DNA of 64,000 nucleotides, from assembly GCA_019459285.1 (NCBI GenBank), contig JAIBEL010000073.1, forward strand, positions 1 to 64,000, given 5' to 3'. Every line of letters starts with the position of its first letter. Position 1 is the first letter of the stretch. Source of the stretch: Rhizobium sp. (GTDB taxonomy: Bacteria; Pseudomonadota; Gammaproteobacteria; Burkholderiales; Thiobacillaceae). Under the pieces are notes generated by a model. It had not been told where the DNA came from, made no database searches, and saw only the letters and a list, made by a program, of their open reading frames with translations. Of the stretch, positions 1-64,000 are shown one piece after another. The position numbers and the translations under genes were made by a program.

Positions 1-14
1 CCCCCCCCCCCCCC
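1..14. other. Homopolymer C run at the sequence edge
   Basis: The first 14 bases are all C. A run this long right at the edge of the window suggests a contig end or an assembly artefact more than biology. The DNA from here to the first gene at 189 shows no feature I can support. Confidence 0.6.
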
Positions 15-188
15 ACGCTGCGGCAATTTGCCACATTGTCGCGGCACGTCCCTCGCCCTACACTCGGCCCGAATAGAAACCAATAAATTTCCTGAATGTT
101 TTTCAGGCTGGCATGGATTGGCCGGGCGATTATGCAGTAGCAGTTACTGCTTATTCGCCCGTGTCCGGCCAGGGGGACGAGAGACGTC

Positions 189-1412
189 ATGATGGGCATT
201 ATGAAAACGGCGCCCGGCCGCTGGGGCCTGGCGCAGACCGTAGCCGCGCTCTTGCTGTCGGGGTACGCGGGAACGGCCTTGCCGCATACGCACATGCCGC
301 CGGCAAATCCGGGACAGGCCGTCGCGTCCCGATCGGCAAAACCCACGCTGGCGATCGGGGCCACCATCGACGCGCAGGGCCGGATATGGCTCGCCCGCGT
401 CGAAAACCGAACACTCCTGGTTTCGTATTCGACCGACGACGGCAAGCATTTTTCTGCTCCGGTCGCTGTCAACGCCGAGCCGGAAAACATCGGGGCGGAA
501 GGTGAAAACCGGCCCAAGATTGCCGTCACCCGCAACGGCACACTGCACCTGACCTGGACGCTGCTGCTGCCGCAACCCTACACCGGCGAGATTCGTTACG
601 CGCGTTCGACCGATGGCGGCAGGACCTACTCGGCACCTATCACGATCAACGACGACAAGCGCCTGACCAGCCACCGTTTCGATTCGCTGGTTTCGGATGG
701 CGGCGACCGACTGGCCATCGTCTGGCTGGATGGCCGCGACCGGGATGCCGCGAAAGAGAAGGGCGATGCATTCGCCGGCGCATCGGTTTATTTCGCCCGC
801 TCCGACGATGACGGCGCCAGCTTCCGGGCCAACCGCAAACTGACCGCCCACACCTGCGAGTGCTGCAGGACCGCCCTGACCTGGACGGCAGACGGACCGG
901 TCGCGCTCTGGCGCAATGTATATGGAACCCATACGCGCGACTTCGCCCTGGCCCATCTCGATTCGGGCAAGCTGCAGCGACTGGCCGAGGATGAATGGAA
1001 CATCGATGCCTGTCCGCACCATGGAGGCGGGATTGCAACCGGCGGCGACGGTACGCTGCACGCGGTCTGGTACACCCAGGGCAAGAACCGCCGGGGGCTG
1101 TTTTACCGGCAGGTGAACGGCGACAGGATGTCGGCGCCGATGGCGTTCGGCAATCCGCAGGCCCAGGCCGGCCACGCTACCGTGGCGGCGGACGGGCAGA
1201 CCGTGCTGATCACCTGGCGCGAGTTCGACGGCCAGGCTTATGGCGCAATGGCGATGCTGTCGAGGGACGGCGGCATCAGCTGGAATGAGCCACGCCGCAT
1301 TGCGACAACAGAGGGTACCGCCGATTACCCGATTCCCCTGATCCACAGCGGCCGGATGCACGTTGTGTGGAACACGCTCCGCGAAGGCGTCCGGATCATG
1401 GAGGTCGAGTGA
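189..1412 (+). CDS. Exported BNR/sialidase-like beta-propeller protein with a Cys cluster
   Basis: A 407-residue protein with an N-terminal hydrophobic export signal (about residues 1-32). It has several BNR/Asp-box-like stretches of the type STDDGKHF, STDGGRTY, SDDDGASF and SRDGGISW spread along the chain, which suggests a six-bladed sialidase-like propeller. Two unusual features are a CECC cluster near residue 223 and a CPHHGGG stretch near residue 275, both of which could bind metal or haem. It is the first gene of a tight operon with a thioredoxin-like protein, a TonB-dependent receptor and TonB-ExbBD, so a periplasmic role in handling the imported substrate is more likely than sugar hydrolysis. 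The substrate is unknown; copper or another metal complex is an inference. An alternative start is the ATG at 201. Confidence 0.75.
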   Translation: MMGIMKTAPGRWGLAQTVAALLLSGYAGTALPHTHMPPANPGQAVASRSAKPTLAIGATIDAQGRIWLARVENRTLLVSYSTDDGKHFSAPVAVNAEPENIGAEGENRPKIAVTRNGTLHLTWTLLLPQPYTGEIRYARSTDGGRTYSAPITINDDKRLTSHRFDSLVSDGGDRLAIVWLDGRDRDAAKEKGDAFAGASVYFARSDDDGASFRANRKLTAHTCECCRTALTWTADGPVALWRNVYGTHTRDFALAHLDSGKLQRLAEDEWNIDACPHHGGGIATGGDGTLHAVWYTQGKNRRGLFYRQVNGDRMSAPMAFGNPQAQAGHATVAADGQTVLITWREFDGQAYGAMAMLSRDGGISWNEPRRIATTEGTADYPIPLIHSGRMHVVWNTLREGVRIMEVE

Positions 1413-1414
1413 TC

Positions 1415-1909
1415 ATGTTGTGCCGTCTGTGTCTTCTTCTCGTGTGTCTGGCCGCATGGCCCGCATCGGCAGCCGAGCCAGCACGTTTCGATTCGGGCAG
1501 CCTGGCAAAGATCGAAGCGCGGTATGCGGGCAAGCCGTTCATTCTGAGCCTGTGGTCGGTCAACTGGTGCGGGCACTGCATCGACGAATTGACCATGCTG
1601 GGCAAACTGTCGAAAAACGAAAAAAACCTGCCTCTGGTATTGGTTGCGGTCGACAGCCCGGAGGATAGCGACGCGATCCGGAAAACCCTGCGCAAGCTCG
1701 GATTGAGCCATGCAGAGTCCTGGGTCTTCGACGATCCCATTCCCGAACGCCTGCGTGCCAGCATCGACCCCACTTGGCAGGGAGAACTGCCGCGTTCGTA
1801 TCTGTACGACAAGGCGCATCGGCGCCAGGCAGCAGTGGGTACGCTCGATGAAGCCAGACTGAAAGCCTGGCTGGAACAACAGGGCCAGCGATCCGGCGCT
1901 GCCAAATAG
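1415..1909 (+). CDS. Periplasmic thioredoxin-like (TlpA/redoxin family) protein
   Basis: A 164-residue protein with a signal peptide (about residues 1-20, ending ASA) and a thioredoxin-fold core with the active-site motif WCGHC near residue 51. The start chosen is the ATG at 1415, just after the stop of the propeller gene, because an upstream start would place extra charged residues before the signal peptide. It probably reduces or delivers something to a cysteine-containing partner in the periplasm. The adjacent propeller protein with its CECC motif is the obvious candidate partner. The reading frame has no internal defects and the gene is transcribed with its neighbours. Confidence 0.8.
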   Translation: MLCRLCLLLVCLAAWPASAAEPARFDSGSLAKIEARYAGKPFILSLWSVNWCGHCIDELTMLGKLSKNEKNLPLVLVAVDSPEDSDAIRKTLRKLGLSHAESWVFDDPIPERLRASIDPTWQGELPRSYLYDKAHRRQAAVGTLDEARLKAWLEQQGQRSGAAK

Positions 1910-1929
1910 AAAATCCACAAGGGAGCAAC

Positions 1930-4194
1930 ATGAAACGCAAAACTCTAGCGCTCGCCCTCGCCAGCACGCTGGGTCATCCTGCCGCCTGGGCTGAAGAGCA
2001 GACCTTGCCGGAAATGATCGTCAGTCAGCCGCGCCCGGCAGTGGTGACGAACAATCCTTCGCCATCGGCCGAAGTGAGCCAGGACCAGATGCGCGAAATG
2101 AACGTCATCAATGTCGAGGATTCGCTCAAGTACACACCGAGTATATTCATACGCAAGCGCTATGTCGGCGACCGCAACGGCATCGTTGCCAGCCGCACGG
2201 CGGGCAGCCTCCAGAGTGCGTGGTCTCTGGTTTATGCGGACGGTCTGCTGCTGTCCAACCTGTTGGGCAATTCCTACAATTTTCCGCCGCGCTGGAACAT
2301 CGTCGGCAGCGAGGAAATCGAGAACATCGAAGTGCTGTACGGGCCGTTCTCGGCGCTGCTGCCCGGCAACTCGGCTGGCGCCACCATCCTGATCAATACG
2401 CGCAAGCCGCAGCAGTTCGAAGCCCATGCACGGGTCCAGGGATGGTCCCAGGACTACAAGCATTACGCCACGGACGACACTTACCGGGGCCACCAGGAAC
2501 AGCTTGCGCTGGGTGCGCGGGTGAACGGTAGCCTGAGCTGGTCGTTCCTGTTCAACCATCTCGATACGCATTCGCAGCCGATCAACTTCGCCACGGCAGC
2601 CGTCCCCGCAGCCAACAGCGGGGTGGGGACGCCGGTCACAGGCGGCGTGCCCTACACCAACCCGACGAACGTCCCCAGCATGATGTTCGGTGCGACCAGC
2701 CTGGACCATTCGGTGCAGGACACGATGAAAATCCGGCTGGCGTACGACTTCACGCCCGACACGCGCGCGGCGCTCACCTATGCCTACTGGCAGAACGACA
2801 GCTTCAGCGATACCCGGACCTACCTGCGCAATGCGTCAGGCCAGCCCATATGGAGCGGCAACGTCAATATCGACAACAAGAACTACACCGTCAGCACGAG
2901 TACGCTCGCCCCGTCGGACAGCAATACGCAGAACCAGTTGCTGGGCCTGAGCCTGGACAGTCACCTGTCGCCGGACTGGTCGATCGAACTGAGCGCCTCG
3001 GATTATTCCACTCCTCGCGACATCACACGGACGCCGACCACTGCGGTTGCAGGCGGGCTCGGCCAGCCGGGCTCGGCAGGCGGGGCAGGCACGATCACGT
3101 TCGGTGACGAGAGCGGCTGGCAGACACTGGACGCCCGTGCAATCTGGAAACCCGGCCAGGACAGGAAGAACCACACCGTCACCTTCGGCTACCATTACGA
3201 CCATTACACCTACAGCAGCGCCAAATACGCCGCATCCAGCTGGGCCGACGACAGCAGCATCGGCGCATCCCCCGTCAGCGCCACCATGGGCGACACCCGT
3301 ACCGATGCCGTTTTCGCGCAGGATGCGTGGAAGCTCGATCCGCGCCTGACGCTGACGCTCGGCTGGCGAACCGAGCGCTGGCAGGCATTCAATGGTTTCA
3401 TCAGCGGCTACGCGCCAATTGCCAGCCGCGACGACACCTACCATTCGCCCAAGGCGTCGCTCGCCTGGCGGGTGGCAGGCGACTGGCTGATCCGGGGTTC
3501 GGTTGCCCGCGCCTACCGCATGCCGACCGTCACGGAACTGTTCCAGACCGAGAAAATCGGCGTGGTCACGCAGATCAGCGATCCCAACCTGAATCCGGAA
3601 AAGATCCTGGCCACCGACCTCACCGCGGAGCATGCGCTCGAGGGCGGCAATCTGCGCCTGTCGCTGTTCGACCAGCACACCGATAATTTCCTCACCAGCC
3701 AGCTGAACCTGACAACCAATGTCAACCGCGTCCAGAACATCGGCCGTACCCGCATCACCGGCGCTGAGGCGGCGTATGAAGCGGTGGACTTCCTGATGCC
3801 TGGACTGGATCTCAATGGCAGCCTGACCTACACCGACTCGGAGATCCTGTCCGATCCGGGCAATCCCGCCCTCGTTGGCAAAAAGGTGCCGCGCATCCCC
3901 GACTGGCGCGCCTCGGTCTTCGCTTCCTATCGCTTCGATGAACACTGGACCGGTTCCCTCGGCCTGCTTTACAGCGGACTTCAGTTCGGCAACCTGGACA
4001 ATTCGGACACCAATCACAACGACACAGGAAGCCTGAGCAAGTACACCACCGTCGACGTAAAGCTCGGCTACCGTTTCTCGAAACTGATTCGCGCCTCGTT
4101 CGGGATCGACAACCTGACCAATGAAGACTATTTCATTGGACCGCATCCTTTCCCGAAACGCACCTACCAGGCCGAATTGCGTATGGATTACTGA
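1930..4194 (+). CDS. TonB-dependent outer-membrane receptor
   Basis: A 754-residue protein with a signal peptide ending near AWA-EE. The N-terminal plug domain follows (about residues 45-155: an AEVSQDQM segment, then EIENIEVLYGPFSALLPGNSAGATI, here cited by its position near 135-160), and then a long 22-strand-type barrel. The C-terminus ends in an aromatic residue (LRMDY), as expected for BAM-dependent insertion. Late-barrel features include DWRASVFASYRF and NLTNEDYF. It is preceded by a good ribosome-binding site (AAGGGAGC) and immediately followed by tonB-exbB-exbD, so the operon supplies its own energising complex. The ligand cannot be read from the sequence. The Cys-rich partner and the copper-dependent methanethiol oxidase elsewhere in the window make a metal complex a reasonable guess. 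Confidence 0.9.
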   Translation: MKRKTLALALASTLGHPAAWAEEQTLPEMIVSQPRPAVVTNNPSPSAEVSQDQMREMNVINVEDSLKYTPSIFIRKRYVGDRNGIVASRTAGSLQSAWSLVYADGLLLSNLLGNSYNFPPRWNIVGSEEIENIEVLYGPFSALLPGNSAGATILINTRKPQQFEAHARVQGWSQDYKHYATDDTYRGHQEQLALGARVNGSLSWSFLFNHLDTHSQPINFATAAVPAANSGVGTPVTGGVPYTNPTNVPSMMFGATSLDHSVQDTMKIRLAYDFTPDTRAALTYAYWQNDSFSDTRTYLRNASGQPIWSGNVNIDNKNYTVSTSTLAPSDSNTQNQLLGLSLDSHLSPDWSIELSASDYSTPRDITRTPTTAVAGGLGQPGSAGGAGTITFGDESGWQTLDARAIWKPGQDRKNHTVTFGYHYDHYTYSSAKYAASSWADDSSIGASPVSATMGDTRTDAVFAQDAWKLDPRLTLTLGWRTERWQAFNGFISGYAPIASRDDTYHSPKASLAWRVAGDWLIRGSVARAYRMPTVTELFQTEKIGVVTQISDPNLNPEKILATDLTAEHALEGGNLRLSLFDQHTDNFLTSQLNLTTNVNRVQNIGRTRITGAEAAYEAVDFLMPGLDLNGSLTYTDSEILSDPGNPALVGKKVPRIPDWRASVFASYRFDEHWTGSLGLLYSGLQFGNLDNSDTNHNDTGSLSKYTTVDVKLGYRFSKLIRASFGIDNLTNEDYFIGPHPFPKRTYQAELRMDY

Positions 4195-4196
4195 GC

Positions 4197-4862
4197 ATGC
4201 GCCATCCTCGGCGACAAGTGTCGATCGCACACTTGGCAGGACTTGCCGCTGTGCTTGCACTGCACGGCGCGCTGCTCCATAGCCTGTGGCAGTCCCATAT
4301 CCTGCCACCGCCCGCCGAGGCGGCAACGCTGTTTGTCGACCTGTTGACGGATCCACCCAAGCTTGAGCGGCCGAAGCCGGACCCGCCCAAGCCCAGGCCA
4401 ATCAAACGCGAACGGCCCGTTCAACCGCCGCCTCCACAACAACTGGCCGCGCAAACGCCGGTCGTGTTGCCGTCCGATCCGGTCGCACCGCCGCCTCCAC
4501 CACTGCCTCCCAGAATCGAGGTACCGGCCGAACCCGTGCTACCCGCGCCGCCGCCAAAGCCTGTGGGCCAGGCCGTGTTGAGCGGCGAACTCGCGCTGAC
4601 CTGCCCGGACCGTGCGCCACCATCCTATCCCGCCATTTCCCGTCGTCTCGGGGAAGAGGGCAAGGTGGTGCTGCGCGTGGAGCTCGACGAAACGGGACGG
4701 GTTGACCGCGCCACGATCAAAATCAGCTCGGGCTACGCACGCATCGACGAGGCCGCGCTGGCCACCGTCAAGCGCTGGCGCTGCAGCCCGGCCAGCCGCG
4801 ATGGCGCAGCCGTGCGCGCCGTCGCCATCCAGCCTTTTAATTTTGTACTCGAAGGACGATGA
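4197..4862 (+). CDS. tonB: Energy-transducing protein TonB
   Basis: A 221-residue protein with one N-terminal membrane helix (about residues 12-35), a very proline-rich periplasmic spacer (about residues 50-125, with repeats such as PPPP and KPDPPKPRP), and a C-terminal TonB domain (about 135-220). The C-terminal domain carries the typical YPxxxRRLGEEGKVVLRVELDETG pattern starting near residue 142. It transmits the proton-motive force from ExbBD to the receptor encoded just upstream. It starts two bases after the receptor stop and is followed by exbB within a few bases, so all four genes form one transcription unit. Confidence 0.92.
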   Translation: MRHPRRQVSIAHLAGLAAVLALHGALLHSLWQSHILPPPAEAATLFVDLLTDPPKLERPKPDPPKPRPIKRERPVQPPPPQQLAAQTPVVLPSDPVAPPPPPLPPRIEVPAEPVLPAPPPKPVGQAVLSGELALTCPDRAPPSYPAISRRLGEEGKVVLRVELDETGRVDRATIKISSGYARIDEAALATVKRWRCSPASRDGAAVRAVAIQPFNFVLEGR

Positions 4863-4863
4863 C

Positions 4864-5592
4864 ATGGATACGAACATAGGCTTTTCCCATTTCCTGGCCC
4901 AGGCCGATACACTCGGGAAAACGGTGTTGTTTCTGCTGCTGGCACTGTCGGTTGCGAGCTGGTACCTGATCGTGACCAAGACGATCGCCAACTACCTGGC
5001 GAAGCGACGCGTCGAAAGCTTTCTCGAACAATTCTGGGCGGCCGATTCGCTGCAGGAAATCCGCACCGCCTTGCTCAGGCAGCCGCGCGATCATGCTTTT
5101 GCCGAACTGGCACATGATGCACTGGAAGCCGCCAGCGACAGCGAAAAGCATGGCCTGCACAAGCTGGCGGCCGCAGGCGGCTTGGGCGAATTTCTCACGC
5201 GTCTGCTCAGAAACGGTATCGACCAGGAGGCCACGCGTGTCGAGCATGGCCTGACCATCCTGGCCTCGGCGGGATCGGCCGCACCCTATATCGGCTTGTT
5301 CGGCACCGTATGGGGGATCTATCACGCGCTCGTCAATATCGGCCTGTCGGGGCAGGGCACGCTCGACAAGGTCTCAGGCCCGGTGGGCGAAGCGCTCATC
5401 ATGACGGCGATGGGACTGGCCGTGGCGATTCCCGCCGTGCTTGCCTTCAATGCCTTCAACCGGCGGAACCGGGTGTGGCTCGCCAGGCTGGATGCGTTCG
5501 CGCATGATCTGTACGCCATCATCACCGTGGGCGAAAAGGCCAACCGTTCCGCCGGCGAACCCCGTCCGCTGCATATCGTGAAGGAGGCCTGA
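4864..5592 (+). CDS. exbB: Biopolymer transport protein ExbB (MotA/TolQ/ExbB proton channel)
   Basis: A 242-residue protein; the start is the ATG at 4864, just after the tonB stop. One membrane helix lies near residues 18-38. Two more (about residues 135-160 and 175-200) contain the family signatures SAAPYIGLFGTVWGIYHA and GEALIMTAMGLAVAIPAV. It forms the pentameric proton channel that drives TonB together with ExbD, encoded next. The length and motifs are those of ordinary family members. Confidence 0.93.
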   Translation: MDTNIGFSHFLAQADTLGKTVLFLLLALSVASWYLIVTKTIANYLAKRRVESFLEQFWAADSLQEIRTALLRQPRDHAFAELAHDALEAASDSEKHGLHKLAAAGGLGEFLTRLLRNGIDQEATRVEHGLTILASAGSAAPYIGLFGTVWGIYHALVNIGLSGQGTLDKVSGPVGEALIMTAMGLAVAIPAVLAFNAFNRRNRVWLARLDAFAHDLYAIITVGEKANRSAGEPRPLHIVKEA

Positions 5593-5595
5593 ACC

Positions 5596-6015
5596 ATGGC
5601 AATGGGAAGCTTTGACCCGCGCCGGGGTCCGGGGCCGATGGCCGACATCAACGTGGTGCCGCTGGTGGACGTGATGCTGGTCCTGCTGGTGATTTTCATC
5701 ATCACCACGCCGTTGCTCACCAATGCGGTCAAGATCGACCTGCCCAAGGCAAGCAGCGCACCCAATGTCACCAAGCCGGACCATATCGAACTCGGCATCC
5801 GGGAAAACGGCGATCTCTACTGGAACGGCGAGCGGGTCGCGATGGATCAGTTCGCGCCGCGTTTTGCCGAGGCCGCAAAAAAACAGCCGCAACCTGAGCT
5901 GCATATCCGCGCCGACCGGCATGCCGAATACGAGCCGGTCGCGAAAGTCATGTCGTTGGCTGCGCAGGCAGGCCTCACCCGTATCGGGTTTGTGACCGAG
6001 CCCGATCGGCACTGA
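5596..6015 (+). CDS. exbD: Biopolymer transport protein ExbD
   Basis: A 139-residue protein with a single membrane helix (about residues 20-42) containing the essential aspartate in NVVPLVDVMLVLLVIF, followed by a periplasmic domain with the family ending pattern LHIRADRHAEYEPVAKVM. It completes the TonB-ExbB-ExbD complex and is the last gene of the uptake operon. Confidence 0.93.
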   Translation: MAMGSFDPRRGPGPMADINVVPLVDVMLVLLVIFIITTPLLTNAVKIDLPKASSAPNVTKPDHIELGIRENGDLYWNGERVAMDQFAPRFAEAAKKQPQPELHIRADRHAEYEPVAKVMSLAAQAGLTRIGFVTEPDRH

Positions 6016-6359
6016 CCATCCGAAAGACGATCAGCACAGGGTGGACGCATGCGTCCATCCAGGTGACGTTACGCAAGCGCTTCAACGGGTGCCCGCGTAA
6101 TTCTTGAGTTCTTCCATTCAATCATGGGCATCCACCAATGGCATTTTCTTGCCGGTTGGTGGCTTTCCCGCTGAATAAATAACGTGCACAAAACCGGAAA
6201 TTTCGCACTCCGGGATTTCCCTTGTCTGGCCAAGGGCTCATACGTGAATTTACGGTAGTTCTACCAATTTACACGCTAAGGCCGTGGCCCTGTAATAGAA
6301 GCGGCGTCTTTATCCGGATTGTGATGAAGCGCAAGTTTTCATTCTATTTAGGGGCCTTC
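6016..6359. other. Intergenic region with palindrome, hairpin and regulatory box
   Basis: This 344-base stretch between exbD and the OmpW-like gene holds no convincing gene. It contains a perfect 16-base palindrome TGGACGCATGCGTCCA at about 6042-6057. It also contains a stem CCACCAA/TTGGTGG at about 6132-6162, which could end the uptake operon, although the T tract after it is weak. The ACGT-type regulatory box at 6241-6256 and a -10-like TAATAG near 6293 lie in front of the OmpW-like gene. Confidence 0.5.
6241..6256 (+). promoter_or_regulatory. ACGT-N6-ACG box upstream of the OmpW-like gene
   Basis: The sequence TACGT-GAATTT-ACGGT matches the geometry of five other boxes in this window (half sites xACGT and ACGTx separated by six mostly A/T bases). 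It lies 119 bases before the start codon at 6360. The right half site is imperfect. The cognate regulator is not known; the FixJ-type regulators at 11640 and 21147 are candidates by inference. Confidence 0.45.
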
Positions 6360-6959
6360 ATGAAAAAACATAACTTTCTTCCGTCTGTTCTGGGAGCTCT
6401 CCTGGCTGCCTGTGCCGTATCTGCTAATGCCGATCCGATCGGTCTGGACGTGAGCGTGGGGTTGGTGAATATCCGGCCTGATATCAAATCCCCGGTCGTT
6501 GGGGCGGATGCCACCAACGAGGTGGTGCCCATTGCGAACTTCACGTATTACCTGAGCGAGCACTTTGCCCTGAACACGGCGGCCGGCATTACCCGCCACG
6601 AGTTCAGCAATGCGGGCGGCATCCTGGGCAAGGCCTCCATGGCCCCGTTCCACTTGATGGCGCAGTACCACTTCATGCCGAAGGCGGATTTCCGTCCGTA
6701 TGTGGGGGTGGGGATCCACCATACCGTGTTCTTCAAGCAGAGTGGACCGGCTTTCAACGGCCTGGAGGATTTCAAGGCAGATACCGGTGCCGTCCTGCAG
6801 GCGGGGTTCAGCTATACGTTGAACAAGGATTATTTCGTCAATTTCGATGTCAAGAAGTTCTATCTTGAAACGAACGTAACCCCACAGGGCGGTGCGAAAA
6901 TCGAGACGATCACGCTTAATCCCTGGTTGATCGGACTGGCGGTGGGCAAGCAGTTCTGA
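6360..6959 (+). CDS. OmpW-family outer-membrane protein
   Basis: A 199-residue protein with a signal peptide (about residues 1-24, cleaved after SANA) and an eight-stranded barrel of the OmpW type. The recognisable stretch is YHFMPKADFRPYVGVGIHHT around residues 98-118, and the terminal phenylalanine follows GLAVGKQ. OmpW proteins are small porins thought to let small hydrophobic compounds cross the outer membrane, and they often accompany hydrocarbon or C1 oxidation genes. The start at ATG 6360 was chosen over upstream starts because it begins a proper signal peptide. It is a single-gene unit with its own upstream box and a strong downstream terminator. Confidence 0.85.
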   Translation: MKKHNFLPSVLGALLAACAVSANADPIGLDVSVGLVNIRPDIKSPVVGADATNEVVPIANFTYYLSEHFALNTAAGITRHEFSNAGGILGKASMAPFHLMAQYHFMPKADFRPYVGVGIHHTVFFKQSGPAFNGLEDFKADTGAVLQAGFSYTLNKDYFVNFDVKKFYLETNVTPQGGAKIETITLNPWLIGLAVGKQF

Positions 6960-7029
6960 CGCAGAGGAAGCCGTGGACACATAGGTTAAGGGAGCAGCCG
7001 AACGCGAGCCTTTCCGACAAACACACCAC

Positions 7030-7064
7030 AAGATAAAACGCCGGGCACCCCGGCGTTTTATCTT
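7030..7064 (+). terminator. Strong, symmetric intrinsic terminator
   Basis: A perfect 16-bp stem (left arm 7030-7045, right arm 7049-7064) encloses a three-base loop. The GC-rich inner part (GCCGGG/CCCGGC) is flanked by A-rich and T-rich outer arms (AAAA/TTTT), so it can terminate in either direction. It lies about 70 bases after the OmpW-like gene. Confidence 0.9.
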
Positions 7065-7138
7065 GCGCGCTCGTCGAGTCAATACAGGCTCACACCATCC
7101 GAGCACCCCCTCGGATGAATAGGTTTGATCGTTTTCAA

Positions 7139-7154
7139 TACGTAGTTTTACGTG
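7139..7154 (+). promoter_or_regulatory. ACGT-N6-ACGT box upstream of the Nif11-like gene
   Basis: TACGT-AGTTTT-ACGTG, a 16-base dyad with full ACGT half sites. It lies 175 bases before the start at 7314, and a -10-like TATAAAT begins 61 bases downstream at 7200. The geometry and spacing match the box before the monooxygenase gene at 12388. Confidence 0.55.
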
Positions 7155-7313
7155 CACGGTGCCGTGTCGATACGGATTATCCGTCGAGCAGACATTGCGT
7201 ATAAATCACGGGTGTATCCGGCGGAATGTCTTCATGCGAGGGGGGGCCTACGGCGCTTGGATCAGGGCAGGGGCGTCATGCCCCGACACGTCGATGAATC
7301 TAAGGAGCTAAAC

Positions 7314-7592
7314 ATGTTGAAAGCGGCATTGGACAGAGATACCCAGAATCGTCCGTTCGAGAGAAGCATCAAGCAATTCGGCGAGATTGTCATGGCCGAA
7401 CCGGCATTGCTTGCCAAGTTGGAAGAGACGCGCGATGCGAACAGCTTTATTGCGACGTATTGCAAGCTGGCTTCGGAAAAAGGCATACATTTCACCCCGG
7501 ACGACATGCGTATCGTCGTTCAGGAACAAAAGCAGGGCAGCAACTGGGTGATTCCCAAGGCCGTCCTGAAAATCGTGCGCGAACGCTTCTGA
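7314..7592 (+). CDS. Nif11-like small protein
   Basis: A 92-residue protein. The start is the ATG at 7314, preceded by AAGGAG at good spacing. Residues about 20-65 resemble the Nif11 domain (FGEIVMAEPALLAKLEET, then a segment ending in KGIHFTPDDM). Nif11-like proteins occur near nitrogenase genes or as leader parts of peptide natural products. This one lacks an obvious Gly-Gly leader cleavage site followed by a core peptide, so a peptide precursor role is not supported. It is followed after 12 bases by a second small gene, and both sit behind their own regulatory box. The function is unknown. Confidence 0.65.
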   Translation: MLKAALDRDTQNRPFERSIKQFGEIVMAEPALLAKLEETRDANSFIATYCKLASEKGIHFTPDDMRIVVQEQKQGSNWVIPKAVLKIVRERF

Positions 7593-7604
7593 GGAGAACA
7601 AGCA

Positions 7605-7904
7605 ATGGACGATATCAAAACCAGTAGCGGCAGAGTCGTGGGCAGCTGGAATGGCGAGCGCGCTCGCGACTTGATGGCCGAAATTGCCCGGATCAAGCAG
7701 ATGCTGATCCAGGAAAAATCCTCGGAATCGCTGGATTCCCGGTCGATGCCTCACCGCGACCAGCTGCATCAGGACCTGCTTGAATTCAAGGCCTACCATT
7801 TGTGGGGGTGCGACAGGCATGGCGAATGCGTGGTGGGGACCAATGCCAATCGCATCGAGAGCGTGGACAAGGTGCTTTCGTTTTCGCTGATCGACCACCA
7901 CTGA
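7605..7904 (+). CDS. Hypothetical small protein
   Basis: A 99-residue soluble protein that I do not recognise. It has a likely amphipathic helical middle (about residues 18-60) and a short segment with two cysteines, WGCDRHGECVVGTN, near residues 67-80 that could bind a metal or form a disulfide. The ribosome-binding site is GAGGAG just before the ATG. It is in the same unit as the Nif11-like gene and precedes the acyl-CoA-dehydrogenase-like gene by about 120 bases, so it may be part of that functional group. Confidence 0.6.
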   Translation: MDDIKTSSGRVVGSWNGERARDLMAEIARIKQMLIQEKSSESLDSRSMPHRDQLHQDLLEFKAYHLWGCDRHGECVVGTNANRIESVDKVLSFSLIDHH

Positions 7905-8022
7905 GTCCAGCCCCGGATGCCCTGCGTCGACGCGACCGAATGGGCGTCAGCGCAGGGCACATTGCCGGAGCGGGATACACGCTGTATGTTTGTCCAGTTG
8001 GTCGTCGAATCGAGTCGCTGAT

Positions 8023-9186
8023 ATGCACCGTCAAGAAATGTCCGCCCTGCTGCTCAAGGTGCAGGAAATCGCCAAGGATGTCGTGGCGCCAAACGTGGAA
8101 CGCACGGACCGCGACGCGCGCTGGCCCGAGCCGGGTATCCGGGCGCTGCAGCGCGAAGGACTGGGAGGCGCGGTCATCCCAACCGCCTACGGCGGGCTGG
8201 GGCATGGGCTCATGGCGTTGGTAAGGGTGTGCGAGACGCTGGGGCAGGAATGCGCCTCCACCGCGATCTGTTACGGCATGCATTGCGTCGGCGCTTCTGT
8301 CATTGCGGCGAATGCTACGCCGGACCAGCAGGCGCGATTTCTGACGCCGATCTGCGAGGGACGTCACATCACGACACTGTCCTTGAGCGAGGCCGGAACC
8401 GGCGCCCATTTCTATCTGCCGCAAACGACGCTGGAGGCCGTGTCGTCGGATGAATTCAGCCTGTCGGGCAGCAAGACTTTCGTCACCAATGGCGGCCATG
8501 CCGATTCCTACGTGGTATCGGCGGTTGCCGCTTCGCCCGAAGCGCCCATCGGACAATTCTCCTGCGTGGTCGTCCCAGCGGACTCCCAGGGTGTCCGCTG
8601 GCGGGCCGAGTGGGATGGCCTGGGCATGCGCGGCAATTCCTCGCGCACCATGGAATTGCAGGGTGTACGCGTGCCGCGCAGCAATCTGTTGGGCAAGGAA
8701 GGCGACCAGATCTGGTACATCTTCAACGTGGTCACGCCCTATTTCCTGATGGCCATGGCCGGCACCTTTCTGGGCGTTGCCACCACGGCACTGGACGAGG
8801 CCCGGAAACACCTGATCCGGCGCTACCACACCCATACGGGTTCGAGCCTGGCGCAGGCCTCGGTATTGCAGCATCGCCTGGGTACGCTGTGGGCGACGCT
8901 GGAGCGCACGCGCCAATTGACCTACCACGCCGCCGCCAGCTTCGATGCAGGCGAACCGGATGCGCTCACGGCAGTCATGGCGGCCAAGGTCGAAGTGGCT
9001 GATTGCGCGGTCACCGTGGTCAACGAAGCCATGACCCTGAGCGGCGGGATCGGGTATCGCAACGGCTCACGCCTGCACCGTCTGCTGCGCGACGCGCGAG
9101 CAGCCCATCTGATGTCGCCCACGACCGATATCCTGCGCGTATGGATCGGCCGCGCCTTGCTTGGCCAGCCTTTGCTGTCGGACTAG
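8023..9186 (+). CDS. Acyl-CoA-dehydrogenase-fold flavoprotein, atypical active site
   Basis: A 387-residue protein with the family layout: helical N-terminal domain, middle beta domain (TLSLSEAGTGAHF near residue 116, FVTNGG near 150), and a C-terminal four-helix domain with IGYRNGSRLHRLLRDARAAH near 345. The segment after it reads MSPTTDILRVWIGRALLG, where ordinary acyl-CoA dehydrogenases have the YEGT motif with the catalytic glutamate. That glutamate is missing, so a flavin-dependent oxygenase or another non-classical reaction should be considered. ATG 8023 is chosen; ATG 8038 is possible. It lies only four bases before the sensor kinase gene, which suggests coupled expression. Confidence 0.75.
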   Translation: MHRQEMSALLLKVQEIAKDVVAPNVERTDRDARWPEPGIRALQREGLGGAVIPTAYGGLGHGLMALVRVCETLGQECASTAICYGMHCVGASVIAANATPDQQARFLTPICEGRHITTLSLSEAGTGAHFYLPQTTLEAVSSDEFSLSGSKTFVTNGGHADSYVVSAVAASPEAPIGQFSCVVVPADSQGVRWRAEWDGLGMRGNSSRTMELQGVRVPRSNLLGKEGDQIWYIFNVVTPYFLMAMAGTFLGVATTALDEARKHLIRRYHTHTGSSLAQASVLQHRLGTLWATLERTRQLTYHAAASFDAGEPDALTAVMAAKVEVADCAVTVVNEAMTLSGGIGYRNGSRLHRLLRDARAAHLMSPTTDILRVWIGRALLGQPLLSD

Positions 9187-9190
9187 CGAC

Positions 9191-11662
9191 ATGGCCACTG
9201 CCCATTCGGAGCTTGGTGGGATTCTGCATCTGGTCGGGGTGGCGCCGGCGATCAACACCTTGTTGCGAAGCGCGCTGGAACCCGAGGTGACGGTCGAGGC
9301 AATGGGTAGCCAGGAGCGGCTGTATCACCGCTTCCAAGAAGGGCACCAGCCTGCCGATACCGTGCTGCTGGGCATGGACATCGAGGAACCGGTGCGCATC
9401 GCCCAGCGCATCCATACGTATGACCACCATGTTCCCATCCTGATCCTGACTGCGCCCTCTCGCTGCGACCAGTTGAAGCGTACGCTGATGTTCAGCCCTT
9501 TTCTGGGCAATGAAGTGGTGCCATGGTCCACCGCCGAGGTGGACGAACTGCCGTCCGCCATCCGTGATGCGGTGAATCGGCGGCGACAGCGCATGCGTTA
9601 TCTGAACACGATCTCGCGTGCACAGATCCGGCTGGAAAAACTGCCGCTGCTCCAGCCGGAGGCGACCTACTATCTGGATCAGCTGCTCGATCATGCGCCC
9701 ATCGGCGTACTGACGGTCGACCTGAACTGCGCCATCCTGACCATCAACCGGCAGGCCCAGACCATTCTGGGTGTCAGCGAACGGAGCGCGCTTGGGCGGC
9801 CACTGGAAGAACAGTTTCCGCAGCGCGAGCAGGGACGCCTGACCGCCTTGCTACAGCAGGGGCTGAAAGGCATGGAACGACATCAGCCGGAGATTTTCGA
9901 GGTCGATGCCCCGGGCGGAGCCGTCCGCTTTCTGGAAGTCACGCCGGCACCGCTGGCCTATCGCACCGGCCAGCGCGGCGCCATGCTGATCCTGCAGGAC
10001 GTGACCGATCGTGTGGCCGCGGAATGCGAGCGGCAGCGTGCGGAAGACGACTTGCGCTATCACGCCACGGTGCTGCGTTCGTTCCATGAAATCAGTTCCG
10101 ACCGGGAACTCAGCCTGGAAGAGAAGCTGCACCGGCTGCTGAAACTGGGGTGCGAGCAATTCGGACTGCCGAACGCAATTCTGTCGCGCATCGACGGCCA
10201 GTGTTTCCAGATACTGGATTCCGTCAGCGATCATCCAGCGTACGTGGTGGGAACGAGCAAGGATCTCGACCAGACCTATTGCAGCGCCACGGTTTTTACC
10301 AATGAGCCAGTGGCCTTCGAGCATGCCGGCATTACCGAATGGCGACGTCATCCGAGCTATCTCGAGCATCGCATGGAGGCATATATCGGCGTACGTATCG
10401 TGGTCGACGGCGGCCTGTATGGAACCCTCTGTTTTTCAAGTCCCGCACCGCGTCATTCATCGTTCAGTTCGGCCGATCTGGAAATCCTCAAGCTGATGTC
10501 GCAATGGGTAGGCAACGAATTGCAGCGCGAACGCGCCGAGGCCCATATGCGCAAGCTGTCGGGCGCACTGGAGCAGGCTGCCGATTCGGTGATGATCACG
10601 GACCGCGACCGGCGCATCGAATACGTCAACCCGGCTTTCGAGCGCTTGACCGGCTATGCCAAGGCGGACGTGATTGGTCACAAGACTTATTTCCTGCGTT
10701 CGGGCGTGCACGACGAAGTGTTTTACCAGGATCTCTGGCAGGTGGTCGAGAATGGTGGCGTCTATCGCGGTGTCCTGGTCAATCGCAAGAAGGATGGCAG
10801 TATTTTCCACGAGCAGAAGACGATCTCGCCGCTCAAGGACATGCAGGGCAGGATCACACATTTCATCTCGACCGGTCACGATATCACCGACCGGGTGAAA
10901 ACAGAGGAACTCGACCGCCGGCACAAGGCGGAACTGGCGCACGTCGGCCGCCTGAGTGTCCTGGGGGAAATGACCTCCGGTCTGGCGCATGAACTGAACC
11001 AGCCCCTGTGTGCCATCACCACCTATGCGCAGACGTGCCTGCGCATCATCCAGTCCGGCAACTGCAAGCCGGACGATGTGCGCTATGGACTTGAGCAGGT
11101 GGTGAAGCAGGCCGAACTCGGCGGCGCGATCTTCCGTCGCCTGCGCAACTTCGCACGCAAGGGCGACTTGCGCCAGCAGCGCATCGACCTGCGCGAGGTG
11201 ATCCTGGAAGTCGCCAGTTTCGTGCGTGCCGATGTACAGCAGAATCAGGTGCAGCTGCACCTGGATATTCCGCGCCAGTTGCCTGCTGTCATGGCCGATC
11301 CCATCCAGATCGAGCAGGTCCTGCTCAATCTTGTCCGCAACAGCATGGACGCCCTGTGCGATACGGACGAAGGGCGGCGGCAGATCACCATCCAGGCAGT
11401 CCGCCACGAGCGCCGATCGGTCAAGGTGTGCATCAGCGACAGTGGGTGCGGCTGTCCGCAGGAGGTGGCGGATCGTCTGTTCGAGCCCTTCTTCACTACC
11501 AAGGCAACCGGACTCGGCATTGGCCTGGGCATCAGCCAGAGCATCATCGATGCGCACGGCGGGCGCCTCTGGCTGGAAGAGGGCGCCGTACAGGGGGCCA
11601 CATTCTGTTTCGTTCTGCCTGGTTCCGGAGATACCCGAGATGAAAAACACCCAGTCCGATAA
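9191..11662 (+). CDS. Multi-domain sensor histidine kinase (PAS-GAF-PAS-HisKA-HATPase)
   Basis: An 823-residue soluble kinase with no clear membrane helix. Residues about 1-130 look like a degenerate receiver-type domain. They are followed by a PAS domain (about 165-275), a GAF domain (about 295-450) and a second PAS domain (about 455-575, with YVNPAFERLTGY). The phosphoacceptor histidine is in GEMTSGLAHELNQPL near residue 595, and the ATPase domain has DSGCGCP, FEPFFTTKATGLGIGLGIS and the C-terminal G box. The HELNQPL histidine box is the FixL/NtrB-like type. The gene overlaps the response-regulator gene by 23 bases. The cytoplasmic PAS/GAF set suggests sensing of a small internal molecule or redox state. 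The signal cannot be read from sequence. Confidence 0.92.
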   Translation: MATAHSELGGILHLVGVAPAINTLLRSALEPEVTVEAMGSQERLYHRFQEGHQPADTVLLGMDIEEPVRIAQRIHTYDHHVPILILTAPSRCDQLKRTLMFSPFLGNEVVPWSTAEVDELPSAIRDAVNRRRQRMRYLNTISRAQIRLEKLPLLQPEATYYLDQLLDHAPIGVLTVDLNCAILTINRQAQTILGVSERSALGRPLEEQFPQREQGRLTALLQQGLKGMERHQPEIFEVDAPGGAVRFLEVTPAPLAYRTGQRGAMLILQDVTDRVAAECERQRAEDDLRYHATVLRSFHEISSDRELSLEEKLHRLLKLGCEQFGLPNAILSRIDGQCFQILDSVSDHPAYVVGTSKDLDQTYCSATVFTNEPVAFEHAGITEWRRHPSYLEHRMEAYIGVRIVVDGGLYGTLCFSSPAPRHSSFSSADLEILKLMSQWVGNELQRERAEAHMRKLSGALEQAADSVMITDRDRRIEYVNPAFERLTGYAKADVIGHKTYFLRSGVHDEVFYQDLWQVVENGGVYRGVLVNRKKDGSIFHEQKTISPLKDMQGRITHFISTGHDITDRVKTEELDRRHKAELAHVGRLSVLGEMTSGLAHELNQPLCAITTYAQTCLRIIQSGNCKPDDVRYGLEQVVKQAELGGAIFRRLRNFARKGDLRQQRIDLREVILEVASFVRADVQQNQVQLHLDIPRQLPAVMADPIQIEQVLLNLVRNSMDALCDTDEGRRQITIQAVRHERRSVKVCISDSGCGCPQEVADRLFEPFFTTKATGLGIGLGISQSIIDAHGGRLWLEEGAVQGATFCFVLPGSGDTRDEKHPVR

Positions 11663-12275
11663 GGCGACCGTTTTTATCGTCGACGACAATCCCGCGGTAC
11701 GCGATGCGATCCGCTGGCTCGTCGAGCAGGTCGGCCTCAATGCAAAAACCTTCGCTTCGGCGCGCGATTTCCTGACGGCTTTCCAGCCTGGCATGCGCGG
11801 TTGCCTGGTGCTGGACATCCGCATGCCCGGCATGAGCGGCATCGAACTCCAGGAAAAGCTGTCCCGCGAGCAGGTGCATCTACCGGTCATCATCGTGACC
11901 GGCCATGGCGACGTGCCGGTCACGGTGCGCGCCATGAAGACCGGCGCCTTCGAATTTCTGCAGAAGCCCTTCAATGACCAGGTTCTGATCGATGCCATCC
12001 AGGCCGCGCTGGGCAAGTACAGCGCAGTCTGGGAACAGGAGGACAAACGCAGCCAGGCCAGCCGGAGTCTGGCGGCGCTGACGCGGCGCGAGCGCGAGAT
12101 CCTCGAACTGTTGCGCCGCGGCAAGCCCAACAAGGTGATTGCCGCCGAGCTGGATTTGTCCGTACGCACGGTGGAAGGACATCGCGCCAACATCACGGAG
12201 AAGATGGGCGTCAAATCCCTTGGCCAGCTGATCGAGTTGCTGCTCAAGTCCGACCCGGACAACGTGTCCAACTGA
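11640..12275 (+). CDS. FixJ-type response regulator (receiver + LuxR HTH)
   Basis: A 211-residue protein whose ATG lies inside the end of the kinase gene. The receiver domain (about residues 8-125) has the acidic pair in VDDN, the phospho-acceptor aspartate in LVLDIRMPGMSG, the threonine in VTGHGD and the lysine in QKPF. The LuxR-type DNA-binding domain (about residues 140-205) has LTRREREILELL and NKVIAAELDLSVRTVEGHRANI. It is the cognate partner of the upstream kinase. It likely controls the monooxygenase operon directly downstream, since an ACGT-type box sits in the gap between them; that link is inference. Confidence 0.93.
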   Translation: MKNTQSDKATVFIVDDNPAVRDAIRWLVEQVGLNAKTFASARDFLTAFQPGMRGCLVLDIRMPGMSGIELQEKLSREQVHLPVIIVTGHGDVPVTVRAMKTGAFEFLQKPFNDQVLIDAIQAALGKYSAVWEQEDKRSQASRSLAALTRREREILELLRRGKPNKVIAAELDLSVRTVEGHRANITEKMGVKSLGQLIELLLKSDPDNVSN

Positions 12276-12387
12276 ATTTTCCCGGGGCATATCCTGCCCC
12301 GAACGGAGCGCCACGTGCCTGCAGCCATGTCCTGGTGCAGCTCGTCATCCGGATCCTCTCCCGCGCACTGCCAGATGCGCCAAGACC

Positions 12388-12403
12388 CACGTATTTCCAC
12401 GTG
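12388..12403 (+). promoter_or_regulatory. ACGT-N6-ACGT box upstream of the diiron monooxygenase operon
   Basis: CACGT-ATTTCC-ACGTG: perfect CACGT/ACGTG half sites separated by six bases. It lies 177 bases before the start codon at 12565. A -10-like TATAAAT begins 59 bases downstream at 12447. This is one of the two best examples of the repeated box. Confidence 0.6.
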
Positions 12404-12564
12404 TTTCATCGTATTTTTCCGGGTTACCCCGAGCGCATCCTGTCGGTATAAATCGCCTCAGATGGTGAGTTTGCGATTCGGCCTTCCCCTCCTTCGCAGG
12501 TCGCTTTGCCGGACTCGCCGTCACCTTAAGTCCACAAAACGAGGCATATAAAAGGAGCTACATC

Positions 12565-13845
12565 ATGCGCAGTCTCATATTCGGTCATCTCGTCTACATG
12601 TATACGCCGCTCGGCATCCTGGCCACCATCGCCGGGATACTGCTGGGCGGTCCCTGGGTGTGGATCGGTATTGGCATCTTCGCCTTCAATATCACCATGG
12701 ACACCCTCACGTCCGGCATTCACAGCAAAGGTGCAGCGGTCAACAAGAAAGGGCAGCCCGTCGGCTCGCCCGCCATCCTCAACCTGATGATGTACGCCCA
12801 GCTGCTCAGCTTCATCGCGCTTCAACTCGCAGTGGTCTGGCGCATTTACCAGTATGTGGCCGGCGTTCCCATCGAGACCATGATGTGGAACGGCTATGCC
12901 TACCAGAACGGAATAACCGGCCTCGAGCTGGTTGCCGTCGTGGTGGGCGCCGGCATGCATCAGGGGCTGGGCATCATGTTCGGCCATGAACTCTCCCATA
13001 CCAAGGGGATCGGCTTCCTGATCTCCCGGATGATGATGAGCCTGTCCGGCGCCGCCGCATTCTGCTACGCCCACGTCTACAACCATCACCTCGAACTGGG
13101 ACGCGCCTGGCTGGGCCCCGAAGGCAACAAGATGATGGAAGACACGGATCCGGCAACCGCGCCGCGCGGACGCAGCCTCTACAAGCACTGGGTGATCTCG
13201 ACGATCGGCCAGTCCTATTTTGGTTACCGGACCGAGCAGCGCCGCCTGAAGCGTATGGGCAAATCCTTCTTCTCCTTCTCCAATCGCTGGATCCGCGGCT
13301 ATCTGCTGAGCATCCCGACCGTGGCGCTGTTTGCCGGCGTCGGCTACATGGCAGGCGGCCAGGACGGTGCGTTGCTGAGTTTGGGCTGCATGCTGTTGAT
13401 CTGGGCGATTTCTACCTTTGAACTGGAAGCGCTCAACTACATGGAGCACTACGGCCTGATCCGCGTGAAGGATCAGCCGATCGAGTATCGCCACTCCTGG
13501 GATAACGACAACGCTTTCACCAGTTGGGCCTTTATCGAGATCGGGCGCCAAGCCGATCACCATGACCGCGGCGAAACCCATTTCTGGGAGCTTACCAGCG
13601 TGGGCCAACCCTCGTCGCCCGCAGGCGCACCCAATGCACGCATCGGTTACTACACCGAATTCGTTCTGGCACTGATCCCGCCGCTGTGGCACGCCGTTTA
13701 CAAGAAGAAACTGGCGATCTGGGACCGCGATTTCGCGTCGCCCGAAGAGCGCAAGATTGCCAAGGAGATCAACCGCAAGGTTGGCTACGAGGTCAATCCT
13801 GAATCCATCAGCGGCCAGCGGCTGGAAGTCAGCTACGCCCTGTAA
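12565..13845 (+). CDS. Membrane diiron monooxygenase (AlkB/XylM-like fatty acid hydroxylase superfamily)
   Basis: A 426-residue integral membrane protein with hydrophobic helices near residues 8-45, 70-100, 115-140, 245-290 and 370-385. Histidine clusters typical of the family are present: HELSH near residue 147, HVYNHH near 171, NYMEHYGLIR near 291, RHSW near 311 and RQADHHDRGETH near 328. The second cluster differs from the usual EHxxGHH of AlkB. Such enzymes insert oxygen into alkanes or methyl groups using electrons from a rubredoxin or a ferredoxin reductase; a XylA-like reductase follows two genes on. The substrate is unknown. In this organosulfur setting, oxidation of a methyl sulfide is a testable guess. 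Confidence 0.85.
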   Translation: MRSLIFGHLVYMYTPLGILATIAGILLGGPWVWIGIGIFAFNITMDTLTSGIHSKGAAVNKKGQPVGSPAILNLMMYAQLLSFIALQLAVVWRIYQYVAGVPIETMMWNGYAYQNGITGLELVAVVVGAGMHQGLGIMFGHELSHTKGIGFLISRMMMSLSGAAAFCYAHVYNHHLELGRAWLGPEGNKMMEDTDPATAPRGRSLYKHWVISTIGQSYFGYRTEQRRLKRMGKSFFSFSNRWIRGYLLSIPTVALFAGVGYMAGGQDGALLSLGCMLLIWAISTFELEALNYMEHYGLIRVKDQPIEYRHSWDNDNAFTSWAFIEIGRQADHHDRGETHFWELTSVGQPSSPAGAPNARIGYYTEFVLALIPPLWHAVYKKKLAIWDRDFASPEERKIAKEINRKVGYEVNPESISGQRLEVSYAL

Positions 13846-13923
13846 CCCTGAGTGCCGGCCACATCGGTGGCCGGCGTATAGCGCACGACATTGCGGCTGT
13901 CTGCCGCCCATGAGGAGATCGAC

Positions 13924-14289
13924 ATGAACACCGAAGCCACACTTTACGAACGTCTGGGCAAGCGGCCTGGCATCGAAGCCATCGCCACCGACATTTTCAA
14001 CAACCACGTCAAGAACCCGAAAGTCAAAACGCGTTATGCAAACAGCGATCCGGCCAATGTGATCCGCCTGGTGACCGAGATGTGCTGCGCAGGGTTTGGC
14101 GGGCCGGAGACCTATACCGGCAAGGACATGATCACGGCACACACGGGCATGAACATCAACGAAGAAGAATTCATTGCAGTGTGCGACGACGTGCTGGCCG
14201 CGCTCGACAAGAACAACGTGGGCAAGCGCGAGAAGGATGAAGTCCTTTGCATTCTGTATTCCTTGAAGAACGAGGTCGTCCACCTGTAA
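13924..14289 (+). CDS. Truncated haemoglobin, group I type
   Basis: A 121-residue globin of the short 2-on-2 family. The start at ATG 13924 follows GAGGAG at good spacing. Typical features are LYERLGKRPGIEAIATDIF near the start and the proximal-histidine region MITAHTGMNINEEEF near residue 73. It lies between the membrane monooxygenase and its reductase in the same orientation. That position suggests a role in delivering oxygen or protecting the diiron enzyme from nitric oxide or peroxide. This role is inferred from position only. Confidence 0.87.
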   Translation: MNTEATLYERLGKRPGIEAIATDIFNNHVKNPKVKTRYANSDPANVIRLVTEMCCAGFGGPETYTGKDMITAHTGMNINEEEFIAVCDDVLAALDKNNVGKREKDEVLCILYSLKNEVVHL

Positions 14290-14344
14290 TTGCACGGGGA
14301 TGCCGGCCGACGGCATCCCTACGCTTCGCACAAGGAGTTGCATC

Positions 14345-15412
14345 GTGTTTGGATTTTTTGCCCGCAAGGGCCCCCATCGGGCCCGTATCACAACCAGCGG
14401 CGACACCATCGAAGTCGGCGCCGGCGACAATCTGCTCAAGGCGGCGTTGAACCAGGGTCTGGCCTGGCCACATAATTGCCGGGTCGGCAGTTGCGGGCAG
14501 TGCCGATGCCGTTTGGTAAGCGGCAAGATCAAGCCGCTCAACGATTTCAGCTACGTACTCACCGGCGAGGAGATGGATGCCGGCATGATCCTGGCCTGCC
14601 AGACCAGCCTGCGTAGTGATGTCGAGATCGAGGTCGCACTGGACAAGCCGGCCACCGCATTGTCGCAGCCGAAGAGTGTGGGCGGCGTGATTGCCCAAGC
14701 ACGGCCGCTGACCCATGACATCCTGGAGGTGCGTATCCGTCTCGACGAGGCGATGCCTGCCTACCTGGCAGGGCAATACGCCGAATTGTCGGTCCCCGGC
14801 CTGATCGAGAAGCCGCGTTCCTATTCCTTTGCCAGCGCACCCGAGAACGAACAGTCCGGCCATGTCAGCTTTTTCATCCGGCATGTGCCTGACGGCGAGA
14901 TGACCGGCTGGCTGCATGCCGCCAATCAGGAGGGACAACGGGTCAACGTCGCGGGCCCCTATGGCTCCTTCTGGCTTCGAGACTCCGCGGCACCCATGCT
15001 GTGCATCGCCGGCGGCAGCGGCATGGCGCCGATCAAAGCACTACTGGAGCAGGTATCGAGCCAGGGCTTTCAGCGACAGGTCACCTACGTGTTCGGCGCA
15101 CGCACGCGCGACGATCTGTATTGCCTGGATGAAATGAAGCAGATCAAGGCACGCGGTAACGGCCACTTCAACTTCATTCCTGTGTTGTCACGCGAGCCGG
15201 ACAACAGCGACTGGAGCGGTCTGCGCGGGCACTGCACCGATATCCTGTCGCCTGACGCTTTTGACTTGCCCAACAGCCATGCCTATCTGTGCGGCCCCCC
15301 CGCCATGATCGACAGCGCGATCGAGTGCCTGAGCCGCGCCGGGGTGAAGTCGGAGCATATTTTTTACGACAAGTTTATCGACGCATCGCATATGCAGGGC
15401 GGACGCGTTTAA
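14345..15412 (+). CDS. XylA-like NAD(P)H reductase: plant-type ferredoxin + FNR domains
   Basis: A 355-residue electron-transfer protein. The GTG at 14345 is chosen because AAGGAG precedes it at good spacing. The N-terminal [2Fe-2S] ferredoxin domain (about residues 12-100) has the ligand pattern NCRVGSCGQCRCRL with a fourth cysteine in LACQ near residue 92. The FAD domain has RSYSFAS near residue 158 and the NAD-binding domain has AGGSGMAP near residue 222 and YLCGPP near 318. It should pass electrons from NADH to the membrane monooxygenase of the same operon, as XylA does for XylM. Confidence 0.9.
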   Translation: MFGFFARKGPHRARITTSGDTIEVGAGDNLLKAALNQGLAWPHNCRVGSCGQCRCRLVSGKIKPLNDFSYVLTGEEMDAGMILACQTSLRSDVEIEVALDKPATALSQPKSVGGVIAQARPLTHDILEVRIRLDEAMPAYLAGQYAELSVPGLIEKPRSYSFASAPENEQSGHVSFFIRHVPDGEMTGWLHAANQEGQRVNVAGPYGSFWLRDSAAPMLCIAGGSGMAPIKALLEQVSSQGFQRQVTYVFGARTRDDLYCLDEMKQIKARGNGHFNFIPVLSREPDNSDWSGLRGHCTDILSPDAFDLPNSHAYLCGPPAMIDSAIECLSRAGVKSEHIFYDKFIDASHMQGGRV

Positions 15413-15469
15413 TTGTTTCGAATGTTCTGGGTCAGTTCAAACGGCACAACAGTGCCAGTCGGGGATATA

Positions 15470-15720
15470 GGTGAATTCCCTGATTCATCTACAGGCTCGT
15501 ACCAATAGACGGGCGATCATCTTCAGCGCGTTAATGGCGTAGGGATTTCATTTGGATTCCACGTGAAATTACGTGGAATCCCTGCGTGAGATTTCTGCGC
15601 GTCTCAGCAGCTTCTCGGCTACATGCACCTTCTGGCTGCAATCATTACACCAAAAAATGCGGAGATTTTTTGCAATATGAGAATCACACGGTTTCTTATC
15701 GCATTGCTCTGCCTGATCCC
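15470..15720 (+). repeat. Promoter segment duplicated at 22255-22480 (intact copy)
   Basis: This region, from an AGGTG-ATTCCCT stretch at about 15470 through the first codons of dsbD, matches 22255-22480 at several separated blocks. The shared blocks are ATTCCCT with ATCTACA after it, GTACCAATAGACGG at about 15501 and again at about 22290, the ACGT box, and ATGAGAATC at the start codon. The blocks keep the same order and nearly the same spacing, so this is a duplicated segment. This copy is the functional one because it still leads into a complete gene. Confidence 0.8.
15560..15575 (+). promoter_or_regulatory. Best ACGT-N6-ACGT box, inside a larger palindrome
   Basis: CACGT-GAAATT-ACGTG lies inside a longer inverted repeat with 11-base arms (GGATTCCACGT at 15554-15564 and ACGTGGAATCC at 15571-15581). 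It begins 117 bases before the dsbD start at 15677, the same distance as for the OmpW-like gene (119) and the Rieske oxygenase (118). Confidence 0.65.
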
Positions 15721-17524
15721 GCTATATGCGCATGCGATAGCGGAAGATTCCTTGTTGGAACCTCAAGAGGCTTTCAAGTATTCAGCCAGCGTATTGGATG
15801 CACAGAGTGTTGAAGCTCGATTCCAAGTGGCGAGAGACTATCACCTGTATCGCGACAAGGTGAAGTTTGAGGTGACGACCAAAGGAGTTGAACTCGGATC
15901 GGTACAGCTCCCTCCAGGAAAAGCCGAAGAAGATGCCATTTTCGGTCGTACGGTGGTCTACCGTGATGAGGTAAGAATCAAACTTCCCCTGAACCGTATA
16001 GATCCCAATATTCGGCAAATCACCTTAAAGGTTGTTTCGCAGGGATGTGCCGACGCAGGTGTGTGCTATCCCCCGCAGACGCACGAAAGCCAGCTCGATC
16101 TGCCTGTTTTGCCCGGTAAGGAAGAAACGGATGCCTCCCGTCAAGGTGGTGCCCCATTGCTGGAAGAAAAGACGGCATCCGATCCAGGAACTGTCTCGAT
16201 CAAATCTACGCCGTCCGAATCCACACACATTGAAAATTTGTTCAAAGGGGGAAGTTTTGGGCTGATTGTCAGTTTCTTTTTTGGGGCCGGACTATTGCTG
16301 GCGCTGACTCCTTGCGTATTCCCTATGATCCCAATTTTGTCGGGCATCATCGCGGGTCAGGGACAGCAACTGACCAAGACCAGGGCATTCGTGCTCTCGC
16401 TATCCTATGTGTTGGGCATGGCGATTACCTATGCGCTCGTCGGCATCGCTGCAGGTCTGTCTGGCAGCCTCCTTTCTGCCGCTTTGCAAAATCCCTGGGT
16501 ATTGGGTTCCTTCGCGCTGGTCTTTGTCGTGCTCGCATTCTCAATGTTCGGCTTTTATGAGTTGCAATTGCCGAATGCCATTCAGAGCAAGTTCTCGAAT
16601 GCAAGCAACAAAATGAAAGGGGGCAGCACCATTGGTGTATTCGTGATGGGTGCGCTTTCAGCCGTGATTGTCGGGCCCTGCGTGGCAGCACCCTTGGCAG
16701 GCGCATTACTCTACATCGGGCAGACGCATAACGTATGGCTTGGTGGCTCGGCTTTGTTCGCCATGGCACTCGGTATGGGTGTGCCATTAATTCTTGTGGG
16801 CATATCGGCTGGCGCACTACTGCCTAAAGCAGGTGGATGGATGCATACAGTCAAGAGCTTCTTTGGCGTCTTGCTGCTGGGGGTGGCCATTTGGCTCATC
16901 TCGCCAGTGATTCCTGACGTGCTGAATATGTTCCTGTGGTCTGCATTGTTGATTTCCTCCGCGATTTACCTCGGTGCGATTGACCCTTTGCCTGTAAAAG
17001 CCGGCGGTTTTGCCAAGTTCTGGAAAGGCGTTGGCCTCATTGCATTGATAAGTGGCGCGTCCATTTTGATTGGCGCATTGAGTGGTGGCCGCAATATTTT
17101 GCAGCCATTGGCCAACTTGAGTGTCGGTGTGGCGGGTGCGGCTTCAGGCGCGAACGCCCATGAATCCGTGAAGTTTGTGCGTGTCAACAATATCGCCGAC
17201 TTGGACAACCATATCAAACAATCCAGTGGGAAGCACGTCATGCTGGATTTTTATGCCGATTGGTGCGTTTCATGCAAGGAATATGAAAAATTCACTTTTA
17301 GCGATCCAAGAGTCCAGGAGAAATTGGCGACTGCCGTGCTGCTGCAGGTCGATGTGACGGCTAATACCGATGCGGACAAAGAGTTGCTCAAGCGTTTCTC
17401 ATTGTTCGGCCCGCCTGGAATCATCTTCTTCGACAAAATGGGTGGCGAGGTCAAGGCGTCCCGTGTAGTGGGTTATCTCCCTCCTGATAAATTTCTAGAT
17501 AACCTCAGCACGGTTATTCAGTAG
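15677..17524 (+). CDS. dsbD: Thiol:disulfide interchange protein DsbD
   Basis: A 615-residue inner-membrane protein with all three DsbD parts. A signal peptide (about 1-22) is followed by the periplasmic alpha domain with the cysteine pair in GCADAGVCYPP near residue 120. The membrane beta domain of about eight helices (about 190-470) has TPCVFPMIP and GPCVAAP. The C-terminal thioredoxin domain has ADWCVSCKEY near residue 533. It moves electrons from cytoplasmic thioredoxin to periplasmic thiols. It heads a cluster with a DsrE-like protein, an unknown exported protein and a TlpA. The start at 15677 is preferred because it begins the signal peptide. Confidence 0.93.
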   Translation: MRITRFLIALLCLIPLYAHAIAEDSLLEPQEAFKYSASVLDAQSVEARFQVARDYHLYRDKVKFEVTTKGVELGSVQLPPGKAEEDAIFGRTVVYRDEVRIKLPLNRIDPNIRQITLKVVSQGCADAGVCYPPQTHESQLDLPVLPGKEETDASRQGGAPLLEEKTASDPGTVSIKSTPSESTHIENLFKGGSFGLIVSFFFGAGLLLALTPCVFPMIPILSGIIAGQGQQLTKTRAFVLSLSYVLGMAITYALVGIAAGLSGSLLSAALQNPWVLGSFALVFVVLAFSMFGFYELQLPNAIQSKFSNASNKMKGGSTIGVFVMGALSAVIVGPCVAAPLAGALLYIGQTHNVWLGGSALFAMALGMGVPLILVGISAGALLPKAGGWMHTVKSFFGVLLLGVAIWLISPVIPDVLNMFLWSALLISSAIYLGAIDPLPVKAGGFAKFWKGVGLIALISGASILIGALSGGRNILQPLANLSVGVAGAASGANAHESVKFVRVNNIADLDNHIKQSSGKHVMLDFYADWCVSCKEYEKFTFSDPRVQEKLATAVLLQVDVTANTDADKELLKRFSLFGPPGIIFFDKMGGEVKASRVVGYLPPDKFLDNLSTVIQ

Positions 17525-17683
17525 ATAAATTCGAAGTAATGCGAATTAATTTACAGGAGGTCGATATGCACATGCGAACACTGTAATTATTTGATTTGTA
17601 GTGCGTAATCGGAGGTATGCCTTATAAATTCGATACCTGTCACGAGGTATGGAGTTCTTGCTGTCAACGATAAGGAGCACAAA
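17525..17683 (+). other. Gap between dsbD and the DsrE-like gene
   Basis: This 159-base gap contains an AGGAGG sequence near 17555 followed by a six-codon frame (ATG near 17566) that ends at once; it is too short to call a gene. A TATAAAT-like element near 17621 could be a promoter for the next gene. No clear terminator was seen. Confidence 0.35.
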
Positions 17684-18190
17684 ATGAAAATGAAATCATT
17701 TCTTGCAGTGTTGTTTTTTGGATTTAACGCACTGGCCGTAAACTTCCCTGTTTACGCAGCAGATCCTCCTGAAGATACGGAGGCGTTAAGCGGGTTACAT
17801 GAAATTAAAGTGATTTTCGATATCACCACCGGGGATGCAAAAAAACTCCTGTCTCGTTTGGGGCTCATTGAGGAGACCCGTGATGGGATGTTGAAACAAG
17901 GCGTTTCACCCCATTTTGTCCTTGCTTTCCGCGGACCCGCAAGCCTGTTTGTCCAAAAAGATCAGAGCCGGGTCAAATTGGAGGATGTCGAGTTGATGGA
18001 GAAAATTCAAAATAAACTTAAAGAAATGAGCAAGGACAAGAGTTTCAGCCTTGCGCAATGTGCAGTAGCCAATCGCTACTTGAAGATCAAGAACGAAGAT
18101 ACCATTCCTGAAGTTCATGTAGTTGGCAATAGTTTCATCTCGATGGCAGCATATGAAAACAAGGGATACGCGTATATCCCGATTGATTGA
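17684..18190 (+). CDS. Exported DsrE/DsrF-like protein
   Basis: A 168-residue protein with a signal peptide (about 1-25, ending VYA-AD). Its mature part fits the DsrE/F-like fold: a first strand KVIFDI, an HFVLAFRGPAS segment near residue 80, and a conserved cysteine in LAQCAVANRYLKI near residue 122. Cytoplasmic DsrE-type proteins carry sulfur as persulfide, and exported members occur with sulfur and redox genes. With DsbD and TlpA on either side, this protein probably handles periplasmic sulfur or thiols. A ribosome-binding site AAGGAG precedes the ATG. Confidence 0.75.
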   Translation: MKMKSFLAVLFFGFNALAVNFPVYAADPPEDTEALSGLHEIKVIFDITTGDAKKLLSRLGLIEETRDGMLKQGVSPHFVLAFRGPASLFVQKDQSRVKLEDVELMEKIQNKLKEMSKDKSFSLAQCAVANRYLKIKNEDTIPEVHVVGNSFISMAAYENKGYAYIPID

Positions 18191-18201
18191 AAGACATAAA
18201 C

Positions 18202-18786
18202 ATGGCATTGGGTAAATTGCAGTTAATAACAATTGCCGTACTGGGTTTCGTCTCGACTTCCACCATTGCCGATGATAGTGGAAGCAAGATTCAACACCTT
18301 GTCGATCCAGTAACCAGTATTGAGTCTTGGGTATTGCATGACAAGGGTGTTGAGGTTGAGCTGATACAGATCAGTCCGGATCAGGCACGCGGCTTTTTTC
18401 TTGCGCGTGGCTTCGATCGAAAGGATGCGGACTTCTATGCGGAAAGTTGCGTGCTGGCGTTAAGAGTGCGGAATAAATCACCGGTGTCCATCTCGTACGA
18501 TTTGGCCAATTGGCGATATGCGACAGCAGATGGCGTAAAGAGGAAACTGAAACTTAAAGACAAATGGCTGCATGAATGGCAGCAGCGCGGCGTTTCCAAG
18601 AGCGCTCAAATTGCTTTCGAGTGGTCGCAGCATCCGATTGCGCAGACGCTGGAGCCCAAGGATTGGAATCAAGGTATGACTACTTACCAAATTGCCCATG
18701 GCAGCGTGTTTGACTTGACCGTGAAATGGAATATAGGAGACAAGAGGTATGTGGATACAGTTAAAGGAGTTCGCTGTGCAGATTAG
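18202..18786 (+). CDS. Hypothetical exported protein in the DsbD/TlpA cluster
   Basis: A 194-residue protein with a short N-terminal signal-like helix (about residues 1-22). I do not recognise the family. It has one cysteine near residue 78 (AESCVLALRV) and one at the C-terminus (GVRCAD). The rest looks like a beta-rich periplasmic domain (about residues 80-180). The ATG at 18202 follows the DsrE-like stop by 12 bases, and its end overlaps the TlpA start region, so the genes are translationally linked. A role in thiol or sulfur handling is a guess from context. Confidence 0.65.
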   Translation: MALGKLQLITIAVLGFVSTSTIADDSGSKIQHLVDPVTSIESWVLHDKGVEVELIQISPDQARGFFLARGFDRKDADFYAESCVLALRVRNKSPVSISYDLANWRYATADGVKRKLKLKDKWLHEWQQRGVSKSAQIAFEWSQHPIAQTLEPKDWNQGMTTYQIAHGSVFDLTVKWNIGDKRYVDTVKGVRCAD

Positions 18787-19333
18787 TGTGCTTAGACGCA
18801 TTCTTTTCATCTTTGCAATCGTATCCGGCCTGCTGCTTAACGCTAGAGTTGGTTTGGCTGCCGACGAAGAGGCTTTCAGCCCTGTTTCGGGCAACCCGGT
18901 GGCGCCAAAGCTTAAATTGCATGATATGGACGGAAAGCTGGTCGATCTTAAGCAACTGAAAGGTAAAGTAGTTATCGTCAATTTCTGGGCTACATGGTGC
19001 CCGCCCTGTCGGGCTGAAATGCCTTCCCTGCAACGGCTTTGGAAAAAATCAGGCGCATCGAAGATTCAGATCGTGGCCGTAAATGTGGGGGAAGACGCCG
19101 ATACCGTTCTCGGTTTCATGGGGACACTGGACGAGTCGCCCACCTTCCCGATTGTCTTTGACAAGGATAGCGCCACTTTGCGCGCCTGGCCGGTCAGAGG
19201 CTTGCCCACGACTTTTTTGATAGACAAAAAAGGTCACATTGCCTATCGGGCAATTGGCGGCCGCCATTTTGATAGCCCCGAGAATATTCGTTTTATAACC
19301 GAACAGTCTGAGGGGGCGAGCATGGGGAAATGA
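18776..19333 (+). CDS. tlpA: TlpA-family periplasmic thiol-disulfide oxidoreductase
   Basis: A 185-residue protein with an N-terminal membrane anchor or signal (about residues 6-28) and a TlpA/ResA-like thioredoxin domain with the active site FWATWCPPCRAEMP near residue 71 and the cis-proline region GLPTTFLID near 145. I chose the GTG at 18776 because AAAGGAG stands six bases in front of it. An ATG at 18749 in the same frame is possible but would overlap the previous gene by 38 bases. It probably receives electrons from DsbD, encoded at the head of the cluster. Confidence 0.88.
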   Translation: MQISVLRRILFIFAIVSGLLLNARVGLAADEEAFSPVSGNPVAPKLKLHDMDGKLVDLKQLKGKVVIVNFWATWCPPCRAEMPSLQRLWKKSGASKIQIVAVNVGEDADTVLGFMGTLDESPTFPIVFDKDSATLRAWPVRGLPTTFLIDKKGHIAYRAIGGRHFDSPENIRFITEQSEGASMGK

Positions 19334-19876
19334 TCCCTCTTGATGGAATAAAACGGATACCAGAACTCATGCGAGTTCTATGGAGTGAGTTTTATGGGCG
19401 GCTGCCTATCGAAATTTCTTGTGCACAGTGCACGTGGAACGAGAAATACCTTGGATGCGCGTTTTATCTGCATCTGCGGATGTGTTTCAAGCTGTCTTTA
19501 ACTACCTCCTCTCGCTCTCGGCGGCCCTGCCTGTTGAATTGTAATGTCCATAGAGGGGTAAGGGCTCGTTCCATCAAGTTGTTCAGGTAGCCTGTTCGTC
19601 TGTGCCTACCGGTATGCAGGGAATATCAGGAGGGCTTCGATTTTCTGCTATGTTGTTTAACCATATGCTTGCTATTGTGGGCATTACAAAGTGTCATTTT
19701 ACTGTGTTGCTACAGTGACATTTTGGTTTTCCTTGATTCGTCTTAGTAGGTTGTAGGCCCTGTTATATGGGCTTTCCACGCAATTCTCTTTGAGATGGAT
19801 CAGAATTTGCTTGTGTGTCAGGGGGTGCGGGCTGCTTTGACGGTTCCAGCCTATCCCGTTCCGATCGGAGCAATTC
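19334..19876. other. Non-coding gap upstream of the second sensor kinase
   Basis: This stretch of 543 bases has no reading frame I can support. It contains an imperfect dyad around 19689-19720, with arms TGTCA-tttt-ACTGT and ACAGT-GACA around a six-base loop, which may be an operator or a hairpin. A GTGCAC-GTGCAC direct repeat lies near 19422-19434. No T-rich terminator follows tlpA clearly. Confidence 0.4.
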
Positions 19877-21154
19877 ATGCAACTTATCGCCCATCCTTCT
19901 ATCTGGGCATTACTGATTGCCGTTCTGACCCTGATGGGAGGGTTGGTGCTCTATGTGAGCCACCTCAACCGGAGGTTGCGCCATTCCAAAAAGGTGCTGG
20001 AGGTGGAAATCGGCGAACGGCGCCGAGCCGAAGAAAAGTCCGCAGAGAACGAGAATAGGCTCCGCCAGATCATCGCATCCGAGCCTGAATGCGTGAAGTT
20101 GCAGACTCAAGACGGAATCCTGCTGGAAATGAATCCGGCTGGACTGTCCATGATGGGAGCCCATCGGTCAAACGAGATCATCGGGACGTCCGTATACGAT
20201 CTCATCGTGCCGAAATTCCGAGACGAATACCGTGCGCTTACCACACGTGTCTTTGCAGGCGAGTCGGACGCCATGGAGTTTCAGATCATCAGCCTGAGGG
20301 GCCGCCGTCTTTGGATGGAGACCCATGCCGTACCTTTGCGCGACGGACGTAATCGAGTCATCGCCCTGCTTGGCATTACACGTGACATTACCGTGCGCAA
20401 GCACGCAGAAGAGGAAATCCGCCTGCATTATCGTGAACTCGCCCATGCTTCCCGGGTGAATACCATGGGCGAGATGGCCTCCGGTCTGGCGCACGAACTG
20501 AATCAACCCCTTGCAGCCATCGCCAACTACTCACATGGGTGCCTGCGTCGCATTCGCTCCGGCACAGGCACGGTGGACGACCTGACATGTGCCATCGAAC
20601 AGGTCTGCAGCCAGGCAGACCGAGCCGCTGAAATCATCAGAAGTTTGCGGAGCTTCGTGAACAAGGAGGACAGCCCCTTCAGGCCGTTGGAGCTTAAGAC
20701 CATCGTGCGCGAAGCCATGCTGATCGTGGGGCCGGAAGCGTACGCACACCAGGTGGATGTCACGCTCAAATTTATGCCTGACATGCCTAAAGTGCTGGGC
20801 CATGCCATCCAGATCGAGCAGGTGGTCCTGAATCTCATACGCAATGCGGTCGAGGTCATGGACGAGATTCCATTCATGCTGCGCTACCTCGAACTGCGCA
20901 CTTTCGTGGAAGACGACCTGGCCGTCGTGGAAGTGCGCGACACCGGTCCCGGTCTGCCAAGTGAAATGCTGGCGCGCATGTTTGATCCATTTTTCACGAC
21001 TAAAGCGACTGGAATGGGGATGGGCTTGGCGATCTGCCGGTCGATTGTGGAAGCGCACGGTGGCAGCTTGTCAGCCTTCCCAAATAAGGAAGGCAATGGG
21101 CTGACTCTCCGTTTCACCCTGCGTCTGGCTATGGAGGAAATATCTTATGAATGA
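19877..21154 (+). CDS. FixL-like membrane sensor histidine kinase (PAS-HisKA-HATPase)
   Basis: A 425-residue kinase with one N-terminal membrane helix (about residues 8-28), a short coiled linker, a PAS domain (about residues 60-175), the histidine box GEMASGLAHELNQPL near residue 200, and an ATPase domain with DTGPGLP and FDPFFTTKATGMGMGLAIC. The kinase core is closely similar to that of the larger kinase at 9191, so the two systems are paralogues. No haem-type FixL signature can be assigned to the PAS domain by eye. It overlaps its response regulator by eight bases. It lies between the sulfur/thiol cluster and the first ABC importer, which it may control. Confidence 0.92.
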   Translation: MQLIAHPSIWALLIAVLTLMGGLVLYVSHLNRRLRHSKKVLEVEIGERRRAEEKSAENENRLRQIIASEPECVKLQTQDGILLEMNPAGLSMMGAHRSNEIIGTSVYDLIVPKFRDEYRALTTRVFAGESDAMEFQIISLRGRRLWMETHAVPLRDGRNRVIALLGITRDITVRKHAEEEIRLHYRELAHASRVNTMGEMASGLAHELNQPLAAIANYSHGCLRRIRSGTGTVDDLTCAIEQVCSQADRAAEIIRSLRSFVNKEDSPFRPLELKTIVREAMLIVGPEAYAHQVDVTLKFMPDMPKVLGHAIQIEQVVLNLIRNAVEVMDEIPFMLRYLELRTFVEDDLAVVEVRDTGPGLPSEMLARMFDPFFTTKATGMGMGLAICRSIVEAHGGSLSAFPNKEGNGLTLRFTLRLAMEEISYE

Positions 21155-21776
21155 TCGGCAGCAAACGGTCTTTGTAGTGGACGATGATCAGGCGGCACGT
21201 GAGTCATTGCGCTGGCTGCTTGAGTCGGTTGGCCATCAGGTGTGCTGTCCTGCTTCGGCACTTGAATTCCTTGAAAGCTACGACGGCAGTGTGCCCGGAT
21301 GTCTGGTCCTGGATGTCCGTATGCCCGGTATGGGGGGCCTGGAATTGCAAAACCATCTGCTCGAACGCGGCTGGTGCTTGCCCGTTATCCTCGTCACAGG
21401 GCACGGTGATGTACCGATGGCAGTACGCGCGATGAAAGCGGGAGCAGTCGATTTTCTGGAGAAACCCTATAACGACCAGGTGTTGCTTGAACGTATTCAA
21501 CGCGCGCTTGAATTATGCCGACAGCGTAGCCATGACCACGAGAAATTGGCCGAATTTCAGGCCAGTTTCCAGCATTTGACGTTACGCGAACGGGAGGTTG
21601 CCGCACTCGTCGTGTCCGGCAAGGCGAACAAAGTGATCGCCATCGAACTAGGGTTGAGCCCGAAAACCATCGAGGTGCATCGCGCCAACGTCATGTTCAA
21701 GATGCGCGTGAAATCACTGCCCGAACTGGTGCAGATATGGATGCGTCTGGAAAAGTCGAGTTTGAGTCAGGAGTAG
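21147..21776 (+). CDS. FixJ-type response regulator, second system
   Basis: A 209-residue regulator with the receiver motifs VDDDQ, LVLDVRMPGMGG (phospho-acceptor Asp), VTGHGDVP and EKPY, and a LuxR-type domain with LTLREREVAALV and NKVIAIELGLSPKTIEVHRANVM. Its DNA-recognition helix region is near that of the regulator at 11640, so the two proteins could bind similar boxes. Start and kinase stop overlap, which indicates translational coupling. Confidence 0.93.
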   Translation: MNDRQQTVFVVDDDQAARESLRWLLESVGHQVCCPASALEFLESYDGSVPGCLVLDVRMPGMGGLELQNHLLERGWCLPVILVTGHGDVPMAVRAMKAGAVDFLEKPYNDQVLLERIQRALELCRQRSHDHEKLAEFQASFQHLTLREREVAALVVSGKANKVIAIELGLSPKTIEVHRANVMFKMRVKSLPELVQIWMRLEKSSLSQE

Positions 21777-21964
21777 AGCGTCCACTTCTCGTACATGGAG
21801 GGCGAATGTGTGCCGGCTTTCCGGGTCGCGCTGGCCGGTGGAAATCCGGCTACCGATTCTCCTTTCAGGCGTGGAATCAGGCATGCATAACTGGCGTGTC
21901 GGGAACGCCCTATAGTTGCCGGCGACGTCTTTCTGCTCTTCAGTAGCGCAAGTCTTTAGACCCC

Positions 21965-22165
21965 GTAGCCAATGGAGCCGATTTTACGGCGCATTGCCGT
22001 GCCTAGGCAGGAGGCATCAAGCGGTACAGCGATGTCATTGGCCGTTCTTGATTGTATTTGCTCTACCACGCCTCGATCACCGCCCTTGCATCGAGCAGAC
22101 TGATGAACCCATGCTCATTCAGGCACACGTCGTGTAAACGTCCGTCGCCTTCTGCAAAGAACTAA
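21965..22165 (-). pseudogene. Remnant of an IS3-family transposase (C-terminal end of the DDE integrase)
   Basis: Read on the minus strand, this stretch encodes a degraded version of the end of an IS3-type transposase: GRLHDVCLNEHGF, then ISLLDARAVIEAW, a stop codon, SKYNQERPMTSLYRLMP, and another stop. The intact family has the pattern NGRLRDECLNEHWF followed by ARxxIEAWRxxYNxxRPHSAL. Two in-frame stops and no upstream domain show it is dead. No terminal inverted repeats were found. It marks an old insertion just before the first ABC importer. Confidence 0.8.
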
Positions 22166-22254
22166 TGAACAGTGCTTCCGTGAACCGTTTCGTCGTGTTC
22201 ACAGTCGGGATCCGGTGCCAATTACAGGGGCTATTCAAATCGAGAGGGCACCGT

Positions 22255-22480
22255 GGGTCTAGGTGTATTCCCTAATTAATCTACATACTGGTACCAATAG
22301 ACGGTGTTGGTATCCGCGCATTTAATGAGGACATACGTAAGTGAAACTACGTGGTCCACTACACGTGATTTCGTTTGCATCAGGCAGCAGGTAGATGGGA
22401 AGCCGATTGCAATTACTGCGCTAAAAAAGCGAAGTGTGATTTTGCAACATGAGAATCGTGCGATTTTTTATCGCGCTATC
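22255..22480 (+). repeat. Decayed duplicate of the dsbD promoter and start
   Basis: This segment repeats the blocks found at 15470-15720 in order: the ATTCCCT stretch with ATCTACA, GTACCAATAGACGG, an ACGT-type box, and near 22449 an ATGAGAATC start followed by codons equivalent to the DsbD signal peptide (M-R-I-V-R-F-F-I-A-L). That frame then fails, so only the promoter and the first ten or so codons were copied. It now stands in front of the ABC importer and may supply its promoter. Confidence 0.8.
22338..22353 (+). promoter_or_regulatory. ACGT-type box in the duplicated promoter
   Basis: TAAGT-GAAACT-ACGTG: the right half site is perfect and the left one has lost a base match compared with the copy at 15560. 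It lies 184 bases before the first permease gene at 22522. Confidence 0.5.
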
Positions 22481-22521
22481 CGTTTACCAATAATACGACC
22501 TAATAAAATTGCGGAGGTTGA

Positions 22522-23331
22522 ATGGAAGCATCCTGGTGGAAAAGCAGCAAGTTCTGGCTGATGTGGGTTGGCTACATAATCGCATTGGCTGCCTGGTACG
22601 CGAGCGTCAAGTGGCTGCCGATCGATTCATTCAATCGTCTGCCCGATCCGTGGTCGGTTGCAAAGGAATGGTTCAGTCCTGATCCCGCTTATGGGATGTC
22701 TATTTTTACCCCGATCTACTACCAGCATATCTTCTACAGCGTTTATCGAGCGACGGCCTCATTTGTTCTCGCAGTCGTTCTGGGTGTTCCACTGGGCATT
22801 CTGATGGCGTGGAGCCCGAAGTTTGATGCGTATGCCTCTGCACTCGTCGGTCTGTTACGCCCCATCCCTCCACTTGCATGGATCCCGCTCGCGATCCTCA
22901 TATTTCCGGGAATTGAGCTGGCTGTTATCTATGTGACTTTCTTGGTTGCGTTCTTTGCCACGGTCATGAACACCTATGTCGGCGTGAAATCCATTGATCA
23001 GGATTATTTCAGGGCGGCTTTGTCACTGGGCTCCAAACCGCGCGATATATTGCGCCACGTGATCGTTCCTGGGGCGCTTCCCAACATATTTACAGGGTTG
23101 CAGATCGCGATGGGCGCTGCCTGGTTCTCTCTAGCCGCAGGAGAAATGATCGCGGCCCAGTATGGGCTTGGCTTCATGATTTTCGAGTCTTATAACCTGA
23201 TCCAGTTTCCGACGATCGTGATTGGTATGGCCACGCTCGGCATCGCGGGTTATGTAAGCAGTGCAATCATTCGCGTAGTGGGAAATAAGCTCATGCGCTG
23301 GCGTGTACAAAGCTTTGGGATAGGGGGTTGA
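22522..23331 (+). CDS. ABC importer permease 1 (nitrate/sulfonate/taurine type)
   Basis: A 269-residue inner-membrane permease of the SsuC/TauC class with about six helices. It has the typical stretch GLLRPIPPLAWIPLAILIF (near residues 111-129) and the coupling-loop region AALSLGSKPRDILRHVIVPGALP near 170. An AATTGCGGAGG ribosome-binding site precedes the ATG. It is the first gene of a five-gene importer operon with two permeases, two ATPases and one binding protein. Its closest relative in the window is the permease half of the fused protein at 45739. Confidence 0.9.
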   Translation: MEASWWKSSKFWLMWVGYIIALAAWYASVKWLPIDSFNRLPDPWSVAKEWFSPDPAYGMSIFTPIYYQHIFYSVYRATASFVLAVVLGVPLGILMAWSPKFDAYASALVGLLRPIPPLAWIPLAILIFPGIELAVIYVTFLVAFFATVMNTYVGVKSIDQDYFRAALSLGSKPRDILRHVIVPGALPNIFTGLQIAMGAAWFSLAAGEMIAAQYGLGFMIFESYNLIQFPTIVIGMATLGIAGYVSSAIIRVVGNKLMRWRVQSFGIGG

Positions 23332-23333
23332 TC

Positions 23334-24230
23334 ATGGGAGCAACTGATGCATTGAGCGCGGTCGCCAAGTCAGCTGAAACATCCCGGACGGCGATGGCGC
23401 CACGGCCAAACGAAGGCCGTCTTTCTATACAGCATGTAAGTAAGATTTACGATCCGCGCGGAGCACGTGTGGTCGCTGTCCAAGATGCAAGCATGGAAAT
23501 CGAACCTGGGGATTTCGTTGCGATCGTAGGGCCGTCCGGCTGTGGAAAAAGTACATTGATGAACATCATTGCCGGGTTCGACAATGTGACTGAAGGACAG
23601 GTGTTGCTGGATGGCCAGCCACTGGCGACAGTGAATATGCCGCCAAAACCGGGCTCTGATCGAGTCGTCGTTTTTCAGAATGGGGCGCTGTTTCCATGGA
23701 AAACCGTCCTTGAAAACGTCATGTACGGACCTGTGATTCAAAACATGATGACGCATGCTCAGGCAGAGGAAAGAGCGATGGATCTCCTCGCCAAATGCGG
23801 CGGCCTGGACAAGGTGGCGGCCTGTTATCCCCCTCAACTCTCTTCAGGGATGCAGAGACGTGTCGAAATTGTGCGGGCACTGATCAACGAACCCAAGATC
23901 CTCTTATTGGACGAGCCATTCCGTGCAATGGATACGGTCTCAAAGACGGTCATGCACCAGCATTTGCTGGAGATGTATCGGGTATGTCGCAAGACAATCG
24001 TTTTTATCACACACGATCTGGAAGAGGCGATCTATCTGGCGGACAAGGTCGTCGTGATGACTTCACGCCCCGGTACGATCAAATCGATTATCCATGTGAA
24101 TCTGCCTAGACCGCGTACGCCAAACATGATGCTGAGTGCGGAGTATCTGGCATTGAAGGCCCAGGCGATTGCAGGTGTGCACGAAGAAGCCAAAAAGGCT
24201 TTCGAGCGCGGCGAACGTGAACACGCATAA
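23334..24230 (+). CDS. ABC importer ATPase 1
   Basis: A 298-residue ATPase with a 25-30 residue N-terminal extension. It has Walker A GPSGCGKST near residue 66, the Q-loop in VFQNGALFPWK, a signature LSSGMQRRVEIVRAL (LSSGM in place of LSGGQ), Walker B ILLLDEPF and the switch histidine in ITHDLEEA. The C-terminal tail IAGVHEEAKKAFERGERE is shared with the ATPase at 47061. The ATG at 23334 overlaps nothing but follows the permease stop by two bases. It energises the permease encoded before it. Confidence 0.92.
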   Translation: MGATDALSAVAKSAETSRTAMAPRPNEGRLSIQHVSKIYDPRGARVVAVQDASMEIEPGDFVAIVGPSGCGKSTLMNIIAGFDNVTEGQVLLDGQPLATVNMPPKPGSDRVVVFQNGALFPWKTVLENVMYGPVIQNMMTHAQAEERAMDLLAKCGGLDKVAACYPPQLSSGMQRRVEIVRALINEPKILLLDEPFRAMDTVSKTVMHQHLLEMYRVCRKTIVFITHDLEEAIYLADKVVVMTSRPGTIKSIIHVNLPRPRTPNMMLSAEYLALKAQAIAGVHEEAKKAFERGEREHA

Positions 24231-24241
24231 GTGAGAAAAAT

Positions 24242-25063
24242 ATGAAAGCGGCTCAAGAAACCATAAAGACCCCTCTCATGGATCAAAACATCAAATCCAA
24301 ATTCCGATGGCCCCAATTCAACTGGCGTGGAGCCATTGCCATCGTCGGTTTTTTTGTTGCCTGGCATTTTTTCGTGAAGCTTGGCGTCCCTGGATTCAAG
24401 GATATCGCCTCGCCTTTTGATGTTCTCAATACCTTCCTGACGCGCTATATCAACAACCCGGAATACTGGAGTTCCTGGGTGTCGAGTTCCAAACGTGTGC
24501 TATACGGCTTCCTGATTGCGCAATTGCTGGGGATTCCCTTGGGCCTGCTGCTTGGAACCCGGGAGGTTTTTCATAACATGGTGTATCCCGTGATTGAAAT
24601 CCTGCGGCCCATCCCCCCGCTTGCATGGGTGCCAATCTCAATTCTGTTCTGGCCGACCACGGAGTCGAGCATCATCTTCATCTGCTTCATTGGCGCCTTC
24701 TTCATCATCGTGATCAATGTTCATGATGCAGTCAGAAGCATCAAGCAGGAACACATCTGGCTCGCACAATCGCTTGGCGCCAGCAGTGGCCAGATATTCC
24801 GTCGCATCATGATTCCTTCGGTGATCCCCTCCATTGCCGTCGGGATGACTCTCGGCATCGCGGTGACCTGGAACGTCGTGATCGCTGCGGAAATGATATC
24901 GGGCGGCAATGGACTGGGACGGCTGACCTGGGAAGGGTATGTAAGCCACACAGTCACGGTGGTCATCATCGGCATGATCAGCATCGGACTAGCCGGTTAT
25001 CTGTCGACAATTGGTGTCGACTATCTGGAAAAGAAAATGATGCCGTGGCGCGTCGTTCGTTAA
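24242..25063 (+). CDS. ABC importer permease 2
   Basis: A 273-residue permease of the SsuC/TauC class with an N-terminal cytoplasmic stretch of about 25 residues, then about six helices. Recognisable parts are LRPIPPLAWVPISILFWP near residue 120, LAQSLGASSGQIFRRIMIPSVIP near residue 173 and AEMISGGNGLGRLTW near residue 217. The last motif is the clean version of the region that carries a glycine-serine insertion in the paralogue at 47930. It pairs with the second ATPase, encoded next. Confidence 0.9.
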   Translation: MKAAQETIKTPLMDQNIKSKFRWPQFNWRGAIAIVGFFVAWHFFVKLGVPGFKDIASPFDVLNTFLTRYINNPEYWSSWVSSSKRVLYGFLIAQLLGIPLGLLLGTREVFHNMVYPVIEILRPIPPLAWVPISILFWPTTESSIIFICFIGAFFIIVINVHDAVRSIKQEHIWLAQSLGASSGQIFRRIMIPSVIPSIAVGMTLGIAVTWNVVIAAEMISGGNGLGRLTWEGYVSHTVTVVIIGMISIGLAGYLSTIGVDYLEKKMMPWRVVR

Positions 25064-25077
25064 AGGGAGACATCAGG

Positions 25078-25875
25078 ATGGAGACGATGGCACTAAGCGG
25101 AGAGTTGGTGGCGACAGGACTGCGCAAGTGGTATCACCCTAAAGGGCAGGCACCAGTGCACGTGCTTGATGATTGCTCCTTCAAAATCGAACCGGGAAAA
25201 CTCACGGTCGTGATGGGGACGTCGGGGTGCGGGAAATCAACGCTCGCCTATATTTTATGCGGCTATCTCAATGCGGATGGCGGGCAAGTAACCATGGATG
25301 GCCAACTCGTCAAAGAGCCTGGATCGAGCCGCCTCATGGTGTTCCAGGAAACGGCGTTGTGGCCCTGGATGACCATTCTTCAGAATGTCGTTTTTGGTCC
25401 ATTGGCCAAATCCAGCATCAGCAAGGAAGAGGCCACCCGAAAAGCCCTGGAGCTGCTTCGAAAGTTCGGCTTGCTGGAGTTCAAGGATAAATATCCGGGG
25501 CAACTCTCGGGAGGGATGAAGCGGCGCGCAGAGTTGGCGCAAGCCTTGATCAACAGTCCCAAGGTCATGGTTCTGGATGAGCCGTTCAGAGGCCTGGATG
25601 TCATGACGCGAGAGTTGATGCAGGAGTACTACATCAAGCTGTTCGAAGAAACCCGGCTTACGACCGTATTCATCACATCCGAATTGGAAGAAGCGATTTT
25701 CCTTGCGGATCGCATTCTGATCATGGGTGGAACGCCAAGCAAAATTACGCATGCACTTGAAGTCGATTTGCCGCATCCAAGGACTTTCGATGTTCTGACA
25801 AGCGAACGGTACCTTGAAATAAAACAAGAGGCTCTGGAAGTACTTTATGGGGACAGCATTCAGCATATTTGCTGA
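25078..25875 (+). CDS. ABC importer ATPase 2
   Basis: A 265-residue ATPase with Walker A GTSGCGKST, Q-loop VFQETALWPW, signature LSGGMKRRAELAQAL and Walker B VMVLDEPFRGLD. The switch region reads ITSELEEAIF, with serine where most ATPases have the H-loop histidine (ITHDLEEA in ATPase 1). That substitution suggests an asymmetric ATPase pair. The start at ATG 25078 follows AGGG; ATG 25087 is an alternative. Confidence 0.88.
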   Translation: METMALSGELVATGLRKWYHPKGQAPVHVLDDCSFKIEPGKLTVVMGTSGCGKSTLAYILCGYLNADGGQVTMDGQLVKEPGSSRLMVFQETALWPWMTILQNVVFGPLAKSSISKEEATRKALELLRKFGLLEFKDKYPGQLSGGMKRRAELAQALINSPKVMVLDEPFRGLDVMTRELMQEYYIKLFEETRLTTVFITSELEEAIFLADRILIMGGTPSKITHALEVDLPHPRTFDVLTSERYLEIKQEALEVLYGDSIQHIC

Positions 25876-25942
25876 CGGGTTCCTGGTCGACCGCGAATGC
25901 AGCGCGCGGTATAAATTCGCTTCGCTAATCGGAGGATTAATT

Positions 25943-27037
25943 ATGAAAACGATGTTGAAACTGATGGCTGTCGGCCTGGTGGCAAGCCTGCTAGTTGGCG
26001 GACAAACGGGGGCACGCGCCGAAGGACCAGCGAACATTACCTATGGGTACCATCCCTACTGGACGGGTGGCTGGAGCGGCGTGATCATCAAAGAAAAAGG
26101 ATTGTGGAAAAAATATCTTCCACCAGGCAGTACGGTTCGCTTCGAACCGCAGCTTACCGGCCCGCCCATGGTAGCGGCATTGCTCTCCAATAAAATGCAG
26201 ATTGGCACAATGGGCGACATGCCCTCACTCGTGGCAACGACCAAATACACGGTTTCCGATGTCCGCTTGGTTTCAGTCCCGATGTACAGCAATGGACAAG
26301 TCTGCAACAAGATCCTGGTAAGCAAGAACGCACCGCAGTTCAAGGACTATAAGGAAGCCATGAAGTGGATGACGGGTCGTCCTTTTGCCGTTCACAAGGG
26401 TACCTGCGCAAACCGCTTCGTGGAATCCATCATTGATCAGGGGGCATTCAAACCGTCCGAAATCCTCAGCATGCCAATCGAAGTGATTGCCAGTAACTTT
26501 GAGGCAGGGAAACTTGATGCCGCCGCGATGTGGGAGCCGCATGCCCGCAGACAGGTGGAACTTGGAAATGCCCGATATGTCGCAACAGGCGCACCTTGGA
26601 ATGAAAGTGATGCGGACTTCACGCTGATGCGCCAGGATTTCATCGAGCAGCATCCCCAGGCGGCTGTCGGCTGGATCAAGGCTGAGATCGAGGCAGTCCA
26701 GTTCATGGCCAAGTACCCCAAAGAAACGGCTGATATCATCGCGAAAGAGTTGACAGGCTACACTCCGAAAACTGCCTGGCTGGCACTGTATGAGGAGAAC
26801 CCTGCTTCAATCGGCGGGGACCCGGTGAATTACGTGGGCAAGATGGTCTTCGACAAGGATGTCATCAACCTGATGAACAAGGGATATGCTTTCTTGAACA
26901 AGCTCAAGGTTACCAATATGCCTGGCATGCCCCCGCATCCTATTAATGATGGCCCCGTTAAGCAAGCTTTGAAAGAGATGGGGCTTACGGCCCCGGTTGC
27001 AGTCATCAAAGGCATGCCGGAGAGCGCATACAAATAA
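25943..27037 (+). CDS. Periplasmic binding protein of the SsuA/TauA/NrtA class
   Basis: A 364-residue protein with a signal peptide (about 1-28, ending ARA). The ATG at 25943 has a CGGAGG ribosome-binding site. The N-terminal part has YGYHPYWTGGWSGVI near residue 33, and MGDMPSL near residue 93 matches binding proteins for sulfonates. The C-terminal end PVAVIKGMPESAYK is nearly the same as the end of the binding protein at 44439, so the two are paralogues. It delivers an unknown solute, probably a small organosulfur compound, to the two permeases encoded upstream. Confidence 0.88.
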   Translation: MKTMLKLMAVGLVASLLVGGQTGARAEGPANITYGYHPYWTGGWSGVIIKEKGLWKKYLPPGSTVRFEPQLTGPPMVAALLSNKMQIGTMGDMPSLVATTKYTVSDVRLVSVPMYSNGQVCNKILVSKNAPQFKDYKEAMKWMTGRPFAVHKGTCANRFVESIIDQGAFKPSEILSMPIEVIASNFEAGKLDAAAMWEPHARRQVELGNARYVATGAPWNESDADFTLMRQDFIEQHPQAAVGWIKAEIEAVQFMAKYPKETADIIAKELTGYTPKTAWLALYEENPASIGGDPVNYVGKMVFDKDVINLMNKGYAFLNKLKVTNMPGMPPHPINDGPVKQALKEMGLTAPVAVIKGMPESAYK

Positions 27038-27109
27038 TAAACACGGTGCGGTCGTGGCAATGTTATCTCGACCGTGCCGGTATTTTCATTTTTTACGAGA
27101 AGGGCAGTG

Positions 27110-27511
27110 ATGAGCAAGCATTACGCCACTTGTTCCTGGACACCTGAGGCGGGTTATCAGGCCAAGACACCTTATGGTGAAATCAAGATGTTTGAAGAAG
27201 ATGGGCATCGTGCAGTCGAGTTGATGTTGCTCGCTGCTGCGGCCTGTCTGGATTATTTTCTAGCTGAATATGTACGCGAACGTAAGCTTCCCGTGACACG
27301 GCTTCATGTGACTTGCGATGGTGAAATCAGTCCTTATCCGGAACGTGTGTCCGCGATCAGGACGACTGTCAAGATAGAGGGTGGGCTGAGTGAAGCAGAA
27401 GAACTCAAGATGGTCGGCATGTGCGAGCGTGCCTGTAAAGTCATGAACACGTTCAAGCATTCGCCTCAAATCCATGTCGCCATCGAACACATGCCTGCAT
27501 TGGCCCGGTAG
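27110..27511 (+). CDS. OsmC-like protein, first copy
   Basis: A 133-residue protein of the OsmC/Ohr-like fold. The start is the ATG at 27110, after AGGGCAG. One conserved cysteine lies in AAACLDYFLAEY near residue 46 and a second region ERACKVMNTFKHSP near residue 111 has the place of the C-terminal catalytic cysteine. OsmC-type proteins act on peroxides or thiol-containing compounds. It directly follows the importer operon and is followed 29 bases later by a lipoyl-carrier gene, so it probably works with imported sulfur compounds. Its substrate is unknown. Confidence 0.82.
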   Translation: MSKHYATCSWTPEAGYQAKTPYGEIKMFEEDGHRAVELMLLAAAACLDYFLAEYVRERKLPVTRLHVTCDGEISPYPERVSAIRTTVKIEGGLSEAEELKMVGMCERACKVMNTFKHSPQIHVAIEHMPALAR

Positions 27512-27540
27512 CAGATCGGCACATTAAAAGGAGAAGAGAG

Positions 27541-27933
27541 ATGATGCCTGCAGACTATCTATGCCATAAAGAACACCTGTGGGCCAAGCCACTAGGGGAT
27601 AACGTGGTCCTGGTTGGTGTTACCCACTATGCGCAGAATAACCTGGGCGAAGTTGTTTACGTGGAGTGTCCCAAAGCGGATACCGAGATCCGTCAGGATG
27701 TCGCTTTCGGAATCGTCGAGTCGGTCAAGATTGTGTCCGATCTCATCAGCCCTGTATCGGGAACGGTGCTTGAGGTGAACGAACAGCTGACAGCTGATCC
27801 ATGTTGCATAAACCGTGACCCGTATGGTGAAGGATGGCTTTTGAAGGTTCGACTTCCGGATAACGGTGGGTTGGACGGATTGATGTCTGCGACAGACTAT
27901 AAAAAATACACGTCAGGCTCGGACGACGCATAG
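27541..27933 (+). CDS. GcvH-like lipoyl-carrier protein, first copy
   Basis: A 130-residue protein of the glycine-cleavage H-protein / lipoate-binding protein fold. The lipoyl lysine is at residue 63 in VESVKIVSDLISPVSG. GEVVYVECPKADTEI near residue 37 and NRDPYGEGWLLKV near residue 92 are typical H-protein segments. No GcvT or GcvP gene is in the window, so a role in glycine cleavage is unlikely. Lipoate-binding proteins (LbpA) serve the sulfur-oxidising Hdr-like pathway in other bacteria, but no Hdr-like genes are visible here either. The short spacing to the OsmC-like gene supports one unit. Confidence 0.85.
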   Translation: MMPADYLCHKEHLWAKPLGDNVVLVGVTHYAQNNLGEVVYVECPKADTEIRQDVAFGIVESVKIVSDLISPVSGTVLEVNEQLTADPCCINRDPYGEGWLLKVRLPDNGGLDGLMSATDYKKYTSGSDDA

Positions 27934-28508
27934 CTTGTCGTCTGTCGATTTTTCCATCTCTCACGCGTACCAAGCAGTCCGTTACTTTTTCTGCCTGGTT
28001 TTTTTCGTAACCGTTGTGACAGTCCGATATGTATAACTATTATCTGGATCTGTCAGATACATTATTTCCAGGCGCTGGTCTGTATTGGCCGGCACTGTCA
28101 TCGCAGTATTCGATATAGGCCGATCGGCCAATATAAGCCACCTTCGAACATCGCACTGAACTTCGGTCTACGTTTTCCGGACTGCGAGTCCTTGTTGGCA
28201 GGTGCCGGTTCGAGATGCTTGGCCTCGGGGGCCTGTTTTTCACGACCCTCAATCTCACGTATTGCTGTTTTCGAGCAGGCCGGTGTTGCTCGTGCACCGC
28301 ATCCGGAACCTGAAAAAATTTCCAATGCTCATTTCTGGATACAGCGCGGTATTTCTGCCGTGGGAATGAGATTTCTCTGTATAGGGATTGTACTTAAGCG
28401 GATACGCGCTCATCCGTATGTTTTCTTCCGGCGTAATGCCCTTTAATTCAAGCTAAGGCATACGACGTCGTGTGCTATGGACTTCCACTTATTTAAAGGA
28501 GATCAAAC
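27934..28508. other. Non-coding gap between the lipoyl protein and the second OsmC-like gene
   Basis: No gene could be supported in these 575 bases. A minus-strand open frame of 75 codons at 28098-28325 exists, but I do not recognise it and codon use is unconvincing. An inverted-repeat sequence GGCCGATCGGCC lies near 28119. A T-rich stretch (TTTTTTTCG) near 28002 could end the upstream operon. An AAAGGAG ribosome-binding site for the next gene is at 28495. Confidence 0.4.
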
Positions 28509-29051
28509 ATGTCGCAAGAGACCGTCAAGGCCGCCCTGATGCAAGCCATAGCAGGCATCCAAGGCAACCCCGGTGCCGCCAAGGTGGTGTTCCGTGCCGA
28601 TACCCAGCTGGAAGAGGATGTGCGCTGCAGCGCCAAAGTGCGCGATTTCGCGCCGATCATCGTCGACGAGCCGCCCGATCTGGGCGGGGCCGATGCGGCG
28701 GCCAATCCGGTCGAGCTGTTGCTGGTCGCCCTGGGGGCCTGCCAGGAAATCATGTACAGCGCCTATGCATCGGTCATGGGCATCCAGCTCAACAGCGTCA
28801 AGGTGAATCTGCGCGGCTATCTCGATCTGCGCGGCTTGTTCGGCATGGATGCCGCCGTCCCGCCGGGCTATCAGAAGATCATTTTCGAAACTACGGTGGA
28901 CAGCCCGGCCGATATAGAGACCCTGAAAAAGCTGGTGGAAACGGTGGAAAGCCATTGCCCGGTGCTGGATACCTTGGTGCGCGCCATCGAGGTCAGCGGC
29001 CAAGTCACCCTCAATGGCCAACTTATGGAGGTAGGCGCCGTGCCTGCCTGA
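28509..29051 (+). CDS. OsmC-like protein, second copy
   Basis: A 180-residue OsmC-family protein with AANPVELLLVALGACQEIMYSA near residue 66 (first conserved cysteine) and VESHCPVLDTL near residue 146 (second conserved cysteine). The family uses these two cysteines for thiol or peroxide chemistry. It has an N-terminal extension relative to the first copy at 27110. It heads a unit with lipoamide dehydrogenase, a GcvH-like protein and a rhodanese, which repeats the OsmC plus lipoyl-carrier pairing seen at 27.1-27.9 kb. Confidence 0.87.
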   Translation: MSQETVKAALMQAIAGIQGNPGAAKVVFRADTQLEEDVRCSAKVRDFAPIIVDEPPDLGGADAAANPVELLLVALGACQEIMYSAYASVMGIQLNSVKVNLRGYLDLRGLFGMDAAVPPGYQKIIFETTVDSPADIETLKKLVETVESHCPVLDTLVRAIEVSGQVTLNGQLMEVGAVPA

Positions 29052-29110
29052 TCTAGAGAAGTCATCCACCCGGTGCCACATGGCCGGGCGGATGACGAAG
29101 GAGTCATAGC

Positions 29111-30526
29111 ATGACCAAACATATCGCGATTGTCGGCGGCGGCCCTGCAGGTTATGTGGCGGCGTCGCACGCCGCTGCAGAAGGCGCGCAAGTAACGCTG
29201 ATCGATCCGCATCCGCTGGGGGGAACGTGCCTGCATCGCGGCTGCATCCCGACCAAAACCCTGGTGGAAGTCTGCAATCTGCTCGAGAAAATGCGCCGCG
29301 CCGAGTCCTATGGCTTGCATCTGTCCGGCACGGTGGAGCCGGACTGGCCCGCAATGCGTGCCAAGGCAGGCAAGGTGATCGGCCTGCTCAATACCGGCAT
29401 CAATAGCCTGATGGCAGACCGTCGCGTGGTTCATGTACAAGGGCGTGGCCGCGTCCTGGACGGACATCGCGTGGAGGTGACGGGCCATGGCGTGATCGAG
29501 GCGGATGCCGTGCTGATTTGTACAGGGTCCAGCCCGATATTGCCGGAAAGCTTTATTGCCGACCGTGCCCGCGTAGTGACCAGCGACGATTTGTTGCATT
29601 GGGATACTTTGCCGAGATTCCTGCTTATCGTCGGGGACGGCGTCGTGGCGTGCGAGTATGCATTCATCATGAATGCGCTTGGCGTACAGGTCACCCTCGT
29701 CGCCATGGGCGAGCGTCCCTTGCCCTTCATCGACAGCGATATCTCTGCCGTCGTCCAGCGTGAAATGCGCCGGCGGGGAATCGAATTCATCAACAAGTGC
29801 GCAGTGGAAAGCCTGATGGCCATTCCGGATGGCGTGGTCGCTCTTGCAAACGACAAGGTTGTAGCCAGTGCCGAGCGCGTGCTGGTTGCGATCGGCCGGC
29901 GTCCCAACACGCATGGCATGGGTCTGGAGGAAGCGGGCGTCGAACTCGGCCCTCGAGGCGAAATCGTGACGAATGGCTTCATGCAGACCGGACTGGATGG
30001 CCTGTATGCGGTAGGTGATGTCAACGGCAGACTGGCCTTGGCGCATGCCGCCTCGGCCCAGGCGCGGCTGGCGGTGGATCACGCCCTCGGCCTGGAATGT
30101 GCACCATTGGATGAATCGGTCATTCCCTGGGCCGTGTTCACCATGCCCGAGATTGGCTGTGTCGGCATGACCGAACAGCATGCCATCGAGAAAGGCCATG
30201 CCGTCAGCGCAGGACGATTCGACCTGCGCGGCCTCGGCAAGGCGCAAGCCATGAGCGAATTGACCGGGATGGCCAAGGTGGTGACCGACCGCGTCAGCGG
30301 CCGCCTGCTCGGCGTTCATATCATCGGTGCCCACGCATCGGACATGGTTCATGAAGCCGCGGTGCTGCTACGCCAGGGCGCCACCGTCCATGCCATCACC
30401 CAAACCGTCCATGCCCATCCCACGCTTTCGGAAGCCATACACGAGGCGGCAGAGGATGCGCTGGGACAGGCTGTACATAAACCCATGAAACGAAAAAAGA
30501 CACATCATGCCGACGCATTACCCTGA
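29111..30526 (+). CDS. Dihydrolipoamide dehydrogenase-like flavoprotein
   Basis: A 471-residue enzyme with FAD-binding GGGPAG near residue 9, the redox-active disulfide GGTCLHRGCIPTK near residue 37, NAD-binding region GDGVVACEYAF near 176, GDVNGRLALAHAASAQ near 303 and the C-terminal catalytic histidine region HAHPTLSEAIHE near 436. It should oxidise the dihydrolipoyl group on a carrier protein with NAD. It does not sit next to pyruvate or oxoglutarate dehydrogenase genes. Its partner genes are a GcvH-like carrier that starts inside its last codons, an OsmC-like protein and a rhodanese, which points to a dedicated sulfur role. Confidence 0.9.
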   Translation: MTKHIAIVGGGPAGYVAASHAAAEGAQVTLIDPHPLGGTCLHRGCIPTKTLVEVCNLLEKMRRAESYGLHLSGTVEPDWPAMRAKAGKVIGLLNTGINSLMADRRVVHVQGRGRVLDGHRVEVTGHGVIEADAVLICTGSSPILPESFIADRARVVTSDDLLHWDTLPRFLLIVGDGVVACEYAFIMNALGVQVTLVAMGERPLPFIDSDISAVVQREMRRRGIEFINKCAVESLMAIPDGVVALANDKVVASAERVLVAIGRRPNTHGMGLEEAGVELGPRGEIVTNGFMQTGLDGLYAVGDVNGRLALAHAASAQARLAVDHALGLECAPLDESVIPWAVFTMPEIGCVGMTEQHAIEKGHAVSAGRFDLRGLGKAQAMSELTGMAKVVTDRVSGRLLGVHIIGAHASDMVHEAAVLLRQGATVHAITQTVHAHPTLSEAIHEAAEDALGQAVHKPMKRKKTHHADALP

Positions 30527-30902
30527 AGACCGTCTCTATCATCGCGACGCACTCTGGCTGCAACTGCTGGAAGGCGACGAAGCCTTGGTTGGAATCAATC
30601 ACCATGCCCAGGACAGCCTGGGCGAAGTCGTGTTTCTCGATCTGCCGCGCGCCGGTACGGCCATTTGCCATGACACGCCCCTGGGTACGGTCGAATCGCG
30701 CAAGGCCGTGTCAGACATGATCGCCCCGGTCGATGGCACGGTACTGGAAGTCAATACCCGGCTGCGCAATGAGCCCACCCTGATCAACAGCGACCCCTAC
30801 GGAGAAGGCTGGACGTTGCGCATTCGCCTGACCTCGCCAGGCGAGACCGGGCATCTGCACGACGCCGCGGCCTATCTCTCGCTCATGGGTTTGAGCGATT
30901 GA
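30507..30902 (+). CDS. GcvH-like lipoyl-carrier protein, second copy
   Basis: A 131-residue H-protein-fold carrier with the lipoyl lysine at residue 66 in VESRKAVSDMIAPVDG, and segments SLGEVVFLDLPRAG and NSDPYGEGWTLRI that match the first copy at 27541. The start codon lies inside the end of the lipoamide dehydrogenase gene, which strongly suggests that the two products work together. As for the first copy, no glycine-cleavage partners are present. Confidence 0.87.
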   Translation: MPTHYPEDRLYHRDALWLQLLEGDEALVGINHHAQDSLGEVVFLDLPRAGTAICHDTPLGTVESRKAVSDMIAPVDGTVLEVNTRLRNEPTLINSDPYGEGWTLRIRLTSPGETGHLHDAAAYLSLMGLSD

Positions 30903-30932
30903 ATAATTCACACCCGAACCAAGGAACATGAA

Positions 30933-31328
30933 ATGAATTTTACGACTCAGGAATTGATCGCCCAAGCCAAGAGCCACATCGTCGAATGGGATGCGGCCAC
31001 CGCAGCACGTGAGCTGGCCGCCCGCCGTGACATCGTGCTGCTCGACGTGCGCGAACCGGCCGAGTTCAGCGAGGGATGCATCGGCAATGCCTGCAATGTC
31101 CCGCGCGGCGTGCTCGAATTCAAGGTCGACCCCAGCTACCCGGCCTGCGAGCAGGCCTTATTGGATCGCAACCTGGAGATCCTCGTGTACTGCAAAACCG
31201 GCGGACGCAGCGCCCTGGCTGCACACACACTCAAGCAGCTTGGATATGGCAAGGTGATTTCGCTCGCCGGCGGCATCGAATCATGGAAGGGAAGCGGCTT
31301 CAATGCCGCTGTGCCGCAGGCTTGCTGA
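30933..31328 (+). CDS. Rhodanese-domain sulfurtransferase
   Basis: A 131-residue single-domain rhodanese with LLDVREPAEFSEGCIGNA near residue 33, catalytic cysteine in LVYCKTGGRSALAAH near residue 87 and the closing LAGGIESWKG. The N-terminal 20 residues are an extra helix. It is the last gene of the OsmC/Lpd/lipoyl-carrier unit, 30 bases after the carrier gene, and would move sulfane sulfur to or from those proteins. Confidence 0.9.
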   Translation: MNFTTQELIAQAKSHIVEWDAATAARELAARRDIVLLDVREPAEFSEGCIGNACNVPRGVLEFKVDPSYPACEQALLDRNLEILVYCKTGGRSALAAHTLKQLGYGKVISLAGGIESWKGSGFNAAVPQAC

Positions 31329-31442
31329 GAGTCTCCGTGCCGCTGGGCAAAATGTCACGCTGGAGGCATTGGGGACTTCCAATGATCCAGGCGGACGACG
31401 GGCAGGGATGCCGGCCGGGCAGGGCGACCGAGCGGTGGTTGC

Positions 31443-32147
31443 TCAGCAGCTGGGAACCAGCCCGCTGTACCGGCTGATCGGTATGCAGGCGGTTTTTTCG
31501 CCGACCGCCTGGCGATAGCCGCCTGGCCCGAAGCGGGCGATGAGGTCGGCCTTGTAGGTTGTGAAGAAACGTTTGATGTAGGCCATGCCCATGATTCCGT
31601 CGGCAGACAGTTCGTCGGTGCCCGGGTCATAGACCAGACGGACCGGCATCAGGGGCATCGGGGCCGGCCCAATCACGACCTTGGCGCCATCGGCGGGATC
31701 GTACACGCTGCCATGCGCGCAGCACACGATCCTGCCGGGGCCGCCAGCCAATTCGCTGCCGCTGGCCGCATAGCGCAGATAGGAGACCTTGGGCTGGGGA
31801 TAGCTCATCTGGTGGGTGCAGATGGCCACGAAGGCCACGAACTGTCCCTTGGGGCCTACTCCTCCCTGCCAACGGTAATCACCCTCTTCATTTTTCAGGG
31901 CGATATTCGGCTTGGCGGACCGATCTCCCAGATTGATCAAGAAGCAGGGCACACCCGCGAGTGGGTAGGAAAACACCAGCGCCTCGCCGGTGGGAATGGT
32001 CGCTCCCTTGAGCGGGGTGCCGGATTGATCGGTCAGTTTGGCGGCGGCAAATGCCTCGAAGTCGGCGGCAACAGCCATCCGGCCCCAGTTGGCCGAAGCC
32101 AGCGCAGCGCTACCTGTGCACACCTTCACGAATCCACGTCTGTCCAT
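31443..32147 (-). CDS. Tat-type exported Rieske [2Fe-2S] protein
   Basis: A 234-residue protein with an N-terminal twin-arginine-like signal (MDRRGFVKV, then a hydrophobic stretch to about residue 28). The Rieske ligands are CTH near residue 111 and CCAH near residue 143, with a long spacer of about 29 residues between the His and Cys ligands. It ends with a C-terminal extension that includes FFTTYKADLIARFGPGGYR. It lies downstream of a sulfide-dehydrogenase-like flavoprotein, so it may accept electrons from it in the periplasm. An intrinsic terminator stands between the two genes, so expression may be reduced or independent. Confidence 0.8.
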   Translation of the reverse strand: MDRRGFVKVCTGSAALASANWGRMAVAADFEAFAAAKLTDQSGTPLKGATIPTGEALVFSYPLAGVPCFLINLGDRSAKPNIALKNEEGDYRWQGGVGPKGQFVAFVAICTHQMSYPQPKVSYLRYAASGSELAGGPGRIVCCAHGSVYDPADGAKVVIGPAPMPLMPVRLVYDPGTDELSADGIMGMAYIKRFFTTYKADLIARFGPGGYRQAVGEKTACIPISRYSGLVPSC

Positions 32148-32171
32148 CTTGTTTTGTTCTCCCGCAGGAAA

Positions 32172-32191
32172 AACCGCCCCGAAGGGCGGTT
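32172..32191 (-). terminator. Intrinsic terminator after the flavoprotein gene
   Basis: An 8-bp stem (AACCGCCC at 32172-32179, GGGCGGTT at 32184-32191) with a four-base loop. Read on the minus strand it is followed by a short T run. It lies between the flavoprotein and Rieske genes. Confidence 0.75.
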
Positions 32192-32224
32192 GTATCGGTT
32201 ACCGATGAGACCCGGTATTCCGGA

Positions 32225-33580
32225 TCAGGCGTTAAACATGTCGCGATAGATGCCGCGTGCCCATTCCAGCGTTGCCTCGCCTTTGGCGGCATCACGGTTC
32301 TCGAAGGTCTTGGTGTCCTTGGAGAAGCCCGTGATGATGTCCTTCTCGGTGCTGTAGTCGTAGCTGGCATCGACGCTGATGGCTTCCATCGGATTGGCAT
32401 TCACCATCGAGTAGCAGATGGTGCGCGGACTGACCCAGGAGATCTCTTTGCCCTGCGCGCGTGCCGCCAGCACCTTGGCGATGAAATGGCCTTCGGTATT
32501 GGAAGTGTTGGCGCTCTTGGAATAGGGATGCGGACGCGAGTCGCCGGTCACGTAGACATGGGGGTCGCCGATGATGTTGTAGAAGCGGGTATCGATATGG
32601 GCTTCCTTCTGATTGCTCTTGCTCGATGGCGCCATCAAGCCGAGATGCTCGATCAGCATGGAACCGCGTACGTTGGCATAGATGGCCGCGTCGTCGAACT
32701 TGTATTCATCGAATTCGGTCTTGATAATTTTCCTGTCCACATCCACGCCCGTCACTGCCTTGGATGGCAGCCATTCGATGTAATCCCGGTACAACTCATT
32801 GAAGGCCGCATGGAAGCCATCCTTCTTGATGGTGATTTCCGGATTGGCATCCAGCACCAGAACCTTGCCCTTGACCTTGTTCTTTTTGAAGGTCGAGGCG
32901 AGCAGGCAGGCGCGCTCGTAGGGGCCGGGCAGGCAGCGGTAATTGCCGGACGGCACGGTTTGCACGAAGACGCCGCCTTCGAATTCCTTGACCTTGCGAT
33001 GAATGGTGACGTGTTCGGTAGGCGAGATGAAGCCACCCGGATAGACCTGGCGCAGAGCGGTCATCGTGTCCACGTCCGTTACGCCGATCTTGTCGTAGTC
33101 GTACGAGATGCCAGGTGCCAGGACCAGGAAATCATACTGGATGTCCCCCTCGTTGGTGGCCAGGAGCCGGCTGTTCCGATCCAGGCCGGTTACCGTCGCG
33201 TTGAAATAGGTGTAATTGTTGTTGACGGCCGCGTCCAGAAAACTGTGGTCGGCCAGGAATTCCAGGTTGATGAGACCGGCGTACCACAAGTTGCTGGAAA
33301 AGCAGGACGAATACATGTCGCGTTTCTCCACCAGCACCACGTCAAATTTCGGATATTCCTTCTTGGCGTATTTTGCGATGGTCAGGCCGGAGGTGCCCCC
33401 CCCAACAACGACCAGGCGCGGACCCCTGGCTTTCGGGAGTGCTGCCATGGTGCGGGTGGCAATCGCAGGTGCGGCGTTGGCCATGGTCGATCGCGCCGTG
33501 CCGGCAAGACCCGCCGTACCCGCAGCGAATATGGCGCCGCCCATTTTCATGAAATTACGTCTACTGTTATTCCCTTCCAT
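32225..33580 (-). CDS. fccB: Flavocytochrome-c sulfide dehydrogenase flavoprotein-like protein
   Basis: A 451-residue protein with a twin-arginine-like signal (SRRNFMKMGG) and an FAD-binding VVVGGGTSGLTIAKYAKK near residue 57. Cysteines in the expected places for sulfide chemistry are GNYRCLPGPYERA near residue 217 and RTICYSMVNANP near residue 386. An extra cysteine lies in SSCFSSNLWY near residue 92. The C-terminal FCSD-type flavin region follows. FccB oxidises sulfide in the periplasm and passes electrons to a cytochrome; no cytochrome partner lies next to it here, but a Rieske protein does. It would remove the sulfide made by methanethiol oxidase, encoded upstream on the same strand. Confidence 0.85.
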   Translation of the reverse strand: MEGNNSRRNFMKMGGAIFAAGTAGLAGTARSTMANAAPAIATRTMAALPKARGPRLVVVGGGTSGLTIAKYAKKEYPKFDVVLVEKRDMYSSCFSSNLWYAGLINLEFLADHSFLDAAVNNNYTYFNATVTGLDRNSRLLATNEGDIQYDFLVLAPGISYDYDKIGVTDVDTMTALRQVYPGGFISPTEHVTIHRKVKEFEGGVFVQTVPSGNYRCLPGPYERACLLASTFKKNKVKGKVLVLDANPEITIKKDGFHAAFNELYRDYIEWLPSKAVTGVDVDRKIIKTEFDEYKFDDAAIYANVRGSMLIEHLGLMAPSSKSNQKEAHIDTRFYNIIGDPHVYVTGDSRPHPYSKSANTSNTEGHFIAKVLAARAQGKEISWVSPRTICYSMVNANPMEAISVDASYDYSTEKDIITGFSKDTKTFENRDAAKGEATLEWARGIYRDMFNA

Positions 33581-33666
33581 TCTTGTTTCCTCCCAAATGA
33601 CGACAAGTAAATGCTCGGCGCCCGGACACCGGAACCAAGCTACGCAAACTGCTAGGGGTAAAAAAT

Positions 33667-33686
33667 GCGGGCCCAGATGGGCCCGC
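33667..33686 (-). terminator. Intrinsic terminator ending the methanethiol oxidase operon
   Basis: An 8-bp all-GC stem (GCGGGCCC at 33667-33674, GGGCCCGC at 33679-33686) with a four-base loop. On the minus strand it is followed by ATTTTTTA, a good T tract. It lies between the small Fe-S gene and the flavoprotein gene, so it separates the mtoX operon from fccB. Confidence 0.88.
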
Positions 33687-33746
33687 CAAAATTAACGGGC
33701 AGGAGGAGTTATAGGAGAGGCCGCCCGTCAAAACAAAACCGATCAC

Positions 33747-33923
33747 TCATTCCATTTGCAAAGCTTTCGCCGGACACGCCACAACCACCTGGCGCACCTG
33801 TTCTTCCGTGGCATTCTCGGGCTGGATCACGAACTTGCCGTCTTCCACTTTGAACACCTGCGGCAGCGTCTTGACGCAATTTCCACTGTGGCAGCAGGTT
33901 TTTTCATTCCAGACAACTTTCAT
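33747..33923 (-). CDS. Small Fe-S protein (divergent single-cluster ferredoxin-like domain)
   Basis: A 58-residue protein beginning MKVVWNEKTCCHSGNCVKTL and ending CPAKALQME. The four cysteine positions (CC, C and the later CP) match the small (4Fe-4S)-binding Fer4_19 family. It may be an electron carrier. The start ATG is at 33921-33923 and the ribosome-binding site on the minus strand is GAAAGGAAG. It is the last gene before the strong terminator at 33667, downstream of the Fae homologue. Confidence 0.8.
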   Translation of the reverse strand: MKVVWNEKTCCHSGNCVKTLPQVFKVEDGKFVIQPENATEEQVRQVVVACPAKALQME

Positions 33924-34064
33924 CGTGCCTTCCTTTCGTTGATTCGCCAGTCGAAAATCTTCATGAACAGTCTTTGCAGACCACGCCGTTATTCTGCGCG
34001 TTGGTAGAAAAATTCCTATCCGGAGAACTACCTACCCCCGGCAGGAAATTACCTGCAAGTGGCT

Positions 34065-34604
34065 TCAGGCATCGGGGTCGTACATGTCATGGCGAATGCT
34101 GTTCCGGTTGGCGATTAATTCGTCGATGCCAGGTTCGTCGTTAAGCGCGCGTTGGATTGCGAGTTTGGTTGCTTCGTAGTTGGTGCGATAGAGATCCTTG
34201 TGATCAAGATTGGGATCGGTCGCGCAACGCGGATCGATCCATACCAGGCTGACGATGCACAGATCGTTGACCTGGTCGCGCGGCAGGATGCCTTCGATCA
34301 CGCAGTCCAGCACGGCATCGGCCGTGGCGGCCTGGACCGTGCCGCCGAACAGGTCGACGTAGGCCATGCTTTTCATGGTGACCTTGGGCACCATCAGGGT
34401 GGCGGGACGCACCTGCTGGTTGCAGGCCCGGATGGCGAACATGCGGGTGTGGCCTGCGGTCTGTCCCATCATGTTGGCGAAGGCGTGCCCGACGGGTCCA
34501 TCGACGCTGCCGATCAAGATTTCCGGCATGGCGTCGGTGAACTGGCCTTCCCGGGCGAGGACGGTGGCTTCGCCCGTTTTGAAAATGATCGTGTTGTGGT
34601 CCAT
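34065..34604 (-). CDS. fae: Formaldehyde-activating enzyme (Fae) homologue
   Basis: A 179-residue protein with recognisable Fae segments: ILIGSVDGPVGHAFANMMG near residue 30 (with the catalytic histidine in GHAF), RPATLMVPKVTMKS near residue 66 and AVLDCVIEGILP near residue 100. Fae condenses formaldehyde with tetrahydromethanopterin. The N- and C-termini differ from canonical Fae, so it may be a Fae2/Fae3-type paralogue. Its place in the methanethiol oxidase operon makes sense because that enzyme releases formaldehyde. The tetrahydromethanopterin genes at 62.8-64 kb supply the cofactor. Confidence 0.88.
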   Translation of the reverse strand: MDHNTIIFKTGEATVLAREGQFTDAMPEILIGSVDGPVGHAFANMMGQTAGHTRMFAIRACNQQVRPATLMVPKVTMKSMAYVDLFGGTVQAATADAVLDCVIEGILPRDQVNDLCIVSLVWIDPRCATDPNLDHKDLYRTNYEATKLAIQRALNDEPGIDELIANRNSIRHDMYDPDA

Positions 34605-34621
34605 GTTTTGCCTTTCGAGGT

Positions 34622-34828
34622 TCAGTGCAGTTTGATGATGGGTATGTTGGGGACGCTGATGATGTTGGTGGGTGTGCCGAATACGGGCTTGAATGGGCCA
34701 TTGAGCACCATCTGGTGCATCTTGTGCCGAGGCCTGTAGACCAGGTCGATCATGAGTCCGCCCGTCAGGTTGCCGACGGTGTTGCAGCGGCCGGGCGAGC
34801 CATCATCCCGATAGAGGTATTCAGACAT
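34622..34828 (-). CDS. Hypothetical 68-residue protein in the mtoX operon
   Basis: A short soluble protein that I do not recognise. It begins MSEYLYRDDGSPGRCNTVG, contains a basic middle part RPRHKMHQMV near residue 33 and ends with VPNIPIIKLH. There is one cysteine. It sits between the MauG-like gene and the Fae homologue with short gaps on both sides, so it is very likely translated. The function is unknown. Confidence 0.6.
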   Translation of the reverse strand: MSEYLYRDDGSPGRCNTVGNLTGGLMIDLVYRPRHKMHQMVLNGPFKPVFGTPTNIISVPNIPIIKLH

Positions 34829-34862
34829 ATGTTCTCTGGGTGAGTATGGGACGCCGTCCTGC

Positions 34863-36068
34863 TCAGGGTCGCCTGGCGTTGATCTGGCTCATGAATGTAT
34901 CGCTGGGATCGTGCTCCGGGATCGGCAGGTTTTCCGGGGCTTGCCGCGCATCACGCTCCAGTGCAGCAACATTGTCGCCGGTCAGGCTCTTCAGGAAGGC
35001 GACGAGCGCCGACTTCTCATCCGGCGTCAGATTCAGGCGCACGATCAGAGGCGATTTCTCCGGGTTGTCGATCCCGCCCTTGTCGTAGAAATCGACGACT
35101 TCCTCCAACGTGCGCAGCGAACCGTCATGCATATAAGGAGAGGTCAGTTCCACGTTGCGCAGAATGGGAGTCTTGTAGGCCCAGCTGTCTTTCGGGTTGA
35201 ACGTGACTTCGTAGCGCCCTACATCAGGCAGCGGCGGTTCGAACGACTTGAGGTGCTGGGCATTCACGTCGACGAATACATTGGGCGCAAGTTGTACGCG
35301 ATAGGTCGTGCGTTCGGGGAACATGGTGCGCTCCCAGCCCAGCCCTGTGTTGTGGAATTTGTGATCGGTGAACAGCGCACTTTTCTCGCCCACCGAGTGG
35401 CAGGCGACGCAGCGTCCTTTGCCCATGAACACCTGGAAGCCGCGCTGCTCCGTGGCGTTCAGTGCATTCTTCTCGCCGCCGTAGTACCAGCGGTCGAAGC
35501 GGGAGTTGCCGGAAACCAGCGTGCGCTCGTAGCTGGCGATGGCCTGGCCGATGCGCTCCGCCGTGACCGGGCCATTGAAGGCCGCCTCGAACATGCCCTT
35601 GTATTCGGGCAGCTGACGCACTTTCTCGACGACATAGCCGATGGCCGGCATGTCCATTTCATTCTTGGTCAGCAGCGGCCCCCAGATCTGGTCTTCCAGA
35701 TGCGGTTCGCGCCCTTCGAGGAACAGACTGCGCTGGTAGCCCACGTTGAACATGGTGGGGGAATTGCGGCGGTGGCTACGGCCTTCCATGCCGATGGCGG
35801 CGCCCAGTTCATGGGAGGTGAAACCCTGCTCGGGCACGTGGCACATGCCGCAGGACATGGTGTTGTTGTGGGAGAGCCGTCGATCCATGAACAAACGACG
35901 TCCGAGATCGATCTTTTCTTGGGTCAGAGGGTTGGATGCAGGAATAACGAGGGGTGGCAGGCCAAGCGGAATAGGCAGATTGACTGGGGTGTCGGCACGT
36001 ACGATGGGTGATAGGGAGGACAGCACGCTGGCCATCGAGAGCCAGCGCAGGGCACGAATTACTTTCAT
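34863..36068 (-). CDS. MauG-like di-haem cytochrome c peroxidase
   Basis: A 401-residue exported protein with a signal peptide (about 1-25, ending VRA) and two haem-c sites: CGMCH near residue 97 and CVACH near residue 238. The fold matches the bacterial cytochrome c peroxidase/MauG family. In known methanethiol oxidase operons a MauG-like protein and an SCO protein follow mtoX and are thought to mature the enzyme; this gene order is the same. Its start overlaps the SCO stop by four bases. Confidence 0.92.
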   Translation of the reverse strand: MKVIRALRWLSMASVLSSLSPIVRADTPVNLPIPLGLPPLVIPASNPLTQEKIDLGRRLFMDRRLSHNNTMSCGMCHVPEQGFTSHELGAAIGMEGRSHRRNSPTMFNVGYQRSLFLEGREPHLEDQIWGPLLTKNEMDMPAIGYVVEKVRQLPEYKGMFEAAFNGPVTAERIGQAIASYERTLVSGNSRFDRWYYGGEKNALNATEQRGFQVFMGKGRCVACHSVGEKSALFTDHKFHNTGLGWERTMFPERTTYRVQLAPNVFVDVNAQHLKSFEPPLPDVGRYEVTFNPKDSWAYKTPILRNVELTSPYMHDGSLRTLEEVVDFYDKGGIDNPEKSPLIVRLNLTPDEKSALVAFLKSLTGDNVAALERDARQAPENLPIPEHDPSDTFMSQINARRP

Positions 36069-36820
36069 GGCAGGTTGATACCTTCTTCCATTAGCAAAGT
36101 GAGAATGTCGTTGTAGACGACATCGGGCGACAGATAAGCCGTGGTGTAGATCTCCCGGATGACATGGTTGCGGTCGATCAGGAAAACTTTCAACACATGG
36201 CTCAAGGTGCTGAGCGGTTTCTTGGTGACAGGGTCGACATCGATATAGACGTCCTGGCCGTATGCATCGAGTATCGGGATGAGATCATGGAGCGATGCCG
36301 TGGTGAGAAAGTCCCACGGCGCGCCACGACTGGCGTTTCCACTGTCTCCTGCATAAAGTTTGAGGACTTCCGGAGTATCGCGTCTCGGATCGAAAGAAAG
36401 GCTGACGAGGCGGATGCTCCCCTTGAATTCCGGATGCCTTTCCAATCGGTTTTGCAGGTTATGGAACACCAGATACGCAAAAGGGCAGCCACTCGGATCG
36501 GCACAGCTCGAGTAGATGAAGGACAGCAGCGTGATCCTACCCCCGGTGAATTCGGAAAGTGAGCGCGCTTTGCCGTCGATGTCCAGTACCTTGCCATCGG
36601 GCGCGGTTTTGATGTCATAAAGTTTGTAGCTGCCTGGCGGACTAGGCTTGAAGTCCATGACCACGCCAGCTTGTTCGGTGATTTGCTGGGACTGATTGGT
36701 GTCGGCAGCGTTGGCGGCACAGGCACCCGCCAAGGCGAACGTCAGGAGCAGGGAAAAAAAACCGCCCCCCCGCAAGGGGGGGCGGAGAGCCCCAACAATG
36801 TAAGCGCTCTGTTTGGACAT
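36065..36820 (-). CDS. SCO1/SenC-like copper chaperone with altered Cys spacing
   Basis: A 251-residue SCO-family protein. The thioredoxin-like core has the conserved later histidine in LSHVLKVFLID near residue 203. The copper-binding cysteines read SSCADPSGCPFAY near residue 105: five residues lie between the two cysteines instead of the usual three (CxxxC). The N-terminal export signal is encoded across a perfect GC hairpin followed by eight T, which looks like a terminator. The ATG at 36820 starts four bases after the mtoX stop. It probably delivers copper to methanethiol oxidase. Confidence 0.87.
   Translation of the reverse strand: MSKQSAYIVGALRPPLRGGGFFSLLLTFALAGACAANAADTNQSQQITEQAGVVMDFKPSPPGSYKLYDIKTAPDGKVLDIDGKARSLSEFTGGRITLLSFIYSSCADPSGCPFAYLVFHNLQNRLERHPEFKGSIRLVSLSFDPRRDTPEVLKLYAGDSGNASRGAPWDFLTTASLHDLIPILDAYGQDVYIDVDPVTKKPLSTLSHVLKVFLIDRNHVIREIYTTAYLSPDVVYNDILTLLMEEGINLP
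36754..36785 (-). terminator. Terminator-like hairpin inside the SCO signal-peptide codons
   Basis: A perfect 10-bp GC stem (36762-36771 with 36776-36785) with a four-base loop, followed on the minus strand by eight T (36754-36761). This is a textbook intrinsic terminator in shape, but it lies about 35 bases inside the SCO reading frame, right after mtoX. It could cut down transcription of the downstream maturation genes relative to mtoX. Confidence 0.8.
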
Positions 36821-36824
36821 CAAA

Positions 36825-38213
36825 TTATTTACCCTTCGGCTCGGTCAATGCGAGCTTGAGGCTGTCCAGGTCCTGCGATTCGGCAGCAGCCAGCGGCTTG
36901 AGCTTGCTCAGGTTGAGCGCCTGGAACTTCATGTGGTGGGCGCGACCGAGCTTTTCCTTGTAGAAATCGATGGTGAAGACGTGTGAAAGCTTCTTGCCGT
37001 TCCACTTGTACATCTTCAGGAACTGCTCGTCGTCCTTGCCTTTCTTGTCCCAGTTGCCCAGCAGGGATGTGGTGTAATACACCCGCTTGCCGTCGAAGGA
37101 CTGCGACACCATGTTGACCTGGGAGCCGATTTTTTCCTTGAAAACTTCTTTCGGATGCATCGGATCGTGGAAATCCCAGTAGCGGGTCATGCCGTCCATG
37201 AAGGTGTTGACCCACAGGCCCTTGCCGTCGGCCGTGATGGAAATATCCACCGGCAGCGGGATATCGGCAGGGTTGCCGATGGTGCCGACGTCGTGCGCCT
37301 GCCATTCACCTTTTTTATCCTGCTTGATGACATACAGTTGCGAGGTCAGGGCGGTAGCAGTCACGGCCCAGTTGTCGCCCTTCTTCAGCGACCAGCGGAC
37401 TTCCAGCGGTGCACCGGGCACATCGAAGACCTTCGTGGGCTCCATGGTTTTCAGATTCCAGATCGCCATGGTGTTGCCGAAGTGCTTCATGGCGTCAGGG
37501 TCCTTGACCATTTTCCCCAAGTCCATCATGTAGTTGTTCCAACCGGTGAAGCTGGACGTCAGCAGGACATTCTTCTGCGGGTTGATGCCGATGTCGTAGC
37601 CATAGCCGTCCCCTTGCACACCGCCGACCTTGGTGGTGGGCATGTCATGCTTCGAAATGAATTTCCCATCATTACTGTAGACCGCGATGCCGGTCACGCC
37701 GCCATGGTCTTTCGCGTTGGACAGGGCCTGGATCATCATACGGCCGGGCAGCGCATAGAAGGTATGGGGACCCACATAGCCGGTCTTCTCGACCAGGTCG
37801 GTGATGGTCCTGACCAGTTTCGGCTTGCTCGGGTCGGTGCCGATGTCGAACACAAACATCTTGTTGCTATCCAGCGCGCCCGCCCACATGTAACGGCGGT
37901 CGTCGCTGAAACCCATGTGGTGCGCTTCGCCGCGTCCGCCAACGGAGAGCGAGTTGATGACCTTGCCGAAGGTCTTGGAGCCGGGGCGTACGTCCACGGT
38001 CACGAGTTTGTCTGAACCGTCGCCGATGCCTTCAACGCCTAGTGTCCAGACATAGACCAGGTCTTCCTGTCCCTTGATGAGGGGGGTGAAAGGCGAACAG
38101 GCAGTTTCGTCCGCATGCGAGAGGGTCGGCAGGGCGACTACGCCCAACGCCACGGTGGCAGAAACGGCGGCCGCCAGGGCCTTCAGTGAAAAGCGGTTAT
38201 TACATTTGGGCAT
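36825..38213 (-). CDS. mtoX: Methanethiol oxidase (SBP56 family)
   Basis: A 462-residue exported protein of the selenium-binding-protein-56 family. It has a signal peptide (about 1-34, ending LSHA) and long family-specific stretches such as YVWTLGVEGIGDGSDKLVTVD (cited by position near residue 50) and GRGEAHHMGFSDDRRYMWAG near residue 85. It oxidises methanethiol to formaldehyde, sulfide and hydrogen peroxide in the periplasm and is copper dependent in characterised bacteria. The start at 38213 is preferred over an upstream TTG because it begins the signal peptide and follows AAGGAG. The SCO-MauG gene order downstream supports the call. It has a sigma-54 promoter and an upstream palindrome. 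Confidence 0.92.
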   Translation of the reverse strand: MPKCNNRFSLKALAAAVSATVALGVVALPTLSHADETACSPFTPLIKGQEDLVYVWTLGVEGIGDGSDKLVTVDVRPGSKTFGKVINSLSVGGRGEAHHMGFSDDRRYMWAGALDSNKMFVFDIGTDPSKPKLVRTITDLVEKTGYVGPHTFYALPGRMMIQALSNAKDHGGVTGIAVYSNDGKFISKHDMPTTKVGGVQGDGYGYDIGINPQKNVLLTSSFTGWNNYMMDLGKMVKDPDAMKHFGNTMAIWNLKTMEPTKVFDVPGAPLEVRWSLKKGDNWAVTATALTSQLYVIKQDKKGEWQAHDVGTIGNPADIPLPVDISITADGKGLWVNTFMDGMTRYWDFHDPMHPKEVFKEKIGSQVNMVSQSFDGKRVYYTTSLLGNWDKKGKDDEQFLKMYKWNGKKLSHVFTIDFYKEKLGRAHHMKFQALNLSKLKPLAAAESQDLDSLKLALTEPKGK

Positions 38214-38315
38214 ATCGGTCTCCTTATCTTTGAACGGACAAACGTACAAGCGCAACGCTCCTGATAAATCCAATAATTCGTTGGGAGGCTAGAGCGAAGG
38301 TCGCGCCTTACGTGA

Positions 38316-38331
38316 AGCAACACTCGTGCCA
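38316..38331 (-). promoter_or_regulatory. Sigma-54 promoter of the mtoX operon
   Basis: On the minus strand the sequence reads TGGCACG-AGTG-TTGCT, which matches the sigma-54 consensus (TGGCACG-N4-TTGCW) at every position. It lies about 105 bases before the mtoX start. The upstream palindrome at 38472-38492 is the likely activator site. Confidence 0.85.
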
Positions 38332-38344
38332 TAAATTCTTTTAT

Positions 38345-38443
38345 ATATAAATCAAAATGTTCCGCGCGTTTATAAGGGTTTACCCTTAGTTCTTTTACGT
38401 ATAAATAATCATCTTTCCGTGTGTGGTTAAGGGTTTACCCTCA
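38345..38443. repeat. Two tandem copies of a 55-bp unit, each with a perfect or near-perfect palindrome
   Basis: Two units of about 44 conserved bases with a 55-base period (about 38345-38388 and 38400-38443) share TATAAAT at the left and a palindrome at the right. The palindromes are TAAGGGT-TT-ACCCTTA (38373-38388) and TAAGGGT-TT-ACCCTCA (38428-38443). They lie between the sigma-54 promoter and the upstream activator palindrome of mtoX, so they may bind a second regulator or a DNA-bending protein. Confidence 0.8.
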
Positions 38444-38471
38444 TTCGGATTGTTACGGAACGACTCGGGAC

Positions 38472-38492
38472 GGTGTGACAATTTGTCTCACC
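38472..38492. promoter_or_regulatory. Upstream activator-type palindrome for mtoX
   Basis: Two nine-base arms, GGTGTGACA and TGTCTCACC, with one mismatch, flank a three-base ATT spacer. Its near edge is 141 bases from the -24 element of the mtoX sigma-54 promoter. The same sequence with the same flanking CTCCAGA stretch is found upstream of the formate dehydrogenase operon at 52374-52394. Confidence 0.75.
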
Positions 38493-38752
38493 TCCAGATC
38501 ACTATAGTGGTCAACGCTTCGCCGGCAACAGATCAATGCTTGAAGAGGATCCGGGTTGATTCGATGGGTGCCCACTGAATAGGGGGCATTTGCCTGCCAG
38601 AACAGAGCATGCCAATGATCTGGCCGCAGGCAGGATGCGATGCCTTGCAAAATGGCTGCCGTGCGAGCGCGAAAATTCAATCTCGATTTCTGCCGATTGG
38701 TGACAAATTGCTTGTCGGGATAGGCCCACCAAGCCGAATCAACCGTGTGATA

Positions 38753-39727
38753 TCAATAATTCCGGATGGCCAAAGTCTCGAATAGCTCGTCCCGTTCGAC
38801 TGGCGTGCTGACTTTCACGGCTCGATCTACAACTTCTCGCGACAGGTGACTGGAAAAAGTCCTGATGAAATCGTAATGACAGGCACGCAGGAACAGGCCT
38901 TTGCGGAAACCGATGCGGGTAATACTGGGTTCGAACAGATGGCTGGCATCCAGAAAACCGAGATCGCTGTCAAGGCTTTCATCTTGTGCCATCTCTGCCA
39001 GAATACCCACCCCCAGTCCTAGGCGGATGTAGGTCTTGATCACATCCGCATCGGTGGCGGTAAGCGCTACACGGGGCGCGAGTCCGCGTCGTTGGAAGGC
39101 ATCGTTGATATGAGATCGATCGGTGAAACCGAACACATAAGTGAGAATGGGATATTCCGCCACGGCCTCCAGGGTTAATGGTTCAACCCTCTCCAAGGCA
39201 TGTCCCCTGGGTACCACTACAGCGCGATTCCAGAGATAGCAAGGTAGCATGATCAGTTCATCGAAGAGATGCAGGGATTCCGTGGCGATGGCAAAGTCGA
39301 TTCCGCCACTGGCTGCCATTTCCGCGATCTGGGCCGGGCTGCCCTGATGAAGATGTAGGCTCAGTTCAGGGTATGTGCGCCTGAAGGCCCGGATGACGGG
39401 GGGCAGCACGTAGCGGGCCTGCGTATGAGTCGTGGCAATAGACAGTTCACCGCTACTCGGGTCACTGAACTCGAGTGAGACTCGGCGGATCGCTTCTATG
39501 TTGGCAAGCGTGCATTCAGCCAATTCCATGACTGCCCGTCCAGCTGCAGTACATCCAATAAGTTGGCGTCCTGCGCGTTCGAATAGAGGTACACCCAATT
39601 CTTCCTCAAGCAATCGGAGTTGTTTACTCAAACTAGGTTGCGACTTGAACAGCCGTTCAGCAGCGCTGGTGACATTGAACCCGCTGTGGGCTAGCGCTAG
39701 AAGATAGCGTAGCTGCTGTAACTGCAT
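38753..39727 (-). CDS. CysB-type LysR-family regulator
   Basis: A 324-residue regulator, exactly the usual CysB length. The N-terminal helix-turn-helix has LQQLRYLLALAHSGFNVTSAAERLFKSQPSLSKQL (cited by position, residues 2-37), and the C-terminal ligand domain has ATTHTQARYVLPPVI near residue 99 and TDADVIKTYIRLGLGVGI near residue 230. CysB proteins sense sulfur status through acetylserine, sulfate or thiosulfate. It lies between the mtoX operon and the sulfonate-type genes, so control of those genes is likely. The start at 39727 is chosen by family length; the frame stays open upstream. Confidence 0.92.
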   Translation of the reverse strand: MQLQQLRYLLALAHSGFNVTSAAERLFKSQPSLSKQLRLLEEELGVPLFERAGRQLIGCTAAGRAVMELAECTLANIEAIRRVSLEFSDPSSGELSIATTHTQARYVLPPVIRAFRRTYPELSLHLHQGSPAQIAEMAASGGIDFAIATESLHLFDELIMLPCYLWNRAVVVPRGHALERVEPLTLEAVAEYPILTYVFGFTDRSHINDAFQRRGLAPRVALTATDADVIKTYIRLGLGVGILAEMAQDESLDSDLGFLDASHLFEPSITRIGFRKGLFLRACHYDFIRTFSSHLSREVVDRAVKVSTPVERDELFETLAIRNY

Positions 39728-39883
39728 GGGCCACTCCTCTGGATAACGGTAACAAGATAGCGCAATTAGCGCCAATCTCCGGTGACCATAGCTTTTAGCC
39801 ATGGGACCATGGCCAAGCGTGATTTCACAGTGCCGCCGCAGTCCGTTACCTTGCAAACTTGATCCATGAGCAAGGAATGGGCC

Positions 39884-40225
39884 ATGAGTATTATCCTGAT
39901 CACACAACCCGTTGCAGGCGATATTTCCGACTGGTTCGACGCCGATGGTTTCTTCGCCGAACCTCATCTCTGGGAGCGTCAAGTGGCGGTACGTATCGCG
40001 CTGGAGGATGGCATTCCTGTTCTGACCCCCAAGCACTGGGACGTGATTGACCATGTGCGCAGCCACTATTTCGCACTGGGTAGTTTACCGGTGATGCGGC
40101 TGATCTGCCGGGCCACCGGATTGGATCGTCACAAGGCCCACAAACTGTTCAGCAATTGCAAGATATTGTGGCGTGTAGCCGGTTTGCCCAACCCTGGGGG
40201 CGAAGCCTCTACCTACATGAACTGA
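39884..40225 (+). CDS. DsrC/TusE-like protein lacking the C-terminal cysteine
   Basis: A 113-residue protein with the DsrC/TusE fold pattern: a DADGFFAEPHLWERQVAVRIA segment (from residue 20), LTPKHWDVIDHVRSHYFA near residue 49 and VAGLPNPGG near the C-terminus. In active TusE/DsrC proteins the second-to-last residue is a cysteine that carries sulfur after the GLPKPTGC pattern. Here the sequence continues EASTYMN with no cysteine there. The only cysteines are ICRAT and SNCK in the last third. It may be a regulatory relative that does not transfer sulfur. ATG 39884 has AAGGA at good distance; ATG 39866 is possible. Confidence 0.82.
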   Translation: MSIILITQPVAGDISDWFDADGFFAEPHLWERQVAVRIALEDGIPVLTPKHWDVIDHVRSHYFALGSLPVMRLICRATGLDRHKAHKLFSNCKILWRVAGLPNPGGEASTYMN

Positions 40226-40764
40226 CGCACGTTTCTGTGAGGCCCGCTAAAAACGTCCGGGTGCCGCGATCAGTAAAAGTGTGCAGTCTCATGAGCGCAG
40301 TCCCTGGGGGAGCTATGAACCGCGCGAGTGCTGACCAGGGAAGGGCAACTGCTGAGCGCCACAGTACCGTTTCATCCACTCCGGGGATGGCTGACAGACT
40401 GACCATCTCCATGGCGCTCGGCTCGCTCAAGGAGGCAATAAACCTTGAGGATAGTTGTTTCGTTCCTGCAAGAAAGCCTCGCTTATCAGGCTCCCTAGGC
40501 GCACTACACGAGGCTGTCGGTGATTTGGCTCAAGAGGATGTAGCAAATGTGGCGCACACTGTTACAAAAAATACCTTGATCGTTACAGAGTAAGGGTTAT
40601 TTTGAATGAGTGCCTCGATCAGGTATTCGCTCTTTTTATGATGACAGCCGTGATTTTACGCGTTGCGCACGAAGCCAAAATCCAATTTGTAATGCCTGGC
40701 ACGGCCTATGCTTAACCATTTTCAAAATATGTTTTTACCTTGCCACACTCGATAGGAGAGCAGA
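40226..40764. other. Long gap upstream of the Rieske oxygenase
   Basis: These 539 bases hold no gene I can support. An open frame at 40156-40593 overlaps the DsrC-like gene and shows no family features. No clear riboswitch fold was recognised. The last 120 bases contain an ACGT-type box at 40647-40662 and a -10-like TATGCT near 40707. Confidence 0.45.
40647..40662 (+). promoter_or_regulatory. ACGT-type box upstream of the Rieske oxygenase
   Basis: GCCGT-GATTTT-ACGCG keeps the CGT-N6-ACG core of the box. It lies 118 bases before the start at 40765, the same distance as for dsbD and the OmpW-like gene. The half sites are weaker than in the best copies. Confidence 0.4.
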
Positions 40765-41964
40765 ATGTCGCGTAATGAAATCGCATGGAAAGAGCAGCCC
40801 AAATTTCCGTCTACTCATTTTGTAGATACCCGGATTTATACGGATAACCAGATCTTCCGTGAGGAGCAGGAAAAGATTTTCAATAAATGCTGGATCATTG
40901 GCTGCCACGAATCGGAGTTGCCGAACGCGTTCGATTACCGCACTTTCCATCATCCTGGCGGGGCGCAGCTCTTTATGATCCGCGGCGAAGACATGAAGGT
41001 ACGGGCCTTCTACAACATCTGTCCGCATCGCGGCAACACGCTCCTCTACGATCCTGTCGGAAACGCTAAACGCATCACATGTATTTTCCATGCCTGGTCA
41101 TTCAGTCCGAAAGGCGAGTGCACGGATATCCCTCGTGGCAAGGAAGGTTACCAGGAGCGTTATGGCTGCAAGGACGCGAGTTTGCGTGAAGTGAAAAGCG
41201 AAGTGGGTTACGGTGGTTTCGTTTGGGTCAACGTGGACGACGACAGCTGCACGCTCAAGGAATATATTGGCGATGCGCTGGGCATGATGGAAGAGAATCT
41301 CAGTATGCCTTTGGAGGTCTTTACCTATCACAAGGCGATCGTCAATACGAATTACAAGTTGTGGCATGACACGAACAGCGAGTTCTACCACGACTACATG
41401 CATTACTTCAACCGTATCACGGGAATGATGCAGCCAGGCTACTTTGACCGCAAGTACAAAGGCTATCCGAACGGCCATGCATCGGTGGGTTCGATGGCGA
41501 TCAAATACGATGCTTACGCGGGCAGCCAGGAGCGCGCTGTCGGCTGGCCAGGCTTGGCGCCTGGCGGTTGGGTCCTGATCGATCTTTTCCCGGGAATGAC
41601 CTTCAATCTCCGTACGTCGGTACTGCGAATGGATACGGCCATCCCGTTGGGGCCGGACAAACTGATTATCGAATTCCGTGGATTGGGGCTGAAGAGCGAT
41701 ACGCCGGAACAGCGTGCTGAGCGAGTACGTGACCACAATACGATCTGGGGGCCGTTTGGCCGCAACTTGCATGAAGACCTGCTCGGTGTGCATGGACAAG
41801 GATTGGCCATGCGCGAGCGCAGCGACAGCAAATGGGTTCTGCATGGCCGTGAAGAAAACTCGACGATACATGATGAGGTTGGGATGCGGCACTTCTACGC
41901 TGAGTGGGGCAAGCGTATGGGGCGTCAAGCATCCGATCCCTTCAGCGACAACAAGTTGGCGTGA
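40765..41964 (+). CDS. Rieske oxygenase large subunit, methanesulfonate-monooxygenase (MsmA)-like
   Basis: A 399-residue oxygenase alpha subunit. The Rieske centre is CPHRGN near residue 89 and CIFHAW near residue 109, a CXH-X17-CX2H spacing. The mononuclear iron site has SEFYHDYMHYF near residue 208 and a later acidic residue in HEDLLG. The overall chain, the small partner subunit, and the neighbouring sulfonate-type importer and sulfite exporter favour a methanesulfonate or related C1-sulfonate monooxygenase. Characterised MsmA proteins are reported to have a longer spacer of 26 residues, so this is a divergent member and its substrate is not certain. An aromatic substrate is less likely from context. 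Confidence 0.83.
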   Translation: MSRNEIAWKEQPKFPSTHFVDTRIYTDNQIFREEQEKIFNKCWIIGCHESELPNAFDYRTFHHPGGAQLFMIRGEDMKVRAFYNICPHRGNTLLYDPVGNAKRITCIFHAWSFSPKGECTDIPRGKEGYQERYGCKDASLREVKSEVGYGGFVWVNVDDDSCTLKEYIGDALGMMEENLSMPLEVFTYHKAIVNTNYKLWHDTNSEFYHDYMHYFNRITGMMQPGYFDRKYKGYPNGHASVGSMAIKYDAYAGSQERAVGWPGLAPGGWVLIDLFPGMTFNLRTSVLRMDTAIPLGPDKLIIEFRGLGLKSDTPEQRAERVRDHNTIWGPFGRNLHEDLLGVHGQGLAMRERSDSKWVLHGREENSTIHDEVGMRHFYAEWGKRMGRQASDPFSDNKLA

Positions 41965-42043
41965 GCCATGTTGATGCTTTGTGCCGCAAGTGTGACGACA
42001 ACCGTTTGCAGGCTTTCATTACTTCAATACGAGGACGACTGGC

Positions 42044-42505
42044 GTGACGCCCAAACAATTAATTGATGAACTGATTTACCGGTCCTCCCTTGCGATGGAC
42101 AGTAAGGACTTTACTGGATTCCTTGACTTGTGCGATCCGGCATTTCGCTATGCCATCACTGCCTATATCCCGGAAATCCGCAAAGAAATAACCTGGCTTG
42201 AACATGATAAAGATGGCATGAAGGTCCTGTTCGACAACTTGCCCAGGCACAACAGCGACCATTCGTCGCTAACTCGTCACGTTACGGTGTATACCGTTGA
42301 ACAGGACGAAGCCAAGCAACAGGCCAAAACGATCAGTGCGTTACAGGTCTTCAAGACAACGCTGGATGGTGGCGTGACCGAACTGTTCGCGGTGGGAAAA
42401 ATCTACGACACCATCTCCATGAATGGGGGCAATCCAAAGTTGCTGGACCGGAATGTCCGCTTGGATACGCGAATGCTCGGTATCGGTTTCCACATTCCGC
42501 TTTGA
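42044..42505 (+). CDS. Rieske oxygenase small subunit, MsmB-like
   Basis: A 153-residue beta subunit of the NTF2-like ring-hydroxylating oxygenase class. It starts with GTG at 42044. Family-type segments are RHNSDHSSLTRHVTVYTV near residue 68 and LDTRMLGIGFHIPL at the C-terminus. It pairs with the large subunit encoded before it. A gap of 79 bases without a gene separates the two. Confidence 0.82.
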   Translation: MTPKQLIDELIYRSSLAMDSKDFTGFLDLCDPAFRYAITAYIPEIRKEITWLEHDKDGMKVLFDNLPRHNSDHSSLTRHVTVYTVEQDEAKQQAKTISALQVFKTTLDGGVTELFAVGKIYDTISMNGGNPKLLDRNVRLDTRMLGIGFHIPL

Positions 42506-42529
42506 TGGCTTTAATGGGCTAACAGCGCT

Positions 42530-43567
42530 ATGAAAATCCAGGTCAATGCCAGAAACCGCGCACATCATTTTAATGCGACCGAAGGGGAAAAATTACTTTA
42601 CGCTGGATTGAGTGGTGCTGTTGGCCTGCCCTATGAATGTGGTAGTGGAACATGTGGAACGTGCAAGGCGCGGCTGATCTCGGGAGAGATTGTCGATGCT
42701 TGGCCCGATGCGCCAGGGCGCAAATACCTGAAGGGTGATGACGAATTTCTGATGTGTCAGTGTGTTGCCAAGACTGATGCCTCGATCGAAGTGGCGAGCT
42801 TTGTCCAGACTATGGAAGCGGGTGTCTGCGTACCTGCCGCCTTGAAGGGGCATATCAGTTCGGCCAAGCTGCTGACGTCCGACGTGATCCATCTTCAGAT
42901 CAAACTGAGCCAGCCGATGGAGTTTGATGCCGGCCAGTTTGTGATGGTCCAGGTACCCGGGGTGGCAGGGTTCCGCGGTTGGTCAATGGTGAACTATCAG
43001 CGTGAAGCGGAAAGCCTCGAATTCATCATCAAGAAGAAGCCGGGGGGTGGGATATCAGAATGGCTGTTCAATAGCCAGTGCACAGGTGTGGAGGTCGAGG
43101 TGTTTGGACCTTTGGGCCATGCGACTTTTTACCCGGGCTTGTCAAAAAACATACTTTGTATTGCCGGTGGCAGCGGCATTGCGGGAATGGTATCCATCCT
43201 GTCGCGGGCTGCGCAGGATGATTATTTCCGCCAATATCGGGGTGATGTGTTCTTCGGTGTGCAGACGCTGAAGGATGCCTTTTTCCTCGATGAATTTTCT
43301 CGTTTGCGGGCCCAATGCGGTGACAAGCTGAATGTGACCATCGCCCTGTCAAAAGAGGATCCTCCCGCTTCTGCCCTGAGCGACTACCCGCACCTGAAGT
43401 TCGACACGGGGTATGTGCATGATGTAGCGGGGCGTCATATGCAGGGCAATTATGAAAACGTCAGGGCCTATCTTGCCGGCCCGCCGCCGATGGTGGATGC
43501 AACCGTCCGAATATTACTTCAGGCGCGACTGGCCACCGACAACATCTGTTATGACAAATTCAGTTAG
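42530..43567 (+). CDS. Oxygenase reductase, MsmD-like (ferredoxin + FNR)
   Basis: A 345-residue electron-transfer protein with an N-terminal plant-type [2Fe-2S] domain (ligands in ECGSGTCGTCKARL near residue 36 and MCQC near residue 76), an FAD domain (RGWSMVNY near residue 151) and an NAD-binding domain (AGGSGIAG near residue 214, AGPPP near 314). It is the same architecture as the reductase at 14345. It feeds electrons from NADH to the Rieske ferredoxin and oxygenase encoded around it. Confidence 0.88.
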   Translation: MKIQVNARNRAHHFNATEGEKLLYAGLSGAVGLPYECGSGTCGTCKARLISGEIVDAWPDAPGRKYLKGDDEFLMCQCVAKTDASIEVASFVQTMEAGVCVPAALKGHISSAKLLTSDVIHLQIKLSQPMEFDAGQFVMVQVPGVAGFRGWSMVNYQREAESLEFIIKKKPGGGISEWLFNSQCTGVEVEVFGPLGHATFYPGLSKNILCIAGGSGIAGMVSILSRAAQDDYFRQYRGDVFFGVQTLKDAFFLDEFSRLRAQCGDKLNVTIALSKEDPPASALSDYPHLKFDTGYVHDVAGRHMQGNYENVRAYLAGPPPMVDATVRILLQARLATDNICYDKFS

Positions 43568-43577
43568 GAATGGCGGA

Positions 43578-44303
43578 ATGAGCAAGATACGCATATGCAA
43601 TACGGCTGAAATTCCCAGCAACGGGATGAAAGACTATGACGTCGAGGGTGGCCTCAAGGTCCTCATAGCCAACGCGGGCGATTGTTATTACGCATATCAA
43701 GGTGTTTGCCCCCACCAGGAAGTCTGCCTGGCCGAGGGCTATTACGATGGCGCGGTACTTACCTGCCACCAGCATTTATGGCAGTGGGACATTACCACTG
43801 GCAAAGCGCTCGGCCTCGCCGAGGCGCCTCTTGAAAAATACGAAGTGAAGGTTGAGGACGGTGAAATATTCGTCTTGCAATCCAGCGCGCTGAAGGCGGC
43901 ACAGTTGTTCATGGATGTGTCTGGCGACACCCTGCAACGGCTTGATTCGCTCGCTCGCCGTGAGAAATATGAAAGCGGAAGCACCCTCTACAACATCGGC
44001 GATCCAACCGATGATCTCTATATTCTCGATTCAGGCCGCGTTGAGTTTCTCATTGGCCGCGATGGCACCAGCCCTGCCGGGTTTGTCTTGCATAAGGGGG
44101 AAGTGTTTGGATGGGCGGCATTACTCGAGAATCAGGCGCGTCGGATTGCAAAGGCCACTTGCCTGGAAGACTCCGTCCTGTTGCGGCTGAATGGCGAGGA
44201 AACCTTGAAAGTCCTCGAATCTGATCCGGCATCGGGATATCTCGTCATGCGTAAGCTTTCGACGCTGATCACTCGACATCTGGGTTCCCAAGGAGAGAAA
44301 TAG
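43578..44303 (+). CDS. Rieske ferredoxin fused to a cyclic-nucleotide-binding-type domain
   Basis: A 241-residue protein with two parts. Residues about 1-105 are a Rieske ferredoxin with CPHQEVC near residue 44 and CHQHLW near residue 63. Residues about 115-235 are a Crp-type cNMP-binding domain with GDPTDDLYILDSGRVEFLIG near residue 141 and HKGEVFGWAALLE near residue 172. The usual oxygenase ferredoxin (MsmC) is only the first part. The same kind of sensor domain is found at the N-terminus of the permease at 45739, so both the oxygenase and the importer may respond to the same signal. Confidence 0.85.
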   Translation: MSKIRICNTAEIPSNGMKDYDVEGGLKVLIANAGDCYYAYQGVCPHQEVCLAEGYYDGAVLTCHQHLWQWDITTGKALGLAEAPLEKYEVKVEDGEIFVLQSSALKAAQLFMDVSGDTLQRLDSLARREKYESGSTLYNIGDPTDDLYILDSGRVEFLIGRDGTSPAGFVLHKGEVFGWAALLENQARRIAKATCLEDSVLLRLNGEETLKVLESDPASGYLVMRKLSTLITRHLGSQGEK

Positions 44304-44438
44304 CCAAAACACTAATAGCGGGATGAGCACCAAGACTTTGCGTTGCACAGCATATGAGTTTCGTACAGATATCAAAGAGTAATCAATATTGATTATGACC
44401 CGTAGCAGGGAAGTGTCTAACAAGAGGAGAACTTCATC

Positions 44439-45593
44439 ATGACTTGCCTTACGAATTGGTTGGATCGTTGCACTTGTCTCGCACTGGCAGCTTTAGTTGC
44501 GACTTTTGGCCTCACTGTCGGGAGCGTGTCTTCTGCGTTCGCAGGTGAGAATAACTATGGGAAAGTGGGTGACCCTATTCACCTGGTTGTGGGCTATCAG
44601 CCGTATTACACGGAGTCCTGGTCCGGTGTGGTAATGCAGCCCATGAAGTTTTATGAGAAATACCTGCCCAAGGGATCCACGGTCGAATTCTCGATCGGTT
44701 TGCAGGGCGCCGTTATCGTCAATGCAATGTTGGCAGGCAAGCAGGATATCGGCTACATGGGAGATATGCCCGCCATTGTTTCAACCACCAAACAGAATGT
44801 CGCGGATCTTCGTATCGTTGCGACAGCAGGTTTAGGCTTCGATCAATGCAATATATTTCTTGCAAAGAACGATGCCCCTAAATTTGCCAATCAGACAGAT
44901 GCCATCAAATGGCTGAACGGCAAACGGGTGGCCGTGCCAAAAGGCTCTTGCACGGATCGCTTTGCTCAAGCCGTGTTCAAGAAAATGGGTGTTGAACCTG
45001 CAAGTTACCTGAATCAGAACATTGAGGTCATTACCAGCGGTTTCCGGGCTGGCAAGATTGATGCCGCGGTTATTTGGGAGCCTACAGCGTCCCGCCTGGT
45101 GCTTGAAGGCCTCGCCAAGCGCATCGCGTCCGGTACGGCAGTGAATGAAAACGACGGTGGATTCATTGTCATGCGCAACGACCTGATACAGCAGCGTCCT
45201 GACGTCGTTAAGGCATGGCTGAATGCCGAACTCGATGCCCAGCAATATCTGGCTGATCCGAAAAACGCAGAAAAGATTGCGCGTATGGTGAAGGATCAAA
45301 CCACTGGCTTCACGGAAAAGGTTCTCTGGACATCACTGTACGGCGAATATCCGGAAGCCCAAGGGGGTACCGCGGTACGGCTCCAGCTGCCTTACACAAT
45401 CAGCCCGGAAGCTTCGGCGCTAATCAAAAAAGCCGCTACCTTCCTTTATTCCGTGAAGAGCATCAATACGCCTACATTGCGTGCAGATGCCGTCATGCCG
45501 CAATTCACCGAGGCGATATTGAAAGAAAGAGGCCTGAAGAGCCCGGTCGGCGTGGTCAAGGCCTTGCCAGCTTCCGCATATAAAGGCGAGTAA
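44439..45593 (+). CDS. Periplasmic binding protein of the second importer
   Basis: A 384-residue protein with a signal peptide (about 1-35, ending AFA). It has VGYQPYYTESWSGVVMQPM near residue 48, MGDMPAIV near residue 107 and a C-terminal PVGVVKALPASAYKGE that matches the end of the binding protein at 25943. It belongs to the sulfonate/taurine/nitrate class. Its place after the MsmABDC-like genes suggests that it binds the same compound the oxygenase uses. It has its own gap of 135 bases upstream, likely with a promoter that I could not define. Confidence 0.88.
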   Translation: MTCLTNWLDRCTCLALAALVATFGLTVGSVSSAFAGENNYGKVGDPIHLVVGYQPYYTESWSGVVMQPMKFYEKYLPKGSTVEFSIGLQGAVIVNAMLAGKQDIGYMGDMPAIVSTTKQNVADLRIVATAGLGFDQCNIFLAKNDAPKFANQTDAIKWLNGKRVAVPKGSCTDRFAQAVFKKMGVEPASYLNQNIEVITSGFRAGKIDAAVIWEPTASRLVLEGLAKRIASGTAVNENDGGFIVMRNDLIQQRPDVVKAWLNAELDAQQYLADPKNAEKIARMVKDQTTGFTEKVLWTSLYGEYPEAQGGTAVRLQLPYTISPEASALIKKAATFLYSVKSINTPTLRADAVMPQFTEAILKERGLKSPVGVVKALPASAYKGE

Positions 45594-45738
45594 CGCTCCA
45601 ACACAATTTATCAGGACTGTTTCCAGCTGTGCGCATGGCTTGACGCGTACGGCTGGCGGGAGTCTTGACTTCTGAAATACATCGGCGCCACCGCCGGCGC
45701 CCAAGGTTTCAGACAGTAGAGCTTCAAGAGGAATATAA

Positions 45739-47061
45739 ATGGACCAGAACCAAACTGTAGCCTTGCTGAAGCGATCGATGCCATTCCAGACGGTCCCGGG
45801 CGAGATGCTCGATGCCATTGCCAAGCTGGCTCGATATGAGTCTTATGCTCGAGGGGATGTCATTTATCACCAGGGCGATTTTGCTGACGATGTTTATATC
45901 GTGTCCTCCGGTACGGTGCAGCACACGCTTGGGATTGGCTTCCAGGCGACCCACCCGGAAAAAATCCTGCATAGCGGCGATGTATTTGGCTGGGCAGCGG
46001 TGCTCGATAATCAGCGCAGCCGTTTGGCGAAGACCGTCTGCATGGAACGGACTGAACTGATCCGGATCAACGGCGAGGAACTGATCAATCTCTTCAGGGC
46101 TTCGCCCGAAACCGGCGATATTGTCATGAGCCGCTTCGCGACCATGATCAATAAGGAATATACCTTGCCTGAAGAAGTGGCGGGGCATGTCCCGCATTTC
46201 ACGCAAGTGCCGGTCACCATGGCCACCGGTTTGACCTTGACGATGTTCCGTCTGTCGCAGTGGCTGAAAAGTCCAAAGCCCTATCTGATGTTCACGGGAT
46301 TCGGAATCCTGTTGGCTACCTGGTATTTCACAGTCGAGGTCTGGAAATTGCCCAGGTTTGCGGACATGCCGGGATTGACCGTGGTGATGAAAGAGTGGTT
46401 CAGCAAAGACCCGGTATATGGCTTATCTATCTATACGCCTGAGTATTACCAGCATATCTGGGTCAGCGTTCGCCGAATCCTGATTGCATTCTTCCTTGCC
46501 ACGGTCCTTGGCGTACCGCTGGGGCTATTTCTAGGCTGGTCCAAGACGTTCCGCGAATACGTCTTCCCTGTTTTTGAAACGTTGCGCCCCATTCCAATTC
46601 TTGCCTGGGTGCCTCTGGCGATCCTGATGTTCCAGGGTTCCGAAACGCCCGTTATCTTCCTTACCTTTCTTGCATCTTTCTATGCCACCGCCCTGAATAC
46701 CATGCTGGGCGTCGAAACTATCGACGAGTCTTACAGCCGGGCGGCCGCCTGTCTCGGCGCAAGCAAGTGGCAAACCTTTAAGGAAGTAATTGTGCCGGGT
46801 GCCATGCCATTTATGTTTACAGGCCTGCAAATCTCAATCGGTGTTGCCTGGTTCTCTCTGGTGGCAGGAGAAATGGTGTCTGGAGAGTTCGGGCTGGGTT
46901 ATGTGATCAACACGTCTTATACGATGGTTCGCTATCCGACTATCGTGATCGGCATGATCACACTGGGCATAGTTGGCTACACCTCTAGCGCCCTCGTGCG
47001 CATGGCAGGTGACTACATGATGCAGTGGCGAGTCCGTGAACTTGCCTTGGGAGGTCGTTAA
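45739..47061 (+). CDS. ABC permease with an N-terminal cyclic-nucleotide-binding-type domain
   Basis: A 440-residue protein. Residues about 10-140 form a Crp-type sensor domain (GDFADDVYIVSSGTVQHTLG near residue 49, HSGDVFGWAAVLDNQRSRLAK near residue 78), and residues about 170-440 are a SsuC/TauC-type permease (LRPIPILAWVPLAILMF near residue 284, AACLGASKWQTFKEVIVPGAMP near residue 337). The permease at 22522 in the first importer lacks the sensor domain. The domain could let a cytoplasmic ligand gate transport. Confidence 0.88.
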   Translation: MDQNQTVALLKRSMPFQTVPGEMLDAIAKLARYESYARGDVIYHQGDFADDVYIVSSGTVQHTLGIGFQATHPEKILHSGDVFGWAAVLDNQRSRLAKTVCMERTELIRINGEELINLFRASPETGDIVMSRFATMINKEYTLPEEVAGHVPHFTQVPVTMATGLTLTMFRLSQWLKSPKPYLMFTGFGILLATWYFTVEVWKLPRFADMPGLTVVMKEWFSKDPVYGLSIYTPEYYQHIWVSVRRILIAFFLATVLGVPLGLFLGWSKTFREYVFPVFETLRPIPILAWVPLAILMFQGSETPVIFLTFLASFYATALNTMLGVETIDESYSRAAACLGASKWQTFKEVIVPGAMPFMFTGLQISIGVAWFSLVAGEMVSGEFGLGYVINTSYTMVRYPTIVIGMITLGIVGYTSSALVRMAGDYMMQWRVRELALGGR

Positions 47062-47924
47062 TGAGTGCCGTGTTGCAAAAAGCCGATAAGGCTGAAAAAG
47101 GAGCATTGAAAGGTGCAATCCGGATTGAAGATGTAGTCAAGATCTATGATCCGGAAGGTGCTGCGGTGATGGCTGTTGACCATTGTTCGCTTGATATCCC
47201 AGCTGGGGAAATATGCATGATCGTCGGGCCATCCGGCTGTGGAAAAACCACATTGTTGAATGCGATTGCAGGGTTTCACAGTATCAGTTCGGGCAAGATC
47301 TTCCTTGATAACGAACTCCTGTGCGGGCCCGAGAAACCCATGGCCCAGCCTGGCTCTGATCGCATTGTGGTGTTTCAGAACGGTGCGCTGTTTCCATGGA
47401 AATCCAACCTGGACAATGTCGCTTTCGGCCCATTGATGCAAGGCAAGTTGGGTAAAAAGGAAATCTACGACAAAGCCCGCAGCATGATGGCGGATGCAGG
47501 TCTAAGCGGGACCGAGCACAATTTTCCCGGCGAAGTGTCCTCCGGCTTGCGCCGTCGGGTAGAGATTGTACGGGCCCTGATGAATGAACCCAAGGTATTG
47601 CTGTTCGACGAACCTTATCGCGCACTCGACTCGCTCACCAAATCGGTGATGCATGAGGCGCTACTGGAAATTTATTACAAAAACAAAGTCACTATCTTCT
47701 TTATCACCCACGATCTGGAAGAAGCGATCTTTCTTGGACATCGACTCGTCATCATGTCCTCGCGTCCATGCAAGCCGAAGAAAATCATTGATGTCGATAT
47801 CCCTCACCCGCGCGATTACAGCGTGCTCACCAGTACACGATATCGCCAACTGATGGATGAAACGATAGAACTCGTACATGAAGAAGCCAAGAAGGCTTTT
47901 TCGGCCGGCGAGAAAGAAGGATAG
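47061..47924 (+). CDS. ABC importer ATPase of the second importer (1)
   Basis: A 287-residue ATPase overlapping the permease stop by one base. Walker A GPSGCGKTT, Q-loop VFQNGALFPWK, signature VSSGLRRRVEIVRAL (degenerate), Walker B VLLFDEPYRALD and ITHDLEEA. The C-terminal tail HEEAKKAFSAGEKEG matches the ATPase at 23334. It would drive the permease encoded just before it. Confidence 0.92.
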   Translation: MSAVLQKADKAEKGALKGAIRIEDVVKIYDPEGAAVMAVDHCSLDIPAGEICMIVGPSGCGKTTLLNAIAGFHSISSGKIFLDNELLCGPEKPMAQPGSDRIVVFQNGALFPWKSNLDNVAFGPLMQGKLGKKEIYDKARSMMADAGLSGTEHNFPGEVSSGLRRRVEIVRALMNEPKVLLFDEPYRALDSLTKSVMHEALLEIYYKNKVTIFFITHDLEEAIFLGHRLVIMSSRPCKPKKIIDVDIPHPRDYSVLTSTRYRQLMDETIELVHEEAKKAFSAGEKEG

Positions 47925-47929
47925 ACGAA

Positions 47930-48766
47930 ATGAATGCGACCAAACGTTTCAGAAAAGCACTATTTAATCGATCCAAACTACGTGCTGTCATTGCCATTTT
48001 CGTGTTTCTCGTATTGTGGGAGATCGGCTCACGGTCGAAGGACTGGTTCGGGTTTGCCGTGCCATGGATTGGCCATATCCCGGCGCCAACCGCAGTTGTG
48101 GTCGCGTGGTACGGATTGATTGGCGACCCCGGCTACTGGCAAAGCTGGTATATGAGCACGCTCCGTGTACTGGCGGGATTCTTTGCTGCCATGGTGGTCG
48201 GGATTCCCCTCGGCCTATTCATGGCAGTGAACAAGACATTCAACGGCCTGGCCTTTCCTTCTTTTGAAATATTGCGACCGATCCCGCCACTGGCCTGGGT
48301 TCCGGCATCGATCATTTTCTGGCCAAGCCAGGAATTGTCCATTGCATTCGTTACTTTTCTCGGAGCCTTTTTCACGATCGTGATAAATGTTCTGGGAGGT
48401 GCGAAATCCATTGATCCCCGCTATTTCCAGTCCGCGCAGTCGATGGGCTCTTCGCAATGGGATGTCTTTCGACGTGTCGTCCTTCCGGCAACGCTTCCTT
48501 CGATCGTCGTAGGGTCTGCCGTAGGCATGGGGATCACCTGGGAAGTCGTGGTCGCTGCCGAAATGATTTCGGGCGGGGGTGGGTCGGGTGGTTCGGGGGG
48601 TGGTTCGGGGGGTGGATTGGGCTTTTTCATCTGGAATTCATATGTCGGTGGGTCATACGAACAGATTGTCGTCGGCATGATCAGTATCGGCATCGCTGGA
48701 TTCATATCCAGCGAACTTTTACGAAAACTCGGTAGTTACTTAACCCCATGGTTGAGAAAACGGTAA
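47930..48766 (+). CDS. ABC permease of the second importer (2), with Gly/Ser insertion
   Basis: A 278-residue permease with about six helices and the family stretch LRPIPPLAWVPASIIFWP near residue 116. At the position where the paralogue at 24242 reads AEMISGGNGLG, this one has AEMISGGGGSGGSGGG followed by SGGGLGF, about ten extra glycine and serine residues. The DNA there (about 48572-48618) is a short tandem repeat of GGTTCGGGGG-like units, so the insertion arose by repeat expansion. The rest of the chain is intact. Confidence 0.88.
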   Translation: MNATKRFRKALFNRSKLRAVIAIFVFLVLWEIGSRSKDWFGFAVPWIGHIPAPTAVVVAWYGLIGDPGYWQSWYMSTLRVLAGFFAAMVVGIPLGLFMAVNKTFNGLAFPSFEILRPIPPLAWVPASIIFWPSQELSIAFVTFLGAFFTIVINVLGGAKSIDPRYFQSAQSMGSSQWDVFRRVVLPATLPSIVVGSAVGMGITWEVVVAAEMISGGGGSGGSGGGSGGGLGFFIWNSYVGGSYEQIVVGMISIGIAGFISSELLRKLGSYLTPWLRKR

Positions 48767-48769
48767 AGG

Positions 48770-49693
48770 ATGATTCGTATGAACGCTACTACTCCAAATC
48801 TATCGCCTGCTTCATCTAAGAGTCCAAACATGAAGATCAAGGCTGCTGAAATCAAAGTTACAAATGTCAGCAAATCGTATGGCGCGGGCCTCTTTACCAA
48901 AGAAGTAATCAAGGATTGTTCGTTCACCATCGAACGCAACAAGCTTACTGTGATGATCGGCCCTTCAGGCTGCGGTAAAAGCACGTTGATACGGCTTCTT
49001 GCCGGCTTCGAGAAGTCTTCGTCCGGCAGTATCGAAATTGACGGGAAACGAATAACCGGCCCGGGGCGTGATCGTTTGGTTGTATTCCAGGAATCAGCAT
49101 TGTTTCCCTGGATGACTACCTACGACAACATCATGTATGGACCCAAAGCACGCGGCGAAAATACCCAGCTGAATCGCGATCAGGCTGAATATTTGCTTGA
49201 AAAGGTTGGACTGACGGCTTTCAGGGAGAAATATCCTCCCCAGCTGTCCGGCGGCATGCAGCGCCGGGCTGAACTGGCTCGCGCGATGATCAATAACCCT
49301 GATGTCATGATCCTCGATGAACCGTTTCGAGGCTTGGATTGCATGTCCAAGGAATTGATGTGGGAGTACTACTCAGGGCTTTATGAAGAGTCGCATAGAA
49401 CGAACTTCTTCGTTACCACGGATATTGATGAAGCGATCTTCCTGGCTGATCGCCTCCTGATCATGTCAAACATTCCGGGACAGGTTCGTGCAACCATCGA
49501 AGTCGATTTGCCGCGCCCAAGAAGACTGGCTTTTGTTTTTGATAATGAACGGGCCGTTGCCATAAAAATGGAAGCCTTATCCATCCTTCACAAGGAAGCA
49601 ATGAAATCGTTCAGTGGCGGAAGCAAGGCGGCGGCAGATTTTGTCGAGGCTTATTCCAAGCGTTCCAGTGGCAATGGGCCAGTCGAACAATAG
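48770..49693 (+). CDS. ABC importer ATPase of the second importer (2)
   Basis: A 307-residue ATPase with an N-terminal extension of about 30 residues. Walker A GPSGCGKST, Q-loop VFQESALFPW, signature LSGGMQRRAELARAM, Walker B VMILDEPFRGLD. The switch position reads VTTDIDEAIF, with threonine in place of the H-loop histidine; the matching ATPase of the first importer has serine there. So in both importers one ATPase is canonical at this place and the other is not. The start at 48770 is uncertain; ATG 48779 is possible. Confidence 0.88.
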   Translation: MIRMNATTPNLSPASSKSPNMKIKAAEIKVTNVSKSYGAGLFTKEVIKDCSFTIERNKLTVMIGPSGCGKSTLIRLLAGFEKSSSGSIEIDGKRITGPGRDRLVVFQESALFPWMTTYDNIMYGPKARGENTQLNRDQAEYLLEKVGLTAFREKYPPQLSGGMQRRAELARAMINNPDVMILDEPFRGLDCMSKELMWEYYSGLYEESHRTNFFVTTDIDEAIFLADRLLIMSNIPGQVRATIEVDLPRPRRLAFVFDNERAVAIKMEALSILHKEAMKSFSGGSKAAADFVEAYSKRSSGNGPVEQ

Positions 49694-49961
49694 ATCAATT
49701 CATCACGAAAACGCCATGGTTAATCCTGGATAACGGGTGGATTGTTCACGCTCCAATTCACCCGATTTCTCTTGTTTTTGTTAGGTTTTATTTACGTTTT
49801 AATTTGTAGATATTTGTTTTTAATAGAGAAAATGTTTTTGTTTGAATTGTTTACTCTAAGCAAAACAAGTAATTTTTAAAAAGACAAAACGCAAAATTCC
49901 GCATGCTGTCCTCGATGTGTATTTGAATGCTGATCGAAGCTTTTAATATTTGGAGATGAAA
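49694..49961. other. AT-rich gap before the amidohydrolase-like gene
   Basis: A 268-base stretch, clearly more AT-rich than its surroundings from about 49780 to 49900. No gene was found. The AT-rich part could bind nucleoid proteins or hold the promoter of the next gene. Confidence 0.4.
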
Positions 49962-50816
49962 ATGGGAAAAAAAGTAATTGATATGCGCAGCAGGCCTTCA
50001 TTTTTGCATGATTTTTATGGGGCAACGCCAGGTACCAATGAGTATGAGGTGGTCAAATGGCTGAATAGGCGTGTGGGTTCAAAAGACGACGAACACTTTA
50101 CCCGTTCAAAAGACGTCGAGGGATTTGTAGACGAAATTAGGGAAGTGGGCATAACAGCGTCTGTGGTGGTGGGCCGAGACATACCCGGAATCCGGCATAC
50201 AAATGATGAAATCAGTGGAATAACAAAAGGACATAAAGAGCTTGTTGGCATGGGCTCTGTCGACCCCTTGGCATTGGGCGTCAAAGGGTCGATTGCCGAA
50301 GTGGAGCGGGCCATTAAAAAACTCGGCTTGAAAGGTATCAATCTCGAGCCTGGATTTGGCAGTGCGCCTATGAAGGCAGATAACCCACTGTTGTACCCTA
50401 TCTACGATGCCTGTGATCAATTGGGCGTTCCTGTTTGCCTTATGTCAGGGCCAACCTCCCCCAGTCTCGAACTGACTGACCCCGCTCCTGTGGGACGGAT
50501 TGCGAAGGCATTTCCTAACCTGTCGATTATTTGTTATCACGGGTTCTATCCCTATGTGAACGAAATAATCGGGGTCGCCTTCCGCTGGGAAAATGTTTTC
50601 CTTGTGCCGGATATGTATATATTCCTGCCGGGTGGAAGTCTTTATGTTGAAGCAGCAAACGGTTTCATGAAAGACCAACTCTTGTTTGGTAGTTCATATC
50701 CCTTCCGGGCGATGGGGCAGTCAGTTGACGATTATAGGAACCTTGGATTCAAAGATGATGTTATCGACCAGGTCATGTATAAAAATGCCAAACGGGTACT
50801 TAAATTAAAAATCTAG
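49962..50816 (+). CDS. Amidohydrolase_2-like protein without the usual metal-binding residues
   Basis: A 284-residue protein of the TIM-barrel amidohydrolase class, recognisable from KGINLEPGFGSAPM near residue 126, ICYHGFYPY near residue 185 and LLFGSSYPFRAMG near residue 243. Metal-dependent family members begin with a DxHxH motif and end with an FGSDYP-type aspartate. Here these read DMRSRP and FGSSYP, so the HxH pair and the aspartate are missing. It may work without a metal or have lost hydrolase activity. The ATG at 49962 has GGAG six bases before it. Codon use is slightly more AT-rich than the neighbours. Confidence 0.78.
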   Translation: MGKKVIDMRSRPSFLHDFYGATPGTNEYEVVKWLNRRVGSKDDEHFTRSKDVEGFVDEIREVGITASVVVGRDIPGIRHTNDEISGITKGHKELVGMGSVDPLALGVKGSIAEVERAIKKLGLKGINLEPGFGSAPMKADNPLLYPIYDACDQLGVPVCLMSGPTSPSLELTDPAPVGRIAKAFPNLSIICYHGFYPYVNEIIGVAFRWENVFLVPDMYIFLPGGSLYVEAANGFMKDQLLFGSSYPFRAMGQSVDDYRNLGFKDDVIDQVMYKNAKRVLKLKI

Positions 50817-50864
50817 ATAAATCTGGAAGCATCCTGAAAAAATTGAATTTTATGGTTATTCGAA

Positions 50865-51314
50865 ATGAACATTGCGATTAGAGAGGCGGAATTGTCTGAC
50901 CTTTCTCGGTTGGTCGAGCTTTATAAATTGCTTGACTTCTATCCCGAGGAAGATCAGCCATTAGACAAGCTTCAGCAACAATTTATGCGTCATAAAGAAT
51001 ATCCCGACTATCACGTCTTTGTCGCTGAACTGGACAATGTGATAGTCGGTACCTTTGCGCTAATTGTGATCGAAAGCGCGGCTCATGGTGGAAAACCCTT
51101 CGGGATTGTCGAGGATGTTGTTGTTTCGAATAATTGGCAAGGGAAGGGAATCGGTAAGAAGATGATGTTGTTTGCAATGCAACACTGTCAGGCGCGAGGA
51201 TGTTACAAGCTTGCGTTGTCGAGCCATTTACAACGAAATGAAGCGCATAAATTCTATGAATCGCTTGGTTTCGAAAAACATGGTTTCAGTTTTCAGATAG
51301 CCTGGGCTGCCTAG
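50865..51314 (+). CDS. GNAT-family N-acetyltransferase
   Basis: A 149-residue GNAT protein with the acetyl-CoA-binding motif VVSNNWQGKGIGKKMM near residue 86 and the C-terminal AHKFYESLGFEKHGF. The substrate is unknown. It may detoxify an amine-containing or sulfur-containing product, but nothing in the sequence shows this. It follows the amidohydrolase-like gene by 48 bases. Confidence 0.88.
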   Translation: MNIAIREAELSDLSRLVELYKLLDFYPEEDQPLDKLQQQFMRHKEYPDYHVFVAELDNVIVGTFALIVIESAAHGGKPFGIVEDVVVSNNWQGKGIGKKMMLFAMQHCQARGCYKLALSSHLQRNEAHKFYESLGFEKHGFSFQIAWAA

Positions 51315-51407
51315 TTAGATGATTACGGAGGGCAGGGGGTTCATCAATCAGCTTCAACGTGACTTCTGCAATCAACGCATTGTTTTTAATCTGATATTGC
51401 CGCATCA

Positions 51408-52160
51408 ATGACAATTGCCTGGCTGCTTGCGGTTTCTCTTGTCGTCGGCATGCTCATCGGTGCTGTAGGTATAGGAGGAATCCTACTCATTCCTGCACTC
51501 AATATTCTTGGAGGATTGACAATCCAGGAGGCCATGGCAACAGCATTGGCCACATTTATTTTTACGGGTGTTATCGGGACATTTTCATTTCAGCGGCGTG
51601 GAAGTATCGACTGGAGCATTACTGTACCGCTGTGCATTGGGGCAGCAATCTTTGGATTTTTCGGCGCCTGGGCAAATGCAAAAATCAATGCACAAGCACT
51701 CTCTTTGATTCTGTCTTCGATTATTGTTTTCGCGGGCGTTTACACTTTCTATACGAAAAATAAAAAGAAATCGGTCGTATTTCAGAATCGTCCACGATTT
51801 CAGCAGGTATTGTTGATTGGCGTAGGCGCTGTCGTGGGTTTTGGCTCGGGTCTTACAGGTGTCGGAGGGCCCGCTTTATCTGTTCCCATGATGATTTTGC
51901 TGGGATTTCCTCCCCTGAGCACAATAGGCGCAAGCCAGGTAATCCAGATCCTGGCAGCCATCTCAGGGACAGCCGGGAATCTGCAATATGGGTCATTTGA
52001 TTACAAACTTCTGGTCATTTGTACACTTTTTGAAGTCATAGGTGTCGTAGCCGGCGTGCGGATCGTACATGCCATGAATGCGCAGGTTTTGCGAGGTAGC
52101 GTAGGGGTATTGTGCATTCTTGTTGGTGCGGGGCTCCTGATGCGGGCATTGGGGTTTTGA
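51408..52160 (+). CDS. TauE/SafE-family sulfite/sulfonate exporter
   Basis: A 250-residue membrane protein with eight or so helices and the duplicated family motif GAVGIGGILLIPALNI near residue 18 and GSGLTGVGGPALSVPMM near residue 148. TauE/SafE proteins export sulfite, sulfoacetate or related anions. Sulfite is the expected product of a methanesulfonate monooxygenase, so this exporter fits the preceding oxygenase and importer genes. The start is the ATG at 51408. Confidence 0.88.
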   Translation: MTIAWLLAVSLVVGMLIGAVGIGGILLIPALNILGGLTIQEAMATALATFIFTGVIGTFSFQRRGSIDWSITVPLCIGAAIFGFFGAWANAKINAQALSLILSSIIVFAGVYTFYTKNKKKSVVFQNRPRFQQVLLIGVGAVVGFGSGLTGVGGPALSVPMMILLGFPPLSTIGASQVIQILAAISGTAGNLQYGSFDYKLLVICTLFEVIGVVAGVRIVHAMNAQVLRGSVGVLCILVGAGLLMRALGF

Positions 52161-52373
52161 TGGCCTATCGGGATTCATATACGGTGGACTCAGCATACAA
52201 GGCCTGTGTGTACGGAGTGTTGTTCACCCATCGACATCCTTTGGAAATACGGATCATGCCTGATCCGGCTAATCAAGAAACGAACTGAAAGCCGAAGTCG
52301 CCCGAAGGCTAAGCGCCTACAACTGGCTCGAACCTACTGCAAAGCACCTGGATGATTCATTGTGAATCGTGAC

Positions 52374-52394
52374 GGTGTGACAATTTGTGTCGAC
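52374..52394. promoter_or_regulatory. Upstream activator-type palindrome for the formate dehydrogenase operon
   Basis: The left arm GGTGTGACA, the ATT spacer and TGTGTC that follows match the mtoX site at 38472, including the next block CTCCAGA-CACT. The right arm is less symmetric. The near edge is 142 bases from the -24 element at 52536, the same distance as at mtoX. Confidence 0.75.
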
Positions 52395-52535
52395 TCCAGA
52401 CCACTTTTCTGCTTGATCCGGCATGACACTCTGCCCGGTACGGGGTATTCCTGGGCTGGATTCGCGCGCTTTGCGATTGATTAGGCGGTTGTTTATGAAT
52501 GATTTTGCAATCGCCCCGGTTTGAAAAAAATCGAT

Positions 52536-52551
52536 TGGCACGAGAATTGCA
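52536..52551 (+). promoter_or_regulatory. Sigma-54 promoter of the formate dehydrogenase operon
   Basis: TGGCACG-AGAA-TTGCA, a full match to the sigma-54 consensus. It lies about 54 bases before the first start codon at 52605. Confidence 0.9.
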
Positions 52552-52604
52552 GAGAGCTTTCAAACACCCCGCTTCAATGGTTTTCTTGATTACTCAGAGG
52601 ATTT

Positions 52605-53030
52605 ATGTCCAGTACAAATCAAGCCGACTTGTTGCCCGCATTGCACCGGCTACAGGAAAAATTCGGCTATATCCCCGACCATGCCATTGCCGAACTGGCA
52701 AAAGCCCACAACATGGCGCAGGCAGAAGTGGTCGGCGTCATCGGCTTCTATCATGACTTTCGCCGTACGCCACCCGGCCGCCAGCGTCTTCGGATATGTC
52801 GCGCAGAGTCATGCCAGGCTATGGGGGCCGATGCCCTGGCCCTGCACGCCAGCACGCAACTCGGCGTCGAGTTCGGCGCCACCACGGCCGATGGCGAAGT
52901 GACGCTGGAAGCGGCTTACTGCCTTGGCAATTGCGCCTGTTCGCCGGCGGTGATGCTGGACGACGAATTGCACGGCCGGGTCAGCGCCGAGCGCCTCGAT
53001 GCCATGCTTGCAGAAGGACGAGGGGTATGA
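52605..53030 (+). CDS. fdsG: NAD-dependent formate dehydrogenase gamma subunit
   Basis: A 141-residue NuoE-like [2Fe-2S] protein with ligands in CRAESCQAMG near residue 65 and CLGNCACSP near residue 106. It forms the diaphorase part of the soluble formate dehydrogenase with FdsB. It is the first gene behind the sigma-54 promoter. Confidence 0.93.
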   Translation: MSSTNQADLLPALHRLQEKFGYIPDHAIAELAKAHNMAQAEVVGVIGFYHDFRRTPPGRQRLRICRAESCQAMGADALALHASTQLGVEFGATTADGEVTLEAAYCLGNCACSPAVMLDDELHGRVSAERLDAMLAEGRGV

Positions 53031-54589
53031 CGCAACGGATTTTTGTGCCTCGCGATGCCAGTGCCGTATCGGTGGGCGCGGAGCGTGTGTGCCGAACGAT
53101 CGAGAACGAGGCCCGGAACCGCGGGCTGGATGTGGAAATCGTGCGCAACGGCTCGCGCGGATTGTATTGGCTGGAGCCACTGATCGAGGTCGAGATCGAC
53201 GGGCAACGCATCGCCTACGGGCCAGTTAATCCGGAGGACGTGCCGGGTCTGTTCGAGGCCGGATGGCTGCAGGGCGGTACGCATGCCTTATGCCATGGCC
53301 CCAGTGAAGAGATTCCCTATCTGAAGCGCCAAACCCGGCTCATCTTTGCCCGTATGGGTGTCACCGACCCTCTGTCGCTGGAAGACTATCGCGCGCATGG
53401 CGGATTCAAGGGACTGGAACGTGCGCTCGACATGAAGGCCGAAGACATCGTGGATGCCATCGATACAGGTGGCCTGCGCGGCCGTGGCGGCGCAGGTTTC
53501 CCCACGGGAATCAAGTGGCGCACCGTGATGAATGCGGGCGGCGGACAAAAATACATCGTCTGCAATGCCGACGAGGGTGACTCCGGCACATTCTCGGACC
53601 GCATGCTGATGGAGGGCGATCCCTTTTGCCTGATCGAAGGCATGATTATTGCCGGTCTGGCAGTGGGGGCGGACACCGGTTACATCTACCTGCGCTCGGA
53701 ATACCCGGATGCCTGGGACGTGCTCGAGGATGCCATCGTCACGGCCACGCGTGAAGGCATACTGGGCGCCAATGTGCTCGGCTCTGGACGAGGCTTCGAA
53801 CTGAATCTTTTCAAGGGCGCCGGAGCCTACGTGTGCGGCGAGGAAACCTCGTTGCTGGAGAGTATCGAGGGCAAGCGCGGTCTGGTCCGCGCCAAGCCGC
53901 CGCTACCTGCGTTGCAGGGGCTGTTCGGCCAGCCCACGGTGGTCAACAACGTCATCACGCTGGCCAGCGTGCCCTGGATCCTGGCGCATGGTGGCGAAGC
54001 CTACAAAGCGCACGGCAGCGGTCGTTCGCGCGGCACGCTGCCGTTCCAGCTTGCGGGCAACCTGAAGCAACCCGGCCTGGTCGAGGTCGCCTTCGGCATG
54101 ACCCTGCGCGAACTGCTGTACGATTTCGGCGGCGGCTCCGCCAGCGGACGGCCGATCCGTGCCGTGCAGGTGGGCGGACCGCTTGGCGCCTATCTGCCCG
54201 AGTCGCGCTTCGACCTGCCCCTCGATTACGAAGCATTCGCGGCGGTCGGCGCCACCGTGGGCCATGGCGGGATCGTTGCCTTCGACGACAGCGTCGACAT
54301 GGCAAAAATGGCCCGCTACGCCATGGAATTCTGCGCCATCGAGTCCTGCGGCAAATGCACGCCGTGCCGCATCGGCTCGGTTCGCGGCGTGGAGTTACTG
54401 GACAGCATGCTGGCCGCGCGTCCGCAACATTCCAACGACGACACCCTGCTGCGCGATCTTTGCCAGACTATGCTGGAAGGATCGCTTTGCGCCATGGGCG
54501 GGATGACGCCGTATCCGGTCCTGTCCGCACTCGATCACTATCCTGAAGATTTCGGCCTGTCGCCGAAGCAAGAGGAGGCCTCCACATGA
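53027..54589 (+). CDS. fdsB: NAD-dependent formate dehydrogenase beta subunit
   Basis: A 520-residue NuoF-like subunit whose ATG overlaps the fdsG stop. The N-terminal part is thioredoxin-like. NAD- and FMN-binding stretches are GLRGRGGAGFPTGIKW near residue 147 and GAGAYVCGEETSLL near residue 265. The [4Fe-4S] ligands are in ESCGKCTPCRIG near residue 438. It transfers electrons from formate to NAD. Confidence 0.94.
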   Translation: MTQRIFVPRDASAVSVGAERVCRTIENEARNRGLDVEIVRNGSRGLYWLEPLIEVEIDGQRIAYGPVNPEDVPGLFEAGWLQGGTHALCHGPSEEIPYLKRQTRLIFARMGVTDPLSLEDYRAHGGFKGLERALDMKAEDIVDAIDTGGLRGRGGAGFPTGIKWRTVMNAGGGQKYIVCNADEGDSGTFSDRMLMEGDPFCLIEGMIIAGLAVGADTGYIYLRSEYPDAWDVLEDAIVTATREGILGANVLGSGRGFELNLFKGAGAYVCGEETSLLESIEGKRGLVRAKPPLPALQGLFGQPTVVNNVITLASVPWILAHGGEAYKAHGSGRSRGTLPFQLAGNLKQPGLVEVAFGMTLRELLYDFGGGSASGRPIRAVQVGGPLGAYLPESRFDLPLDYEAFAAVGATVGHGGIVAFDDSVDMAKMARYAMEFCAIESCGKCTPCRIGSVRGVELLDSMLAARPQHSNDDTLLRDLCQTMLEGSLCAMGGMTPYPVLSALDHYPEDFGLSPKQEEAST

Positions 54590-57435
54590 GCCTGCAATGC
54601 CATCACGACCGGGGTACCCCGGCACGCACATCCACCCAACATGTCACGCTGTCCATCGACGGCGTTCCCGTTACCGTCCCGGCCGGAACCTCGGTGATGC
54701 ATGCTGCCGCCGAAGCGGGAATCGATATTCCCAAGCTGTGCGCGACCGAACAACTGGAATCGTTCGGCTCCTGCCGACTCTGTGTGGTCCAGGTGAAGAA
54801 CCGGCGCGGCTACCCGGCCTCATGCACCACCCTGGTGGAGGAGGGCATGGAGGTCACCACCGAGAACGATGCCCTGTTCCGCCTGCGCCGCGGCGTCATG
54901 GAGTTGTATATCTCCGATCACCCGCTCGACTGCCTGACCTGTTCTGCCAACGGCAACTGTGAGTTGCAGGATCAGGCCGGCCGCGTCGGTCTTCGCGAGG
55001 TCCGCTACGCCGATGGCCAAAACCACCTGCAGGAGACGACGGATACCTCGAATCCCTATTTCGCCTACGATCCGTCCAAGTGCATCGTTTGTTCGCGCTG
55101 CGTGCGCGCCTGTTCCGACATCCAGGGCACCTACGCCCTGACCACCACCGAGCGCGGATTCGACAGCCGCATCGCGGCAGCCGGCGGCGAGGATTTCATG
55201 TCGTCCGAATGCGTGTCCTGCGGCGCCTGCGTCGCGGCCTGCCCCACAGCAGCGCTGATGGAAAAATCCGTCATCGAGATGGGCCAGCCTCAACGCAGCG
55301 TCACAACAACCTGCGCCTATTGCGGCGTCGGGTGCTCGCTGAATGCCGAGATGCAGGGCGAGAAGGTGATCCGCATGGTGCCCGACCTCAATGGCGGCGC
55401 CAATCATGGCCATGCCTGTGTCAAGGGCCGCTTCGCCTGGGGCTATGCCACGCACGCCGATCGCATCACCACGCCGATGATCCGCAGTTCGATCCGCGAG
55501 CCCTGGCGCGAGGTGAGCTGGGAGGAAGCCATCGCCCACACGGCGAGCGAGCTGCGGCGCCTGCAGGAAAAATACGGGGCCGAATCGATCGGCTCGATCA
55601 CCTCCTCGCGCTGTTCCAACGAGGAGACCTATCTGGTCCAGAAGCTGACCCGTGCAGCCTTCGGCGTCAACAACGTCGATACCTGCGCCCGTGTGTGCCA
55701 TTCGCCAACGGGGTATGGCCTCAAGCAGACGCTGGGCGAATCGGCAGGTACCCAGGACTTCGATTCCGTGATGCAGGCGGACGTGATCATGGTGATCGGT
55801 GCCAACCCGACCGATGGCCACCCGGTATTCGGTTCGCGCATGAAGCAACGCCTGCGTCAGGGGGCCAAGCTGATCGTCGCCGACCCGCGCGCCATCGATC
55901 TGGTCGACACGCCGCACGTGCGCGCCACCCATCACCTGAAGCTGCTGCCCGGCACCAACGTCGCGTTGATCAATGCCCTGGCGCACGTCGTCGTGACCGA
56001 GGGACTGGTCGACGAGGATTTCGTCGTGGATCGCTGCGAGGCGGAGGCCTTCAACAAATGGCGCACCTTCATTGCCGATCCCCGTCATTCGCCGGAAGCG
56101 ACCGCATCCGTCACCGGCGTGCCGGCGGACGAGGTACGCGCGGCTGCGCGACTGTATGCGACGGGCGGCAATGCGGCCATCTACTACGGTCTGGGCGTGA
56201 CCGAGCACAGCCAGGGGTCCACCATGGTCATGGGGATCGCCAACCTGGCCATGGCCACCGGCAACATCGGGCGCCCCGGCGTCGGCGTCAATCCGCTGCG
56301 CGGCCAGAACAACGTGCAGGGCTCGTGCGACATGGGATCCTTCCCGCATGAACTGCCCGGGTATCGCCATGTTTCGGACGTCGCCACCCGAGAGCTGTTC
56401 GAGTCGGTTTGGGGCGTGCCGCTTTCGGACGAACCCGGTCTGCGCATCCCGAACATGTTCGACGCCGCCATCGCCGGCAGCTTCAAGGGGCTCTACGTAC
56501 AGGGTGAGGACATTGCCCAATCCGACCCGAACACCGGGCATGTGACCCATGCGCTGGAATCGCTGGAGTGTCTGGTGGTGCAGGATCTCTTCCTCAACGA
56601 AACCGCGAAATTCGCACACGTCTTTCTGCCCGGCGCCAGCTTCCTTGAAAAGGACGGCACCTTCACCAACGCGGAGCGGCGCATTTCGCGCATCCGCAAG
56701 GTGATGCGTCCGCTTGCCACCTATGCGGACTGGGAAGTGACCCAGATGCTGTCGAACGCACTCGGTTATCCGATGCATTACAGCCATCCGTCCGAGATCA
56801 TGGACGAGATTGCGCGCCTGACGCCCACCTTCCATGACGTGTCCTACGCCAAGCTGGACCGGCTGGGCAGCGTCCAGTGGCCCTGCAACGCGGAGCATCC
56901 GGACGGCACGCCGACCATGCACGTGACGGAATTCGTGCGGGGCAAGGGACGTTTCATGCTGACCGAGTACGTTGCGACGGAGGAGCGCGTCAATCGCCGT
57001 TTCCCGCTGTTGCTCACCACCGGCCGCATCCTGTCGCAGTACAACGTGGGCGCGCAGACCCGGCGTACCGCGAATAACGTGTGGCATCCGGAGGACATCC
57101 TCGAACTGCATCCGGTGGATGCCGAGGATCGCGGCATCCGCGACGGCGACTGGGTCGGCGTGCAGAGCCGTGCCGGCGAGACCGTACTGCGTGCCCGGAT
57201 CAGCGAGCGCATGCAGCCCGGCGTCGTCTACACCACGTTCCACTGGCCTGGCTCCGGCGCCAACGTGGTGACCACGGAGAACTCCGACTGGGCCACCAAT
57301 TGTCCGGAGTACAAGGTGACCGCCGTGCAGTTGTCGCGTGTGGAACAGCCCTCGACCTGGCAAAAGCAGTTTGCGCAATTCAGCGAGGAACAGATGAAAC
57401 TGCTGAAGCAGGAGCCGGCCGGTGCGCCTGTGTGA
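54586..57435 (+). CDS. fdsA: NAD-dependent formate dehydrogenase alpha (catalytic Mo) subunit
   Basis: A 949-residue catalytic subunit starting inside the fdsB stop. The N-terminal NuoG-like part holds a [2Fe-2S] site (CATEQLESFGSCRLC near residue 46), a HxxxCxxC site (HPLDCLTCSANGNC near 112) and two [4Fe-4S] sites (CIVCSRCVRAC near 166 and CVSCGACVAAC near 209). The molybdopterin part starts with CAYCGVGCS near residue 244. The molybdenum ligand is a cysteine in ARVCHSPTGYGL near residue 367. The enzyme oxidises formate to CO2 in the cytoplasm, the last step of C1 oxidation. Confidence 0.95.
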   Translation: MSLQCHHDRGTPARTSTQHVTLSIDGVPVTVPAGTSVMHAAAEAGIDIPKLCATEQLESFGSCRLCVVQVKNRRGYPASCTTLVEEGMEVTTENDALFRLRRGVMELYISDHPLDCLTCSANGNCELQDQAGRVGLREVRYADGQNHLQETTDTSNPYFAYDPSKCIVCSRCVRACSDIQGTYALTTTERGFDSRIAAAGGEDFMSSECVSCGACVAACPTAALMEKSVIEMGQPQRSVTTTCAYCGVGCSLNAEMQGEKVIRMVPDLNGGANHGHACVKGRFAWGYATHADRITTPMIRSSIREPWREVSWEEAIAHTASELRRLQEKYGAESIGSITSSRCSNEETYLVQKLTRAAFGVNNVDTCARVCHSPTGYGLKQTLGESAGTQDFDSVMQADVIMVIGANPTDGHPVFGSRMKQRLRQGAKLIVADPRAIDLVDTPHVRATHHLKLLPGTNVALINALAHVVVTEGLVDEDFVVDRCEAEAFNKWRTFIADPRHSPEATASVTGVPADEVRAAARLYATGGNAAIYYGLGVTEHSQGSTMVMGIANLAMATGNIGRPGVGVNPLRGQNNVQGSCDMGSFPHELPGYRHVSDVATRELFESVWGVPLSDEPGLRIPNMFDAAIAGSFKGLYVQGEDIAQSDPNTGHVTHALESLECLVVQDLFLNETAKFAHVFLPGASFLEKDGTFTNAERRISRIRKVMRPLATYADWEVTQMLSNALGYPMHYSHPSEIMDEIARLTPTFHDVSYAKLDRLGSVQWPCNAEHPDGTPTMHVTEFVRGKGRFMLTEYVATEERVNRRFPLLLTTGRILSQYNVGAQTRRTANNVWHPEDILELHPVDAEDRGIRDGDWVGVQSRAGETVLRARISERMQPGVVYTTFHWPGSGANVVTTENSDWATNCPEYKVTAVQLSRVEQPSTWQKQFAQFSEEQMKLLKQEPAGAPV

Positions 57436-57451
57436 CCTGCCCGGCTCCTCC

Positions 57452-58243
57452 ATGACGCTGCCGTCTCCCCTGGTGGAAACCGCCGCGCGCGGACCAGGCG
57501 GCATGCGAATGGACTCGGTCCCGGAAGAAGTACCGGTCGCCTTGTCCTACAACGGTATCTCGCATGTCGTGATGCTGGCCAGTCCGACCGACCTGGAGGA
57601 CTTTGCCCTCGGATTCAGCCTGAGCGAGGGCATCCTGGCGGACCCCGGCGAGTTGTATGACCTGGATATGGAAATCGAAACCCGCGGCGTGGTCGTGCAG
57701 ATGCGAATTGCCGAAGCGCGGTTCGCCGAACTCAAGAACCGTCGCCGCGCGCTGGCCGGCCGTACGGGTTGCGGCTTGTGCGGCGTGGAAAGCCTGGATC
57801 AAGTGGCCCGCACCCTGGCGCCCTTGCCAGCCGGCCCCGCCATCGCGGCTGCGGCGCTGCATCGGGCGCTGGCCCAGCTGCAGCAGAAACAGCCGCTGCA
57901 TGCCAGCACCGGCGGCGTGCATGCGGCCGCGTGGGCCGACGCCACAGGCGATCTGCTGGCGGTGCGCGAGGATGTGGGCCGCCACAATGCGCTGGACAAG
58001 CTGATCGGCGCATTGGCGAAAGACCGGCGCGACCCTGCCGCCGGCTTCGCGCTGGTCACCAGCCGTGCCAGCTTCGAGATGGTGCAGAAAGCAGCCAGCG
58101 TCGGCATCCCCATTCTGGCGGCGGTCTCCGCGCCGACAGGCTACGCGATCCGGCTGGCCCAGGAAGTGGGGCTGGCCCTGGCGGGTTTCGTACGCCAGGG
58201 CCGTTACACCGTTTATTCAACTCCCGAACGAATCGAAACCTGA
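57452..58243 (+). CDS. fdhD: Formate dehydrogenase accessory sulfurtransferase FdhD
   Basis: A 263-residue FdhD/FdsC protein with the sulfur-transfer loop GRTGCGLCGVESL near residue 108 and TGGVHAAAWADATG near 152, followed by EDVGRHNALDKLIG near 172. It gives sulfur to the molybdenum cofactor of FdsA. The ATG at 57452 is preferred over an upstream GTG because the latter overlaps fdsA. Confidence 0.92.
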   Translation: MTLPSPLVETAARGPGGMRMDSVPEEVPVALSYNGISHVVMLASPTDLEDFALGFSLSEGILADPGELYDLDMEIETRGVVVQMRIAEARFAELKNRRRALAGRTGCGLCGVESLDQVARTLAPLPAGPAIAAAALHRALAQLQQKQPLHASTGGVHAAAWADATGDLLAVREDVGRHNALDKLIGALAKDRRDPAAGFALVTSRASFEMVQKAASVGIPILAAVSAPTGYAIRLAQEVGLALAGFVRQGRYTVYSTPERIET

Positions 58244-58250
58244 GCAGCAC

Positions 58251-58487
58251 ATGAATATTGAACACCTGATCCACATGGCCAATCAGATCGGCGCCTATTT
58301 CGAGGCCGAGCCCGATCGGGCGGTCGCAAGCGCGGGCGTTGCGGATCATCTGGCCCGCTTCTGGGAGAAGCGCATGCGCCAGAGTCTTTACGCCTACCTG
58401 GATTCGGCGCAGGACAGCACCCTGGCGCCCTTGGTCAGCGAAGCCCTGACCCGGCATCGCGAGCGGATACTGGGCAAACGCCAATGA
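58251..58487 (+). CDS. fdsD: Formate dehydrogenase delta subunit
   Basis: A 78-residue protein with the family pattern LIHMANQIGAYFEAEPDR near residue 6 and HLARFWEKRMR near residue 33. FdsD is needed for full activity or assembly of soluble formate dehydrogenases. It starts eight bases after fdhD. Confidence 0.9.
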   Translation: MNIEHLIHMANQIGAYFEAEPDRAVASAGVADHLARFWEKRMRQSLYAYLDSAQDSTLAPLVSEALTRHRERILGKRQ

Positions 58488-59041
58488 GCCGAGCCTTCGT
58501 CGCCTTGGGCGGGAATGTCGGCGGGCCCGCAACCCGCCTGCTTGCCGTCATGGGTGAATTCGATTCCCTGCCGCATACCCGCCTGTTGCGTGCGTCGTCG
58601 CTCTATCGGACGGCACCTGTGGGCTATGCCGACCAGCCCGACTTCATCAATGCGGCCGTCCTGCTGGAAACCGGACTACCGCCGGATGCCCTGATGGACG
58701 AATTGCTGGCGATGGAGACGCGCCATGGCCGTGTGCGTCACGTGCGCAACGGGCCGCGCACGCTGGATCTTGATTTGCTCCTGTACGATGGCCTGATCCT
58801 GAACGGTGATCCGGCGCTGATCGTGCCACATCCGCGCCTGCACCTGCGGTCTTTCGTCCTGGCGCCGCTGGTGGAAATCGAGCCCGAGTGCGTGCTGCCC
58901 CGGCATGGTCGGGCGGCTTCGATCCTCGAAAGAATGATGGACCGGGATGAGGTCCGCCGCATCGATTTCCCCGGATTGGACGATGGCCTGCAGGTCCTGC
59001 GCAGACTCGGCCAGGGATTGATGCCCCGCGCCTACGCCTGA
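58484..59041 (+). CDS. folK: 2-amino-4-hydroxy-6-hydroxymethyldihydropteridine diphosphokinase
   Basis: A 185-residue FolK with ALGGNVGGP near residue 6, the loop TAPVGYADQPDFINAAV near residue 43 and GPRTLDLDLLLYD near residue 88. It activates the pterin for joining to p-aminobenzoate or a related acceptor. Its start overlaps the fdsD stop. In this setting the product may feed tetrahydromethanopterin as well as folate. Confidence 0.92.
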   Translation: MSRAFVALGGNVGGPATRLLAVMGEFDSLPHTRLLRASSLYRTAPVGYADQPDFINAAVLLETGLPPDALMDELLAMETRHGRVRHVRNGPRTLDLDLLLYDGLILNGDPALIVPHPRLHLRSFVLAPLVEIEPECVLPRHGRAASILERMMDRDEVRRIDFPGLDDGLQVLRRLGQGLMPRAYA

Positions 59042-59083
59042 CCTGTTCGGCTGTCTGGCCCCGCCGGCCCAATGGGTACTGAC

Positions 59084-59956
59084 TTATGCGGAAAGCGGTG
59101 CAGTGCGCTCGATCAGCGCATAGGCGGAATGATTGTGGATCGATTCGAAATTCTCCGATTCGACCACGTAGGATTCGATGCGCGCATCCTCGTTCAGCGC
59201 GGTGGCCACATCGCGCACCAGGTCCTCCACGAATTTCGGATTCTCATAGGCCTTCTCGGTGACGAATTTCTCGTCCGGCCGCTTCAGTAGACCATAGAGT
59301 TGGCTGGAGGCATTCGCCTCGGCGATGTGGATCAGGTCTTCGATCCAGATGAAATCGTTCGTCTTGACGGTGATCGTGATATGCGAGCGCTGGTTGTGGG
59401 CGCCGTATTTCGAGATTCCCTTGGAACAGGGACACAGGCTGGTGCATGGCACCAGTATCCTGACAGTCTGGTGATACGCACCGTCCCGGATTTCTCCGAT
59501 GAACGTGACTTCGTAATCGAGCAGACTCTTGACGCCCGAGACCGGTGCGCGCTTGTTGACGAAGTAGGGAAAGCTCATCTCGATGTACCCGGAGCGAGCT
59601 TCCAGACGCTCGACCATCTGGCGAAGCATGCTTTCGAAAGATTCCACCGTGATTTCGCGATCCTGGCTGTTCAGGATCTCGATGAAGCGGGACATGTGCG
59701 TGCCCTTGAAGTGGTGGGGCAAATGCACGTACATGCCGAAGGTGGCGATGGTGTGCTGAGTGCCGCTGCTCTTATCCCGCACCCTGACCGGATGGCGGAT
59801 GGCCTTGATGCCGACCTTGTCGATGGCGATCCTGCGGGCATCCGGCGTGTTCTGGACATCGGGGATGGCTGCATCGGCAGGCCGGGCAGACTTGCGGCCA
59901 GGCAGGGTTGAAGGGCAGGGCAGGTCGGTTTCACAAACAGTGTCGCAGGCGGTCAT
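59084..59956 (-). CDS. folE2: GTP cyclohydrolase FolE2
   Basis: A 290-residue FolE2 (GTP cyclohydrolase IB) protein with [20 protein letters not shown] near residue 31, SLLDYEVTF near residue 137, the cysteine-rich [14 protein letters not shown] near residue 161, and a late [17 protein letters not shown] pattern. It makes dihydroneopterin triphosphate for pterin cofactors. The ATG at 59956 has AAGGA at good spacing on the minus strand; starts at 59974-59980 are possible. It is the second gene of a minus-strand pair with an SCO protein. Confidence 0.9.
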
Positions 59957-59976
59957 GAGCGTCCTTGGTCTGTTCA

Positions 59977-60525
59977 TCAAGGCAGCAAGGCCGTGACGAG
60001 TTTCAGTACGTCCTGGGTGGGCGTGCCGTAAGGAATGATTCTCACGAGCTTGCCCTGGGTGTCGATGAGGAAGACGTTCACCGTATGGTCGACTGTATAG
60101 CTGGAGCCCGTCGGCACATAGCGGAAGTGCGCGCCATACTGGCCGGCCACCTTGTGCAATTCCTGCTCGCTGCCGGTCAGCGCCAGAATGTCCTTGTCAA
60201 AAAAACCCACATAGGGCTCCAGGACATCGGCGGTGTCCCGTTTCGGGTCGACACTGATAAAGATGGGTTGAACCAGGGGGCGCTTGTCGGCAGGCAGCAT
60301 GGCCAGCAATTGCTTGAATTGCAGCAGTTCTGTCGGGCACATGTCCGGGCAATAAGTGAAGCCGAAATACAGCAACACAGCCTTCCCCTTGAACGAGGAA
60401 AGCGAGACTTCCTTGTTTTGTGGCGTGCGCAGCGTGAAATCCCCGCCCAGCGTATGGGCCCCGGCCCAAGCTATGGACGTGCAGAACAGGAGCAGGAACA
60501 CGATGCCATAGCGCACAGATTTCAT
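59977..60525 (-). CDS. SCO1/SenC/PrrC-family protein, canonical
   Basis: A 182-residue exported SCO protein with a signal peptide (about 1-21, ending AWA), the copper-binding pair in [12 protein letters not shown] near residue 57 and the conserved histidine in [13 protein letters not shown] near residue 145. It probably helps assemble the copper centre of cytochrome oxidase or of another copper enzyme. It differs from the SCO protein of the mtoX operon, which has five residues between its cysteines. Confidence 0.9.
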
Positions 60526-60671
60526 ATTTCTCATTCCCTAATTTAAGTATCCAGTGCCCCGGGCTGCTGCATGAACCGTGCCATGTGGTCAGATGTCTTA
60601 TGGATCAGAGGGCAGATGATCCGCCCATTCGGTGCAGTATTGGAGAAAAGGGCTTGTGAACGTTCCAGTTT

Positions 60672-60688
60672 CGGTACAACCTGTACCG
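60672..60688. promoter_or_regulatory. Palindrome upstream of the sigma-54 activator gene
   Basis: CGGTACA-ACC-TGTACCG, a perfect 7-base dyad with a three-base spacer. It shares the ACA-N3-TGT core of the palindromes at 38472 and 52374, so it may be an autoregulatory site of the activator. Confidence 0.6.
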
Positions 60689-60793
60689 TATATCTCACGC
60701 GATCTGTATTTCGATAGGCAGTCATTTCATTGTGTCCCTGTTTTTTGGGGACAAATAACGGAATACAACGCACGATGGGCGCCTTTATAGTAT

Positions 60794-60809
60794 TGGTGCA
60801 GATATTGCT
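60794..60809 (+). promoter_or_regulatory. Possible sigma-54 promoter of the activator gene
   Basis: TGGTGCA-GATA-TTGCT has the required GG and GC with the right spacing but differs from the consensus at three of the inner -24 bases. It lies 27 bases before the start codon at 60836. Confidence 0.5.
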
Positions 60810-60835
60810 TCCATAGTCTCGGTAAGGATTTAGCG

Positions 60836-62806
60836 ATGGAAAGGCACGAAATCTTGGAACACGCCCGTATTGTGAATGCTGTGGTCGAGTCGCGCGGCGA
60901 CCTGGACGCGACGGAAGTCGGGCCGGCGATTGCCCAGTCATGGAATCGATGCGTGCGGGACTTCGGCCTGGATCCGGTTCGCGATGAGCCGGTGGTCGTG
61001 CTGAACAGCCGGGAACTCAAGGATAGACAGGAGCCTTTGGAGTCCTTGCGTACGATCGCGCAAGGCGAGATGGCCACGCTATACCAGCAACTGTCGGGAT
61101 CCGGTTTTTCGGTGTTGCTGACCGACCGGGAAGGCGTGGTACTGGATTATCTCGGCGACCCCTCGTTTTCCGAAGCTGCCAGGCAGTGCGGGATGATCGA
61201 AGGTGCGCTGTGGAGCGAGCAGTATCAGGGCACCAACGGCATGGGCACCTGTGCCATCGAGAAACGTCCCCTGCTGGTCCACCATCACGAGCATTTTCTG
61301 TCGCGCAATGTCGGACTGACCTGTTCGGCCGCCCCGATCTTCGATCATGAAGGCAGGCTGATGGCAGTCCTGGATGCCTCCAGCTTTTCCCATCTGGCAC
61401 AGCAGCACACCCTGGTCTTGGTGAACATGTCGGCACAGATGATCGAGAACCGCGCTTTCCTGTGCAATTTCCGCGATCATTACGCGTTGCGCTTCCACAG
61501 CCGGCCCGAATTCATCGGAACACTCTGGGAAGGCGCGCTGGCCTTGAATGAGGAAGGCTATATCCTGGCCGCCAACCGGAGTGCCCTGTTCCAGCTGGGT
61601 TACAAGAAGCATGCCGATCTGGCGGGACTTCAACTGCGTGACCTCTTCAATACGGGTATGGACGCCCTGCTCGGACGGAACAACCAGGGATGGCTCAACC
61701 CTGTCGCCCTCTATGAAGCCAAGCGTGGCAATCGTTTCTTCGGTCTCGTCCAGCCGCCCGAGGCCCGCAGTTCCGTCCTGTCCGGACGGGTGTCGCGGCA
61801 GAGCGTGCCCGAGAGCCCGCCCGCAGGCGAAGACAAGATCATCCGCCTGAGCGAACTCCAGTTCGGCGACCAGACCATGGAACATAATGTCCACTGTGCC
61901 AAGCGCGTGCTGGGCCGGGATATTCCCATTCTGCTGCTGGGCGAGACCGGGACGGGCAAGGAAGTGTTTGCCCAGGGTGTCCACCAGGAACAGGCCGGCG
62001 GCAAGCGTCCCTTCGTGGCGGTGAACTGCGCATCCATCCCGGAAACCCTGATCGAGAGCGAACTTTTCGGCTACAAGTCGGGGGCGTTTACCGGCGCCAA
62101 CCGTGAGGGTCGTCGCGGGAAAATTCTCCAGGCGAACGGTGGCACCCTGTTCCTGGATGAAATCGGCGACATGCCCGTGATGCTGCAGGCCCGTTTGCTG
62201 CGGGTACTGGAAGAACGCGAAGTGATCCCGCTGGGTGGCGAAACGCCTGTCAAGGTCGACATCAAGCTGATCAGTGCCACCCACCGCGACCTCAAGGAAC
62301 TGGTGGCGGAAGGGCGCTTTCGGGAAGATCTGTACTACCGCCTGCAGGGCATCACGCTGAACCTCCCGCCTTTGCGCGAACGAGGGGACAAGCGCGAACT
62401 CATCAACCATATCCTGGGCCTGGAATGCGGGGAAAAGGAACGGGTAGGGTTGAGCAAGGGTGCCTTACGGCAACTCGAATCATATGCCTGGCCCGGCAAC
62501 ATCCGACAGTTGCGCAATGTCCTGAGGACGGCGCTGGCGCTTTGCGATGGCCCTGAAATCACAATTTACGATCTGCCTGAAGAAATCTGCGCGCAAGCGC
62601 CCCGGTCGGAAGCCGATGACAGCGCTGGCAGCAGCAAGGAGACCCCGTTGTCCGCGCTGGAGATGGCGGAACGGGAAACTATTTTGCTGAACTTGGAGAA
62701 GAGCCGCTGGAACGTCACGCTCGCGGCCCGGAATCTGAAAATCAGCCGCAACACGCTGTATCGCAAGATGAACAACCTGAACATCCGCATCAACAAGGAG
62801 GAATGA
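60836..62806 (+). CDS. Sigma-54-dependent transcriptional activator, AcoR-like
   Basis: A 656-residue activator. Residues about 1-330 form the sensor part with a GAF-type domain (GTNGMGTCAIEKRPL near residue 130) and a PAS-like stretch (ALNEEGYILAANRSALFQLGY near 234). The AAA+ domain has GETGTGKE near residue 368, the sigma-54 contact motif SGAFTGANREG near residue 416 and GGTLFLDEIGDMP near residue 434. The C-terminal Fis-type helix-turn-helix is NVTLAARNLKISRNTLYRK near residue 627. Other sigma-54 activators of this layout respond to small metabolites such as acetoin or alcohols. It is the natural candidate regulator for the mtoX and fds promoters of this window. Confidence 0.93.
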   Translation: MERHEILEHARIVNAVVESRGDLDATEVGPAIAQSWNRCVRDFGLDPVRDEPVVVLNSRELKDRQEPLESLRTIAQGEMATLYQQLSGSGFSVLLTDREGVVLDYLGDPSFSEAARQCGMIEGALWSEQYQGTNGMGTCAIEKRPLLVHHHEHFLSRNVGLTCSAAPIFDHEGRLMAVLDASSFSHLAQQHTLVLVNMSAQMIENRAFLCNFRDHYALRFHSRPEFIGTLWEGALALNEEGYILAANRSALFQLGYKKHADLAGLQLRDLFNTGMDALLGRNNQGWLNPVALYEAKRGNRFFGLVQPPEARSSVLSGRVSRQSVPESPPAGEDKIIRLSELQFGDQTMEHNVHCAKRVLGRDIPILLLGETGTGKEVFAQGVHQEQAGGKRPFVAVNCASIPETLIESELFGYKSGAFTGANREGRRGKILQANGGTLFLDEIGDMPVMLQARLLRVLEEREVIPLGGETPVKVDIKLISATHRDLKELVAEGRFREDLYYRLQGITLNLPPLRERGDKRELINHILGLECGEKERVGLSKGALRQLESYAWPGNIRQLRNVLRTALALCDGPEITIYDLPEEICAQAPRSEADDSAGSSKETPLSALEMAERETILLNLEKSRWNVTLAARNLKISRNTLYRKMNNLNIRINKEE

Positions 62807-62810
62807 TTTG

Positions 62811-63305
62811 ATGCCGTCCCCGTTTGTCACCTGGGTTGAGCCTGCCGATCTGGGTTTCAATTCCGCTCACTTCATCACCTATGGCAATGTCTGTGAGAAT
62901 TTGCATGGCCATAACTTTCATACGCGCGTGACGGCGCATGGCGAGGATACGGGCGAAGGCTACGTCCTGGATTTTGTCGCATTGACCCGCCTGGCGCGGG
63001 AAATCTGTCAGGAATTGTCCGATCGCGTGATCCTGCCCGCCACCAGTCCTGTCGTCCGCCTGGCGGAGGAAGACGGACTGGTCAAGGTGGAAAGCTTCGG
63101 CAAGCGTTTCTGGATCGAGAAGGAAAGCTGCGCCATTCTGCAGATACCCAATGCCACGGCGGAGTTGATCGCCCGGCATATCGGCAACCGCCTGACCGAG
63201 GCGCTTCATCGGGAAAACCTGGCAGGAGGCGTCCATTTGCTGGAAGTCGGGGTGGAGGAGGCCGATCGCCAATGGGGGTTCTCCCGACACGTCTTCCCGC
63301 AATGA
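62811..63305 (+). CDS. 6-pyruvoyl-tetrahydropterin synthase-like protein
   Basis: A 164-residue protein with zinc-ligand motifs SAHFITYG near residue 18 and ENLHGHNFHTRV near residue 29, as in the PTPS/QueD family. Methylotrophs have such a gene among their tetrahydromethanopterin synthesis genes, and the next genes in the window support that reading. The ATG at 62811 has AAGGAGG at good spacing. Confidence 0.85.
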   Translation: MPSPFVTWVEPADLGFNSAHFITYGNVCENLHGHNFHTRVTAHGEDTGEGYVLDFVALTRLAREICQELSDRVILPATSPVVRLAEEDGLVKVESFGKRFWIEKESCAILQIPNATAELIARHIGNRLTEALHRENLAGGVHLLEVGVEEADRQWGFSRHVFPQ

Positions 63306-63321
63306 ACCCCGAGGCAAGGCC

Positions 63322-63879
63322 GTGCTAGTGCAAGAAACACCCCGCATCGCCTGGGGACTGACAGGTTCGGGACACTACCTTCGCGAAAGTCTGGAAATTA
63401 TCGAGACGCTTCCGGACGTCGACCTGTTCGTCACGCGAGCTGCAGCCGAGGTGCTCGGAATGTATGGCATTCCGCTCAAGAGCCTGCGCGAGAAAATGCG
63501 CGTCTTTCAGGACCACACGGCCAGCAGCGTGCCAGTAGGCTTTCTGTATAGCGGCCACTACCACACCCTGATCATCGGCCCGGCCACCTCCAACACCGTG
63601 GCCAAATGCGTGGCTGGAATCTCCGACACGCTGGTCACCAACCTTTACGCCCAGGCAGGCAAATGCCGCATTCCCAGCATCGTGTTTGCCTGCGACTGCG
63701 AGCCGACGGTGATCACCGAAGCGCCAGGCCAGACCGTCACGCTGTATCCCCGGCCCATCGATCTGGAAAACACAGAAAGGCTGAAGCGTTTCCCCTATAC
63801 CCAGGTGGTGGAAAACATCGAGGCACTGAAATCTGCCATTGACCAAAGAATGACATGTCTGAGCACATCCTCTTCCTGA
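63322..63879 (+). CDS. Flavoprotein, dihydromethanopterin reductase (DmrB/AfpA)-like
   Basis: A 185-residue FMN-binding flavoprotein of the decarboxylase-like fold with IAWGLTGSGHYLRE near residue 9, LIIGPATSNTVAKCV near residue 74 and GISDTLVTNLYAQAGK near residue 90. Related proteins reduce dihydromethanopterin. It starts with GTG at 63322 or 63328. It overlaps the next gene by 25 bases. Confidence 0.82.
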   Translation: MLVQETPRIAWGLTGSGHYLRESLEIIETLPDVDLFVTRAAAEVLGMYGIPLKSLREKMRVFQDHTASSVPVGFLYSGHYHTLIIGPATSNTVAKCVAGISDTLVTNLYAQAGKCRIPSIVFACDCEPTVITEAPGQTVTLYPRPIDLENTERLKRFPYTQVVENIEALKSAIDQRMTCLSTSSS

Positions 63880-64000
63880 CGGGCCGCCTGGCCGAGCTGC
63901 AGTTGAGACGTGTGCTCACGGATATGGGTGACGCGGGCTTTACCTGGGACGTGCAGGTGCCGGGTGTGCAGGTTGCGGCCTTGTTGACGGGCGATATGAT
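63855..64000 (+). CDS. Start of a dihydropteroate-synthase-related methanopterin gene (cut by the window)
   Basis: The first 48 residues (MSEHILFLTGRLAELQLRR at the start, then FTWDVQVPGVQVAALLTGDM) match the beginning of the DHPS-related proteins found in tetrahydromethanopterin clusters of methylotrophs. The rest lies outside the window. Confidence 0.75.
   Translation, partial: MSEHILFLTGRLAELQLRRVLTDMGDAGFTWDVQVPGVQVAALLTGDM

Follow-up and report, generated by a model that had tools for sequence, protein, structure and literature searches.

A gene cluster for lipoyl carriers and YhfA-type OsmC proteins that tends to accompany methanethiol oxidase in the Thiobacillaceae

Organisation of the locus

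The stretch of DNA considered here (the window, 64,000 nucleotides) belongs to a Thiobacillus contig, with Thiobacillus thioparus DSM 505 as its closest named relative, and carries two adjacent units in which lipoyl carriers are paired with OsmC-type proteins (Table 1). Unit A consists of an SsuA-type importer followed by OsmC1 and the carrier LCP1, and unit B of OsmC2, the dihydrolipoyl dehydrogenase Lpd, the carrier LCP2 and a rhodanese. All six genes named in the earlier note (two OsmC-like genes, two carriers, lpd and the rhodanese gene) exist, are intact and lie at or very near the positions it gave, each with the family match listed in Table 1. Five of them were compared with relatives (OsmC1, LCP1, OsmC2, Lpd and LCP2; the rhodanese was not among them) and are under purifying selection, dN/dS (NG86) being far below 1: against genome G260 the values were 0.06/0.63 for OsmC2, 0.04/0.56 for Lpd and 0.07/0.52 for LCP2, and the comparison partner for OsmC1 and LCP1 was DSM 505.

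Table 1. Features of the window around units A and B, with the matches on which their naming rests
Feature	Position	Strand	Basis
FixL/FixJ-like sensor kinase (PAS) and LuxR-type response regulator	19877..21776	+	Pfam PAS, HisKA, HATPase_c / Response_reg, GerE
Unit A importer: two permease/ATPase pairs and one SsuA-like binding protein	22522..27037 (binding protein 25847-27037)	+	permeases/ATPases named by eye
OsmC1, YhfA-type OsmC-like	27110..27511	+	PF02566, 45 bits; fold match OsmC/Ohr
LCP1, GcvH-like lipoyl carrier	27541..27933	+	PF01597, 127 bits
Terminator-like hairpin, end of unit A	27920..27944	+	consensus scan only: 9 pairs then TCGATTTTTC
OsmC2, YhfA-type OsmC-like	28509..29051	+	PF02566, 68 bits
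Dihydrolipoyl dehydrogenase (Lpd)	29111..30526	+	TIGR01350, 459 bits, cut-off 408.8
LCP2, GcvH-like lipoyl carrier	30507..30902	+	PF01597, 112 bits
Rhodanese, single-domain	30933..31328	+	PF00581, 72 bits; loop Cys intact
Rieske-like protein and FCSD-like flavoprotein	31443..33580	-	PF21706, PF09242; Rieske 19.7 bits, cut-off 20.3; SoxL2-like below cut-off
Formaldehyde-activating enzyme Fae	34065..34604	-	PF08714, 202 bits
mtoX-SCO1-mauG operon	34863..38273	-	MtoX 36825-38273, SCO 36065-36823, MauG/MbnH-like 34863-36068

Two OsmC–carrier units directly behind an organosulfur-type ABC importer had been proposed; the two units stand, but the importer accompanies unit A only. The units are separate modules, found independently of each other in relatives: G259 and G260 combine unit B with mtoX and lack unit A, G297 (a MAG, 87% complete) has unit A and lacks mtoX, and T. 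thioparus DSM 505 carries both. A gap of 575 bp separates them in the window, and the hairpin that closes unit A is weak evidence, as the consensus scan finds 18 such sites in the region against 9.1 expected. The FixL/FixJ-like pair stands directly 5' of unit B in G259, G258, G218 and G256. The window also holds TauE, FdhD and a formate-dehydrogenase-like molybdopterin oxidoreductase.

Across the eight copies of unit B that were read, OsmC2 and LCP2 are always present, Lpd is found in seven (it is lacking in G258) and the rhodanese in five. OsmC2 keeps C40, C78 and C150 in all eight, Lpd keeps its CxxxxC motif (C40, C45) and the rhodanese its loop cysteine (C87, VYCKTGGRS). The start codon of LCP2 does lie inside lpd, as had been noted, with an overlap of 20 nt in the window and in every copy where it could be resolved (4/4: the window, G259, G260 and the second DSM 505 copy), among the seven copies with Lpd, the main DSM 505 copy, G256 and G218 being not resolved there. 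The lipoyl lysines claimed at residue 63 of LCP1 and 66 of LCP2 are likewise intact, fall in one alignment column that is invariant among the five carriers aligned, and for LCP2 that column is conserved in all eight copies.

In the four copies of unit A, OsmC is always present and its five cysteines (C8, C46, C69, C105 and C109) are kept, and LCP1 carries C8, C43, C88 and C89. The binding protein of the importer scores 100.8 bits with SsuA_fam, below the cut-off of 163.5, and matches PF13379 (NMT1_2), its nearest solved structures being sulfonate- and taurine-binding proteins. In one Thiobacillus MAG a SoxC-like sulfite dehydrogenase is found in the vicinity of unit A, with a formylmethanofuran-H4MPT formyltransferase 3.3 kb on, and in another MAG genes for a 4-HFC-P synthase (methanofuran-type, PF04476) and a DmrB-like protein lie within 5 kb of the unit. 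Two copies of the lipoyl-carrier clusters also include a CMD-family CxxC (CMD/AhpD-like) protein.

The carriers and OsmC-type proteins among their relatives

The NCBIfam model PRK01202.1 is above cut-off for both carriers and TIGR00527 for LCP1 only (LCP2 114.2, cut-off 115.85), which would allow them to be ordinary spare H proteins of glycine cleavage. We regard this as extremely doubtful, as the 12 carriers separate in a tree from 28 GcvH-like rows with support of 100/98, an OsmC gene lies within 3 kb of all 12 carriers read (eight from unit B, four from unit A), and the genome has its own gcvT-gcvH-gcvP (gcvP in part) together on contig C41, which already supplies a GcvH. No cysteine occurs in 28 of 29 aligned GcvH-like stretches, LCP1 has conserved ones and LCP2 has none across the eight unit B copies; the GcvH_rel_desulf model (NF045810, cut-off 150) gives 41 bits for LCP1 and 33 for LCP2. 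For the lipoate ligase that, with LipS1/LipS2, belongs to the sHdr-LbpA system, the genome offers a single PF03099 match, which is BirA-like. The statement that the window holds no GcvT, GcvP or Hdr-like gene is borne out by tblastn with the genome's own proteins, which found no gene for GcvT or GcvP and none of Hdr/Qmo type, either in the window or over the 40 kb that follow on its contig. The search covered these two stretches, nothing upstream being visible because the contig itself starts at position 1 of the window. A glycine-cleavage or Hdr-like set just outside the window, which would have told against the idea, is thus absent from these 40 kb downstream, and both sets occur in the genome on other contigs (C41 and C35).

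The Hdr-type set on C35 comprises HdrA-like flavoproteins with HdrC/HdrB-like genes and has no GCV_H match on its contig; the HdrB-type CCG domain has no match on C38, the contig of the window, and 11 elsewhere in the genome, and none stands beside LCP1 or LCP2. Excerpts of PMC6067878 describe in LbpA two strictly conserved cysteines, one towards either terminus of the protein. LCP1 has an N-terminal cysteine (position 8 or 6) and C88, with none near the C-terminus, and LCP2 has no conserved cysteine at all. A DsrK-like gene on contig C8, below cut-off, hints that the cell may oxidise sulfur by rDsr.

Both OsmC-type proteins have the two family cysteines of the Ohr/OsmC thiol peroxidases, as had been claimed (C78 and C150 in 8/8 copies of OsmC2, C46 and C109 in 4/4 of OsmC1). 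The catalytic Glu of those enzymes is replaced by Val in both window proteins, 10 residues before the first cysteine, and the Arg stretch of E. coli OsmC is gapped in an alignment where they align like YhfA, although the Arg part of this result is less sure, as identity is only about 20%. As in YhfA, a Glu follows one residue after the Ohr Glu position and the cysteine pair is the same, and 1ml8, which we take to be E. coli YhfA, is among the fold matches (20% identity). All eight OsmC2 copies match OsmC_like_Se (NF041052), the window copy at 90 bits, just under the cut-off of 95, and seven match the SACOL1771 peroxiredoxin model weakly (window 28 bits, cut-off 166). We know of no activity or function for YhfA-type OsmC proteins, and those described here differ from the subfamily as known in being tied to lipoyl carriers.

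Association with methanethiol oxidase

The strongest link of the locus, which the earlier note did not name, is with methanethiol oxidase. An mtoX-SCO-mauG operon lies 3.5 kb beyond unit B, with fae in between; MtoX reaches 744 bits with NF052453 (cut-off 650), SCO matches PF02630 and the MauG/MbnH-like protein falls below model cut-offs. The identical three-gene operon is reported in the sections seen of PMC5739008, where the genes of units A and B lie outside the operon as described; neither "osmc" nor "lipo" occurs in its main text, and a literature search found no published description of an operon with these genes.

Of the 117 Thiobacillaceae genomes compared, 12 carry mtoX and eight OsmC2 (E<=1e-20), the latter being 8 of the 12 with mtoX and none of the 105 without (Fisher p 7e-10, not corrected for kinship), and the carrier profile (E<=1e-42) is found in nine, namely the same eight and G297. 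Four of the 12 mtoX genomes (G251, G217, G231 and G236) yield neither an OsmC2 nor a carrier ortholog at the same thresholds; within the family OsmC2 and the carriers tend to accompany mtoX without being strict partners of it. On the stretches fetched around unit B, mtoX and/or fae is present in seven of eight cases, and Fae is in the cluster in the window, DSM 505, G259, G260, G256, G258 and G218. The second T. thioparus copy is on a contig without mtoX, with no mtoX or fae match within the 48 kb fetched around it. By eye, MtoX has a leader, and its reported location is periplasmic (PMC5739008, in part); the genes of the proposed relay, again by eye, have no obvious leader, so that their products and MtoX would act in different compartments.

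A possible dihydrolipoyl relay

Lpd and a carrier with an intact lipoyl lysine stand beside OsmC (Lpd in 7/8 unit B copies), and electron flow from lipoyl groups to Ohr/OsmC proteins has precedents (PMC5962072 and PMC7946386, as far as excerpted). In the hydrogenosome of Trichomonas vaginalis an OsmC is described with H and L proteins (Nyvltova et al. 2016, via PMC7946386 and a reference in PMC10332631); there too a GcvH-like lipoyl protein and Lpd reduce an OsmC-family protein without a full glycine cleavage system, as may happen here, whereas the present case is a bacterial cluster with mtoX, YhfA-type OsmCs, two carriers and an attached importer or rhodanese. The lipoyl-dependent peroxidases of Xylella and Chromobacterium share the OsmC family, the two cysteines and presumably the dihydrolipoyl reductant, and differ from our proteins, which have a replaced Glu, no Arg stretch in the alignment and a dedicated carrier and Lpd beside the gene. 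With sHdr-LbpA the locus has in common a GcvH-like carrier outside glycine cleavage in a sulfur oxidiser, and is unlike it in having no hdr genes, no LbpA cysteines in LCP2 and an Lpd adjoining the carrier. The sulfur or C1 setting proposed earlier thus stands, with MtoX, Fae, TauE, FdhD and the formate-dehydrogenase-like gene near by and no sHdr or glycine-cleavage partners at the locus, but "new pathway" is too strong in view of these precedents.

We tentatively propose, at a little under even confidence, that the products of units A and B form a dihydrolipoyl relay in the cytoplasm, dedicated to the catabolism of one-carbon sulfur compounds. The gene content, the intact active-site motifs, the purifying selection, the grouping of the carriers apart from GcvH-like proteins and the co-occurrence with mtoX are observed, whereas lipoylation, the direction of electron flow and the substrate are inferred. 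Against the proposal stand the imperfect tie to mtoX, the copies without Lpd or rhodanese, the different compartments and the fact that we know of no activity for YhfA-type OsmC proteins. Lpd would reduce the lipoyl arm of the carrier with NADH, and from the carrier electrons would reach the paired cysteines of the OsmC-type protein. The task would probably be the splitting of S-S bonds, in methyl disulfides or mixed methyl-S-S-protein disulfides derived from methanethiol, or in sulfane sulfur delivered by the rhodanese; three Rhodobacteraceae methanethiol oxidases are reported to have given sulfane sulfur (PMC10936201, in part). The methanethiol and sulfide released would feed methanethiol oxidase and the sulfide oxidation of the cell, and formaldehyde would pass to Fae; unit A would perform the same chemistry on a C1 sulfur anion that its importer takes up. 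An unlikely extension is that methylated-sulfur-degrading thiobacilli have in Lpd, LCP2 and OsmC2 their missing NADH-dependent reductase of dimethyl disulfide and methyl mixed disulfides. OsmC would then be the catalyst of a disulfide reductase with a lipoyl swinging arm, and unit A would be its version for an imported C1 thio-anion.

The same chain from NADH through Lpd and the lipoyl carrier to OsmC could instead end on hydroperoxides, a defence that would be needed because methanethiol oxidase is reported to release H2O2. Lipoylated proteins reduce Ohr (PMC5962072, in part), and the CMD/AhpD-like neighbours and weak peroxiredoxin matches fit; the lost Glu, the YhfA-like alignment, the separation of the YhfA subfamily from thiol peroxidases (excerpts of PMC4069020), the periplasmic MtoX and a study that found no H2O2 with the Rhodobacteraceae enzyme (PMC10936201, in part) make this rather unlikely. 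Less probable still is an oxidative, LbpA-like carrier working without sHdr, where OsmC or rhodanese would load sulfane sulfur or methylthio groups on the dihydrolipoyl arm and Lpd would harvest the electrons as NADH: LbpA offers a precedent that includes a proposed Lpd step to NAD+, and a report cited with it has the rhodanese of Thiobacillus A2 acting on dihydrolipoate (both from parts of PMC6067878), and the rhodanese in five unit B copies and the extra cysteines of LCP1 would suit it, but C38 has no CCG/HdrB match, LCP2 lacks the cysteines, the unit shows no enzyme for the oxidation step and the DsrK-like gene hints at another route. We consider it very improbable that formaldehyde is captured on the dihydrolipoyl arm in the form of a hydroxymethyl thioether and handed to Fae and tetrahydromethanopterin, much as GcvH carries aminomethyl. 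Fae in seven of the clusters and the H4MPT and methanofuran-type genes near unit A speak for this, yet the locus has no GcvT-like gene, every copy of either unit has OsmC, for which we know of no C1 role, and Fae elsewhere works without a carrier.

If the dihydrolipoyl relay is real, lipoic acid would play a further part in the sulfur cycle, in addition to its roles in 2-oxoacid dehydrogenases, glycine cleavage and sHdr. A reductant and a class of substrates could then be assigned to the YhfA-type OsmC proteins, at present orphans. The idea is directly testable, as the public type strain T. thioparus DSM 505 carries both units. A set of Lpd, carrier and OsmC that tends to go along with mtoX suggests a helper system, so far undescribed, for malodorous one-carbon sulfur compounds, and would fill a gap in the degradation of methanethiol and dimethyl disulfide, gases relevant to climate and odour.

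Two gene units and their relatives

The window comes from a Thiobacillus, a genus of autotrophs that oxidise sulfur, and makes up the first 64 kb of a contig (C38) of 222.5 kb in a genome of 3.38 Mb. The six genes that the earlier note had singled out are all present, their products passing the Pfam cut-offs for, in order, OsmC, GCV_H, OsmC, pyridine nucleotide-disulphide oxidoreductase, GCV_H and rhodanese, while the dihydrolipoyl dehydrogenase (Lpd) is above its equivalog cut-off as well. The lipoyl lysines of the two GcvH-like carriers (LCP1 and LCP2) and the OsmC cysteines proved intact and conserved, as had been described, as are the CxxxxC motif of Lpd and the loop cysteine of the rhodanese, and dN/dS is far below 1 in the five genes tested. 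The carrier start codon said to lie inside lpd was also borne out, the overlap being 20 nt and seen in four of seven copies, which are those where it can be resolved. The PF03099 match in the genome is BirA-like.

The pair of OsmC-plus-carrier units proposed before is there, but as separate modules, each found without the other in relatives. They are parted by 575 bp and a terminator-like hairpin, which is weak evidence because the scan yields 18 such sites against 9.1 expected. In one related genome (G259) the counterpart of a window stretch covering unit A is absent and the sensor kinase pair leads directly into unit B; a further genome (G260) also has unit B, and OsmC1 is absent from both. 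In the stretches fetched from a Thiobacillus MAG (G297) and from L069, a MAG contig of unplaced lineage, unit A occurs without unit B; OsmC2 was found nowhere in the G297 genome at E<=1e-20. In the Thiobacillus MAG, unit A neighbours genes for a SoxC-like sulfite dehydrogenase (619 bits, cut-off 420) and a cytochrome c, and a gene for formylmethanofuran-tetrahydromethanopterin formyltransferase lies 3.3 kb downstream; in L069 it lies within 5 kb of genes for 4-HFC-P synthase (PF04476, 224 bits), a DUF6513 protein and a DmrB-like protein.

Thiobacillus thioparus DSM 505 carries a second, diverged unit, with genes for a CxxC protein of the CMD family, a FixL/FixJ-like pair, an OsmC2-like protein, a Phenol_MetA_deg protein, Lpd and a carrier. 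The CMD/AhpD-like CxxC protein of this OsmC-carrier cluster is 86% alike to one in another such cluster (G258), and none was found in the window or the other loci compared. No thiocyanate hydrolase genes were seen by eye around the second T. thioparus copy, the one place inspected.

Positions of the features discussed
Feature	Stretch	Positions
Unit A: importer-OsmC1-LCP1	window	22522-27933
Unit B: OsmC2-Lpd-LCP2-rhodanese	window	28509-31328
Terminator-like hairpin	window	27920-27944
Stretch with no counterpart in G259	window	21746-28507
FCSD-like flavoprotein and Rieske-like protein	window	31443-33580
Rieske oxygenase and second importer module	window	40765-49693
Rieske ferredoxin fusion (PF00355 + PF00027)	window	43452-44303
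ABC permease fusion (PF00027 + PF00528)	window	45739-47061
HdrA-, HdrB- and HdrC-like genes	L113 (G000:C35:20001-36000)	6319-11447
Second, diverged unit of T. thioparus DSM 505	L151 (G301:C2:18001-38000)	6315-12944
CMD/AhpD-like CxxC protein	L151	6315-6647
CMD/AhpD-like CxxC protein	L152 (G258)	9523-9855

The carriers and the OsmC proteins

In the tree, a branch with support 100/98 separates twelve carriers (four LCP1, eight LCP2) from 28 GcvH-like rows, and LCP1 and LCP2 are one group each. The 28 rows comprise the GcvH of the same genome and 27 phylum loci, taken from the 29 best after L093 and L099 had been left out for a stop in the matched stretch, and include no LbpA. Either gcvT or gcvP lies within 1.5 kb in 19 of the 29 phylum loci; two of the ten loci with neither (L075 and L080) adjoin FtsX/FtsE-like genes by eye, so that not all of these are proven glycine-cleavage proteins. 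Cysteines at positions 8 (6 in two relatives), 43 and 88 occur in all four LCP1 copies, LCP2 has no conserved cysteine, and 28 of the 29 aligned GcvH-like stretches contain none. When 398 genomes of the phylum were searched with the carriers, they themselves scored 245 and 224 bits and the next best match 136 bits; across 135 genomes of the order (E<=1e-40) the only other match was a gcvH between gcvT and gcvP (G041). The 163 plasmid records matching LCP1 are all below 60% identity, and among the 20 listed the gene, where named, is gcvH. The structure prediction for LCP1 was poor (mean pLDDT 53) and was not used.

In alignment, both OsmC1 and OsmC2 have a valine ten residues before the first cysteine, where Ohr and OsmC have a glutamate, and a glutamate one residue later, like YhfA of Escherichia coli. 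Judged on these residues both are of the YhfA type, which is separated from the thiol peroxidases in the accessible text of PMC4069020. The predicted structure of OsmC1 (mean pLDDT 77) matches OsmC/Ohr folds loosely (TM 0.4-0.6). A scan of named genomes with OsmC1, built on three close sequences and thus reaching close relatives only, returned three loci, in T. thioparus DSM 505 (99%), the Thiobacillus MAG (80%) and L069 (74%). Besides OsmC1 itself, 200 genomes of the order gave one match (28%, E 8e-4) and 398 of the phylum gave 25 at 19-30% identity; plasmids gave none. A rhodanese gene lies within 1.5 kb in eight of these 25 loci from other Pseudomonadota (L012-L036), all eight in one family (f79) that is the source of 22 of the 25, and in none of the 29 OsmC2-match or the 29 GcvH-like-match loci. 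Rhodanese genes beside YhfA-like OsmC genes in that family are a lead, not a test.

Methanethiol oxidase and the surrounding genes

On the opposite strand lies the operon mtoX-SCO1-mauG, 3.5 kb from the genes of the proposed relay (mtoX itself 5.5 kb), in which the methanethiol oxidase MtoX reaches 744 bits (cut-off 650). The same three-gene operon is described for Hyphomicrobium sp. VS in the available part of PMC5739008. Genes for Fae (formaldehyde-activating enzyme) and an FCSD-like flavoprotein lie between unit B and this operon; farther on come those for a Rieske oxygenase accompanied by a second importer of the SsuA type, TauE, a NuoF-like protein, a molybdopterin protein resembling formate dehydrogenase together with FdhD and, under its cut-off, a DmrB-like protein. 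The whole block resembles an island of catabolic genes for one-carbon compounds and methylated sulfur. T. thioparus strains Tk-m and E6 grow on dimethyl sulfide and dimethyl disulfide, and the type strain is not known to do so, as far as the accessible text of PMC5248467 goes.

The FCSD-like flavoprotein gene adjoins that of a Rieske-like protein, and no cytochrome subunit gene was noticed in that stretch; soxEF is reported absent in the part of the T. thioparus genome paper available (PMC5248467), and DSM 505 nonetheless has the FCSD-like flavoprotein of the window at 97%. The oxygenase module holds alpha and beta subunits, a reductase, a ferredoxin and a complete importer, is present in G260 and in DSM 505, there up to the edge of the stretch available, and is absent from the G259 stretch. 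Two of its proteins are fused to cyclic-nucleotide-binding domains: the Rieske ferredoxin, also present in DSM 505 (97%), and an ABC permease, matched over its full length in G260 (94%) and in DSM 505 by its start only (97% over 68 residues, at the stretch edge). The module was weighed as a methanesulfonate monooxygenase and is left without a name, none of the six proteins scanned having reached an NCBIfam cut-off; methanesulfonate as the substrate is a guess.

Among 117 genomes of the family, the own one included, OsmC1 occurs in three, OsmC2 (E<=1e-20) in eight, carriers (E<=1e-42) in nine and MtoX in 12; viral contigs gave no MtoX. All eight OsmC2 genomes have mtoX and none of the 105 genomes lacking mtoX has OsmC2 (Fisher p 7e-10, uncorrected for kinship, G256 and G257 looking like near twins). 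In six of the seven OsmC2 genomes whose wider stretches were read (G257 left out), mtoX lies within 15 kb of unit B, and in G218 it is on a different contig, yet Fae adjoins unit B. Against a strict link stand four mtoX genomes with neither OsmC2 nor carriers, the Thiobacillus MAG (87% complete), which has a carrier and no mtoX, and the second unit B copy of T. thioparus (OsmC2 52%, Lpd 71%, LCP 48%), around which the 48 kb fetched gave no match to mtoX or fae. The search reports one TGA within the matched mtoX stretch of DSM 505 (L119, on G301:C11), which may lie in a leader upstream of the true start.

A putative lipoyl redox module

Readings as glycine cleavage, as sHdr and as a plain Ohr-type peroxidase were tested and set back. 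Elsewhere in the genome, contig C35 carries HdrC- and HdrB-like genes beside those for a pair of HdrA-like flavoproteins, of which the second has an FlpD domain, an order that we take to be a QmoAB-HdrCB-like arrangement; no GCV_H match was found on that contig.

Lipoylated proteins reduce Ohr (PMC5962072, in the part available), and OsmC of Trichomonas obtains electrons from lipoate via the L and H proteins (PMC7946386, likewise). By analogy with these precedents, electrons would pass from NADH through Lpd and holo-LCP to OsmC. S-S bonds are a likelier predicted target than peroxides, given the missing peroxidase glutamate, the mtoX link, the rhodanese and the extra cysteines. Smith and Kelly are said to have described, in 1988, an NADH-linked dimethyl disulfide reductase in T. 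thioparus E6; a literature search by the name of that enzyme returned no title on Thiobacillus. In Methylophaga thiooxydans a dihydrolipoamide dehydrogenase goes up on dimethyl sulfide and is assigned to 2-oxoacid complexes and glycine cleavage in the accessible text of PMC6548844. No description of a gene cluster combining OsmC, a lipoyl carrier and methanethiol oxidase was found in the literature searched, which lay mostly outside subscription journals.

Of the new sulfur or C1 pathway suggested in the earlier note, the setting stands, with mtoX and Fae nearby, but the chemistry would be of a known OsmC/lipoyl kind. In the samples searched, the module occurs only among Thiobacillaceae and in a single unplaced MAG. 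The genes described in the earlier note are confirmed and the reading placed on them is partly supported, in the form of a putative lipoyl redox module linked to mtoX, a familiar OsmC/lipoyl type met in new surroundings.
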